NCBI GenBank assembly: GCA_020630975.1
Contig: JAHDID010000052.1
Span: forward strand, 1 to 40,688
Length of the DNA: 40,688 bases
Direction: 5' to 3'
Origin: Verrucomicrobiota bacterium
GTDB taxonomy: Bacteria > Verrucomicrobiota > Verrucomicrobiia > Verrucomicrobiales > DEV007
Every line of letters begins with the position of its first letter. Position 1 is the stretch's first letter. Below the pieces are notes generated by a model. It made no database searches. It saw only the letters and a program-made list of their open reading frames with translations, and was not told where the DNA came from. The position numbers and the translations under genes were made by a program. This document shows, piece after piece, positions 1 to 40,688 of this stretch.

Positions 1-7
1 TTGCTGG

Positions 8-400
8 ATGGTTGGAAAACTTCATATTGGCAGTGTGAAACGGTTGGTTTTGATTCTGCCTCTGTTGGGTTTGATAGTGATGTGGCTATTGTCTCATTTC
101 TACATGTCTATAGGTGGGCGCAGTGTGAGTCGCACAGTCTTTGAGTTAATTTCATGGAAAGGAACGTTAGCAATTAGCTTGCATGAAAGTGACTTCACTT
201 ATTTTGCCCCATACTTTACTGTGCAACATTGCGATGGAGAGTGGGTGTATCGGCCAAGCATCTATGAAAGCTTATTCGGATCACTTGGTTTTTCTACTGG
301 TGCGGCAGCAGAGCCAGCAGGGGTGTGGGTGCCCTATTGGCTATTGTTTTCTGTTTACCTCGTGTTCGTGTATTTTTCTTTAGCGGCGCGCAAGCATTGA
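8..400 (+). CDS. Small two-helix membrane protein, unknown function
   Basis: Predicted 130 residues. A hydrophobic helix lies near residues 11-29 and a second near residues 107-126. Between them is a polar segment of about 70 residues, probably extracytoplasmic, followed by a short basic tail. The layout resembles small uncharacterised two-helix proteins common in Verrucomicrobiota and Planctomycetota, in which the second helix is introduced by a VPYWLL-like sequence, as here. The ATG at 8 is the first start seen; because the window begins only seven bases upstream, a longer N-terminus or an operon partner cannot be excluded. It converges with the transporter-like gene on the other strand, with a hairpin repeat between them. 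No function can be assigned. Confidence 0.6.
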   Translation: MVGKLHIGSVKRLVLILPLLGLIVMWLLSHFYMSIGGRSVSRTVFELISWKGTLAISLHESDFTYFAPYFTVQHCDGEWVYRPSIYESLFGSLGFSTGAAAEPAGVWVPYWLLFSVYLVFVYFSLAARKH

Positions 401-426
401 TGATTGTTGGAAGTTAGTGGAGAAAA

Positions 427-509
427 GTGGCGGCGAGCGCGTAGCGAGTGGAGTTTCATCGGTATTGGCGCATGGGCCCTGCAGCCACTCGCTAGGCGCT
501 CGCCGCCAC
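427..509. repeat. Short hairpin repeat related to the 99-bp family
   Basis: Arms at 427-451 and 485-509 are 25 bases each and complementary except at one position. The arm ends (GTGGC..GCGAGCG and CTCGCCGCCAC) and the segment AGCGAGTGGAGTTTC after the left arm match the 99-bp repeats near 28.7 and 40.5 kb, but the centre is about 16 bases shorter. The right arm overlaps the last codons and stop of the minus-strand gene ending at 492. It looks like a non-autonomous palindromic (MITE/REP-like) element. Confidence 0.75.
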
Positions 510-1592
510 ATGGTGCTTCTGGACCTGGGATAGGGTAGTGAGTAGCAATGCATACACTACGCCGACAAGAGTGAAAAAAGCGATGCCTACCAACTGGCTG
601 GTAGGGGAGAACTCTGGAGCGAAATAAGCTGGAACTAGGCAACCAAGGATGGCTGGTAGGTAGAGTGCACAGGCGAGTAGGGTGATGTAGGTATTCGGGA
701 CGTGAGCGACTTTTTGCAACGCCCAGGCACTGAATTGGCAAGCGAATCCTGCCAGCAGCCCGACGCCTGTGGCTAGGGCTAAGGAAATGTAATCGGTGAA
801 TGATGCTAAAGCCATACTGCCTGCGAGACCTGCATAGAAAAGCCAGTCAATGCTGAAGGTGCGTTTCAGTAATAGCCCAGTGATCGCCGCGCTGCTCATC
901 GCTGCGACTATGCTCGCGCTAGCGCTGAGGAAGATTGGGTTGAGAGATTCATTCTCAGTAAGAAAAGGAGCGAAGCTATTGTTGAGTAGAATAAAGAAAC
1001 AAACTGCCAGGGTCGATTTTATCTTTGATTCGCTAGCGATAGCTTCAAGGTTCTGTTTTTTTATTAGGCAGATAGTGAGCAAGATCGCCCCAGCGGTACC
1101 GCCGATCATCATCCCGCCTGCGAAGTCGTAATAACCAAAGGTAGACAGGAATCCTCCGCCCCAGTGCTGGCGACCTAGAAGCGGGTAGAGGATGGCTCCC
1201 GAGAGCACCGATAGCCCCAATCCACCTGCTAGACCTAGCGCGCGGTAGTGGATGGCTGCTAGGAGAATAATGAATGAGACGGCATAGCTAGTCTGCGCTA
1301 ACAGATCGAAGAGCATAAAGCCGCTGAGGGGCAATGTAAGCAGTGAGAATGTCTCGTCGCCGACGGGATACATCAGGCCAAAGCAGAAACAATAGGCTGC
1401 GCCGCCAAATGCGACGAACAGGCAGTTGCGCCACCAGATGCGCGATAGAGATCGATCTGATCGCGACGATTCAGCTAAGGATTGCACCAAGGTAGCAAGC
1501 GCAATGCTCGCAAGTGTCAGAGCTACCGCAATGAGCGTGACTGGATCAAAAAGAGAATCCTCTTGAGGAAGGTAGCTGCCGTAGATATCCAT
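492..1592 (-). CDS. Ammonium-transporter-fold membrane protein lacking the pore histidines
   Basis: Predicted 366 residues, almost entirely hydrophobic, with about ten or eleven membrane helices. The segment with WGGGFLSTFGYYDFAGG (residues 144-160) closely resembles the Amt/Rh signature, in which a Trp-Gly-rich stretch leads into DFAGG. In AmtB-type channels DFAGG is followed by VVH, supplying the first pore histidine; here the equivalent position (164) is glycine. Aligned on the later GC(I/L) motif (residues 317-319), the second pore histidine position is leucine (310). The protein therefore appears to keep the fold without the twin-His conduction site. It starts 19 bases after the Uma2 gene ends, so the two may be co-transcribed. 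Its last codons and stop lie within a hairpin repeat. Family call is moderate; substrate unknown. Confidence 0.6.
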   Translation of the reverse strand: MDIYGSYLPQEDSLFDPVTLIAVALTLASIALATLVQSLAESSRSDRSLSRIWWRNCLFVAFGGAAYCFCFGLMYPVGDETFSLLTLPLSGFMLFDLLAQTSYAVSFIILLAAIHYRALGLAGGLGLSVLSGAILYPLLGRQHWGGGFLSTFGYYDFAGGMMIGGTAGAILLTICLIKKQNLEAIASESKIKSTLAVCFFILLNNSFAPFLTENESLNPIFLSASASIVAAMSSAAITGLLLKRTFSIDWLFYAGLAGSMALASFTDYISLALATGVGLLAGFACQFSAWALQKVAHVPNTYITLLACALYLPAILGCLVPAYFAPEFSPTSQLVGIAFFTLVGVVYALLLTTLSQVQKHHVAASA

Positions 1593-1610
1593 CAGGCTAA
1601 CTCGCGGGTC

Positions 1611-2165
1611 CTATCCCATCTGGTAGAGATCAGCAAGAGATGTTTCGAAATCTAAGCAATCCACACGAACGATGCCGCCAGGTGCGCCATCCTCCTGCTG
1701 CCAGCCGGTTTCGGCGCGGTATAGCCAAGCTTGTTGGTTCTCTGGGTCCTGGTCGATCACTAGGTATTCCTGTAGGGTGTCGATCTGTTGGTAGGCGAAT
1801 AGCTTCTCTACGTGATCGGCTTTGTAGTCGCTCATGACTTCTATGAGCACTTTGGGCGATTTTTTATAGATTGGTTCGTTGTCTTCGGGATCGCAAACGA
1901 CCATGATGTCGGGGTAGTAAAGGTAGTCTTTACCATTCAAGGTCAGGTGCACTTTCATGTCTCCCTTGAAGGTGCGACAGCCGGAACCTCTCAAATGGGT
2001 GAAAAGCAAAACGAATAAATTACCTGCCACGATTTCGTGCTTTTCAGTTGCTCCAGCCATTTCGTAGATCCTCCCAGCTATGTATTCATGACGCTCCTCA
2101 GCTGACTGTTCCTCTTCGAGGTAGTCTTCTACGGTGCAAAGTGGCTGTAGGAGATTGAGCGTCAT
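1611..2165 (-). CDS. Uma2 family (DUF820) PD-(D/E)XK nuclease-fold protein
   Basis: Predicted 184 residues, the usual length for Uma2 proteins. The family pattern is clear: an N-terminal segment reading EERHEYIAGRIYEMAG (residues 23-38), a central YYPDIMVVCDPED (83-95) with the acidic residue after Pro85, a strand reading KVLIEVMSD (105-113) carrying Glu109, then Lys121 and a YLVID strand. These match the PD..ExV..K arrangement of the restriction-endonuclease-like fold. Uma2 proteins are abundant in cyanobacteria, planctomycetes and verrucomicrobia; their biological role is not established, though nuclease activity and links to mobile DNA have been proposed. It is upstream of the Amt-like gene on the same strand. 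The ATG at 2165 has no obvious Shine-Dalgarno. Confidence 0.85.
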   Translation of the reverse strand: MTLNLLQPLCTVEDYLEEEQSAEERHEYIAGRIYEMAGATEKHEIVAGNLFVLLFTHLRGSGCRTFKGDMKVHLTLNGKDYLYYPDIMVVCDPEDNEPIYKKSPKVLIEVMSDYKADHVEKLFAYQQIDTLQEYLVIDQDPENQQAWLYRAETGWQQEDGAPGGIVRVDCLDFETSLADLYQMG

Positions 2166-2262
2166 TACTGGATTAAGGGTAGCATAGAAGGTTGGTTTTA
2201 GACAGAATTAACCGGATTTTTTAGATTTCGAGTAGGCTGCAAAATTCGGTGTGAGGTATCTA

Positions 2263-2481
2263 TCAGCGTCTACTCAGGCGATCTACCTCCTTGGCCATCG
2301 AGTCTTTTTGACGGTAGTAAATGACAGAGCCGACCAGGGGAAGAAGCAGGATTAAGACAGTCATCACCCAGCGGTAGTGGCTGGGGAGATGATCTTTCTG
2401 TTTGCGGATGTCGCTGAGGGCAAATACTGCGAACAGTACCGCGAAGATAGCTGTTACCCAGTAGGTAAGCTCTTTCATCAT
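2263..2481 (-). CDS. Small PLDc_N-like two-helix membrane protein
   Basis: Predicted 72 residues with two membrane helices (about residues 5-22 and 38-56), the second ending LLLPLVGSVIYYRQ. The short polar hairpin followed by a W..-LLPL-G--IY motif is typical of the phospholipase D N-terminal (PLDc_N) small-protein family, which occurs alone or at the front of cardiolipin synthases. The tail is charged and probably cytoplasmic. It lies 53 bases downstream of purB on the same strand, with a small hairpin between them. The first two codons are both ATG, so the start is 2481 or 2478. Function of stand-alone members is unknown. Confidence 0.65.
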   Translation of the reverse strand: MMKELTYWVTAIFAVLFAVFALSDIRKQKDHLPSHYRWVMTVLILLLPLVGSVIYYRQKDSMAKEVDRLSRR

Positions 2482-2515
2482 CGGTACTTGGGGCGCAGCC
2501 TGTCGGGCGGCTGGG

Positions 2516-2535
2516 GAGCCACCCCTACGTGGCTC
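2516..2535 (-). terminator. Possible hairpin at the end of purB
   Basis: GAGCCAC (2516-2522) and GTGGCTC (2529-2535) are a perfect 7-bp inverted repeat with a 6-base loop, directly at the purB stop codon. No T-run follows on the minus strand, so this is a weak terminator or simply a structured intergenic element. Confidence 0.35.
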
Positions 2536-3953
2536 TATAGGATGGCTCCTGCTGTGTAGTCTGCGGCGCCATCGATACTGCCCACAGCACTATCGACCTC
2601 GGCGACGAAGGCATCGATCTGGGCGCTGACGGCACCGATGTTTTGGCGACCCTCGTCGAGTGCTGCTTGCAGCTGCGCAGCATCTAGTCCTATGCGGCCG
2701 TCGGTGACTAGGCGGTCGATCATGTCGTTTTTCTCTGACTCGCCGGAGCGGTAGGCTTTGGCGGCGGCTACGGCGTTCTCTTTGATGATCTCGTGGGCGG
2801 TCTCGCGACCGATGCCGTTCTTTACCGCAGTCATCATGATGGTGGTGCTGAGTAGGAAAGGTAGGTAGTGCTGGTTCTCAGCCTCGATCACGGCGGGGTA
2901 GGTCTCCATCTGATCGAGGATGGTGATGAAGGTCTCTAGCAGACCGTCGGCGGCGAAGAAGGCATCTGGTAGCATGACGCGGCGCACCACGGAGCAGGAG
3001 ACATCGCCCTCATTCCATTGGTCGCCGGCTAGCTGGCTGGCCATGGCGAGGTAGCCGCCGAGGATGGCTTTGAAGCCGTTGACGCGCTCGCAGCTGCGGC
3101 TGTTCATCTTGTGGGGCATGGCCGATGAGCCGACCTGGCCTTTGGCAAATCCCTCGCTGGCTAGCTCGTGGCCGGCCATGATGCGCAGGGTCTTTGAAAA
3201 GCTCGATGGCGCGGAGGCGATTTCGTTGAGCACGGAGACGGTCTTTAGATCGAGGCTACGTGGGTATACCTGGCCGACATTGGTCCACTTGCTGCCCATG
3301 CCCAGGTGCTGGCAGACTTTGCTCTCTAGCTCGAGAGCCTTGGCCGAGTCCCCCTCGAATAGGCTGAGTTGATCGAGCTGGGTGCCGACCGCGCCTTTGA
3401 GGCCACGCACGGGGTAGGTCTCTATCAGGCTCTGGAGCGATTGTAGGGCTTGGAGCATCTCCTCGCCGAACATCGAGTGTCTCTTGCCCATGGTGGTGAT
3501 CTGGGCCGCGACATTGTGCGTGCGAGCGGTGATCACTAGGTCGCGGCTGTCCTGCGCGTGGCGGGATAGACGGGCGAGCACAGCGCCTGCCTTGATGCGG
3601 ATCTGCTGCAGGGCACGGTGTACCTGAAGCTGTTCGACATTTTCTGTCAGGTCGCGGCTGGTCATGCCTTTGTGGATGTGCTCGTGGCCGGCGAGATCGC
3701 AGAATTCTTCGATCCTTGCTTTCACATCGTGTCGAGTGACTCGCTCGCGGGCATCGATGGAGGCGAGGTTGACTTGATCGATCACGCCTTCGTAGGCGGT
3801 GATCGCTTCCTCTGGGATGTCGAGACCGAGGTCCCGCTGCCCCTTCATCACAGCGACCCAGAGCTCGCGTTCGAGTTGTACCTTGCCCTCTGGAGACCAG
3901 ATGGCTTTCATCGGAGTGGTGGCGTAGCGCTCGGCGAGGACGTTGGGTATCAT
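2535..3953 (-). CDS. purB: Adenylosuccinate lyase
   Basis: Cleaves adenylosuccinate to AMP and SAICAR to AICAR, two steps of purine synthesis. The chosen start gives 472 residues beginning MIPNVLAERYATTPMKAIWS, the usual PurB beginning. The fumarase/aspartase superfamily signature GSSAMPHKMNSRSCE lies near residues 275-289, GMTSRDLTENV near 96-106 and an ARTHNVAAQITTMGKR segment near 143-158. The frame runs open to a TTG at 4016, but that extension overlaps a tandem repeat and does not resemble PurB, so ATG 3953 is preferred. The catalytic-loop variant (HKMN rather than KRNP) fits a divergent PurB clade. No purine genes adjoin it. The 5' region carries two copies of the 21-bp-period repeat. 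Confidence 0.93.
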   Translation of the reverse strand: MIPNVLAERYATTPMKAIWSPEGKVQLERELWVAVMKGQRDLGLDIPEEAITAYEGVIDQVNLASIDARERVTRHDVKARIEEFCDLAGHEHIHKGMTSRDLTENVEQLQVHRALQQIRIKAGAVLARLSRHAQDSRDLVITARTHNVAAQITTMGKRHSMFGEEMLQALQSLQSLIETYPVRGLKGAVGTQLDQLSLFEGDSAKALELESKVCQHLGMGSKWTNVGQVYPRSLDLKTVSVLNEIASAPSSFSKTLRIMAGHELASEGFAKGQVGSSAMPHKMNSRSCERVNGFKAILGGYLAMASQLAGDQWNEGDVSCSVVRRVMLPDAFFAADGLLETFITILDQMETYPAVIEAENQHYLPFLLSTTIMMTAVKNGIGRETAHEIIKENAVAAAKAYRSGESEKNDMIDRLVTDGRIGLDAAQLQAALDEGRQNIGAVSAQIDAFVAEVDSAVGSIDGAADYTAGAIL

Positions 3954-4000
3954 AGTGATGGTTTTGGCAATAGAATTGGTTCCCTTTGCCTTTGTCACGG

Positions 4001-4037
4001 ATTGTACCCTATTCAATAAAAATTGTACCCTATTGAA
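4001..4037. repeat. Tandem 17-bp motif, 21-bp period, purB leader
   Basis: Two copies of ATTGTACCCTATT(C/G)AA start at 4001 and 4022, exactly 21 bases apart, separated by AAAA. Read toward purB (minus strand) each unit is TTCAATAGGGTACAAT-like and contains TACAAT, one mismatch from a sigma-70 -10 box. The same motif, with the same period, recurs at 27172-27230 and 37350-37387. The pair lies about 48-84 bases upstream of the preferred purB start. Confidence 0.9.
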
Positions 4038-4134
4038 AATTGACTTCTAGCTTTGATAACTGCACACTAGAACATGGGTTTGGTGGCGGCAGAGGTGATT
4101 TTCCGGAATCCAAAGGGGCAAGGGGTGAAAGAAC

Positions 4135-4704
4135 TCAGGGCGTTGAGCGTCCTGTTACTTGGATGGCTGAGGGCAGACCGTCTTCACCATAGATGAAATC
4201 CATCTCCAGTTCCCAATGACCGGAAATCACTTCCAGTAGTTCTCGTCGGGAGAGATTGTCTGATTCAAAATTAAAGCCTTTACTGGAATCTGGTAAGTTT
4301 GATGTCTCATAGTGAATATCGTTCAGCGGGACTTGATCGAAAATTAGCGCCGGAGTCATGGCGCGGTACCTCACTTCAAATTTTTCGTTCAGCCAGTCAT
4401 CGAGGGCTTCGTATTCGGTGGCTAGAAATTGATAGGGCTCGCCGATGAGAGTCTGGACTTTCTCTTTGGCGATTTCGCTGTCTCCTTTTTCGTCTGAAGA
4501 ATTGGCGGTATCACTATCAATTGTTGAATGAGAGGAAAAAGAGGGAGGTTTTGTGTTGGGCTCGTCCTGTGAAGAGAGGTGGGTAGTCGGGCTTGAACTG
4601 GGGAACTGAATTTTCCATAAGTAGAGGGTGAATGCTACGAGCGCAGCAACTACAGCTAGTCTTACCCAAAACCGTTGATCATTACTGAGAGCATGCTTTT
4701 CCAT
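4135..4704 (-). CDS. Membrane-anchored hypothetical protein with possible STN-like domain
   Basis: Predicted 189 residues. A short basic N-terminus is followed by one membrane helix (about residues 13-30), then a Ser/Thr/Asp-rich linker (about 35-75) and a folded C-terminal part from about residue 80. The last 70 residues, with PLNDIHYET and LSRRELLEVISGHWELEMDF, have the alternating strand/helix feel of secretin/TonB short N-terminal (STN) domains, but this is a weak resemblance. Topology suggests a cytoplasmic N-terminus and a periplasmic domain. A modest AAAGG lies about eight bases before the ATG. It is downstream of another hypothetical gene on the same strand. No function is claimed. 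Confidence 0.55.
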   Translation of the reverse strand: MEKHALSNDQRFWVRLAVVAALVAFTLYLWKIQFPSSSPTTHLSSQDEPNTKPPSFSSHSTIDSDTANSSDEKGDSEIAKEKVQTLIGEPYQFLATEYEALDDWLNEKFEVRYRAMTPALIFDQVPLNDIHYETSNLPDSSKGFNFESDNLSRRELLEVISGHWELEMDFIYGEDGLPSAIQVTGRSTP

Positions 4705-4833
4705 TCGATTACCTTTTGTAGGGAGGGTTTCGATGGAGTTAGATTGTCAGTTTGCTGTGTGTATATCAAGCCTCAAATGGGAGAGGCTTGCAGTAGTTGG
4801 GGGAGATTTTTAGGGGATGTAAGGTATTGCGAA

Positions 4834-5172
4834 TTAGAGTCCTCCTTTACACTCTATTAACCTATCTGGAATATAGTAGGTTGCGGAGTATAATAGATCG
4901 TCATCTTTCTCCTTAAAATTTGTGAATGCCTTCCAAAACCATTTAGGATCGGTGGAACAAGATTTGCATTCGTTACAGGCAATTACGTCGTATAAATTTC
5001 CGTTTTTCCAAGGTTCGATTCCATAGATACCAAGGCCCAACTTTTCGACTCTCTGAAGAATAGTCGCAAAGTCTGAACTCGAGAAATATCTGATGTCCTT
5101 TGCGTCAAACCCATTATTTAGGTTTGCTAAGCCAACAAATACGAACCTGTCGAGATATTCCTCTTTGCTCAT
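4834..5172 (-). CDS. Small soluble protein of unknown function, lower GC than its neighbours
   Basis: Predicted 112 residues from the ATG at 5172 (MSKEEYLDRF). The frame could extend to 5217, but that overlaps the upstream sulfatase end and the longer N-terminus looks non-coding. The protein is acidic and aromatic, with an IYGIEPW segment and one CNECKSC cluster with paired cysteines that could bind a metal. There is no signal peptide or membrane helix. Base composition is visibly more AT-rich than in the flanking sulfatase, which suggests acquisition. The size and solitary position fit small cargo-type or immunity-like proteins, but I do not recognise a characterised family. Confidence 0.5.
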   Translation of the reverse strand: MSKEEYLDRFVFVGLANLNNGFDAKDIRYFSSSDFATILQRVEKLGLGIYGIEPWKNGNLYDVIACNECKSCSTDPKWFWKAFTNFKEKDDDLLYSATYYIPDRLIECKGGL

Positions 5173-5191
5173 TATGACGAAACCAGCTCCA

Positions 5192-6736
5192 CTACTCAGG
5201 TCTGAGCAATTTGCCATCCTTCTCAGGATAGACAGCCCCCATAGACTCGAGCTGGCGATTCATCTCGGCTAGCATCGCTTTGAGCTTTTCTGGCTGGGAT
5301 TCGGAGAGGTCGTTCTGCTCGTAGGGGTCGGCGGCTAGATTGTAGAGCTGGTAGTGCTGGCCGTCGGACTGGAGCTTATTTCCGTGAGTTTGTTCATCTG
5401 GCAGGGCGTGGTAGATGGCTTTCCAATCGCCGTCGCGCCAAGTGGTGAAGTAGTTGCTGCGGTGGCGACCGTGGGGGTAGTGCATGAGAAACTGGTCGGG
5501 GTGCTGGGGATCGTCGGCTGCTCCGGTGAGTAGGGTTTGTAGCTGAAATCCATCGACGGCGTGGTCGGTAGGCGTATCAGCACCGGCTATGGCTAGCACG
5601 GTGGGAAAGAGGTCGCAGACAGAGCCGATCTGATCCTGGATAGCTGCTGCAGGGATGGGTAGCGCAGCCTGGTGTGGGCGCTCAGCATCGGCGGCGGCCC
5701 ACGCGGCGATGAAGGGTACGCGGATACCGCCCTCATAGTGGGCACCCTTTTTGCCGCGCAGTGGCTCGGCGCAGGCTACCTCGTGCTGGTGGCCGAGGGG
5801 GCCATCGGAGCCATTGTCGCCGAGAAAGATGACGAGTGTATCCTCGGCTATGCCTAGTTCGGCAAAGTGGTCGAGCATGTCGCCGAGGGATTTATCCATG
5901 CCCTCGATGAGGGTGGCAAAGGCTTTGGCACTTTTCGGCTTGTCGGAGTCGGCGTAGTTGGCCTCGAATCGAGGATCGCTCTCAAATGGGCTGTGCACGG
6001 CGTAGTGGCTGAGGTGGAGAAAGAATGGCACTTCGTCCTTCACCGCTTGGGAGACGATCTCTTTGGCCTCTAGGGTGAGAGCCTCGGAGAGGTGGGTCTC
6101 GGTGTCGTAGTATTTCTCCAAGTGCGGAGGCGTGTGATCTCTGCGGCGTTCGTTTTTTGAGATAGCTCCATAGTGCTGCTCTGGGAGGTAGCTGCCAGGT
6201 GCGCCAAAGGCATCGCCGGCTACATTGATGTCGAAGCCTAGGTTAAGCGGCTCGTGGCCCTCTTTGCTAAACGGGCCAAAGTGGGCTTTGCCGACGTGCA
6301 TAGTGCGATAGCCTGCCTGGCTGAGCACGCCGGGTAGGGTGACCTCGCCTTTCTTCAGTCCTGCCCAGTCCCAGCCTGCAGGGCCGTAGGTGCCGCGATT
6401 GTCTTCGCGTGGATTGATCCAGTTGGTCGAGCGGTGGCGAGCGGCATTCTGCCCAGTGAGGATGGAGATACGCGTGGGTGAGCAGACGCTCATGGCATAA
6501 AATTGATTGAAGCGGATACCCTGCGCCGCGAGTCGCTCCATGCTCGGCGTGCGGTACCAGTCGTTGAGTGGGTGGCGCTCGGGCTGGCCGTCGGCATCGG
6601 TGAGAAATGGCACCGAGGTATCCATGACGCCCATGTCATCGACGAGAAAGACCATAATGTTGGGCTGTTTCTGATCGGCTGCCGATGAAAGGATGGGCAG
6701 TAGGGCTAAAGCGATGAGCGATAGAATACGAATCAT
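5192..6736 (-). CDS. Secreted sulfatase (formylglycine-dependent, type I)
   Basis: Predicted 514 residues with a signal peptide (residues 1-19, cut after SSA). The mature protein begins with the metal-binding strand NIMVFLVDDMG (26-36). The sulfatase signature CSPTR starts at Cys85, so maturation of this Cys to formylglycine is expected. Later motifs include GKAHFGPF, HLSHYAVHSPF and FLGDNGSDG, the last with the DN pair expected for calcium binding. Such enzymes remove sulfate esters from polysaccharides, most often from marine algae, in the periplasm or outside the cell. A second sulfatase lies at 31775-33235; no sulfatase-maturing enzyme is in the window. The start ATG at 6736 is fixed by the signal peptide. 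Confidence 0.93.
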   Translation of the reverse strand: MIRILSLIALALLPILSSAADQKQPNIMVFLVDDMGVMDTSVPFLTDADGQPERHPLNDWYRTPSMERLAAQGIRFNQFYAMSVCSPTRISILTGQNAARHRSTNWINPREDNRGTYGPAGWDWAGLKKGEVTLPGVLSQAGYRTMHVGKAHFGPFSKEGHEPLNLGFDINVAGDAFGAPGSYLPEQHYGAISKNERRRDHTPPHLEKYYDTETHLSEALTLEAKEIVSQAVKDEVPFFLHLSHYAVHSPFESDPRFEANYADSDKPKSAKAFATLIEGMDKSLGDMLDHFAELGIAEDTLVIFLGDNGSDGPLGHQHEVACAEPLRGKKGAHYEGGIRVPFIAAWAAADAERPHQAALPIPAAAIQDQIGSVCDLFPTVLAIAGADTPTDHAVDGFQLQTLLTGAADDPQHPDQFLMHYPHGRHRSNYFTTWRDGDWKAIYHALPDEQTHGNKLQSDGQHYQLYNLAADPYEQNDLSESQPEKLKAMLAEMNRQLESMGAVYPEKDGKLLRPE

Positions 6737-6965
6737 GACATCTATTATGAGGGCTCTGTCTCGACTGACCAGTTGCGCAAATCGGCAGGCAGATGGTAGC
6801 CTAAAAACTGATGGCCAATTTTGTAGAATGGACTGAGAGGGGCGGAGGGCATAAGGAAAATGAAGACTTCATACTGCGAGTGCATCACCCAACAGGGCGG
6901 GGACGGTATATGTAGCTTGTGAGGAGGCTGTAAAAGTAGCGCGCCAGTTCTCTTGGGCCGATCTG

Positions 6966-7394
6966 GTGGCTCAGTCGACTTGGGACGAAATTTTCTCTGC
7001 TGCAGATGCAAGAGTGGCCAGAGAGTGCTCAGGCTTTACTACCTTGATAGGTTTGGCCGTAGCACCAAGTTTTGTAGTGGGTGGGGCTGTGGGAGATAGC
7101 AAAGTCTATTTTCTTGAGGAGGGTGGCGATTTCAATGACCTGTCAGAGCGCCAAAGAAAAAATCCTCCAATTGGGGGAGGCTGTTCATGGACCACTCTGT
7201 TTCACTTGGCTGAGGCTAAAGGCTCGCTGCTGGTCGTTTCTGATGGCGTTTGGAAATATGCAGGATATGAGAACCTCAAAGATGCTGCGAAAGAGATTCC
7301 CAATGCGGGAGTCGAGGGGCTGCGTGATTGTGTTTTGTCGCGTCAGGGAGGCAGTTTGCCGGATGATTTTTCTATCTTGGGTATGAAGATTTGA
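6966..7394 (+). pseudogene. N-terminally truncated PP2C-type phosphatase remnant
   Basis: The open frame (142 residues from a GTG) matches the second half of a PP2C-type protein phosphatase: a TTLIGLAVA strand, GGAVGDSKVYFLEEGG (the GDS turn), LLVVSDGVWKYAGYE (the SDG metal-binding motif) and a terminal LPDDFSIL. The first half, including the DG metal-binding motif normally near residues 30-40, is absent. The same frame stays open upstream only to a TGA at 6861 and includes an EEAVKVARQF stretch that fits a PP2C helix. In a different frame an ATG at 6860 opens MKTSYCECITQQGGDG, typical of a gene beginning, then stops. A frameshifted or decayed 5' end is therefore likely. Activity is not expected. 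Its 3' end abuts the PHP gene. Confidence 0.6.
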
Positions 7395-7405
7395 GAAATC
7401 GAGTA

Positions 7406-8314
7406 ATGGATACACCTCTCAACTATTTGTCAGACATGTCAGCCACTCCGACCTACTTCGACTCCCACATGCACACCGAGCTCTGCAAGCATGCGGTGGG
7501 GCATCCTGATGCATATGTGGCTCGTGGGGTGGAGCGGGGGCTGGCGGGGATCATCATCACCTGCCATAGCCCGATGCCCGATGGCTTTTCGAATGCGGTG
7601 CGCATGGCGCCAGAGCAGTTCGATGAGTATTGTCAGCTAGTCGCCGGGGCGGCGGCGGCTGCGCCGGATGGATTTGAGGTGCGGCTGGGCATGGAGAGCG
7701 ACTTTTTCCCCGGTATGGAGGGCTGGCTGGAGGAGCTACATAGTCGAGCGGATTTTGACTACATCTTAGGCTCGGTGCATTGGCACATACCTGAGTACCG
7801 AGCAGCCTTTTGGACAGGGGATAGGGATGCCTTCGTCGAGCAGTATTTCGATCATCTGGCAGAGTCTGCGGAGACGGGGTTGTTTGATTCTCTGGCTCAC
7901 CCCGATCTGGTGAAAAATGCCAACGCCGATGGCTGGAGCTTCGAGCGCTACCGCGGTGTGATAGAGGCCGCCCTGGATCGGATCGCCGCTACAGGTGTGG
8001 CGATGGAGATGAATACCTCTGGTCAGCACAAACTTTACCCCGAGATCAATCCCGGACCGACGATGCTCGGACTGATGTGTGAGCGCGGCATCCCGGTGGT
8101 GTTGGGCTCGGACTCCCACCGTCCGGGTAGAGTGGGGGAGAGCTTTGGTAAAGGACTGGGTAAGCTGCAGCGTGCAGGCTATACCACTGTCTCTGTGTAT
8201 AAAAAAAGGAAGCGCAGCGAGATAGCCATCGCCGAGGCGTTGGCTTCGCTGCGCGGGGAGGACGGACCCGATGCTGAGCCCGAGTTGCCACCGTTGCCGG
8301 TGACTACTCGTTGA
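7406..8314 (+). CDS. PHP-family histidinol-phosphatase
   Basis: Predicted 302 residues from the ATG at 7406; a TTG at 7391 and an ATG at 7436 are alternatives, the last giving MSATPTYFDSHMH and also plausible. The PHP metal ligands are easy to see: DSHMHTE (HxH) at the start, ITCHSP, the glutamate of GMESDFFPG, LGSVHWH, LAHPDLVK, and a terminal VLGSDSHRP. Length and order match HisJ/HisK histidinol-phosphatases, which hydrolyse L-histidinol phosphate in histidine synthesis. No other his genes are present here, so a different phosphoester substrate is possible. It ends ten bases before the convergent gene's stop, giving overlapping 3' ends. The C-terminal tail is proline-rich and poorly conserved. 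Confidence 0.85.
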   Translation: MDTPLNYLSDMSATPTYFDSHMHTELCKHAVGHPDAYVARGVERGLAGIIITCHSPMPDGFSNAVRMAPEQFDEYCQLVAGAAAAAPDGFEVRLGMESDFFPGMEGWLEELHSRADFDYILGSVHWHIPEYRAAFWTGDRDAFVEQYFDHLAESAETGLFDSLAHPDLVKNANADGWSFERYRGVIEAALDRIAATGVAMEMNTSGQHKLYPEINPGPTMLGLMCERGIPVVLGSDSHRPGRVGESFGKGLGKLQRAGYTTVSVYKKRKRSEIAIAEALASLRGEDGPDAEPELPPLPVTTR

Positions 8315-9062
8315 TAGTCGCGTTGATCTCGCCGATCTCTCTGGCTAGCTCGGAGATACGTGCGACCTCGTCGGCGTAGCCATTTTCATCATTCTGTAGG
8401 TAATACTCATCACGACGGATCTGACAGGCGACCATCTCGCGGCGCATGTCGAGCAGCTGGCTGCGAAGTGCGGCGTGTGGATCGGTCACTTCATCAGCGC
8501 TGGCAGTGACTTCCATCTCGGTCGTCTTGGCAAACTCTGGCATGCGGTGCGCACGGATCTGATCCGCCTCCATAGCGATCTGGGACATAGGATCATTGGC
8601 CGTCTCGATACCGAGATAGGCGACGACCATAGGTGTGCAGAAGTAGGAAGCAAAAGCGGTGCATAGGCAGATGACCGATATGGCCAGGATCTGTAGAGGC
8701 ACACTCATCCAGGCGCGTGCACCTGCTGGCTGGTCTTCGGCAAAGAGAGCCTCGGCCTCGACCTCGGCAGGAAGATTTTCGACCAACTTATTCTCCAACA
8801 GCCAGTAGAGGAAGGTCCACACATCATCGGCGTCGAATGCATCACCGTGCTTGGATTTGACCTGCTTCACGTGCTCGACAAAAGGCTGACTGCCATCGAG
8901 ACAAAGCATGAGACGATACTGCCACGGCTCGATGATAGTAGCTGGCAAGCGATCTGGGATAGACGCTTGGATAGTACCAGCTGTATTAGTGAAAGAGATA
9001 CCTCGACGTAGCTTCAGGGGCTGAGGTAGGAAAGTCTGTGGGTCGTGTGTCCAAGATTTCAT
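8304..9062 (-). CDS. Single-pass membrane protein with PqqD-like N-terminal domain
   Basis: Predicted 252 residues. The frame remains open to 9467, but that extension overlaps the subtilase gene; the ATG at 9062, after an AT-rich leader, gives a sensible MKSWTHDPQTF start. Residues about 40-100 (RLMLCLDGSQPFVEHVKQV then DVWTFLYWLLENKLV) look like a PqqD/winged-helix domain, as found at the front of some M50 peptidases and HlyD-like adaptors of this phylum. A membrane helix lies at about 125-150, and the C-terminal 90 residues form a probable extracytoplasmic coiled coil. The protein resembles an adaptor truncated before its lipoyl/barrel domains. Its 3' end overlaps that of the PHP gene. Function unknown; likely linked to the neighbouring subtilase/GAF genes. 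Confidence 0.6.
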   Translation of the reverse strand: MKSWTHDPQTFLPQPLKLRRGISFTNTAGTIQASIPDRLPATIIEPWQYRLMLCLDGSQPFVEHVKQVKSKHGDAFDADDVWTFLYWLLENKLVENLPAEVEAEALFAEDQPAGARAWMSVPLQILAISVICLCTAFASYFCTPMVVAYLGIETANDPMSQIAMEADQIRAHRMPEFAKTTEMEVTASADEVTDPHAALRSQLLDMRREMVACQIRRDEYYLQNDENGYADEVARISELAREIGEINATINE

Positions 9063-9178
9063 GTTTGTTATCGGAATTATAATAATTTTAATACCTAAAC
9101 AATTAGGGGCAACAAATATTTTAAAAATATAAACTAAATTTTTAAAATTTCCCCTGCTTTTTCCGAGGACACCCTGAT
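9063..9178 (-). promoter_or_regulatory. AT-rich leader/promoter region
   Basis: About 115 bases of very AT-rich DNA separate the subtilase stop from the next ATG on the same strand. On the minus strand TTGTTG, 16 bases and TATTAA form a possible -35/-10 pair. ATTATAATAATT (9076-9087) recurs in inverse orientation at 11728-11739. The exact promoter is uncertain. Confidence 0.35.
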
Positions 9179-9964
9179 TTATAGCGGGTCTCGCTCGATC
9201 GGGGTCGCGATATTGGCCAGCAGGGGCTTGATGGCTGCTGGCTCTAGCTCTGGATATTGCGACAGGATTCTGGCGATTTTCCCAGCGACGCGAGGTGCGG
9301 CAAAGCTGCTGCCGGTCTCGACTTTGGATGTGCCATTGATCCATGGCACCTTGATACGCTCGCCTTTGGCCATGAATGAGATCATGCGCCCGGGCTGAAA
9401 GAAAAGCTCGTCTGGGTCGCAGTCGATCGCTCGCACCCCATGGACACTGGGGAAGTAGGCCGGCCACTCGCGTATGCCAGACTCTAGATTGCTACAGGCG
9501 GCCACGATCTGCACGCCATTGAGGTAGGCCAGGTCGACCCACTCTTTGTATTCCATGACGTATTTGGGCAGCCCTCTGCAGCCGAAGCTGCAGTTGATGA
9601 TGTGGTAGCCTTTGGAGATAGCCAGGTAGACCGCCTCGGCTATGACGAAACCTCGGGATCGATTCTGGGTATCCAGTGCTCGAAAACTGCCGACCTGCAC
9701 GCCGGGTGCTTCATCGAGTAGGACGCTAGTCACAGCAGTGCCGTGCCCGTAGGCATCGGTGCCGTTGCCCTCTTCGAAGACGATATTCATCCCATCGCAG
9801 GATACCACGACATCGTCGGCGAGCTCTAGGCCTGCCAATGCTGGGTGAGCCGCCTCGACTCCTGAGTCGATGATGGCTACTTTCACGCCCTCGCCGGTGC
9901 CGGTAGCTAGTGCCTGCCGAGCCTCATCTAGCGTGGGCCATCTGGTATCAGGTTTAGCACTCAT
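9179..9964 (-). CDS. Subtilisin-like (S8) serine peptidase, cytoplasmic type
   Basis: Predicted 261 residues, a bare subtilase catalytic domain without signal peptide or obvious propeptide. The catalytic triad is complete: Asp33 in VAIIDSGVEAAH, His74 in YGHGTAV and Ser220 in TGSSFAAPRVAG (GSS instead of the usual GTS). Asn159 in VAACSNL occupies the oxyanion-hole position. About 20 residues precede the first catalytic strand, a short lead. Lack of a secretion signal implies an intracellular target, as in maturation peptidases of peptide-modification clusters or in regulatory proteolysis. It overlaps the end of the GAF gene by 11 bases, so the two are translationally coupled. Assignment to the family is firm; the substrate is unknown. 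Confidence 0.88.
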   Translation of the reverse strand: MSAKPDTRWPTLDEARQALATGTGEGVKVAIIDSGVEAAHPALAGLELADDVVVSCDGMNIVFEEGNGTDAYGHGTAVTSVLLDEAPGVQVGSFRALDTQNRSRGFVIAEAVYLAISKGYHIINCSFGCRGLPKYVMEYKEWVDLAYLNGVQIVAACSNLESGIREWPAYFPSVHGVRAIDCDPDELFFQPGRMISFMAKGERIKVPWINGTSKVETGSSFAAPRVAGKIARILSQYPELEPAAIKPLLANIATPIERDPL

Positions 9965-10556
9965 CGAAGCCTAGTGCGACCGATAGCAGTTTGCCATTGA
10001 GGAGGCGCTCGACATGGTTGCCGGCTTTGAGCATCTGCTCGATGTCGGCGCTCTCGAAGCCGCCCATTTCATCGGCGTCTTTCTCCTGTAACTGGACACA
10101 GGAGATCACACCGCGTAGCCCAAAGGCGAAGTAGAAGGGGATAGCCACCATGGCGTGGGTACTTTTGTGGATCTGGCGATCTAGCGTGTCGTCGTGCGCT
10201 GCGGTCTCTGTGCCGATCTCATTTTCGCAGTAGGGCTGCTGCTGGCAGTAGACCATGGATACGATACCACTGCCGATCGGTTGCTCGAATCCGACGATCT
10301 CTTTGGCATCGGGGCCAGAGTTGAGCACGGCTGTGAGCTGCTGGCCGCTAGCGTCGGATAGCCACACTGTGCCCTCCGAGCCGCCGATGTGCTCAAAGGT
10401 CTGGGTGAGGACATCCAGACACGCATGATCCAGCAGACTGGCGATATCGGTAGGCCTGCTGGATGCGATCCAAGACTCGATGTGGCTCTCCACATCGGTC
10501 CCGTATTGGGAGAAACTTGAGTTCTTTAGGAAATTCAGACGATTCCGTGGCTTCAT
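9954..10556 (-). CDS. GAF-domain protein
   Basis: Predicted 200 residues, soluble. Residues about 25-190 form one GAF domain: DHACLDVLTQTF helix, GTVWLSDASGQQLTAVLNSG strands, IGSGIVSMVYCQQQ (the IG-GI-S--- turn before the helix), HAMVAIPFYF, GVISCVQLQ, and a terminal helix at DIEQMLKAG. GAF domains bind small ligands or act as redox/dimerisation modules. No output domain is fused, so the protein may regulate its neighbour directly. The start overlaps the preceding stop as ATGA, and the end overlaps the subtilase start by 11 bases, which indicates coupled translation of a three-gene operon. Cysteines in the putative ligand region (PYCENE, ISCVQ) are visible, but no cofactor can be inferred. 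Confidence 0.8.
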   Translation of the reverse strand: MKPRNRLNFLKNSSFSQYGTDVESHIESWIASSRPTDIASLLDHACLDVLTQTFEHIGGSEGTVWLSDASGQQLTAVLNSGPDAKEIVGFEQPIGSGIVSMVYCQQQPYCENEIGTETAAHDDTLDRQIHKSTHAMVAIPFYFAFGLRGVISCVQLQEKDADEMGGFESADIEQMLKAGNHVERLLNGKLLSVALGFDEC

Positions 10557-10777
10557 GACTGGCGACTTTTGATCGCCGCGACCAGATCGTGTAGAGCTTG
10601 TTCGTTTTCTATCAGAGTGGGGAGCAGAGACTCTCTGTCTTTGGCACTCAGGCTACCTGAAACGAAGCGTTTGATTAGATCTAGCTGCTCATCCGTCACT
10701 GGTAGCGACTCATGGCCGATCACTTCAGGTCCCATCTCTTCGAGAAATTGATTCAGTAAGGCAAATTCGTTTTCCAT
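10553..10777 (-). CDS. Small acidic helical protein, first gene of the GAF/subtilase operon
   Basis: Predicted 74 residues, mostly helical and acidic, without cysteines or membrane segments. The central part, LIKRFVSGSLSAKDRESLLPTL, resembles the short helical segments of zinc-less anti-sigma-like or adaptor proteins (a SGxLSxxxRexL pattern), but the match is generic. Its stop overlaps the GAF start (ATGA), so it is co-translated with the sensor and peptidase. It could be a regulator, adaptor or substrate of the subtilase; a precursor peptide role is possible but not supported by any core-like sequence. The reading frame is supported by the tight overlap. Confidence 0.6.
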   Translation of the reverse strand: MENEFALLNQFLEEMGPEVIGHESLPVTDEQLDLIKRFVSGSLSAKDRESLLPTLIENEQALHDLVAAIKSRQS

Positions 10778-10869
10778 TTCTTAGTTTGTCACTGGTTTTT
10801 GGTATGCCAATCTGACGGGCGCTCAGGAATGTTATGCAGGTTTTGTAGAAAAAAACTCGTTTTTCCTTT

Positions 10870-10896
10870 TTGACAGGATTTCTCACATTCTAAATT
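10870..10896 (+). promoter_or_regulatory. Putative sigma-70-type promoter
   Basis: TTGACA (10870-10875), 15 bases, then TAAATT (10891-10896), 17 bases before the ATG at 10913. The -35 box is perfect; the spacer is two bases short of ideal. Confidence 0.45.
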
Positions 10897-10912
10897 CGCT
10901 AAGCTAGACGTC

Positions 10913-11557
10913 ATGAACCCACCTACTTCGCCACCACCCGTCCACCAGCCCTATGCTCAGTCGAATTGGCCGCTCACCTTCGGCATTTTGGGCCTGCTGC
11001 TCAGTGTGGTGGGCTTTATCGGGGCCGCCTATCAGGCGCTGATGTGTTTTGCTATGGGGCAGTCTCATACCAGGTTGACTACTAGTGTGACATCTGGAGG
11101 CACGACGACGACCGCTGGTGTGGATGAAGCTGTCACGGAGGAGTTTATGGCACTTTTTGCCGATGTAGCGGCGAAGAAGATCTACGTGGAGGGCGGATTG
11201 TGCCTGTTGGCAGTCATTTTATTCGTGGGATCGATACTGCTGATGTGCCGCTATCGGATCGCCCGTCCCATCATGACGGCCTGGGCCTACGCTAAGATCG
11301 GTGTGGGGCTACTGGCTGTCTACTTCACTCAAAAGTTGTACCTAGGGATGATGAGTATGACAGAGGAGATGGCTGGCACTGTATCAGGAGCGGCAGGGAT
11401 GGGCCCTCTGTTTCCCGAAAAACTAACAGGGACGATCAGCGTGGTGATTATATTGCTGGGTGCGATTTGGGTTTCGCTGTATCCGGTGCTGCTTTTGATC
11501 TGGATGGGCAAGGAAAGCAGCAGGCTCGATATGCAGAATGGCTATGGCTGGAAGTAG
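10913..11557 (+). CDS. Four-helix integral membrane protein, unknown function
   Basis: Predicted 214 residues. A proline-rich cytoplasmic start is followed by four membrane helices near residues 20-45, 92-112, 122-142 and 172-198. A Thr/Gly-rich loop (about 50-75) separates helices one and two, and a Gly/Met-rich loop precedes helix four. The arrangement matches small verrucomicrobial membrane proteins without assigned function. It is monocistronic, divergent from the GAF/subtilase operon across a 135-base gap with a good -35 box, and is followed by a strong hairpin. It does not carry the AT-rich leader typical of the island genes, so it may be unrelated to them. Confidence 0.65.
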   Translation: MNPPTSPPPVHQPYAQSNWPLTFGILGLLLSVVGFIGAAYQALMCFAMGQSHTRLTTSVTSGGTTTTAGVDEAVTEEFMALFADVAAKKIYVEGGLCLLAVILFVGSILLMCRYRIARPIMTAWAYAKIGVGLLAVYFTQKLYLGMMSMTEEMAGTVSGAAGMGPLFPEKLTGTISVVIILLGAIWVSLYPVLLLIWMGKESSRLDMQNGYGWK

Positions 11558-11601
11558 CCGCGCTGAGAGAGTGCGTGAGCGCGCCTTTTAGAAAAGAGAA
11601 A

Positions 11602-11633
11602 AGCGGCGTCGGACCCTAAAGTCCGGCGCCGCT
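11602..11633. terminator. Bidirectional hairpin terminator
   Basis: Arms 11602-11614 and 11621-11633 are 13 bases with one G-T type mismatch and a 6-base loop. A T-rich tract follows on the minus strand; on the plus strand there is none. It lies in the gap between convergent genes. Confidence 0.65.
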
Positions 11634-11769
11634 CTCGTTACCCCTCAACACAAAAATAGCAAATCAATGCTATGGGAGACCATACTCCAGATTTTCGTCA
11701 GTTTCAAATAATTTTTATAAAAACCATAATTATTATAATCCAGGCGGGGTATCGTCTCCAAAAAGGAAA

Positions 11770-11793
11770 AGGCCACCAGATCAGTGGTGGCCT
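11770..11793 (-). terminator. Rho-independent terminator
   Basis: Perfect 9-bp arms AGGCCACCA (11770-11778) and TGGTGGCCT (11785-11793) with a 6-base loop. On the minus strand the stem is followed by TTTCCTTTTTGG, as expected for termination of the RodZ-like gene ending at 11884. Confidence 0.75.
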
Positions 11794-11883
11794 CACGTTC
11801 CGACAGCGATGAAGCGCTGTACGGAGTCTATCCTGTAGCCTGCTACAGATAGGATGAAAATAAAAAGGAACAGCTAGTAGAGT

Positions 11884-12465
11884 CTACTCCGGCTTCAGGC
11901 CGACTGGGATCGGGCTTTGCACCGGCGAATCGCCTTTCTTGGAAGCGGATTTTACGATATCAGTCTGCCCTGCAGTCTGGATCTCGGTCACCACTTTCGC
12001 GGGAACCTCAGGCTGACCTGCTACAGGTAGGCCTGTGTTTCTGAGATCCGCTTTCGAGCCGAGATAGTAGAAACCTCCCAGAAGCGTCACTAGAGCGACC
12101 AGCGATCCGGATAGAAAGATGGGCGTGCCATTGCGATCTGCCGCCTTTCGGTAGCGTGGAGTGGCTAGCGAGACATCACTGGTCTCTAGGCTCTCTTTGA
12201 TCTGAGATTTGGCCACACCAGTCCGTGTCGATGAATATCCCTCTATCTTCAGAGCATCGACTTGATGCCGCACGTCCATTCCGAGGAAAGAGCCATACTT
12301 TTTGATAAAGCTCTTAGCCAGGGTAGGGCTACCGAAGACCGAATAATCATCAGTCTCCAGGCAGTTCAAGATACGAGCGTGGATTCGTGAGTGGTGACTC
12401 ACATATTCTAAGCTCCATCCGCGCTCCTTACGGACAGATTTTAACTGTGTTCCTATTGAGTTCAT
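11884..12465 (-). CDS. RodZ-like HTH single-pass membrane protein
   Basis: Predicted 193 residues. The N-terminus (IGTQLKSVRKERGWSLEYVS through ILNCLETDDYSVF) is a helix-turn-helix of the HTH_25/RodZ type, including the family's FIKKYGSFLGMD stretch near residue 54. A membrane helix follows near residues 115-136, then a short Pro/Gly-rich extracytoplasmic tail ending PIPVGLKPE. RodZ proteins link MreB to the membrane, but this one lacks the usual C-terminal beta domain and is much shorter, so it may instead act as a membrane-anchored regulator. The exported tail shares the PIPVxL motif with two other island proteins. It is preceded by a plausible promoter and followed by a rho-independent terminator. 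Confidence 0.75.
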   Translation of the reverse strand: MNSIGTQLKSVRKERGWSLEYVSHHSRIHARILNCLETDDYSVFGSPTLAKSFIKKYGSFLGMDVRHQVDALKIEGYSSTRTGVAKSQIKESLETSDVSLATPRYRKAADRNGTPIFLSGSLVALVTLLGGFYYLGSKADLRNTGLPVAGQPEVPAKVVTEIQTAGQTDIVKSASKKGDSPVQSPIPVGLKPE

Positions 12466-12556
12466 TCGTGTTTCGGGTGCCAGCGGGCCAGTTGCTCAAA
12501 TCGAGTCGTGACACGACCGGTCTGAGAAAAAGGGGGGCATATCCCTGCTGACTATA

Positions 12557-12585
12557 AATTTAGGACATCCGGCAAAAGCGGTCAA
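12557..12585 (-). promoter_or_regulatory. Putative sigma-70-type promoter of the RodZ-like gene
   Basis: On the minus strand TTGACC (12585-12580), a 17-base spacer, then TAAATT (12562-12557). It sits about 90 bases upstream of the ATG at 12465 and downstream of an AT-rich segment. Spacing is ideal and each box is close to consensus. Confidence 0.5.
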
Positions 12586-12618
12586 TCAAAATTATGAAAT
12601 TTATATAAAATATAAAAA

Positions 12619-13995
12619 TTATATGACTACCACGTTTGCCTTTTTAAGCACTCGGGTGACCTCGCCATTCTCGTAGACATAGCCAGGGCGTAGGGTTTCG
12701 AGGACGGTAGCGGACTGATCAGTCTCCTGTTCGGCAACTTGTTTCAGGGCTTTTCTTTTGAGTTTGCCGTCTTCGAGAGCCTCGATGTCGATGAGTTGCA
12801 CCTTGTTGCGGTCGTCTGTGTTGAGACGGTTGCCAGGATTTACCTCAAAGATCTGCACGGAGTGATCCAGGAGTAGATCGACAAAGCTCTCACGGATTTC
12901 CAGAATGTGTTGTTTGATACCTGGGGCCAGCAGTAGTTTTGGATTCTGGCTGGCCAGCAGGTCGTCGATGAGATCCATCCGATTGACGATCTCGCCACAC
13001 ATACGGCGCTCGGTTTCCTCTGAGATAGGGAGATTGTCCCACTCGTTTGTGTATGAATTTTTGCGGCTGATGGAGCCTTTCTTGAAACTGCCAATCGAAG
13101 TTTTCAGCTCGCTTTCGGTCTTCTTCAGTTTCGCGACATTTTTCTTAGCCTCAGCCAGTTCCTCGCGAACAGCTGTGGTTTCCTTATCCAGCTTCTCTTT
13201 CTCGGCTGCCAGTTTGGCGGTCTCTTGAGTGATAGAAGATTTGCTAGACCATAGATCGACCAGTTCATTCTGGAGGTCCTCGATCTGCTTCTCGACGTCT
13301 GCCTTCTTGCTAGTGTTTGCGTCAGATTGGTTGACAGTTGTCTCAGCTTTTTCAGCCTTTGCTAGGTCGCGACGAGCTTCGTCGAGATTTCTTCTCATCT
13401 CGGCTAGCTCAAAGACCATGTCAGCTTTCTCGGCTTCGGTGGATTCCAAAGCTGCGATTAGTCTTTTATTCTCGAGTGTGAGAGCGGCATCTGCCTCGGG
13501 CTGAGCGGGCTTGACTTCGGCTTCGCGGTTGCTCTCCAGTTCGTTGCTCAATTGATTGAGATCCTTATCCTTGATGTCCAAGGAGGGCGGCATGGCGTGA
13601 GCGCTCTTGTTAGTAGCGGTATCAGCCTTTGCTTTCATCTTGCTGGCAGGGGCTTTCTGCATGAGTAGCTCGCCCATACCTAGACCTGAGTCCGAGTCCG
13701 CATCGGTCGTGTTCAGGACACAGACTTGGTCGCCAAAGCGAAGTTCGTCGCCCTCTACGATGCGCATTTTGCCTTTTACCTGCTCTCCATTCAGGAATGT
13801 CCCGTGGCTGGAGTAGCAGTCGGTGACGTAGAATTCTCCATTCACACCTTGTACGATTTCGGCGTGGTACGCAGAGATGCTGTCGTCATCGAGTTGGATG
13901 TCGTTGCCTGCCCGGCTACCTATGGTAGTGCGACCATCAGTTAGCTGAACAGCCTGTTTATTCTGCTGCTCACTTGGTATCTGTAGTTGTAGCAT
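12619..13995 (-). CDS. FHA-domain coiled-coil protein with a GrpE-like C-terminus
   Basis: Predicted 458 residues, soluble. An FHA domain occupies residues about 1-95, with the phosphopeptide-binding GSR (26-28), SAYHAEI (41-47) and SSHGTFLNG (62-70) motifs; it should bind phosphothreonine. A long charged coiled coil runs from about 140 to 300. The last 130 residues recall GrpE: a MDLIDDLLASQ helix, then LAPGIKQHILEIRESFVDLL, DHSVQIFEVNPGNRLNTDD (compare the GV..ie..G..FDP region), and a terminal VLETLRPGYV plus RVLKKANVVVI that mirrors GrpE's VLRPA.V.V strand. The order helix, coiled coil, beta end also fits GrpE. This is a possible phospho-controlled nucleotide-exchange-factor relative; no Hsp70 is present in the window. 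The leader has an inverted repeat near the start. Confidence 0.75.
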   Translation of the reverse strand: MLQLQIPSEQQNKQAVQLTDGRTTIGSRAGNDIQLDDDSISAYHAEIVQGVNGEFYVTDCYSSHGTFLNGEQVKGKMRIVEGDELRFGDQVCVLNTTDADSDSGLGMGELLMQKAPASKMKAKADTATNKSAHAMPPSLDIKDKDLNQLSNELESNREAEVKPAQPEADAALTLENKRLIAALESTEAEKADMVFELAEMRRNLDEARRDLAKAEKAETTVNQSDANTSKKADVEKQIEDLQNELVDLWSSKSSITQETAKLAAEKEKLDKETTAVREELAEAKKNVAKLKKTESELKTSIGSFKKGSISRKNSYTNEWDNLPISEETERRMCGEIVNRMDLIDDLLASQNPKLLLAPGIKQHILEIRESFVDLLLDHSVQIFEVNPGNRLNTDDRNKVQLIDIEALEDGKLKRKALKQVAEQETDQSATVLETLRPGYVYENGEVTRVLKKANVVVI

Positions 13996-13998
13996 AGT

Positions 13999-14058
13999 CC
14001 CGTTTTATTTCGTGTTTCAAATGTTTCATGAGCTCCGCTAGGAGTGTGGTAAAACGGG
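13999..14058 (-). promoter_or_regulatory. Inverted repeat in the FHA gene leader
   Basis: CCCGTTTTA (13999-14007) and TAAAACGGG (14050-14058) are perfect 9-bp complements 42 bases apart, just upstream of the ATG at 13995. In the transcript they could pair and occlude the start region, or the two half-sites could bind a protein. Confidence 0.4.
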
Positions 14059-14131
14059 GATTTTACTTTGGCAGGCAGGCCAGTTGTGTTTCGTTTACTT
14101 ACACGTGTCAGCGAGGTCAGAAGGTAGAGTT

Positions 14132-14419
14132 TTATTTAGTGTCGTGTTGGTTTGTGTGTAGCAGGCTGGTTAGGCACTTGATCAGTTTTCTTGGAATTTG
14201 ATTCAACGTTAGGGTGGCGTTGGGCTTCCAAAGACTGAGTGCCTGTAGATAAGAATGGGCGTTAGAAATGACAGCGCTGAGGGTAGGGACCCCAGAGTTT
14301 TTGTCATTGCCAACCTCCGGTGAGAACCACTTAAGCAAGCTGCTCAAGGCGAAACAGAAGATCATCAAAAAGAATGATCCTGTCGCTATCAGCCAGAGTG
14401 TCTCGGTAGAGGTGTCCAT
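14132..14419 (-). CDS. Small single-pass membrane protein
   Basis: Predicted 95 residues with one membrane helix at about residues 8-29, followed by a soluble basic tail with no recognisable domain. It has one of the few clear Shine-Dalgarno sequences in the window (GGAG eight bases before the ATG), which supports it as a real gene. It lies divergent from the PstS-OmpA gene across an AT-rich region and upstream of the FHA gene on the same strand, 136 bases away. Role unknown; probably part of the same island. Confidence 0.55.
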   Translation of the reverse strand: MDTSTETLWLIATGSFFLMIFCFALSSLLKWFSPEVGNDKNSGVPTLSAVISNAHSYLQALSLWKPNATLTLNQIPRKLIKCLTSLLHTNQHDTK

Positions 14420-14482
14420 TATGTTTCTCCATAAACAATAAAGTAAGTTTTAATAAAAACAAAGCAAAACCTTCGTGATGCC

Positions 14483-14510
14483 TAGACTTTTTTAAAAATC
14501 AGGCTATAAT
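14483..14510 (+). promoter_or_regulatory. Putative promoter of the PstS-OmpA gene
   Basis: TAGACT (14483-14488), 16 bases, then a perfect TATAAT (14505-14510), 40 bases before the ATG at 14551. It lies in an AT-rich divergent intergenic region. Confidence 0.5.
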
Positions 14511-14550
14511 ATTATCAAAATTACAAAAATAATTGAAATTTAAATTCGTG

Positions 14551-16086
14551 ATGAGCGTATTTTTAAAAAATTTACGATGGGTTCTCAATCTTACCGGAGT
14601 CGCCGCTTCGGTAGTGGCCCTGTTTTGTGTGTGCAAGATAGCGGGGCAGAGTATGCGCTCGGATCGTCTAGTACAGACACCTGAATCAGGCAAAGTGTCA
14701 GCGGCCAATCTAGCTGACGAGGTAGATCCTAGGCCGCGTCTGGCCCCATCCGCGCCGACCGTGGCCGACACAGAGGCCACGCTCCTCGCGCAGATGCCTA
14801 TCCCAGTAGCTCTAGTAGCTAGCGCTACGGAGGCTGGTGAAGAGTCTGCGGCCCCTAGTCGAGAGTCACAGATGGTAGAGCAGGTGAAAGCTGTGTCTGC
14901 TCTGGCTGGTATCGGGCCTGATCTAGCGACTAGCTTAGCGCAGGGCTATCTGGCTAAGGCGGGCTATACCGAAATCGAGGTAGGACCAGAGCAGACCTGG
15001 GTGAGAGGTGGCATGGCTGACACTCAGTTGCGTATCTCGTGGGAGGATCTCACTCCTACAGGAGGATCATTGGCAGAGCGCCATAATGCGGCCATAGCAT
15101 ACGAGGGCGTGGCATTGCATGGCCATCGAGAGCACCCGTGCACTAGTCTGACAGTACGCCAGATTAAAGCCATTTTGAATGGCGAATTCACCCAGTGGGA
15201 GACGGTCGGCAGCAAGGGGGGAAAAATAAACCTCTATCTCTGTAAGCAGGATGTCGATAAGATAGAATCGGTCATATCCCGGTCACTACGCATCAAACCT
15301 ACGAGCTGGAAGCGCCGCATCAAACAGACCGCTAGCACATTTGAGCAATATCAGGAGCTAGTCGCGAGCGATCCGCAGGCTCTCGGACTGGCCAACGTGA
15401 CTTTCTCAGATACGGCCAACAAGATCTTGTCTCTGAAGGCCGATCCCAAGGCACTTCCGATCATGCCGTCTCGATTGTCATTCGCCAGCGGTGCCTACTC
15501 ACTCTCGCAGCCTGTGTCGCTGATCATAGCTAAGAGCGATGAAGATCCGGCACTTCATCAGGGGCTTATGGCCTTTGCGAGATCGGCAGCAGGTCAGAAT
15601 ATCGTCCGTGACCTGGGCTATCGTGGCTACGATTCTGACGGTTTCGATGTCGACCAGCGCAGCCATGACCTGCATATGCAGTATCTACTCAGCAATGAAT
15701 CTGTGCCTGAAGATTACCGAAAGCTAGTGGCCACAGCAGATCGTCTCGATTCGCCCAGAAACTTGTATTTCAGACAGGGCAAGATGCTGCTCACCGAGGA
15801 GTCGAGTGAATATCTGGACGATGTCGCTGCTGCGCTCAAGCGCGATGGTGGTACGGCTCGGGCTCTGCTGATTGGATTCACAGATCATGTCGGTACGGCT
15901 GAAGAGAATGTCGTCTTTTCACAGCAAAGAGCTCACTACGTGAGAAAGAGATTGATCGAGAGAGGCATCAAATTTTCTCAATCAAAGGGTGCCGGATTCG
16001 GCGAAGAAATGCCCCTCGGCGATAATGAGACCGAAGAAGGTCGGGCCCTCAATCGTAGAGTAGAAGTCTGGATGATTCGGCAGTAA
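14551..16086 (+). CDS. PstS-like substrate-binding domain fused to OmpA C-terminal domain
   Basis: Predicted 511 residues from the ATG at 14551 (an upstream TTG at 14533 would add six). An N-terminal signal anchor (about residues 8-30) is followed by a Pro/Ala-rich linker with PIPVALVA near residues 83-90. Residues about 150-350 resemble a phosphate-binding PBP2 domain: IAYEGVALHGHREHP, TVRQIKAILNGEFTQWETVG and SLSQPVSLIIAKS are typical PstS elements. The C-terminal 110 residues are an OmpA/MotB-type peptidoglycan-binding domain, with LLIGFTDHVGTAEENVVFSQ and NRRVEVWM (the conserved NRRVE). Such fusions tether a solute-binding domain to the cell wall. No Pst transporter genes adjoin it, so a sensor or scaffold role is more likely than transport. 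Confidence 0.85.
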   Translation: MSVFLKNLRWVLNLTGVAASVVALFCVCKIAGQSMRSDRLVQTPESGKVSAANLADEVDPRPRLAPSAPTVADTEATLLAQMPIPVALVASATEAGEESAAPSRESQMVEQVKAVSALAGIGPDLATSLAQGYLAKAGYTEIEVGPEQTWVRGGMADTQLRISWEDLTPTGGSLAERHNAAIAYEGVALHGHREHPCTSLTVRQIKAILNGEFTQWETVGSKGGKINLYLCKQDVDKIESVISRSLRIKPTSWKRRIKQTASTFEQYQELVASDPQALGLANVTFSDTANKILSLKADPKALPIMPSRLSFASGAYSLSQPVSLIIAKSDEDPALHQGLMAFARSAAGQNIVRDLGYRGYDSDGFDVDQRSHDLHMQYLLSNESVPEDYRKLVATADRLDSPRNLYFRQGKMLLTEESSEYLDDVAAALKRDGGTARALLIGFTDHVGTAEENVVFSQQRAHYVRKRLIERGIKFSQSKGAGFGEEMPLGDNETEEGRALNRRVEVWMIRQ

Positions 16087-16365
16087 TTTAATAAATTAGA
16101 GCTAAATTCATCGGTTTTGAGAATTTAATTTTAAATTTTTATTAAAGTTGAATTGATTTTTAAAATCTTTTGGGCATATTCGAATCATGCCGAGAGGGTC
16201 GGCACCAAGGGGTTATTGAGGAAACAGGGGAAGTGAGTCGGCTTTGAGAGCTGCCTCACCATCCCAGCTCGAGTCGAGCTAGCCTTTGTTGACGGCTTGT
16301 TTCAACGAAATCACTAGGTGTCGGTCAGAGACAAATGTCACTGCCTGCCTCTCTCTTGTGATTAT
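16087..16365. promoter_or_regulatory. AT-rich intergenic leader with a palindrome
   Basis: The first 90 bases are strongly AT-rich, like other leaders in this island. AGCTCGA (16266-16272) and TCGAGCT (16274-16280) form a 15-bp operator-like palindrome. A weak TTGATT/ATATTC pair could be a promoter. No gene or RNA is evident. Confidence 0.4.
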
Positions 16366-18129
16366 ATGAAACCAAACGAAGATTCTGAATCCCCTATTTC
16401 AGATTCGTTAAACTCACAAGCCCCCGAGAACAAAAGTTTAACGGATTCTCGATCAGGTGTAGCAGATCGACTACACGAAACCCTATTTCGGTCGGAGGCA
16501 GTTGTCGCACTGGTTCACGATCTCGGGCCGAATATGGATAGTTGGGTCTGCGAAGGTTTGCAGACATCACTCAAGAAAAATCCAGCATGTGGCTACATCA
16601 TGTCGCTGCATCTCGATGAGGGCAAAGATCCCATCGATCAGCTGCGCAACTTGCTCTGCAAGACTGTGACGATGGATGCTCAGAATCTCCAGGCTAATGA
16701 GCCGGAGCGCTGGGCTCGCATGGTCAGCTCGTCACTGCGGGGCGGCCAAGTCGGAGCATCTCTACTGACCGTGGAGAATCTCGATGCTATTCTGACTGCT
16801 CCGTGGACGACGCAGTGCGCTTTCGCTGAGATCATCTGTCACCTATCCTGCGAGATCGAGCTCGCAGTGCTAGTAGGTATCGAGAAAAAGGCTGTGGGCT
16901 GTATCGCGACATTGCCTGGATTTTGGTTCCTTAGCTCTGCTCCCGCAGGCGTCCACCAAGTGCCAGGTTTTTGGGCACCACCATTGGAAGATGCAGCCAA
17001 AGACGGGCAGCCTCCTCGCCACAGTGTCGTCGAGGACCGAGCTAAATCCAAGAGCAGCCAAGTCTATCTGGCACTGGCAGCGATGATATCGATAGCACTC
17101 GTCGTCACCTCGCTGTTTGTCGAGAGACGAGCGACTCGTACAGCTCGCAAGGTAGCTGCTCGTATGGATATCATGAATGTGACTTCACCTCTAGAAGTCG
17201 CATGGAACCAGACACCTACGGATAGCTTTCAGTCCAACCCGATACCTGTCTCTCTAGTGGCAGATAGCGGATCTCTACCAGCCGATATCGGAGAGCCACA
17301 CAGCTATCTCCCCGTCGTCAGCGAGGTCGATGGCTCTGAGGTTAGCGATGCAGATGCAGCGCCTAGGCCGGTCACTATCCCAGAGTGGGCCGAGCATTCC
17401 ACAGAGGATCGCTATCTCGAGTCTCTACTGTCATTCGAGAGTCTCCCCTATGAGCTGATCGGCAAGTCCGGTAGCATAGACGCAGGGCGCCCTGCTGATC
17501 AGGAGACAATCATGGCCAAACAAGGTGCAGATGTCCCAGTCGGGAATTCTCGTAAAAGACCACAGATCGTAAAGATACAGCCGAAGTCGGCATCCTCTGA
17601 TATGGGAGTCACGTTTCCAGTGTTGGCTACGGGTGGGTATAGCACAGGGGATCAGCAGACAGCCCAGGTCGAGCAGGACTTTCGGGCGCATGCGGCATTT
17701 CGTTTGGGATCATCTCAGTTGTTCGAGGCCCGAGCCGAGTCGGATTATCACTTAGCTCTGAAGAATCTCCACGAAGCTCGTCGCCAGTATCACAGCGATG
17801 CGGACTACCTGATCGGTATCTGCTACCTCAGTGGTCTGGGTGTAGAGGTGAGCCATTCTCGAGCATTCGTTCATTTCGCTGCCGCAGTAGATGGCGGCAG
17901 TATCGCAGCTTGCCGAGAGGCAGGGCGTATGAGCGAGATCGGTATGGGCACATCATCCGACATGGCGCTCGCGGTTAAGTTTTATCGCAAGGGTGCAGAT
18001 CGTGGCGATCCATACTGCCGGGCTAAATTGCAGGAAAGTGGGATCTCAGTCGATGCATGGGCCAAGCCTCCCAAGGAGCACTGGCTCAATGCTAAGTGCC
18101 GTGGACTCCTGCCAGATACGTTCCTCTAG
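16366..18129 (+). CDS. Sel1-repeat membrane protein with a P-loop-less ATPase-like N-terminus
   Basis: Predicted 587 residues from the ATG at 16366; the frame extends to a GTG at 16318, but the added residues look unconvincing. The N-terminal 215 residues have alternating strands and helices (ALVHDLGP, CGYIMSLHLDEG, GASLLTVENLDAIL, ELAVLVGIEKKAVGC) reminiscent of AAA/STAND modules, without a Walker A loop. A membrane helix lies at about 232-251. The exported part begins with a disordered stretch containing PIPVSLVA (292-299) and ends in Sel1-type TPR repeats (LGVEVSHSRAFVHFAAAVDGG, MGTSSDMALAVKFYRKGADRG). Sel1 repeats mediate protein contacts. It is followed 57 bases later by the pseudokinase gene and is probably co-transcribed with it. 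Confidence 0.75.
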   Translation: MKPNEDSESPISDSLNSQAPENKSLTDSRSGVADRLHETLFRSEAVVALVHDLGPNMDSWVCEGLQTSLKKNPACGYIMSLHLDEGKDPIDQLRNLLCKTVTMDAQNLQANEPERWARMVSSSLRGGQVGASLLTVENLDAILTAPWTTQCAFAEIICHLSCEIELAVLVGIEKKAVGCIATLPGFWFLSSAPAGVHQVPGFWAPPLEDAAKDGQPPRHSVVEDRAKSKSSQVYLALAAMISIALVVTSLFVERRATRTARKVAARMDIMNVTSPLEVAWNQTPTDSFQSNPIPVSLVADSGSLPADIGEPHSYLPVVSEVDGSEVSDADAAPRPVTIPEWAEHSTEDRYLESLLSFESLPYELIGKSGSIDAGRPADQETIMAKQGADVPVGNSRKRPQIVKIQPKSASSDMGVTFPVLATGGYSTGDQQTAQVEQDFRAHAAFRLGSSQLFEARAESDYHLALKNLHEARRQYHSDADYLIGICYLSGLGVEVSHSRAFVHFAAAVDGGSIAACREAGRMSEIGMGTSSDMALAVKFYRKGADRGDPYCRAKLQESGISVDAWAKPPKEHWLNAKCRGLLPDTFL

Positions 18130-18186
18130 TATAGATAGCGATTCGTCTTTTTACGTTGTTCTTTTGTCTATCATTAAAGAATAGTC

Positions 18187-20616
18187 ATGGATAATTTAGT
18201 TATCGACGGTTTTGATATTCAGCCAGATCCGATTGGCTCTGGCATATCGGGCAAAGTCTACCTCGCCAAGTCTCAAAAGTCTGGCGAGAGATATGCGATC
18301 AAGGTCTACTCCGCTATGGCGATAGACCGGCAGATCCTAGAGGCCACACTGACCAGTCTGGATAGCATGCCAGCGCACGATGGTCTGCTCCAGCCTGTCA
18401 CTTATAGTATGGAATCTGGGCCGAGCTATGCGGTCACCAAGTGGTGCGATGGTATGTCCCTATCAGATATCGTAGTGGCAAGCGAGGCAGAGGCCTGGAG
18501 TATCATCCGCAAGGTCGCCGATGCGATGGGGCACTTGCATAAGTACAATGCGATTCATGGCAATTTGCACCCAGGCAATGTATTCTACGAGCCTGCGGAG
18601 GATGATCAGCCGCAGACTGTCCAGATAGGAGATTTCGGTGCGGGCCTGATGGGTGAACTGTGCAATGTCGACTTGGATGATTTTGCGTTCTTTGCGGCGC
18701 CCGAGCAGCTGACCTCTCTAGGGAGTGATTTCAGTCGAGAGGCGGCACGCCGCTGGGATGTGTATCGCTTCGGTGCATTGGCATTTTGGCTACTGCGTGG
18801 CGAGTACCCGCGAGGCCGGATGTACTGGAAAAGCTGGGTGCGCCAAGAGGATGCTAAAGGTGGGCACTCCGTGCCTATCGATCCTCATGATCTCGTGGAT
18901 CATCTCCACCTATCCCCAGAACTGGAGTGGGGGAGGAAGATCGGCGAGAGAGAGCCTCAGCGGCAGTGGAAGGCGATTATCGAGTCCTGCTTGAAGTTGG
19001 ATCCAAAGGATCGCCCTGTCGACATGCGCGAGGTGAGAAACCTTTTTCAACGTATCGAGAGAGAGATGGCGTCTGCTCGGCAGGATGCAGGTGTGTCTCA
19101 GCAGATTGCGAGATCTGAGACTCAATACAAGGACAAGATCAGGAAGCAGCGTTCCAAATTGGTCACCTCTAGGGCGGCGGCATGGATGCTGGGGATTTCT
19201 TGTATCGGCGCATCATACTTTCTCTCCAGCTATCTGCGTAAGACCATATATGCAGACTCGAGGATCGATAAGTTGACGGTGCAGATCGAGCGGCAACAGA
19301 GCAAGATAGCCGATTTGGATTTGGCTGTAGAAGTCAAGGACATGCAACTGCGCCAGTCTCGGCAGGTGGCGGACAGTTCCTTCTATCAACTCACGCAGAC
19401 AGGCACGAGTAGGGGCGGGACTAATACCAGCGATCTCGAACAGTCCCGCGATTACTACTTATCGATATTGGCAGATCTAGACGATCAGCCAAATGATTTA
19501 GCAAAGGTACGTGCGCTGCACAGCCTAGCTCATATCGAAAGGCAGATGGGCCGGAACTTAGAGGCGATGGCCAATTTCCAAGAGGCGGTCACTTTGGGTG
19601 CCGACCTAGCGGATCTCGATATCGTCAAGCGTCTGGCTGATAGCTATGAGTATTTAGGGCTGCTGTCCTCGGATGTGGACGATGTCGCACTGATCGAGAT
19701 CTACCAGAAGGCCATTGGCTACTTTCAGGAGACTCTGACTAGCCAGCCGAGTGATGGTATCTCAGCCCTTCGACTAGCTAAACTGAGCTTTCGCCAGGGC
19801 AAGCTACTCAATCGGCAGGGCATGCAAAAGCAAGCTATCGAGCTATACACTCGCGCAGCTGGCTACATCACCGACCTGCGTCCTGACTATGATGCGTCAG
19901 CGGCGAGTGTGGAGATGGATCAGTGGGTGGCAAAGCTACAGTTTTATGCCGGCGAAGCCTTCTCAGCTGATCAGCAGAACCAGCGTGCCATCGATGCCTA
20001 TATCGCGACGATCGAGTCGATCGAGCGTCTATCACAGGGAGAATTGTTTTGGAACCAATCGAATATCCTTCTAGCCCGCAGCTACATCGGGCTGGGTGAT
20101 ATATTTGTTCGGAGTGATAATGTGACCAAGCACGATTCGGATCAAGTGTATAACGAAGCTCTTCGTCTGCTCGCCCCGATGAATCGGGATAATCCAAGGG
20201 ATGTCGAGGTCGCACGTCTGCTATGCCACGTTTCTTCGCGAATTGCGGGGTTAGAAAAGTTCAAAGGTAATCCCAAGGCCGGTTATGTGCTTTCGGTTCA
20301 GGGGATCGAGAGTCTCATTCAGGCACTCGATGCGTCTCCTTCTGATCTGGATGGCTTCCTGAAACTGGCAGAGGCTCGTCTTGATCATTTGGAGTTTCTG
20401 AAGAAAGACAAGACTCGCTCCAGAACCATCGCACGCCGGGGTATCGATACTGCCAAGCACGCACACAGTTTGGCGCAGGGCAGCCCATCGCCAAAGATCG
20501 CCGAGCAGCTCAGGCACGTTTTTGTGAGGTATGGCGAGATCTGCCGGACATTAGGCGAAGAAACGCGCGCCGATGAGTGCACAAAATTCGCCGCCTATCA
20601 GGTAACACAGCGCTAA
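18187..20616 (+). CDS. Membrane-anchored Hanks-type pseudokinase with TPR-like exported region
   Basis: Predicted 809 residues. Residues 1-290 form a protein-kinase fold: glycine loop GSGISGKVYLAK (18-29), the ATP-binding lysine in YAIKVY (Lys39), DFGAG (149-153), APEQ (171-174) and DVYRFGALAF (191-200). The catalytic loop reads IHGNLHPGN (123-131) instead of HRDLKPxN, so the catalytic Asp is Asn126 while the Mg-binding Asn131 and Asp149 remain. This predicts ATP binding without normal phosphotransfer, or an atypical enzyme. A membrane helix spans about 328-349, followed by a coiled coil (355-395) and a long helical TPR-like region to the end, presumably periplasmic. It is the last gene of its operon, ending in a good terminator. 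It may use the FHA protein as partner. Confidence 0.88.
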   Translation: MDNLVIDGFDIQPDPIGSGISGKVYLAKSQKSGERYAIKVYSAMAIDRQILEATLTSLDSMPAHDGLLQPVTYSMESGPSYAVTKWCDGMSLSDIVVASEAEAWSIIRKVADAMGHLHKYNAIHGNLHPGNVFYEPAEDDQPQTVQIGDFGAGLMGELCNVDLDDFAFFAAPEQLTSLGSDFSREAARRWDVYRFGALAFWLLRGEYPRGRMYWKSWVRQEDAKGGHSVPIDPHDLVDHLHLSPELEWGRKIGEREPQRQWKAIIESCLKLDPKDRPVDMREVRNLFQRIEREMASARQDAGVSQQIARSETQYKDKIRKQRSKLVTSRAAAWMLGISCIGASYFLSSYLRKTIYADSRIDKLTVQIERQQSKIADLDLAVEVKDMQLRQSRQVADSSFYQLTQTGTSRGGTNTSDLEQSRDYYLSILADLDDQPNDLAKVRALHSLAHIERQMGRNLEAMANFQEAVTLGADLADLDIVKRLADSYEYLGLLSSDVDDVALIEIYQKAIGYFQETLTSQPSDGISALRLAKLSFRQGKLLNRQGMQKQAIELYTRAAGYITDLRPDYDASAASVEMDQWVAKLQFYAGEAFSADQQNQRAIDAYIATIESIERLSQGELFWNQSNILLARSYIGLGDIFVRSDNVTKHDSDQVYNEALRLLAPMNRDNPRDVEVARLLCHVSSRIAGLEKFKGNPKAGYVLSVQGIESLIQALDASPSDLDGFLKLAEARLDHLEFLKKDKTRSRTIARRGIDTAKHAHSLAQGSPSPKIAEQLRHVFVRYGEICRTLGEETRADECTKFAAYQVTQR

Positions 20617-20655
20617 GGGCGGCTAAAACTTTCCCTCAACCGCTCGACTAGTTAG

Positions 20656-20688
20656 CTGCCCTGCCTGTTTCCAGGTAGGGCAGTTTTT
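20656..20688 (+). terminator. Rho-independent terminator of the pseudokinase gene
   Basis: CTGCCCTGCCTG (20656-20667) pairs with CAGGTAGGGCAG (20672-20683) around a TTTC loop, with one mismatch, and is followed by TTTTT. It is 40 bases past the pseudokinase stop. Confidence 0.9.
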
Positions 20689-20864
20689 GTATGTTAAACT
20701 ATAGCCTCGGCTTCCGGCGTCCCTCGTCGGCATGTTAGTGACTCGAGATCAAGCGAGAGGAAAGGAAATGCTGGTGGATTGATGTAAATCTGCAAGTTTC
20801 TTGGTACACATAGTTTGCTACTAGGCCATTTCGAGCAACTTGCATTGATAGCGATAGCCTTCGC

Positions 20865-21320
20865 TCAGCACTCGTTTACCTGAGATATGAAGCGTTTATT
20901 TGTGGTTTTCAAGCTTTCATACTCTCCATAAAAAATTAGTGGGATCTTAATGCTCTCTGCGAACTCCATAGGGTTTCTTATCCAGATCTCACGAGGGTCT
21001 AAGAACCGCGCCAGCTCGATATGGTGAGGGCAACAATGATGTTTGAACGGAGAGAATTTCGCCAACGCTATGTCCGCCAACGAAAATTCGGTCCTTGTCG
21101 ACATTAGGAAGAGTCGAGACGAAGAGTTCTGCGGACACAACATCACCCACCTCTCGGCAGAAGTCTCAAAGATACCTGGATTGCCGTTCTCGCCGCGCAA
21201 TGTTGGCATAAAGACTACATACCCTGCATCGGTGAGAGGTTTGGTGTCGTCCCTGTCTACAGCAGAAAAAGTTATTAGGGGCGGATAATAGGATGCTCTC
21301 CTTCTTGATGCACAATACAC
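20865..21320 (-). pseudogene. Frameshifted alpha/beta-hydrolase (S9-like) remnant
   Basis: The open frame contains GYVVFMPTLRGENGNPGIFE and later PREIWIRNPMEFAESIKIPLIFYGEYE, both typical of prolyl-oligopeptidase-like hydrolases. Between them the frame reads nonsense, but a neighbouring frame (about 21172 down to a TGA at 20989) reads STLPNVDKDRIFVGGHSVGE, the missing nucleophile-elbow region; GHSVG lies at 21061-21075. Two compensating frameshifts, near 21170 and 21000, therefore interrupt the gene. The N-terminal strands and the C-terminal Asp/His region are also missing or very short. It is a decayed gene rather than a working hydrolase, unless the shifts are sequencing errors. No partner genes suggest a pathway. 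Confidence 0.75.
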
Positions 21321-21388
21321 TCAATCAGCTAGGCTATATCTACCACTTGTTGGAGACACTCCCGGGCTTTGTCTGTTTTTTGTTCCTC

Positions 21389-22324
21389 CTACCGATCTAG
21401 CAAAGAACTCTGTAGCTGTCTACGCAGTTCCTGTAGCTTAGATAGATTACTGGAGAGGGATGAGCCTTTGGAAAAGGATTTATTGGCGAAGGGGTTGTTG
21501 CGGCCCCAGTTTTTCCATGGGCCGTCGGGGACTTCGTGGAGATCGACGAAGCGCCAGTCGCACATACCGCTAGAACTGAACTCTAGGTAGTCGCGCACGG
21601 CTGGCGACACATCGAGGCCAGCACCGCCGTTGCCTTTGGTGTTGGGCTGTGGCTTGTCGCCAAAGACGTAGTGGTAGTCGTCGGTCTCGAATGGGCCGCA
21701 GTCTTCCCACTGGGCGTAGCAGACCTTGCCAGCATGGCGGATAGCTAGCCAGCGGCCTTTGAGTACGGTGCGGCCATTGCGGTAAAAGGTTTCCTTATAC
21801 CAAGGGACGAATTTGCTAGCCGTCGGCTTGGTACCCTTGGTGTAGATATCGTTGTAGGGGAGGGCGATGTAGAATGGGTTTTCGGATGGCACAAACTTCT
21901 TGGGTAGGTAGCCGTTGCGCGCTTTGGGGTCGTCAAATCCGCCGAAGTTTTGCGTCCACTTCATGTCCCAAGAGCTGGCGGTGTTTGGCGTTGGGTTGTT
22001 TTTGGTGGGAGTCTCGCCTACCCAGAAGACGGTGGTCTTGATGTGGGTTTTCCAAGGGTACTTGGTGTACTTGAGCCGGTGATTGCTAGGCGCAAAGAGA
22101 TCGGGCAGATCATTAGCGCTACTCGCTTTGGCCCGGTGGGTGCTCCCCGGGAAGAGAGTCGCTCCCATCGCGAGAGGGCTGTAGGAGTTGAGCGGCCGTG
22201 CTGGGAGTCTCAGGTCGCTCGGGCCAGAGGCGTGGAGCGACGTGAGTAGCAGGGACAGGGTGATGATGGCGGCAAATACAACTGTGGGGGGGCAGTCACG
22301 ATTCAGCTTACACTGGGTATTCAT
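21389..22324 (-). CDS. Secreted protein with a double-psi-barrel-like domain
   Basis: Predicted 311 residues with an N-terminal hydrophobic signal (about residues 14-32). The central region includes FYIALPYNDI, GRWLAIRHAGKVCYAQWEDCGPF and YVFGDKPQPN followed by AGLDVSPAVRDYL, a pattern reminiscent of the double-psi beta-barrel (RlpA-like) fold, where a small molecule or peptidoglycan chain is bound. The C-terminus is Ser/Leu-rich and polar. Proteins with this WEDCGPF...LDVSPAVRDYL signature occur in verrucomicrobia without assigned function. The gene stands alone between a pseudogene and the AgcS transporter. The ATG at 22324 is the natural start because the signal peptide immediately follows. 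Confidence 0.65.
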   Translation of the reverse strand: MNTQCKLNRDCPPTVVFAAIITLSLLLTSLHASGPSDLRLPARPLNSYSPLAMGATLFPGSTHRAKASSANDLPDLFAPSNHRLKYTKYPWKTHIKTTVFWVGETPTKNNPTPNTASSWDMKWTQNFGGFDDPKARNGYLPKKFVPSENPFYIALPYNDIYTKGTKPTASKFVPWYKETFYRNGRTVLKGRWLAIRHAGKVCYAQWEDCGPFETDDYHYVFGDKPQPNTKGNGGAGLDVSPAVRDYLEFSSSGMCDWRFVDLHEVPDGPWKNWGRNNPFANKSFSKGSSLSSNLSKLQELRRQLQSSLLDR

Positions 22325-22410
22325 GACGATATCTAAAGACAGAATTTATCGGTTCCTACTATCTCATACGTGGCATGTTTGTCCTGTCTTGGTGATTTCC
22401 GAAGAGATTT

Positions 22411-24141
22411 TTAGTCTTTTAGCGATTTTGCATGGGCTCGGTAGGACTTCAGCTCGTCTTTGATCACCGGCAGCAGGAAGTAGATGCCGATCAGATTCGG
22501 GAAAACCATGGCGAATACCATCGCATCAGACAGGCGCAAGACATTGCCGAGTGAAGCGGCTCCACCGACGATGGCCATCAGGCAGAAGATGATCTTGTAG
22601 CCGATGATCACACCTTTATTCTGGCCAAACATGAAGATCACAGCCTGCTCACCGTAGTAGGACCAAGAGATCATGGTGGAGAAGGCGAACAGGAAGACTG
22701 ATATCGCGAGGATGTATTTGAACCAACTGATGGAGGACTCAAATGCCTTTGATGTCAGCCAGATGCCGCCATCCCAGCCTTTGCGCATTTGCAGAGTCTC
22801 ATCCTGCACCCAGCCCGAGGTCTCGGAGTCGTGCAGCACGACTTGGTGCCAGCCTTCGGTATCGCTGTTTTGTATATCCAGTAGCGCGCCTTGGTCGAGA
22901 GTGGTGATGACTGAGGCGTTTGCGGCGGCTGAATCATACAGCTGCGCTCCGCCTTCTGTCTTCACGTTGGCATTGATCGACCACATACCCGTGAGGATGA
23001 TGACTAGAGCCGTCATGGTGCAGACCACTACGGTATCGATGAATGGCTCGAGTAGTGCCACGTGGCCTTCGCTAGCGGGACGTTTTGTCTTCACGGCAGA
23101 GTGAGCGATCGGTGCGGAGCCAAATCCGGCCTCATTAGAGAATGCTGCTCGCTTCATACCCTGGATCAGCACGCCTATCAGACCTCCGAATGCGGCTCCC
23201 GGCGAGAAAGCGCTGTTGATAATGGTGCCTATAGCAGCAGGCACATCGCCGATATGGCCAAAAATGACGAACAGCGAGGCCAGCACGTAGGCCGCACACA
23301 TGAATGGCACGAGAAAAGCCGTGACTCGAGCGATCCAGACGATACCACCGATGATGACAGCACCCGCCATGATACCGAGCACCAGGCCAAATTGCCAGCC
23401 CTCGTTGAGGATGCCGAATGTATTGGCGAACTGATCATGGGCCTGATTCACCTGAAACATACAGCCCGCACCAAAGGTGCCGCCGATACAGCTGATGGCG
23501 AAGATGAAGGCCAAGATCAGACCAAAGACGCCCATACCCTTGCCGAAGCGTTCGCGGAATCCATCGCGCAGGTAGTACATCGCACCACCTCGGATCGAGC
23601 CATCTTCATTGATGCGGCGATAGCGGACACCCAGGGTGCATTCGCAGAACTTTGTCGTCATGCCCAGCAGACCCACCACGATCATCCAAAAAGTCGCACC
23701 GGGACCGCCGATACCGATCGCTACGGCTACACCCGCGATATTGCCGAGGCCGACGGTGGCAGAGATAGCGGCTGACAGTGCCTGAAAGTGCGTGATCTGC
23801 CCTGGTGCATCGGGATCGGTTATTTTGCCGCGCACGGTTTTCAGAGCCAGTGGAAATCCGGTGAGGTTGATAAATTTGAACCAGATCGTCAAAAACAGAG
23901 CGGTGAAGCCGAGCAGGATCAGCACGATAGGGATGTTGTGGCCGGAGAATTTTTCGGGATGAAAGACGATCCACTCTGCCCAGTAGGCGACTGGCTCCAG
24001 CAGGCTGTTCAGCTTGGCATCGATGGATGATGCCTCGGCGTCTTGCGCGGCTGCGGTAGTCGATCCTAGGATCGAACTGAGCACGGCGAGCACTGCTGTC
24101 AGCAGTGCGATTCTGGGCGAAACACGAGTGGTGGTGGTCAT
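22411..24141 (-). CDS. AgcS/AlsT alanine:sodium symporter with an inserted SH3-like domain
   Basis: Predicted 576 residues. After an N-terminal hydrophobic segment (12-32) the protein shows the AGCS signatures: ATVGLGNIAGVAVAIGIGGPGA (residues 128-149), MKRAAFSNEAGFGSAPIAHS (329-348) and AFSTMISWSYYGEQA (486-500). It should import small amino acids such as alanine with Na+. Residues about 394-452, between two membrane helices, hold a 55-60 residue insert (QLYDSAAANASVITTLDQGA then GWHQVVL.. GWVQDETL) that looks like a bacterial SH3 domain, with a GW-V start and a GWV end. This would be an extracytoplasmic sensing or binding module. The gene is divergent from the DUF1549/DUF1553 gene across 119 bases. 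Confidence 0.9.
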   Translation of the reverse strand: MTTTTRVSPRIALLTAVLAVLSSILGSTTAAAQDAEASSIDAKLNSLLEPVAYWAEWIVFHPEKFSGHNIPIVLILLGFTALFLTIWFKFINLTGFPLALKTVRGKITDPDAPGQITHFQALSAAISATVGLGNIAGVAVAIGIGGPGATFWMIVVGLLGMTTKFCECTLGVRYRRINEDGSIRGGAMYYLRDGFRERFGKGMGVFGLILAFIFAISCIGGTFGAGCMFQVNQAHDQFANTFGILNEGWQFGLVLGIMAGAVIIGGIVWIARVTAFLVPFMCAAYVLASLFVIFGHIGDVPAAIGTIINSAFSPGAAFGGLIGVLIQGMKRAAFSNEAGFGSAPIAHSAVKTKRPASEGHVALLEPFIDTVVVCTMTALVIILTGMWSINANVKTEGGAQLYDSAAANASVITTLDQGALLDIQNSDTEGWHQVVLHDSETSGWVQDETLQMRKGWDGGIWLTSKAFESSISWFKYILAISVFLFAFSTMISWSYYGEQAVIFMFGQNKGVIIGYKIIFCLMAIVGGAASLGNVLRLSDAMVFAMVFPNLIGIYFLLPVIKDELKSYRAHAKSLKD

Positions 24142-24260
24142 AGCTGGCCCATCCTAGAGTTTTTTTCGTCAGAGTGCAATACTTTGCCCAGTATGGCGAG
24201 ATTCTGCCGGACGCGATGAGGTGGCAGCATTGGCTGTGTTTTGGGCTAGATTGATCCCCG

Positions 24261-27161
24261 ATGAGTCGACGCATCTGTTGTTTAGCTTTGCTTGGAGTTT
24301 TCCTATCTCCGATCTGTCTGGCCGAGGTCGATTTCGCCCGCGATATCCGGCCTATCTTGAGTGATCGCTGCTTCAAGTGCCACGGCATCGATGAGGATAG
24401 CCGCAAGGGCGACCTAGCGTTGCATACCTTCGAGGATGCGACCGAGTGGGATGGTATCGTGCCAGGCGATGCCGATGCCAGCCTGATCATCGAGCGGATG
24501 ATCAGTGATGATCCCGATGAGGTGATGCCGCCGCCCTCCACAAATAAGCCGAAGCTGTCCGAGGCCGAGTTGGCCAAGTTTCGCGAGTGGATCGATAGCG
24601 GTGCCAAATATGAGCGCCACTGGGCATTTGTATCGCCGCGCGAGACCGATACCAGCGTGCCAAAGGCATTTCCCGCCGATAATCCGATCGATAGCTTTGT
24701 CGCGCAGCGGCATCAGCAGCAGGGGATGGATTTTTCGCCGCCGGCCGATGCGCTCACTCTGGTGCGCCGTCTGCATCTCGACCTGATCGGACTGCCACCG
24801 ACTCCTGCCGAGGCAGCGACCTTTGTGCAGACCTACGCCAGCGATCCGCAGCTAGCAGTGGAAAAGACCGCGGATGGGCTGCTGAGTCGGCCCGAGTATG
24901 GCGAGCGCTGGGCGCGGCTGTGGCTGGATCTAGCTCGCTATGCCGATACCAATGGCTACGAGAAAGATAAGCCCCGCTCGATCTGGCCGTATCGCGACTG
25001 GGTGATCCGTGCGCTAAATGCCGACATGCCCTACAATCAGTTCACCATCGAGCAGCTGGCGGGCGACATGCTGCGCGATGCGACGCTGGATCAGCAGATC
25101 GCCACCGGCTTTCACCGAAATACGATGCTCAATGAAGAGGGCGGCATCGATCCGCTGGAGTATCGCTACCATGCCATGGTCGATCGTGTCGCTACCACAG
25201 GCACGGTATGGATGGGACTGACCACGGGTTGCGCACAGTGCCACACGCATAAGTTCGACCCCATCACTCACACCGATTATTTCGCACTTTTCGCCCTACT
25301 CAATAATGCTGACGAGCCTCGCCTCGATGTGCCGACACCAGCTATCGAGCAGCGCCGAGCTGAGGTGGAAAAGAAGATCGCAGCTAAAGAGACTGAGCTG
25401 ATCGCACAGATCGATCCGACTAAATACCGAGAGTGGAAAGCTCAGCAGCTCGGCACAGTGGCTGCGTGGCATACGATCGAGCCTGTGGAGATGCACTCGA
25501 CCAAGCCCAATCTGGAGCTGATGCCCGATGGCTCTGTCTTCGCTAGTGGCGATTTCCAAAAGCGCGATGCCTACGACTTGCGCTACGATGTGAGTGGTCT
25601 AGAGCAGCCGATCGCTGCCATCCGTATCGAGGCGCTGCCAGATGAGCGGCTGCCAGCGCACGGCCCAGGGGCGGCCTACTACGAGGGGCGCAGTGGCGAT
25701 TTTTTCCTCAGCGAGGTCACTGCCATGGCCGATGGCGAGAAAGTCGAATTCCGCTCGGCATCGGTCGACTACGGCAAGATATACATCGGCAAGGGCGAGT
25801 CGAATGGGGCGACTGTCTTCGATGGTAATACCTCGAGTGGCTGGTCTACAGCTAGAGGTGAGGGCCAGCGGCATGAGCTGGTCATTCGTCTCCAGGAGCC
25901 GATTTCGCCAGATCGACTGGATATCAATTTACTATTCGAGCGGCATTTCGTAGCAGCACTGGGGCGCTTCCGACTATCGGTGACGCATGAGGACAAAGAG
26001 ATAACCGCGCGCGGCGGCGACATCTCGGATCTGACTACAGCTAGCGATGCCGACTGGCAGCGCCTGTATGTGGCGGGGGATAAAGATCTACAAAAGCTCC
26101 GCCAATCGATACCCGCCTACACGACCACTCTGGTGATGCGCGAGTGGCAGGGGCAGACACGTCCGACCTATCGCCACCATCGCGGCGAGTACCTCCAGCC
26201 CAAAGAGGAAGTGGCTCCCGCTGTGCTATCTATCTTTGAGCCGTTACCTGCCGATGCCCCGGCCGATCGATTGGCCCTAGCCAAATGGCTGGTCAGCGAG
26301 GCCAATCCACTATCGGCTCGAGTCGCGGTGAATCGCGCCTGGCGAGCCTTCTTTGGTAGGGGTATCGTGCACACGGCTGGCGATTTCGGCTACCAGAGCG
26401 AGCTGCCCAGTCACCCGCTGCTGCTCGACTACATGGCCAATCGTTTTGTCGATAGTGGCTGGTCTCTCAAGCAGCTGCACAAGCTGATCGTGACTAGTCG
26501 TACCTATCAGCAGGAGTCGCGCTACTCCGCTGCCGATCCTAAGAATGTGTATCTGGCCAGAGGGCCGAGATTTCGCATGGAGGGCGAGGTGCTGCGCGAC
26601 TCGGTGCTCAGCTCGAGTGGGCTGCTCACGCAGAGGGTCGGTGGCCCTAGTGTGTATCCACCCCAGCCCGGTAGTGTCGTAGCGGCGGCCTATGGCAATA
26701 ACAAATGGAATACCTCCAAGGGGGCAGATCGCTACCGGCGTAGTCTCTATACCTTTAGCAAGCGCACGGCGCCTTTCGCGGCCTACCTGAGTTTCGATGG
26801 GCCTACAGGCGAGAGCTGTCTGGCTCGTCGAGAGCGGAGCAACACGCCGCTACAGGCATTGACACGGATGAATGATGAAATGTTTACCGAAGCCTCTATC
26901 GCTATCGCCAAGACAGTGGGCAAAGGTGAGCCTCGCCAGGTGGCAGGCGATCTATTCTACCGCATTCTCACCCGCCGACCCGACGCTGGTGAGCTGGATC
27001 GATTGGTCGCATTCTACGAGGCGCAGAAAGCCCGTCTCGACACAGGCGAGCTAGAGGTGGCTGCGCTACTCGGCAAAGATCAAACTGATACGCAGCTAGC
27101 TGCCTGGGCGATGGTAGCCCGTGCGATATACAATCTCGACGAGGCCGTCACCAAAGGCTAG
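24261..27161 (+). CDS. PSD1 / planctomycete cytochrome C-type protein (DUF1549, DUF1553)
   Basis: Predicted 966 residues with a signal peptide (about 1-21). A planctomycete cytochrome C domain follows, its heme motif CFKCH at 37-41, then a DUF1549 (PSCyt2) region with GYEKDKPRSIWPYRDWVI and a second cysteine motif CAQCHTHKFDP at 324-334. A variable beta-rich middle section (about 450-620) is followed by the DUF1553 (PSD1) domain with NPLSARVAVNRAWRAFFG, SHPLLLDYMA and FDGPTGESCLARRERSNTPL. These proteins are exported, probably heme-binding, and always accompanied by a DUF1501 protein, as here. They are suspected to work in carbohydrate catabolism near sulfatases. The start ATG fits the signal peptide. 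It may form an operon with the next gene. Confidence 0.93.
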   Translation: MSRRICCLALLGVFLSPICLAEVDFARDIRPILSDRCFKCHGIDEDSRKGDLALHTFEDATEWDGIVPGDADASLIIERMISDDPDEVMPPPSTNKPKLSEAELAKFREWIDSGAKYERHWAFVSPRETDTSVPKAFPADNPIDSFVAQRHQQQGMDFSPPADALTLVRRLHLDLIGLPPTPAEAATFVQTYASDPQLAVEKTADGLLSRPEYGERWARLWLDLARYADTNGYEKDKPRSIWPYRDWVIRALNADMPYNQFTIEQLAGDMLRDATLDQQIATGFHRNTMLNEEGGIDPLEYRYHAMVDRVATTGTVWMGLTTGCAQCHTHKFDPITHTDYFALFALLNNADEPRLDVPTPAIEQRRAEVEKKIAAKETELIAQIDPTKYREWKAQQLGTVAAWHTIEPVEMHSTKPNLELMPDGSVFASGDFQKRDAYDLRYDVSGLEQPIAAIRIEALPDERLPAHGPGAAYYEGRSGDFFLSEVTAMADGEKVEFRSASVDYGKIYIGKGESNGATVFDGNTSSGWSTARGEGQRHELVIRLQEPISPDRLDINLLFERHFVAALGRFRLSVTHEDKEITARGGDISDLTTASDADWQRLYVAGDKDLQKLRQSIPAYTTTLVMREWQGQTRPTYRHHRGEYLQPKEEVAPAVLSIFEPLPADAPADRLALAKWLVSEANPLSARVAVNRAWRAFFGRGIVHTAGDFGYQSELPSHPLLLDYMANRFVDSGWSLKQLHKLIVTSRTYQQESRYSAADPKNVYLARGPRFRMEGEVLRDSVLSSSGLLTQRVGGPSVYPPQPGSVVAAAYGNNKWNTSKGADRYRRSLYTFSKRTAPFAAYLSFDGPTGESCLARRERSNTPLQALTRMNDEMFTEASIAIAKTVGKGEPRQVAGDLFYRILTRRPDAGELDRLVAFYEAQKARLDTGELEVAALLGKDQTDTQLAAWAMVARAIYNLDEAVTKG

Positions 27162-27171
27162 ATAGGGAAAA

Positions 27172-27230
27172 ATTCAATAGGGTACAGAAAACATTCAATA
27201 GGGTACAATTTTTATTCAATAGGGTACAAT
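27172..27230. repeat. Three tandem 17-bp motifs, 21-bp period
   Basis: ATTCAATAGGGTACAAT units start at 27172, 27193 and 27214, each 21 bases apart. The first lacks its final two bases (GA instead of AT). The last AT of the third unit, with the next G, forms the ATG of the DUF1501 gene, and the unit's AGGG lies six bases upstream, where a Shine-Dalgarno could act. The orientation is the same as at purB relative to its gene. Confidence 0.92.
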
Positions 27231-28659
27231 GACTCCGCAGCACCTACATAACCTCACTCGCAGGCAGCTATTTGAAACCTGTGGTATCGGATTGGGAAAG
27301 ATCGCACTGGGATCGCTATTCGCCGGTGGTATGGCAGGGGCAGTGCGTGCCGGTCAGACCGCCTACATGCCCAAGGCGACACTATTCGGCGCCAAGGCTA
27401 AGCGGGTGATCTACCTATTCCAGGCGGGAGCACCTAGCCAGCTAGAGCTTTTCGATAACAAACCGAAACTACGCGAACTGGATGGCAAGCCGATCCCGCC
27501 ATCGGTCATCGCCGGGCAGCGCTACGCTTTTATCCAGCCAGATGCGGCGGTGCTGGCACCTTGTTTTGAGTTTGCCCGGCATGGTCAGTCGGGAGCCGAG
27601 CTATCGGATCGACTGCCTCACCTGGCGAAGATCGCCGATGAGATCGCTATCGTGAAGTCGGTACACACCGAGCAGTTCAATCATGCGCCGGCACAGATCT
27701 TTATGAATACCGGTGGACCGATACCGGGGCGTCCATCGATGGGCTCGTGGCTGAGTTACGGTATCGGTAGTGAGTCGACAGATCTGCCGTCGTTCGTGGT
27801 ATTGAAAAGTACCAGTGGCAATGTGAGTGGTGGCGCGGCGATGTGGAGCGCAGGGTTTTTGCCCGGTAGTCATGCGGGCGTGCCTTTCCGAGCCTCAGGC
27901 GATCCGATTTTGCATACCTCAAATCCTCCGGGCTACGATGACCGGGCGCAGCGCGAGTCGCTGGACCTGATCAAATCGCTCAATCAGGATCGACTCGCCA
28001 CCATCCGCGACCCGGAGATACAGACACGTATCGATGTCTACGAGATGGCTTGGCGCATGCAATCGGCAGCACCTGAGCTGACCGATCTGGCTAGCGAGAG
28101 CCAGGCGACACTCGATATGTATGGGGCGCAGCCGGGCAAGAGTAGCTATGCGAATAACTGCCTACTCGCGCGTCGTATGGTAGAGCGTGGGGTGCGTTTT
28201 GTGCAGGTCTATCATGCGGGGTGGGATCATCACTCGCAGGTGGAGAAAGGGGTGACCGGACAGGCCAAGTTGACTGACCAGGCCAGTGCCGCTTTAGTCA
28301 TGGATCTCAAGCAGCGCGGTCTACTCGACGACACGCTGGTGATCTGGGGTGGCGAGTTTGGTCGCACGCCGATGGTGGAGGCCAGCGCTGCTCTCAATCG
28401 CAGTCTCGGTCGCGATCATCACCCACAGGCCTACACCATGTGGTTTGCCGGGGGCGGTGTGAAGCCGGGCATCACGATAGGTAAGACCGATGAGTTAGGT
28501 TTCAACATCACCGAAGACCCCGTGCATGTGCACGATGTGCAGGCGACTATCCTACACCTACTAGGGATCGATCACGAGCGCCTCACCTATCGCTACCAGG
28601 GTAGAGATTTTCGCCTGACCGACGTGCATGGTCATGTGGTGAAGAAGATGCTGGCCTAG
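27229..28659 (+). CDS. DUF1501 protein, Tat-exported
   Basis: Predicted 476 residues. It opens with a twin-arginine signal ([20 protein letters not shown]), as usual for DUF1501 proteins, which belong to the alkaline-phosphatase/sulfatase-like fold and carry conserved Asp/His. Motifs here include [17 protein letters not shown] (start of the core), [49 protein letters not shown] and [17 protein letters not shown]. Exported DUF1501 proteins always accompany DUF1549/DUF1553 proteins; the biochemical function is not known. The start codon is inside the tandem repeat, and this ATG gives the expected N-terminus, so the repeat is part of the translation start. Only 67 bases separate the two genes, so co-transcription is likely. 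Confidence 0.92.
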
Positions 28660-28660
28660 A

Positions 28661-28684
28661 GGGATTTAGGGATTGAGGGATTGA
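28661..28684 (+). repeat. Three-copy 8-bp tandem repeat
   Basis: GGGATT(T/G)A occurs three times in a row directly after the DUF1501 stop codon and eight bases before the first 99-bp hairpin. Confidence 0.8.
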
Positions 28685-28692
28685 GTAGAGAA

Positions 28693-28791
28693 GTGGCTGC
28701 GAGCGTCAGCGAGTGGAGCTTCGCCATGGTGAGCCGGAGCCATTGCATTGGCTGGATGCTTTGCGGGCCACTCGTTTACACTCGCCGCCAC
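28693..28791. repeat. 99-bp hairpin repeat, copy A
   Basis: The 24-base arms (28693-28716 and 28768-28791) are complementary at 20 of 24 positions. Copies B, C and D are near identical. An open frame of 71 codons crossing this copy on the minus strand is an artefact of the repeat, since the same peptide recurs at 40.4-40.6 kb. Confidence 0.92.
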
Positions 28792-28825
28792 GTTTTTCCT
28801 GCTATTTGAGCGTGGAATGAAGAAA

Positions 28826-28924
28826 GTGGCTGCGAGCGTCAGCGAGTGGAGTTTCGTCGTGTTGAGCTGGAGCCATTGCATTGGCTGGATGCTCTGCGGG
28901 CCACTCGCTTACACTCGCCGCCAC
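28826..28924. repeat. 99-bp hairpin repeat, copy B
   Basis: Same length and arms as copy A, after a 34-base spacer (28792-28825) that differs from the spacer of the 40.5-kb pair by one base. The pair A+B is therefore a 232-bp unit. It separates the convergent DUF1501 and FloA-partner genes. Confidence 0.92.
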
Positions 28925-28942
28925 TTTCTATGAACTTTCTGC

Positions 28943-29485
28943 CTAGTCCTGCAGTGCCTTGGGCTTGTCGAGTATCTCCTTCAGCACGAAAGCTTTTCTG
29001 AGGTCGCTGGGGGTAGAGAAGAGTTGGCCGTATTGCGTGCCTGAGCGGCGGCGGCTGGCCATCGGGGGAGTTTTGGTGATGGGCTCGGGGTTTTTGAAGA
29101 CTGGCAGTGGCTCGGAGGCCGCTGGTTTGGGCTGGGTAGGGGGGAGGGGCGGTGGCTTGACTACTACTTTGCGCTGGGCCTCGGCTATCTCGCGGCGGCG
29201 CTGTTCGAAAAGCTCTTGTAGGGTCTGGGGCTGAGGCGCCGCAGGCTGCTGCGGCCGCTCATCCTCGTAGTAATAATCGTCGTCTTTCTCCTCTTCTTCG
29301 TAGGAGGAGTAGCTATCGCGACGCTCGGGCACCTCGATCTCGAAGCCGCGCATGCGCTGCTCCATGATCTCGCGACGCCTCTCAGATGCCGCTTTGAACT
29401 GACGCACCACCCATTGGATAAAGATGATGGCCACCATGGCTACATATACCCATGGGATATCCGGTGCGTTGTCCATGCGAAACAT
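28943..29485 (-). CDS. Membrane-anchored disordered protein downstream of floA
   Basis: Predicted 180 residues (an in-frame ATG three codons later is equally possible). One membrane helix lies at about residues 11-29. It is followed by a charged coiled-coil stretch (KAASERRREIMEQRM), a strongly acidic Asp/Glu/Tyr segment, a Pro-rich middle and a short C-terminal helix (FVLKEILDKPKAL). The protein is mostly disordered and probably cytoplasmic. It starts 59 bases after the floA stop, so the two are likely co-transcribed and it may be a raft-associated scaffold. The combination of a membrane anchor with disordered Pro/Glu repeats resembles verrucomicrobial proteins of unknown function. Confidence 0.6.
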   Translation of the reverse strand: MFRMDNAPDIPWVYVAMVAIIFIQWVVRQFKAASERRREIMEQRMRGFEIEVPERRDSYSSYEEEEKDDDYYYEDERPQQPAAPQPQTLQELFEQRRREIAEAQRKVVVKPPPLPPTQPKPAASEPLPVFKNPEPITKTPPMASRRRSGTQYGQLFSTPSDLRKAFVLKEILDKPKALQD

Positions 29486-29544
29486 AACCTAGAGAAGTGT
29501 CGCTGATCAGTGAGTAGTGGGGGGAGTCGAGCCCTTACGTTTGA

Positions 29545-30588
29545 TTAATTGGAGTTATCGTCGTCGAGCAGTGTTGGCTGAGACTGTCCAGCGATGCTCT
29601 CGCGCATCTCGGTATCGGCTGTCAGGTTCTGATAGCGGGCGTAGTCCATGACACCGAGGTTGCCATTGCGGAATGCCTCGGCCATCGCCAGAGGCACTTG
29701 TGCCTCTGCCTCGACGAGGCGAGCGCGCATCTCTTGAGTTTTAGCGGCCATCTCCTGCTCCATAGCTACAGCGGCTGCACGGCGCACCTCAGCATTCGCT
29801 TGGGCGACTTGTTTGTCGGCCTCGGCCTGGCTGGTCTGTAGATTCGCACCGATATTTTCACCCACGTCGACGTCGGCGATATCGATAGAAAGCAGCTCGA
29901 ATGCGGTGTTGGCATCGAGACCGCGATCGAGCACGCGCTTGGAGATATCGTCGGGATTTTCCAGCACGTCTTTGTGAGACTGCGCGGAACCGATGGAGGT
30001 CACGATGCCCTCGTTCACACGAGCGACGATGGTCTCCTCGGTCGCACCACCGACGAAGCGGTCGAGATTGGTTCGTACGGTCACACGGGCTCTAGCGCGC
30101 AGCTGGATACCATCGCGAGCGACAGCGTCGATCTTTTGGCCACCGCCTGGGCAGTCGATCACGGCTGGGTTGATGGATGTCCGCACGGCTTCGAGGACTG
30201 TCTTGCCAGTGCCCTTCACTGCGAGGTCGATCGCACAGGCGCGCTCGAAAGTGAGAGGGATAGCCGCTTTGTCGGCTGCGATCATCGCTAGGACCACCTG
30301 ATCGACCTGACCACCAGCTAGGTAGTGGGCCTCGAGCTGATCGGTGCCAAAGTTGAGTCCCGCTTTCTTACCTTTGATTCGGCTGTCTACGATGAGCGCG
30401 GCAGGGACCTTTCGGATCCACATACCGACTAGGGAGAAAAGGCTGACACGTGCCTGCGACACCATCGCCCTGACCCAGAGGCCGAAGAAGCGAAATAGGA
30501 TCATGAAAAATCCGAAGACGATGAGCGCGCCGATGGCTGCTACGATGAGCATGGGAGTGTTGAGGCCGAAGAGAGCAAGAGTATTCAT
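29545..30588 (-). CDS. floA: Flotillin-like FloA
   Basis: Predicted 347 residues, typical for FloA (UPF0365). The N-terminal 50 residues hold membrane segments ([19 protein letters not shown]). The SPFH-like core follows, with [56 protein letters not shown] and [19 protein letters not shown] long Ala/Glu-rich coiled coil ends the core ([20 protein letters not shown]). Flotillins organise membrane microdomains and assist assembly of signalling and secretion complexes. No NfeD protease partner is next to it; instead the acidic disordered membrane protein follows. The start ATG fits the hydrophobic N-terminus. Confidence 0.93.
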
Positions 30589-30654
30589 TAACGAAGATTG
30601 AGTTTCCTATTTTATGAAAGTGAACGAAAACGCCAGCGAATGACAGCTTTTTTT

Positions 30655-31746
30655 CTATCTGCCGAGTGCTTTCTTTAGCACGGGCTCGAATGCGGCTGCC
30701 TGACGGACAAATCCGAGGTCGCTGGGATGGGAGCCATCGGTGGTGCCTTCGCCGTCGTCCCCGAGCAGTCCCTCGCCCTCGATGTAGTAGAGGCCTTTGT
30801 AGCCTTCGCTGATCAGCTTGTCGTAGGTGCGCACTAGCTCGGTGCGCCGGGCATCGTGAGCTAGCTTTCGAGCAGGCATGATCCAAGCATTGGCGAAGCT
30901 GCGGTCTTCGACTAGCACGATAGGAGCATCGGGACGGGCCTCGCGCAGCTTGCGCACTAGGCTTTCGGAGCGCTCAGCGACTTCTACAGGTGTCATATTG
31001 GGGAGGCAATCGATCACGTATACAGCGGGATCGATCTCGGCGAGTAGGGCGCCGACTTCCTCCTCCATGCGACCGTTTCCGGAAAATCCGAGATTGATCA
31101 CGGGTAGATCGAGCGAGCGGCCGAGGATAGCGGTGTGCACTATGCCAGGGCGCGAGGCACTGGCACCGTGGGTGATCGAAGTGCCGTAAAATACGATAGG
31201 CTTTTCGCGGCGTGGCGAGATCGGCTCAAAGACATGGCCCGAGGGGATGCCGATCTCCATTTTGGTCACGGAATTGTAGAGCGGCAGATAAGCCATAAAG
31301 GCTCGCTTGCCCTTGGCTAGCCCTTTCACCTCCAGCACGATGTCTTTCGATTTGGGGCGAGAGACGGTGACCCAGCGCCACTTTTGATCGGGGGTGAGCG
31401 CGTAGAGATCCAGCCCGCTCACTCCAATGGCGGGCATGTTGTCTTTGCCTAGGGTGCCATTCTGCACCGAGTAGCGGATGGTGAAATCGGTCGCATCGGT
31501 ATTGAAGCGGAAACTCAGCCCTGCACTGTGGCGACTGAGATTCCACACCGCGCCGCGCACGATGTTTTGGGCCTTGGATGGCAGTCGGTCGTAGGGAGCC
31601 TCCAGATCCTGCAGCGCCCAGCCCTGACCCTCTAGGCCGAAGCTGCGCACATCGTGCCAGATCAGAGAGTCCTCCTGAGCCTGCGACGTCAGGCTAGCTA
31701 GCGCGATAGCGAGACAGGCGATGATGTAGGTCATGTGGTGTTTCAT
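30655..31746 (-). CDS. Secreted SGNH/GDSL hydrolase
   Basis: Predicted 363 residues from the ATG at 31746, which is followed by a signal peptide (MKHHMTYIIACLAIALASL); the frame extends 19 codons further but into the sulfatase. The N-terminal 160 residues form a beta domain, followed by an SGNH hydrolase core: FYGTSITHG with Ser190 (block I), NLGFSGNGRME (block II, Gly/Asn), and DGSHPSDLGF with Asp337 and His340 (block V). Enzymes of this kind act as acetylesterases on polysaccharides, which fits the adjacent sulfatase. The two genes are on the same strand and 28 bases apart, so they probably share a transcript. Confidence 0.87.
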   Translation of the reverse strand: MKHHMTYIIACLAIALASLTSQAQEDSLIWHDVRSFGLEGQGWALQDLEAPYDRLPSKAQNIVRGAVWNLSRHSAGLSFRFNTDATDFTIRYSVQNGTLGKDNMPAIGVSGLDLYALTPDQKWRWVTVSRPKSKDIVLEVKGLAKGKRAFMAYLPLYNSVTKMEIGIPSGHVFEPISPRREKPIVFYGTSITHGASASRPGIVHTAILGRSLDLPVINLGFSGNGRMEEEVGALLAEIDPAVYVIDCLPNMTPVEVAERSESLVRKLREARPDAPIVLVEDRSFANAWIMPARKLAHDARRTELVRTYDKLISEGYKGLYYIEGEGLLGDDGEGTTDGSHPSDLGFVRQAAAFEPVLKKALGR

Positions 31747-31774
31747 GGTCGATTCTGGTTGGGTAACTGGTGTA

Positions 31775-33235
31775 TTAGCGCGGCTCGGGGATAGTAGCGC
31801 CATGTGTGGTCAGGTAGTTTCTGAGTTGGTCTGCCATCTTTGTGGCGATGTCAGGTCTGTCTGCCGACAGGTCATATGTTTCACCCTGATCTTGGCTGAG
31901 ATCAAATAGTAGCTGAGTGTCGTGATGGTAGTGCTGGATCAGCTTCATCGAGCCCACTCGTATGGCGCTGGCAGGGTAGGCGCCTTCGCCCTGGTAGTGG
32001 GGGAAATGCCAATAGAGAGTGTCGCGGTCGAGGGCTTTCCCCTGAAACAGCGGCACTAGGCTGACCCCATCGACAGGCTGGTCTGGCGTCTCGGGTAGGT
32101 CGAGCATATCTAGGATGGTCGGGTAAAAGTCGGTCGACATCACTGGCGTCTCCGAGCGCCTGCCGGGCTGACTGTACTGTGGCCAGTGGATGAGTAGAGG
32201 GGTGCGGATGCCGCCTTCGAAAAGGAAGGTCTTGCCATTGCGCAGAGGTCGATTCGACGTGGGAGGGCTGCGGAAGTAGGCGCTGCGCCCACCATTGTCG
32301 CCAGTTAGGATGATGATGGTGTTTTCGTATAAGCCCTCGTCTTTGAGCGCATCGATGAGGAGACCGATATTGCGATCGAGATTGTAGAGCTGCCCCGCAT
32401 ACTCTGGCTCATCCTGGCGGAGGCTCTGAGGGAGGTGAGTGTAGGGATCGGTGATACGATCTGTCTCTAGAGCTGGTAGGCTGGCGGCTTTCTTGGCAAA
32501 TTTCTCCCGATACACTGACTTCGATTTGAGCGGGCTATGCATCGAGAAATAGCAGAGATGGAGATAGAAAGGGCTATCGCGCTCGGTGGCGACAAAGTCG
32601 ATCGCGGCGTCGGTGAGCAGGTCTGTGAAGTTATCTCCAGGCTGGGCATCGGGGAAGTAGGCGGGGGCAGCTTTCTTGCCTCCCGAAAAAGGGTAATCCA
32701 TCCGACAGCCATTGGACTCGATCACGGCTAGCTGCTCGCTGTAGCCATGATTCTTCGGGCCACCCGTATTTTTGAATCGGCCCATGTGCCATTTGCCATA
32801 AAAAGCGGTGGCGTAGCCCGCATCGTGGAGACGCTCGCCGAGGGTGATCTCGGAGTCTTGTATTCCAGAAGATAAGGGCCGTGGGCAGTAGACGGAGGCT
32901 GTCTCTCCTTTGGCGATAAAGGCTTTATCAGTACCGTCGAGCCATTGAGTCACCCCATGGCGCGCGGGGTGAGAGCCGGTGAGTATGCTGACTCGAGTCG
33001 GCGAGCACATCGGGCTGGGTGTGTAGCACTGATCAAAGCGCATCCACTCTGCGGCCAGGGCATCTAGCTCGGGTGTCTCGTAGAAGGTGCTGCCCTGGTA
33101 GCCGACATCTTTCCAGCCAAAGTCATCGACTAGGATGAACAATACATTTGGCCGCTCAGCAGCGCTGCTTTGGCAGTGCGCGCCAAACGCAGCACAAACA
33201 AAAAGTAAAATCAGCAATAGGCGGTATCTCATCAT
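31775..33235 (-). CDS. Secreted sulfatase (formylglycine-dependent, type I)
   Basis: Predicted 486 residues from the ATG at 33235; the frame stays open to 33631 but that part overlaps the Nudix gene. A signal peptide (MMRYRLLLILLFVCAAFG) precedes RPNVLFILVDDFG, the metal-binding start. The signature MCSPTR has the modifiable cysteine at residue 77. GKWHMG, HLCYFSMHSPLKSK and ILTGDNGGRS are further sulfatase motifs. It differs in length and sequence from the 5.2-kb enzyme, so it probably has another substrate. It lies in the same orientation as the SGNH hydrolase downstream and the Nudix gene upstream (62 bases away). A polysaccharide-desulfating role outside the cytoplasm is likely. Confidence 0.93.
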   Translation of the reverse strand: MMRYRLLLILLFVCAAFGAHCQSSAAERPNVLFILVDDFGWKDVGYQGSTFYETPELDALAAEWMRFDQCYTPSPMCSPTRVSILTGSHPARHGVTQWLDGTDKAFIAKGETASVYCPRPLSSGIQDSEITLGERLHDAGYATAFYGKWHMGRFKNTGGPKNHGYSEQLAVIESNGCRMDYPFSGGKKAAPAYFPDAQPGDNFTDLLTDAAIDFVATERDSPFYLHLCYFSMHSPLKSKSVYREKFAKKAASLPALETDRITDPYTHLPQSLRQDEPEYAGQLYNLDRNIGLLIDALKDEGLYENTIIILTGDNGGRSAYFRSPPTSNRPLRNGKTFLFEGGIRTPLLIHWPQYSQPGRRSETPVMSTDFYPTILDMLDLPETPDQPVDGVSLVPLFQGKALDRDTLYWHFPHYQGEGAYPASAIRVGSMKLIQHYHHDTQLLFDLSQDQGETYDLSADRPDIATKMADQLRNYLTTHGATIPEPR

Positions 33236-33297
33236 ACTGACAATGGATGGCTGAGGAGAGGTGTGGCAAGCCCCCTGATCCCGCATGTAGGGCACAG

Positions 33298-33864
33298 CTA
33301 TGGTGAGCGGTGATCCAGTGCCACTCGCAGCAAGCCCGCCACCGACATCGAGTCGGTGATCTCGCCGCTCAGCACACGATCGATAGCCTCCTGCAGTGGG
33401 ATACGGATGATCTGCAGATCTTCGGTTTCCTCTGGTGCCGCCTGTTCCTGAGAGAGCCCCTCGGCTAGAAAGACGTAGGCCCGCTCGTCGGATACGGAGT
33501 TGGACAGAGCCATACCATCGAGCAGGGGTGTCAGCTGGCTGGCGATCAGTCCGGTCTCTTCCTGCAGCTCCCGTCTGGCAGTCTCCTCGGGGCTCTCGCC
33601 CTCTGGGCAGCCGCCTGCGGGTATCTCCCACTCATAGCTGGCCAGGGTGTAGCGGTACTGGCCGACTAGGTAGGTGTAGCCCTCGTCATCGACAGGGATC
33701 ACCCCGACGGCACGATTTTTGAAATGCACTACGCCGTAGATGCCTGGGGTGCCAGCTGGGGTGGTGACTTGGCTTTCGGAGATCGCGATCCAGGCGTTGT
33801 CGTAGACCGATCGGGTGTTGTGCGTCTGCCAAGGACTATCGTCCTGCGTTGGTAATTTTTCCAT
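33298..33864 (-). CDS. Nudix hydrolase, ADP-ribose pyrophosphatase type
   Basis: Predicted 188 residues, soluble. The Nudix box runs from Gly84 to Leu106 (GGCPEGESPEETARREL then QEETGL), with Glu99, Glu102 and Glu103 as metal ligands. The preceding strand YLVGQYRYTLASYEWEIPAGG resembles ADP-ribose pyrophosphatases of the NudF/YqkG kind, which cleave ADP-ribose and related nucleotide sugars. It is the first gene of a minus-strand set continuing into the sulfatase. The start ATG at 33864 is followed by MEKLPTQDD; no Shine-Dalgarno is seen. A household-cleaning role is expected, unrelated to sulfatase function. Confidence 0.85.
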   Translation of the reverse strand: MEKLPTQDDSPWQTHNTRSVYDNAWIAISESQVTTPAGTPGIYGVVHFKNRAVGVIPVDDEGYTYLVGQYRYTLASYEWEIPAGGCPEGESPEETARRELQEETGLIASQLTPLLDGMALSNSVSDERAYVFLAEGLSQEQAAPEETEDLQIIRIPLQEAIDRVLSGEITDSMSVAGLLRVALDHRSP

Positions 33865-33895
33865 AAATGTGGTGGGCAGCTGGGGCTTGCTCGGA

Positions 33896-33917
33896 TTTCC
33901 CCTTGCTAAGGGGGAAA
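33896..33917. other. Hairpin in the Nudix/histone-like divergent region
   Basis: TTTCCCCTT (33896-33904), GCT, AAGGGGGAAA (33908-33917) forms a near-perfect hairpin between divergent genes. It is upstream of both, so it is more likely an operator or leader structure than a terminator. Confidence 0.4.
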
Positions 33918-33997
33918 AGGCCCGTTAAAGTCGCCGTCCCTATTTTTTAAACAAGTAGGCAGTCTTTTTTTAACAAAAAACCGGCACCTTCACTACG

Positions 33998-34285
33998 ATG
34001 GGTAAGCAATACAACAAAGTCGAAAAGCGCCAGCGCAGAAAACGCTACGTCAAGCGCAAGCAGGAGATGGTAAAAGCTCAGATCGCACTGAGCTCTAAGA
34101 AAGCCACAAAGAAAGCTCCTGCTAAGAAAGCAGCTGCCGCAGCAGAGGGCGATGCTCCTGCAAAGAAGGCTGCAGCCAAGAAGACAGCTACTAAGAAAGC
34201 AGCTGCAAAGAAGGCTACCACCAAGAAAAAGGTCGCGACTAAGAAAGTGGCCGAGGATGCCGCTCCTCCTGCAGAGGGCGAGTAA
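33998..34285 (+). CDS. Lysine/alanine-rich basic protein, histone H1-tail-like
   Basis: Predicted 95 residues. An N-terminal basic block (MGKQYNKVEKRQRRKRYVKR) precedes a low-complexity tail of AKKA/TKKA repeats with about one lysine in every three residues, ending in an acidic stretch. This composition resembles histone H1 C-termini and the HU/Hc1-type tails of bacteria, and such proteins usually bind DNA or RNA. The N-terminal half also resembles ribosome- or RNA-associated extensions. It is followed 29 bases later by the NYN-domain gene in the same orientation, so an RNA-related role is as likely as DNA compaction. The start ATG is preceded by an A/T-rich leader without Shine-Dalgarno. Confidence 0.75.
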   Translation: MGKQYNKVEKRQRRKRYVKRKQEMVKAQIALSSKKATKKAPAKKAAAAAEGDAPAKKAAAKKTATKKAAAKKATTKKKVATKKVAEDAAPPAEGE

Positions 34286-34314
34286 GGCAGCCTGATCCTT
34301 TTTCTTAACAACTA

Positions 34315-34755
34315 ATGGCCTCGGGGCGCCCATCCTTCCTGTTGGTGGATGGGAACAACGTCATTCACTCTTGGTCAAACCTAGTCTCCCTGCATCGCAA
34401 GCGTAGGGGGACTGCCCATACTGAGCTGATCAAAATCCTGGAAAGTCACCAGGACTTCAGCGAGGAGAGAGTCGTCGTGGTCTTTGACGGCACTGGAAGC
34501 AAAAATCAAGACATTCGCGAGCCTGGCAGCGTGCAGGTGATCTACTCGCAGAGTGGCACGACGGCAGACGCCATCATCGAGAGGCTGGCCTGTAGCTATG
34601 CCGAGACCTACGACATCACCGTAGCGACGGATGATGTGGCTGAGCAAGATGCCGTGGTAGCTGCTGGTGGGCATGTGATCTCTGTGGATGAGCTACGCCA
34701 CCGAGTGGAGAGTAGTCACGATGATATGCGCCGCTGGCTGCGGTCGCGGCGCTAG
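34315..34755 (+). CDS. YacP-type NYN-domain ribonuclease
   Basis: Predicted 146 residues, the normal size for YacP/Rae1-type NYN proteins. Motifs: FLLVDGNNVIHSW (first catalytic Asp in VDGNN), VVVVFDGTGS, a central SQSGTTADAIIERLA, TVATDDVAEQD and HVISVDELRHRV. Conserved aspartates match the PIN/NYN active site. In Bacillus the homologue is a ribosome-associated mRNA endonuclease. The preceding lysine-rich protein may co-function at RNA or the ribosome. ATG at 34315 begins MASGRPSFLL. The assignment is good; the target is unknown. Confidence 0.85.
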   Translation: MASGRPSFLLVDGNNVIHSWSNLVSLHRKRRGTAHTELIKILESHQDFSEERVVVVFDGTGSKNQDIREPGSVQVIYSQSGTTADAIIERLACSYAETYDITVATDDVAEQDAVVAAGGHVISVDELRHRVESSHDDMRRWLRSRR

Positions 34756-34811
34756 CCCGGGTGGGGGGAAATATTTCCCGCTAGTAGAGATAGTTGTGCT
34801 ACCCTGCAGGT

Positions 34812-35777
34812 ATGAGGGACCTCGAGCATCTCTGGAAAAATCGAGCAGGGCGCGTGGCGCGCCGAGTGAATACGGGTTGGTTTTTGCAAAAGTATTCGCC
34901 ACTACTTATCACCATCGGTTGTCTTGTGGCGGTGGCAGTACTCTGTGTCCGATCTTTCTTCGATCAGCCGGTGTCGACTTGGTGGCTGGTGGGAGCTGGC
35001 TTAGGCTTACTCTTTCTGGCAGGGATTTGGGCATTTTTCCGAGCTAGACCTCACTTCATCGATCAAAAAGAGGGCCTGGTGAGGCTCGAGGATCGCCTGT
35101 CGTTGCACAATTCTCTGTCGGCTGCGGCGGGCGGTGTCGGCGAGTGGCCAGATTTTCCAGACAATTCATCTGAGGAGGCCTCTGCAGGCCTGAAGTGGCG
35201 CTGGTCTGCCGTGGCAGTGCCGGTGGCGCTAGTGCTGGCCCTAGTGGCGGCATCGATACTGGTGCCTATCCCAGATCTGCAGGCCAGATCTCAGGAGCTG
35301 CCTCCTAATGAACCTGGCGCCTGGCAGCAGATGGAAGATTGGCTGGCGGAGCTGGAGGAGGAAGATCTCATCGATGAAGCCAGTCTCGAGGACACGCAGG
35401 AAAAGATCGACGAACTGCGCGACCAGCCGGAGGACGATTGGTTTAGCCATAGCAGTATGGAGGCGACAGATTCGCTCCGAGAGTCGCTAGGTAGAGATCT
35501 GCAGGAGATGGCGCGGGAATTGGCTGTGCTGGACCGTGACCTAGCAGCCCTACAGAGTCATTCCGGGGCGATGAGTGAGAGCGCTCGGCAGATGCTGATG
35601 GAGGAGTATGATGAGGCTCTAAAAAACCTCGGGCTCAATAGCATGAAGCTGAACAAGGATCTGATGAAAGAGCTGCAGGATCTCGATCTATCGCAGATCT
35701 CAAAGGAGCAACTGAGCCAGATGAGTCGAGAGCAGCTGCAGCAACTGCGAGAACGGCTAAAGGACTGCGGCCAATGA
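34812..35777 (+). CDS. Multi-pass membrane protein, first part before an in-frame UGA
   Basis: Predicted 321 residues from the ATG at 34812. Two membrane helices (about residues 27-43 and 53-75) and a third near 140-160 surround a segment RLEDRLSLHNSLSAAAGG, as in DUF4175-type proteins. The rest is an acidic helical domain with coiled-coil stretches rich in Leu/Glu (residues about 180-320). The frame ends at a UGA (35775-35777) after KDCGQ. Translation beyond it is open and continues for 116 codons with similar composition, so the true protein may be about 438 residues. See the next feature and the findings. No function can be assigned; its relatives sit near aerotolerance-type operons. Confidence 0.65.
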   Translation: MRDLEHLWKNRAGRVARRVNTGWFLQKYSPLLITIGCLVAVAVLCVRSFFDQPVSTWWLVGAGLGLLFLAGIWAFFRARPHFIDQKEGLVRLEDRLSLHNSLSAAAGGVGEWPDFPDNSSEEASAGLKWRWSAVAVPVALVLALVAASILVPIPDLQARSQELPPNEPGAWQQMEDWLAELEEEDLIDEASLEDTQEKIDELRDQPEDDWFSHSSMEATDSLRESLGRDLQEMARELAVLDRDLAALQSHSGAMSESARQMLMEEYDEALKNLGLNSMKLNKDLMKELQDLDLSQISKEQLSQMSREQLQQLRERLKDCGQ

Positions 35778-35808
35778 CTGGGCGGTCTCGAAGGTTTGCC
35801 CAGTTTGG
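35771..35808 (+). promoter_or_regulatory. Stem-loop straddling the in-frame UGA
   Basis: CCAA (35771-35774) and ACTGGGC (35777-35783) pair with GCCCAGT (35798-35804) and TTGG (35805-35808), leaving a two-base bulge formed by the first two bases of the UGA. The 14-base loop starts GGTCT. No T-run follows, so it is not a standard terminator. The position invites comparison with a bacterial SECIS element, but the stem is shorter than expected. Confidence 0.45.
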
Positions 35809-36128
35809 GTGAAGAGCAGATGATCGGAGCAGGGGAGCAGTATGGCACAGGTGGAATCAATCGTGGCAAAGGTGATGCTCCCATGTACTACGGAGACAAA
35901 GAGGATCTCGAAACGAATAATATAGAGGGCATCAATAGTCGAAATATGGAGCGTGCTTTACCTGGGGAGGTTTTAGGAATCGGTCTGACCGAGCACGATG
36001 ATGAAAATGCGCCATCCATTCGCCAGTCTGGTGGGCAGCTATCCAATAAAGCCTCTGGTGGTGAGACAGTGTGGCGCGAGGCATTGATGCCCGAAGAGAA
36101 AGCCGTGCTAAAGCGCTTTTTTAAGTAG
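35778..36128 (+). pseudogene. In-frame continuation after the UGA
   Basis: Reading on in the same frame from 35778 gives LGGLEGLPSLGEEQMIGAGE and then GTGGINRGKGDAPMYYGD, ending in GGETVWREALMPEEKAVLKRFFK at 36128. A separate start (TTG 35796 or ATG 35820) is possible, but the uninterrupted frame, zero gap and related composition indicate one gene split by a single UGA. The C-terminal GGETVWR..MPEEKAVLKRFF pattern seems conserved. This is either a nonsense-mutated gene, a readthrough product, or a sequencing error; a separately translated protein is the fourth option. The lactonase gene begins nine bases after the stop. Confidence 0.5.
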
Positions 36129-36137
36129 ATTCGGTCC

Positions 36138-37220
36138 ATGAGACTTTGTTTATTCATTCTCACGCTGGCTCTAGCGGTGCCCGCTGTTGCTGCAGATTTC
36201 ATGGTTTATGCGCCTAGTCGCAAGGGCCAGGCATTGCTCATTGTTCAGGCCTCAGTATCTGCTGAAAAAGGGCTCTCGTTGGAGTTGGTCGAGCGTTACG
36301 AGTTGGGGTATACGGCTGCCACTATCACTCAGCATCCACACCTCCCTCTGCTATATATCAGTTCGAATCGTGGTGAGGATGGTGCTGTGCCAGGATCTGT
36401 CCTCCATCTGGATGCGGATGGTACGGTGGAGTCGGCCACAGCTACGGTATTTGAGCACGGCTATTCTTATCTGAGCCTAGATCGACAGCAGCGATTTCTT
36501 CTAGGCAATAACTATGGCGATGGGCATATCGATATCTATCGTCTCGATCATCAGGGCGGGGTCGGACCTCGGGTCGGTGGTGTCAGCGAGGGGCGAAAGG
36601 CGGCGCACTGTGTGCTGACTTCGCCAGACAATCGTTTTCTATATATCCCGTATGTGAAAGACTCGAATGCCCTATTTCAGTATGAGTTTGATGACACATC
36701 GGGGCAGATGACACCCCTACAGCCGAAGAATGCCAACCCTCCTGAGGGGACGGGGCCTCGGCATATGGCCTATCACCCTGAGCTACCCTATGTCTATTTT
36801 AGTAATGAGCAAGGTGTCGGTGCTTCTGTCTATCGGCAGGAGGAAAGTGGGCAATTGAAGCTCAGCCAAGTGTGCGAGGTGGTGCCTAGGGATTTTAATA
36901 GGGACGGTGTCAGTGGGTCGGATATTTTGATCACACCGGATGGTAAGTTTCTCTACTCTGGTGTCCGTGGAGCAAAGCAGGACTTCGATCGTATTGCTTG
37001 CTATCGTGTGCTGGACGACGGTCTGCTCGAGGTGATCGGGCTAGTGCCCACGGCTTCTGTTCCCTGGGGGCTTGCGTTGTCGCCCGATGCGAAGTATCTA
37101 TTGGTATCGGCTTTCAAAGGAGCGGTGCTGACTGCCTACCAAATCGGTAGTGATGGCACTCTAAAAGAGGTGGCTCAGATCGAGTGGGATGAGTCGATAT
37201 CGGATCTGGAGGCTCGATAG
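36138..37220 (+). CDS. Secreted beta-propeller lactonase-family protein
   Basis: Predicted 360 residues with a signal peptide (about 1-19, LALAVPAVAA). The remainder is a seven-bladed propeller of the 6-phosphogluconolactonase (Pgl/YbhE) family: HPHLPLLYISSNRG, VLTSPDNRFLYIPYVKDS, HMAYHPELPYVYFSNE and LLVSAFKGAVLTAYQIGSDG show the repeated blade pattern. Cytoplasmic Pgl hydrolyses 6-phosphogluconolactone, but exported homologues in this phylum probably act on other lactones or have lost activity. It begins nine bases after the previous stop, so the genes are likely co-transcribed. The ATG start is fixed by the signal peptide. Confidence 0.85.
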   Translation: MRLCLFILTLALAVPAVAADFMVYAPSRKGQALLIVQASVSAEKGLSLELVERYELGYTAATITQHPHLPLLYISSNRGEDGAVPGSVLHLDADGTVESATATVFEHGYSYLSLDRQQRFLLGNNYGDGHIDIYRLDHQGGVGPRVGGVSEGRKAAHCVLTSPDNRFLYIPYVKDSNALFQYEFDDTSGQMTPLQPKNANPPEGTGPRHMAYHPELPYVYFSNEQGVGASVYRQEESGQLKLSQVCEVVPRDFNRDGVSGSDILITPDGKFLYSGVRGAKQDFDRIACYRVLDDGLLEVIGLVPTASVPWGLALSPDAKYLLVSAFKGAVLTAYQIGSDGTLKEVAQIEWDESISDLEAR

Positions 37221-37239
37221 GTAATAGCCCGCTTCTGTC

Positions 37240-37330
37240 GTCCCTGCCGGGACTTGCCTGACGAGGCGCTAGAAATCCGGTGGTTTCGCTGCGCTACACC
37301 ACCGGCTATTTTCTTTCGTCCCTCCTGGGG
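37240..37330. repeat. REP-like palindromic element
   Basis: A central palindrome CCGGTGGT (37277-37284) / ACCACCGG (37298-37305) is flanked by GTCCC/GGGAC (37240-37253) and GTCCC/GGG (37318-37329). The layout is symmetrical about the central hairpin and resembles REP elements common in planctomycetes and verrucomicrobia. It ends about 20 bases before the 21-bp-period repeat. Confidence 0.65.
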
Positions 37331-37349
37331 CTACACCTTCAGTTCCGCG

Positions 37350-37387
37350 ATTGTACCCTATTGAATCAAAATTGTACCCTATTGAAT
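37350..37387. repeat. Two tandem 17-bp motifs, 21-bp period
   Basis: ATTGTACCCTATTGAAT begins at 37350 and 37371, exactly 21 bases apart, with a CAAA spacer. It is the inverse orientation relative to the downstream gene, unlike the purB and DUF1501 loci. The last two bases of the second copy plus the next G form the ATG at 37386. Confidence 0.92.
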
Positions 37388-37619
37388 GATGGCTATGTGG
37401 CTTTTGATTATCGTTCCGCTGCTAGTGTTTGTGCTGGTGGATCGGTTCTACAGGGAGGGGCGTATCGGGAGGAAAGTGTATCTACCGCTAGCTTGGGTGT
37501 TTGGCGGGGTGTCGGTGGTTGTGGTTGCCGGGGTTATTTTCTGCGTGATCTACGCAGCGATCTACTACAGCAATCTGCCAGCCGATCATCCCTACATGAG
37601 ATCGTCTCAGAAGCAGTAG
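37386..37619 (+). CDS. Small two-helix membrane protein
   Basis: Predicted 77 residues (ATG at 37386; 37389 and 37395 are alternatives). Two membrane helices, about residues 4-18 and 33-60, are joined by a basic loop (DRFYREGRIGRKV), which suggests that the loop is cytoplasmic. The tail is short and polar. The start codon is formed from the second copy of the 21-bp-period repeat, so the repeat either supplies or disturbs its translation. It faces the L,D-transpeptidase gene, with stops ten bases apart. I see no recognised family. Confidence 0.55.
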   Translation: MMAMWLLIIVPLLVFVLVDRFYREGRIGRKVYLPLAWVFGGVSVVVVAGVIFCVIYAAIYYSNLPADHPYMRSSQKQ

Positions 37620-37628
37620 CTCCGGCTT

Positions 37629-38450
37629 TTATTGATCACTCTCAAAGGTGTATTTGCCCTCTTTTACCTCGACGTTTGGCGGGGTGCGATTTTTCTCAAA
37701 CCAGTCCCAGCCTTCTTTTAGGTTTTTCCAAAAGGCATATTGAGGGTGGTTGGCAGCGCGGGTCATATTCGCGTCGGTCATGGCAAAGGGGAAGCTGTGC
37801 ACGCGGATGATTTTTTGGCCATTGACCAGTGCCTGATCGACCATGGTGTAGATCTGCTCGATCGAGCAGTCGGACATGGCGAAGCAGCCGAGCGACACGG
37901 ATGAGCCGTGGATCATCAGGTGGCTGCCGGTGTAGCCTTTCTCTTTGTCGTAGGAATTGGGGTAGCCCATATCCATGGATAGGTGGTAGCTGCTGTGGGG
38001 ATTCATCCGACTACGGCTGATGTAGTAGAAGCCCTCGGGCGCCTGCAGATCGCCGGTCTTGGTCTTGGGGCCGAGCTCGCCACTGAAGTAAGCGATCTGG
38101 TAGGTCTTCAGCAGTTCAAATTTTTTGGTAGAGGCGTCCTCCGTCCACAGCTCGAGCCGGCCGTGTTGGTTATCATTCTTCATGATGCGTATGAAGACAG
38201 GTCTGCCCACCTTGCTCCTGTCCCAGTAGTAGGGTGCCTGACTGAGAGACTGGCCGTCTTGAGTGCCGCCGCGTTTGGTCCATTTGATCACGGCTTTTTC
38301 TGCTCGCTCACTGTCGACACTGCTGATGTCCGAGTCGGCTCCGGGAAAGAACTGAGGCGTGGCCTCCTGAGCCATCGTCGAGGTGAGCAGGGCGAGGCTG
38401 GTGAAACAAAGGCGTAGGCAGAATGGTAGACTCATCGCTAGGTGACTCAT
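37629..38450 (-). CDS. L,D-transpeptidase, YafK type
   Basis: Predicted 273 residues from the ATG at 38450 (38480 and 38435 are alternatives); a signal peptide follows in each case. The YkuD-family catalytic motif is HGSSVSLGCFAMSD, with His181 and Cys189 in this numbering; an YFSGELGPKTKTGDLQAPEG stretch with the YafK-type PxGxY region precedes it. Such enzymes make or cleave bonds at meso-diaminopimelate residues, for example releasing Braun lipoprotein from peptidoglycan (DpaA/YafK in E. coli). A second, different L,D-transpeptidase is at 39364-40398. The gene is convergent with a small membrane protein gene and followed on the other side by a divergent receiver-like gene. Confidence 0.88.
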   Translation of the reverse strand: MSHLAMSLPFCLRLCFTSLALLTSTMAQEATPQFFPGADSDISSVDSERAEKAVIKWTKRGGTQDGQSLSQAPYYWDRSKVGRPVFIRIMKNDNQHGRLELWTEDASTKKFELLKTYQIAYFSGELGPKTKTGDLQAPEGFYYISRSRMNPHSSYHLSMDMGYPNSYDKEKGYTGSHLMIHGSSVSLGCFAMSDCSIEQIYTMVDQALVNGQKIIRVHSFPFAMTDANMTRAANHPQYAFWKNLKEGWDWFEKNRTPPNVEVKEGKYTFESDQ

Positions 38451-38555
38451 AGATTGACGGTAAATACCACGGATGGCCAAGGATTTTTAGCAGGCCACGT
38501 TTAGCATTTAGCTTTTAGCCTGTTAAAATTTGTGGTTCATTTCCCCCGCACTCTC

Positions 38556-39281
38556 ATGCCCAAACAGTGGAAAACTCTAAGAAAGACCGCTCTTGCTGCT
38601 GGTGATCCGGCCGCCGCAGGAGGCAAAATGCTGGAGCCAGCAGCCCGATCCAGCCGTATCCCTAGGCGCAGACGCATGGCTCGCTTGGGCGAGGAGGAGG
38701 TAGTGGCAGAGATCGCCCCGCCTGCGGCTACAGAGGTGCAGGGCGAGCTGCAGAGTGTCACTAGGGCAGATGAGGTAGCACCTATCTCTCCTATACCGGT
38801 GTCTGCCGCTGCTGAAATACCGGCTGTAGAGTCTCCGGTGGCTACTGAGCCTGCAGCGCAGCCTGAGCCTAAGCAGGATCTGCGGATACTGTGCGTGCAC
38901 GATGTGGCGTCGACTTATCGATTGGTGGAAGAGGCTTTCGAGAATTTCACTGCAGCTCGGGTGGACACCACGCCCGATATCCTCAATGCGTTTGAGATGG
39001 CGATCGTTCGGGATTATCAGCTATTTGTGTTGGGCCTGCATCTACCCAACCAGCTGTCCGGTAGCTTCTTTTACGATCTGATCGCTCGTGCTTACAAAGT
39101 CGGTCTGAATGAAAAGAAGATAGCTCCAGCAGTGGTCTTTGTGCGGGAGGCAGACGAGGCGCTGCCCGATCACGATTTACTGCAGGATGTGCGAGTGAAA
39201 GCGGTCTGGTCAAAGCCGCTCAGCATCGAGCGTATGCTCGACTCGGTATCCAGTGTGATCCCGCGTCTCCCGATGGAGTGA
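38556..39281 (+). CDS. Degenerate receiver-domain protein
   Basis: Predicted 241 residues from the ATG at 38556 (a GTG at 38532 adds eight). A basic N-terminus (SRIPRRRRMARLG) and a Pro/Ala/Glu-rich linker lead into a response-regulator-like domain from about residue 108: DLRILCVHDVASTYRLVEEA, then YQLFVLGLHLPNQLSGSFF, and AVWSKPLSIERML. In true receivers the strand reads VLLDLxLP and its Asp is phosphorylated; here it is Gly160. The acid pair is HD rather than DD, while the conserved Lys is kept. It therefore cannot be phosphorylated in the usual way and probably works as a protein-binding pseudo-receiver. No histidine kinase adjoins it. Confidence 0.65.
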   Translation: MPKQWKTLRKTALAAGDPAAAGGKMLEPAARSSRIPRRRRMARLGEEEVVAEIAPPAATEVQGELQSVTRADEVAPISPIPVSAAAEIPAVESPVATEPAAQPEPKQDLRILCVHDVASTYRLVEEAFENFTAARVDTTPDILNAFEMAIVRDYQLFVLGLHLPNQLSGSFFYDLIARAYKVGLNEKKIAPAVVFVREADEALPDHDLLQDVRVKAVWSKPLSIERMLDSVSSVIPRLPME

Positions 39282-39363
39282 GTGGTGTCGGCGGCACTCG
39301 AGCCGGAAAGGGGATCGAGTGCGAATGCCAAAGATTTCCTAACTTTCTGCTCACGATTATGAA

Positions 39364-40398
39364 ATGCCATCCGTCTTATCGAGTATGGCGACACGAAACA
39401 TTCCCCTCCATCGATCAGCTCCACTCCTCCTAGGCGTACTGGCGGCTGCCTGTGCATGGGAGTGCTGCGGCCAGACTGAGGTCAATCAAGTCACTAGAAG
39501 CCCCAGAGTGGCATTGCCGCAGAGCGGTGTCGTATCTGGTGCGGTCGATGCGAAGTTGGTTTATTACGATCTGCCATTCGCAGGCGCTAGCATCACCGAG
39601 GCGCCGCTAGTGGAGGAGGCGGTCTTTCAGTATGCAGCGATTCAGACCGAGCAAGGTAGTAGTGTCGTTGCTGCGTCCTCGACGTCAGCGGCTCCTGCGG
39701 CGAATACAGGTATCGCTCCGCCTCCTGTGCCAGCTAATGATATCGATCCAGATGTGGTCCAGCAGCTCAGAGATGGTATCGCTGCGCAACGGCAGGCTGG
39801 CTTTCCCAACTACCAGCCGCGCAAAGCTTTCGTGGTCGACCCCTCGCGCCAGCAGATGATGGTGATCGATCTGAACTCGTGGACCGAGCTCCTGAAGATC
39901 CCAGTCGGCACGGGAAAGAATGGCTTGGGAACTGGTAGCGCCCAGACGCCTACGGGATTTTTCACCATGGGCGGTGTCCGGATCGCCAAGGATGCCAGTG
40001 CCTACATCCAGACAGGGGATTCGAAGCGCGGTGTCAGCGGGGTGTATGCTGAGATGCTCTATCCTCCGAGCCATGAAAAGGACTGGGAGCGCGGCAAAGT
40101 GCCAAACAATGTGATCATCCACGGCTTTAATCCCTCGGTATCGAGCATGCTCAAGGAGCGGCACAGCAAGAAATTGATCGGTCGTGTGCCATGTACCACC
40201 GGTTGCCCTGTGCCGAATGTGGCCGATCTGCCAAAGTTAGCGCCTTTCCTAAAAGACAGCGCAGGGACTTTTGATATTTCGGCTCGTCCTAACGATGCTC
40301 TGCGTCATTACATCCGGACTGGCCAGGTCACGGAGTATTACAACGCCCACCGCTTGGGTGATCCAATCTTGATTTTGAATCGCCCATTTAGCGGCTAA
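39364..40398 (+). CDS. Secreted L,D-transpeptidase-like protein
   Basis: Predicted 344 residues from the ATG at 39364 (39385 is a plausible alternative). A signal peptide (about residues 18-36) precedes a low-complexity Ala/Ser/Pro linker (about 100-125). The C-terminal domain contains KAFVVDPSRQQMMVIDLNSW, TPTGFFTMGG, VIIHGFNPSV with His253 and RVPCTTGCPVPNV with Cys281, matching the HxG...SxGC pattern of the YkuD-type murein L,D-transpeptidase catalytic domain, in a divergent version. It should act on peptidoglycan cross-links outside the cytoplasmic membrane. It follows the degenerate receiver gene by 82 bases. Confidence in the domain is moderate to good. Confidence 0.75.
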   Translation: MPSVLSSMATRNIPLHRSAPLLLGVLAAACAWECCGQTEVNQVTRSPRVALPQSGVVSGAVDAKLVYYDLPFAGASITEAPLVEEAVFQYAAIQTEQGSSVVAASSTSAAPAANTGIAPPPVPANDIDPDVVQQLRDGIAAQRQAGFPNYQPRKAFVVDPSRQQMMVIDLNSWTELLKIPVGTGKNGLGTGSAQTPTGFFTMGGVRIAKDASAYIQTGDSKRGVSGVYAEMLYPPSHEKDWERGKVPNNVIIHGFNPSVSSMLKERHSKKLIGRVPCTTGCPVPNVADLPKLAPFLKDSAGTFDISARPNDALRHYIRTGQVTEYYNAHRLGDPILILNRPFSG

Positions 40399-40450
40399 CT
40401 AAGCCTCGTGCTGCGGCAGGCTTCTCTTCCGCGTAAGTCTTTGCGCAAAA

Positions 40451-40549
40451 GTGGCTGCGAGCGTCAGCGAGTGGAGTTTCGCCGTGTTGAGCCGGAGCCA
40501 TTGCATTGGCTGGATGCTCTGCGGGCCACTCGTTTACACTCGCCGCCAC
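40451..40549. repeat. 99-bp hairpin repeat, copy C
   Basis: The arms are 40451-40474 and 40526-40549. Sequence and length match copies A and B. It follows the L,D-transpeptidase gene by about 50 bases. Confidence 0.92.
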
Positions 40550-40583
40550 GTTTTTCCTGCTATTTGAGCGTGGAATGGAGAAA

Positions 40584-40682
40584 GTGGCTGCGAGCGTCAG
40601 CGAGTGGAGTTTCGCCGTGGTGAGCTGGAACCGTTGCATTGGCTGGATGCTCTGCGGGCCACTCGTTTACACTCGCCGCCAC
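40584..40682. repeat. 99-bp hairpin repeat, copy D
   Basis: The arms are 40584-40607 and 40659-40682, after a 34-base spacer that matches the A-B spacer except for one base. A 71- to 83-codon open frame across copies C and D is a repeat artefact. The window ends six bases later, so a longer array cannot be excluded. Confidence 0.92.
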
Positions 40683-40688
40683 GTTTTT

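Follow-up and report, generated by a model that had tools for sequence, protein, structure and literature searches.

Introduction

For most ECF sigma factors that have been studied in depth, release depends on membrane proteases. In the type III CRISPR system CalpL/CalpT/CalpS of Sulfurihydrogenibium, a ligand-activated protease cuts an anti-sigma factor that is in complex with an ECF sigma factor (PMC11417357). A cytoplasmic subtilase, QhpE, acts on a protein encoded within the same operon during quinohemoprotein amine dehydrogenase maturation (PMC7876137).

The locus described here lies in a 40,688 nt stretch from a Verrucomicrobiota bacterium (Verrucomicrobiales; DEV007; GCA_020630975.1, contig JAHDID010000052.1, positions 1 to 40,688), hereafter denoted the window. 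Whereas CalpL is a Lon-SAVED protease activated by cA4, the window encodes an S8 subtilase and, as a distinct protein, its GAF partner, together with an anti-sigma candidate, SM, of 74 aa; inspection by eye of its open reading frames recognised neither CRISPR genes nor Cas-like proteins. With an S8 protease in place of a Lon-SAVED protease at a CRISPR locus, the module falls outside the Calp group, and we propose it as a soluble analogue that uses a RiPP-type protease. As for QhpE, the subtilase is cytoplasmic and its proposed substrate (SM) is encoded in the same operon, but the substrate and partners are different, and no qhp genes were recognised by eye in the window.

The conserved operon and its protease

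Judged from gene order among relatives, the conserved unit is the minus-strand operon at 8304-10777 together with its promoter at 10814-10838. Its four genes encode SM, a GAF-domain protein, the subtilase S8, which is cytosolic, and a membrane protein (RRE/TM) whose N-terminal domain is PqqD/RRE-like. The operon is established by comparison: SM-GAF-S8 with a close S8 is found in 29/33 genomes of the source genus, SM and GAF lie upstream of S8 in all 29 of these loci, and the RRE/TM gene was found in 24 (one of the five loci where it was not found, L113, is cut near a contig end). The initial annotation had coupled the cytoplasmic subtilase to a GAF sensor, a small protein and a PqqD-like membrane protein, and these four are indeed strongly conserved together.

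S8 (9179..9964, minus strand) matches Pfam PF00082 (Peptidase_S8; E=6.8e-23) above the cut-off and, with a catalytic triad (D33-H74-S220) and oxyanion residue (N159) that are each conserved in at least 97% of 71 relatives, belongs to Peptidase S8. Neither an export signal nor a propeptide is visible by eye. The nearest NCBIfam models are mycosin, then QhpE, both scoring below cut-off, with PatA also among the nearest; the QhpE score (89 bits, cut-off 165) places the window protein outside that family, whilst QhpE is the best NCBIfam model for the S8 of locus L151. The GAF-domain protein (9954..10556, minus strand), a candidate sensor for the protease, matches GAF_2 with E=7.4e-5, which is below the Pfam cut-off. 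A GAF gene also lies upstream of S8 in 10 of 17 distant S8 loci, at 22-30% identity.

The small protein SM

SM (10553..10777, minus strand) is a candidate anti-sigma factor and protease substrate on the grounds of synteny and fold. It is conserved and helical over its whole length, with no variable core. Its model comprises a three-helix core and an extra N-terminal helix, joined by an exposed conserved loop (residues 15-28) which contains PEVIGH. A PEVxG[HR] loop is present in 34 of 41 SM proteins, against 0.005 expected in shuffles; in three loci of one genus (L081, L117, L144) the loop reads P(T/E)IEAR.

The top three of 180 chains aligned to the model are anti-sigma domains, namely MucA-cyto (Z 5.3), RslA (Z 5.1) and RsiW (Z 4.8), with rmsd values of 1.6-1.8 over 47-49 residues, and two further anti-sigma chains also match (4nqw, Z 3.2; DdvA, Z 3.1); the tool itself describes a Z of about 5 as weak for a small helical bundle, and a virus capsid chain ranks fourth (Z 4.5). 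By sequence, SM matched no anti-sigma family in Pfam or PDB, and the matches that it did give look like chance. The modelled three-helix core resembles that of MucA, RslA and RsiW, but SM is soluble, has neither a TM helix nor a zinc motif (by eye), and adds an N-terminal helix on the exposed conserved loop.

Sigma factor and promoter

The source genome encodes a sigma protein on a separate contig (C35), 71% identical to that of locus L114. It is assigned to the sigma-70 ECF proteins: it scores 67.2 bits against NCBIfam TIGR02937 (sigma70-ECF; cut-off 42.9) and 34.2 against Pfam Sigma70_r2 (cut-off 24), with Sigma70_r4 at 14.2, under its cut-off of 24.1. The sigma gene was found in 27 of the 29 genus genomes that have the module: in 15 it lies 9.5-23.0 kb upstream on the same contig and strand, and in 12, including the source genome, it is on a different contig from S8. 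Although not adjacent within the source genus, it directly precedes SM in other genera, and comparison of these loci establishes the linkage of sigma factor and SM. The order sigma-SM-GAF-S8, in one direction, occurs in 11 loci of other Verrucomicrobiota genera (including L140 and L141, added once SM was sought by HMM) and in L187, L189 and L198; in L186, sigma-SM-SM is divergent from GAF-S8.

An ECF-type promoter, TGCATAA-N14-CGTC (10814..10838, minus strand), lies 36 bp before the SM start. TGCATA-N14..17-CGTC has a single exact match in the window, yet 24/100 shuffles of the window give at least one, and it is conservation among relatives that establishes the element: the motif, allowing at most one mismatch, is present in 37 of 41 regions upstream of SM, compared with 0.08 expected from mononucleotide shuffles (it is absent at L081, L117, L144 and L111). 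The consensus before SM, TGCATAA-N14/15-CGTC, is sharply conserved, with 1.1-2.0 bits in the boxes and 0.06-0.45 bits in the spacer over 32 aligned sites.

A wide regulon was considered and rejected. Across 33 genomes the exact pattern gave 112 matches (0-14 per genome), against the 74 of a reversed control (0-11 per genome); there is therefore no large regulon, and only this operon and one RiPP operon are visible. Of the genomes with the third S8 concerned, which number at least 11, five show the promoter link to the latter.

Proposed mechanism

We lean towards the view that SM-GAF-S8-RRE/TM works as a soluble switch, operated by proteolysis, for the ECF-type sigma factor encoded on C35. SM would be the anti-sigma factor that binds it, with the PEVxGH loop linking a three-helix anti-sigma core to the additional N-terminal helix. 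The GAF protein would sense a cytosolic signal and gate the subtilase, which would then cut SM within the PEVxGH loop and free the sigma factor. The freed sigma factor would read TGCATAA-N14/15-CGTC before SM, such that both brake and protease are remade in a feedback loop. Either SM or the protease is probably tethered to the membrane by the RRE-like protein, which would couple it to its own exported helical hairpin.

Relation to peptide maturation systems

SM might instead be processed into a small peptide, either a signal or a modified product, with S8 as leader peptidase, the RRE/TM protein binding the leader and aiding export, and the sigma factor only driving expression; we think this unlikely, though several observations favour it. 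QhpE and PatA, both leader peptidases, are among the nearest NCBIfam models of S8, and the N-terminal domain of the membrane protein (8304..9068, minus strand) is predicted to have the PqqD/RRE fold. This protein is composed of the RRE/PqqD-like domain (~15-100), a predicted TM helix (122-143; single TM helices of window proteins were judged by eye), a linker and a C-terminal helical hairpin (~199-253). In the AlphaFold model (pLDDT ~91) Foldseek matches the lasso RRE TbiB1 (prob 1.00, TM 0.67 over the target) and PqqD (5sxy; prob 0.96, TM 0.62), but all E-values are at or above 0.001 and GdmN chains rank among the RRE/PqqD matches. The assignment is by fold, the domain having no Pfam match, and the window protein differs from RRE/PqqD proteins in its fusion to a TM helix and helical hairpin. 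Furthermore, no RiPP enzyme was recognised beside it.

Motifs like that of the SM loop recur beside S8 elsewhere; this link to the protease also counts for the proposed switch, and loci without such motifs count against it. One GrrM/MNIO RiPP cluster contains GAF-S8, and in two precursors of the GrrM type DVEAH immediately precedes the core, whilst the precursors at L211 are without the motif. At L200, a 70-aa protein directly before GAF-S8 carries GPEVVAH. Related S8 genes also adjoin genes for tandem-repeat D(V/T)EGH proteins, often in Chloroflexota and sometimes in Actinomycetota. Small ORFs with at least two [DE][VT]x[GA]H motifs are present in 6 of 17 distant S8 loci, compared with 0/38 more distant S8 loci (L217-L254), for which no tandem-motif link was therefore seen, and 0/60 other loci; 30 of these 60 (L255-L284) carry the promoter pattern and in part coincide with SM operons, which leaves some of the controls with S8 neighbours. 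When the motif was widened slightly beyond that used for these two control sets, a tandem-motif ORF was found in 18 of 40 further S8 loci (16/29 from the Chloroflexota search and 2/11 from the Actinomycetota search, the other 9/11 being without), and none lay within 1.5 kb in 22/40; these loci extend at most 1.5 kb to each side, and one (L320) repeats L204. Among the literature matches listed for DVEGH, DTEGH and EVEGH, none is on the subject by title.

Against SM as a peptide precursor, no modifying enzyme or exporter was recognised in or beside the operon, SM lacks the variable core, its three-helix core is best matched by anti-sigma domains, and the sigma gene is followed by SM in other genera. 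With some hesitation, we suggest that both kinds of system may use one widespread family of GAF-paired cytosolic subtilases which recognises [D/E]-[V/T]-x-[G/A]-H, in tandem propeptides (Chloroflexota and some Actinomycetota), at the leader-core split of GrrM/MNIO precursors, and in the Verrucomicrobiota anti-sigma factor; a peptide-maturation protease would thus have become a transcription switch.

Distinctly improbable, in our view, is a role for SM as an inhibitor or chaperone of the subtilase that replaces the missing propeptide, the pair controlling another substrate. The lack of a propeptide on S8 is consistent with such a role, as is the constant presence of SM and GAF with close S8 genes in the genus; however, the majority of distant GAF-S8 pairs, and likewise the type B module, had no SM detected beside them, and in L186, with GAF-S8 divergent, SM still keeps its link to the sigma gene.

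Neighbouring genes

The initial annotation had assigned 12 kb of the window to a single envelope-signalling island, perhaps a cell-wall-anchored assembly for phospho-signalling. All of the genes it named are present, including a RodZ-type HTH membrane protein (11884..12465, minus strand; HTH_25, E=2.7e-15; 45.2 bits against the NCBIfam streptococcal rodZ model, cut-off 375), an FHA-coiled-coil protein (12619..13995, minus strand), a PBP_like_2-OmpA (PstS-OmpA) fusion (14533..16086, plus strand; Pfam), a Sel1-repeat protein with one likely TM helix (16366..18129, plus strand; Pfam) and a pseudokinase-TM-TPR protein (18187..20616, plus strand). The FHA part of the description "FHA/GrpE-like" stands (Pfam FHA, E=2.6e-18), whilst the GrpE-likeness of the C-terminus finds no support in Pfam. 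The pseudokinase reading also holds: HGN replaces HRD in the window, and the Asp expected of an active Ser/Thr kinase is missing in 15/15 aligned members, the window's included.

Co-occurrence was scanned by blastp (E<=1e-4) over 39 opened loci, each spanning up to ~20 kb. None contained two or more of the RodZ, FHA, PstS-OmpA, Sel1 and kinase homologues, and none paired any of them with the subtilase; the RodZ-type protein had no homologue in these loci, and the 14 kinase loci held no other island gene. Counting the source genome itself, the 74 family genomes that have homologues number 37 for the FHA C-terminus, 25 for the kinase C-terminus, 16 for the Sel1 protein (via the repeat region only) and 7 for the PstS-OmpA N-terminal part (all weak except the window's own). 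In G025, which has the most similar subtilase, such homologues are on contigs C60, C72 and C85, with the PstS-like match 74 kb from the subtilase. The homologues of other genomes were not found together in the opened loci, an outcome that the initial annotation itself had named as refuting the island. The FHA protein is a paralogue of a family whose genes stand next to Hsp70-like ones; FHA C-terminus homologues adjoin an Hsp70-looking gene (by eye) in 9 of 11 distinct opened loci, a context in keeping with the GrpE-like description of that C-terminus. In six genus loci, a recurring neighbour of the pseudokinase resembles a cbb3-oxidase gene (named by eye). A PHP/HisJ-like phosphatase (7439..8314, plus strand; NCBIfam PRK07328, above cut-off) forms the convergent flank of the operon in the same position in 23/29 genus loci, and is not counted as part of the mechanism.

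We therefore reject the island as a single unit, since its genes are close together in this window only and their homologues do not co-occur in the opened loci; an envelope phospho-signalling assembly of FHA, pseudokinase, PstS-OmpA, Sel1 and RodZ proteins, with a kinase that has lost its catalytic Asp, is very improbable, and the remaining genes of the 12 kb appear to be unrelated neighbours.

Biological significance

Neither sigma release by a soluble subtilase nor a D(V/T)EGH propeptide set is described among the open-licence PMC matches listed. If the proposed proteolytic switch is correct, it would represent a new release route, in which a soluble, ligand-gated subtilase acts on an anti-sigma factor that is itself soluble. 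The module is present in 29/33 genomes of the source genus and in several other Verrucomicrobiota groups, and the proposal predicts the cut site, promoter and partner genes. In Chloroflexota and Actinomycetota, a set of tandem-repeat propeptides would likewise be recognisable by the common D(V/T)EGH signature.

A conserved operon around the subtilase

In the window, the subtilase gene (S8; 9179–9964, minus strand) is preceded by a GAF gene (9954–10556) and by a gene for a 74-residue small protein (SM; 10553–10777), and is followed by that for a membrane protein with a PqqD/RRE-like N-terminal domain (RRE/TM; 8304–9068), all in the same direction. A close S8 homologue (at least 61% identity) is present in 29 of 33 genus genomes; SM and GAF lie directly upstream of it in all 29 loci. 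Searches of these loci recovered RRE/TM in 24 and a convergent PHP gene (window 7439–8314, plus strand) in 23. The four genomes without a close S8 are 52–77% complete, and one of them (G016, locus L147) carries a diverged SM–GAF–S8. An HMM search for the RRE/TM gene in L062, L064, L073 and L111 did not find it. A paralogous module (type B; GAF, S8 and a downstream L,D-transpeptidase) occupies 24 loci (L076–L079, L118, L119, L121–L134, L136, L137, L139, L143), with a coiled-coil protein matched in five; sulfatase genes lie close by in L076–L079.

The subtilase, described initially as cytoplasmic, has a complete catalytic triad and shows no export signal by eye. The GAF label corresponds to a Pfam match that falls under the cut-off. 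The PqqD-like label has no Pfam support, and stands on the modelled N-terminal domain of RRE/TM (pLDDT about 91), whose fold resembles those of RREs and of PqqD. The most conserved stretch of the family falls in the hairpin at the C-terminus, modelled at a pLDDT of about 97. As a guess, this protein could tether SM or S8 to the membrane.

SM as a candidate anti-sigma factor

The SM model (74 residues, mean pLDDT 76.7) comprises a helix (2–14), a loop (15–28) and three further helices (29–40, 45–57 and 59–73). When aligned with 180 chains, its best three matches, over residues 26–74, were the cytoplasmic part of MucA (with AlgU), RslA (with SigL) and RsiW (with SigW). Two further anti-sigma chains match at Z 3.2 and 3.1, with unrelated chains (best Z 4.5) ranking between them and the top three. 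Z values in this range may, according to the alignment tool, reflect only a common arrangement. Sequence searches of SM against the PDB and Pfam gave no support for anti-sigma identity; the assignment carries weight because gene order, which is independent of fold, agrees with it.

Outside the genus, loci from the same family show the order sigma–SM–GAF–S8 (L074, L080, L081, L114, L115, L117, L135, L138, L144; also L140 and L141 after an HMM search for SM). A scan of named species genomes added L187, L189 and L198, together with rearranged forms in L186, L191, L192 and L196 (Chthoniobacter flavus). In L186 (2120–3603) the sigma gene is followed by two tandem SM-like genes, divergent from GAF–S8, and tblastn hints at a third. 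The sigma gene of the window's own genome lies on another contig (C35), and one is present in 27 of the 29 genus genomes with a close S8: in 15 on the S8 contig, always upstream, on the same strand and 9.5–23.0 kb away, and in 12 on a different contig. SM was not found around the solitary sigma genes of 14 loci (L160–L173).

A shared promoter motif

The pattern TGCATAA-N14/15-CGTC, with at most one mismatch, occurs upstream of SM in 37 of 41 loci (absent from L081, L111, L117 and L144), compared with 0.08 in mononucleotide shuffles. Common descent alone does not explain the motif, since across 32 sites with 15-bp spacing the boxes are conserved (1.1–2.0 bits per position, values partly built in as sites were picked by their boxes) and the spacer is not (0.06–0.45 bits). 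It lies between sigma and SM in six of the first nine sigma–SM operons, those in which SM was found without the HMM. In the window the SM promoter (10814–10838, minus strand) is the sole exact match of the pattern searched, and 24 of 100 shuffles of the window also give at least one. Exact matches are uncommon across the 33 genus genomes, numbering 112 against 74 for a reversed control.

In five genomes (G023, G024, G026, G028, G029) a match lies 4.3–5.7 kb upstream, on the same strand, of a third, distant S8 that is present in at least 11 genus genomes. In the three of these five that were opened (L151, L274, L278), it precedes a GrrM-type rSAM gene (in L151 it scored 443.7 bits, the cut-off being 310; in L274 and L278 it was identified by eye). 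The L151 operon (550–5705) runs rSAM, precursor, MNIO, GAF, S8 behind the TGCATAA/CGTC promoter. L150 (594–5564) has precursor, MNIO, GAF and S8; the stretch fetched contains neither an exact promoter match nor an rSAM gene.

A putative protease recognition signature

PEVxG[HR] is found in 34 of 41 SM proteins, inside the predicted loop. GAF–S8 pairs extend to other phyla: at 10 of 17 distant loci, S8 is preceded by a weak GAF match. Small proteins with at least two copies of [DE][VT]x[GA]H (for example DVEGH, DTEGH and DVSGH) occur in six of these 17 (L201, L203, L204, L208, L210, L216); they were found neither in 38 still more distant S8 loci nor in 60 other loci. A further 40 S8 loci yielded 18 (L291–L293, L295–L298, L302–L305, L308, L309, L311, L313, L315, L320, L328): 16 of 29 from a Chloroflexota search and two of 11 from an Actinomycetota search, one of these two (L320) duplicating L204. 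These D(V/T)EGH tandem-repeat proteins near S8 in Chloroflexota and Actinomycetota are possibly an unlisted propeptide family. DVEAH stands immediately before the core in the GrrM-type precursors of L150 and L151, and DVVPH is present in that of L156; no DVEAH-type motif was seen in the L211 precursors. In L200 a 70-residue protein directly upstream of GAF–S8 contains GPEVVAH. We infer that the [DE][VT]x[GA]H-type signature is the recognition site of the protease.

The surrounding 12 kb

The initial annotation proposed 8304–20616 as a candidate envelope-signalling island. The proteins it named are present at or near their assigned positions, and FHA, OmpA, PBP_like_2, Sel1, HTH_25 and kinase domains exceed Pfam cut-offs; the GrpE-like label of the FHA protein found no Pfam support. 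Among 74 genomes of the family, the window's own included, matches were obtained for the FHA C-terminus in 37, the kinase C-terminus in 25, the repeat region of the Sel1 protein in 16, and the N-terminal part of PstS–OmpA in seven (all weak except the window's own). The 12 kb do not form one unit: across the 39 loci opened, none combined two of these homologues, or any of them with the subtilase.

An Hsp70-like gene (by eye) adjoins the FHA-family gene in nine of 11 distinct loci (L005, L007, L011, L015, L017, L021, L022, L004/L025, L023); it is ambiguous in L018 and lacking at the paralogue L024. The pairing of an FHA-coiled-coil, or long coiled-coil, protein with an Hsp70-like gene is seen at L023:8291–11710 and L025:3–2101; the FHA protein of the window, a paralogue, has no such partner. 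The pseudokinase call holds: HGN replaces HRD, and the Asp is absent from all 15 aligned members. This pseudokinase-TM-TPR family is conserved (window 18187–20616; L082–L095), and in six genus loci (L085–L090) a recurring neighbour resembles cbb3-oxidase subunit I by eye. The N-terminal part of the Sel1 protein (16366–17100, plus strand) has by eye the look of a degenerate AAA ATPase; a Pfam search gave no match in that region. A short PP2C-like protein (6966–7394, plus strand) matches only 43 profile residues (E = 0.0011, below cut-off) and may be a fragment.

Relation to known systems

The closest working analogue of the SM–GAF–S8 module is CalpL/T/S (PMC11417357). The closest named proteases to the window's S8 are mycosin and QhpE, the latter described as a cytoplasmic single-turnover leader peptidase (PMC7876137). 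By the tests made, the module belongs neither with CalpL/T/S nor with these proteases. Most likely, a RiPP-type subtilase has here been co-opted for the regulated proteolysis of an anti-sigma factor.
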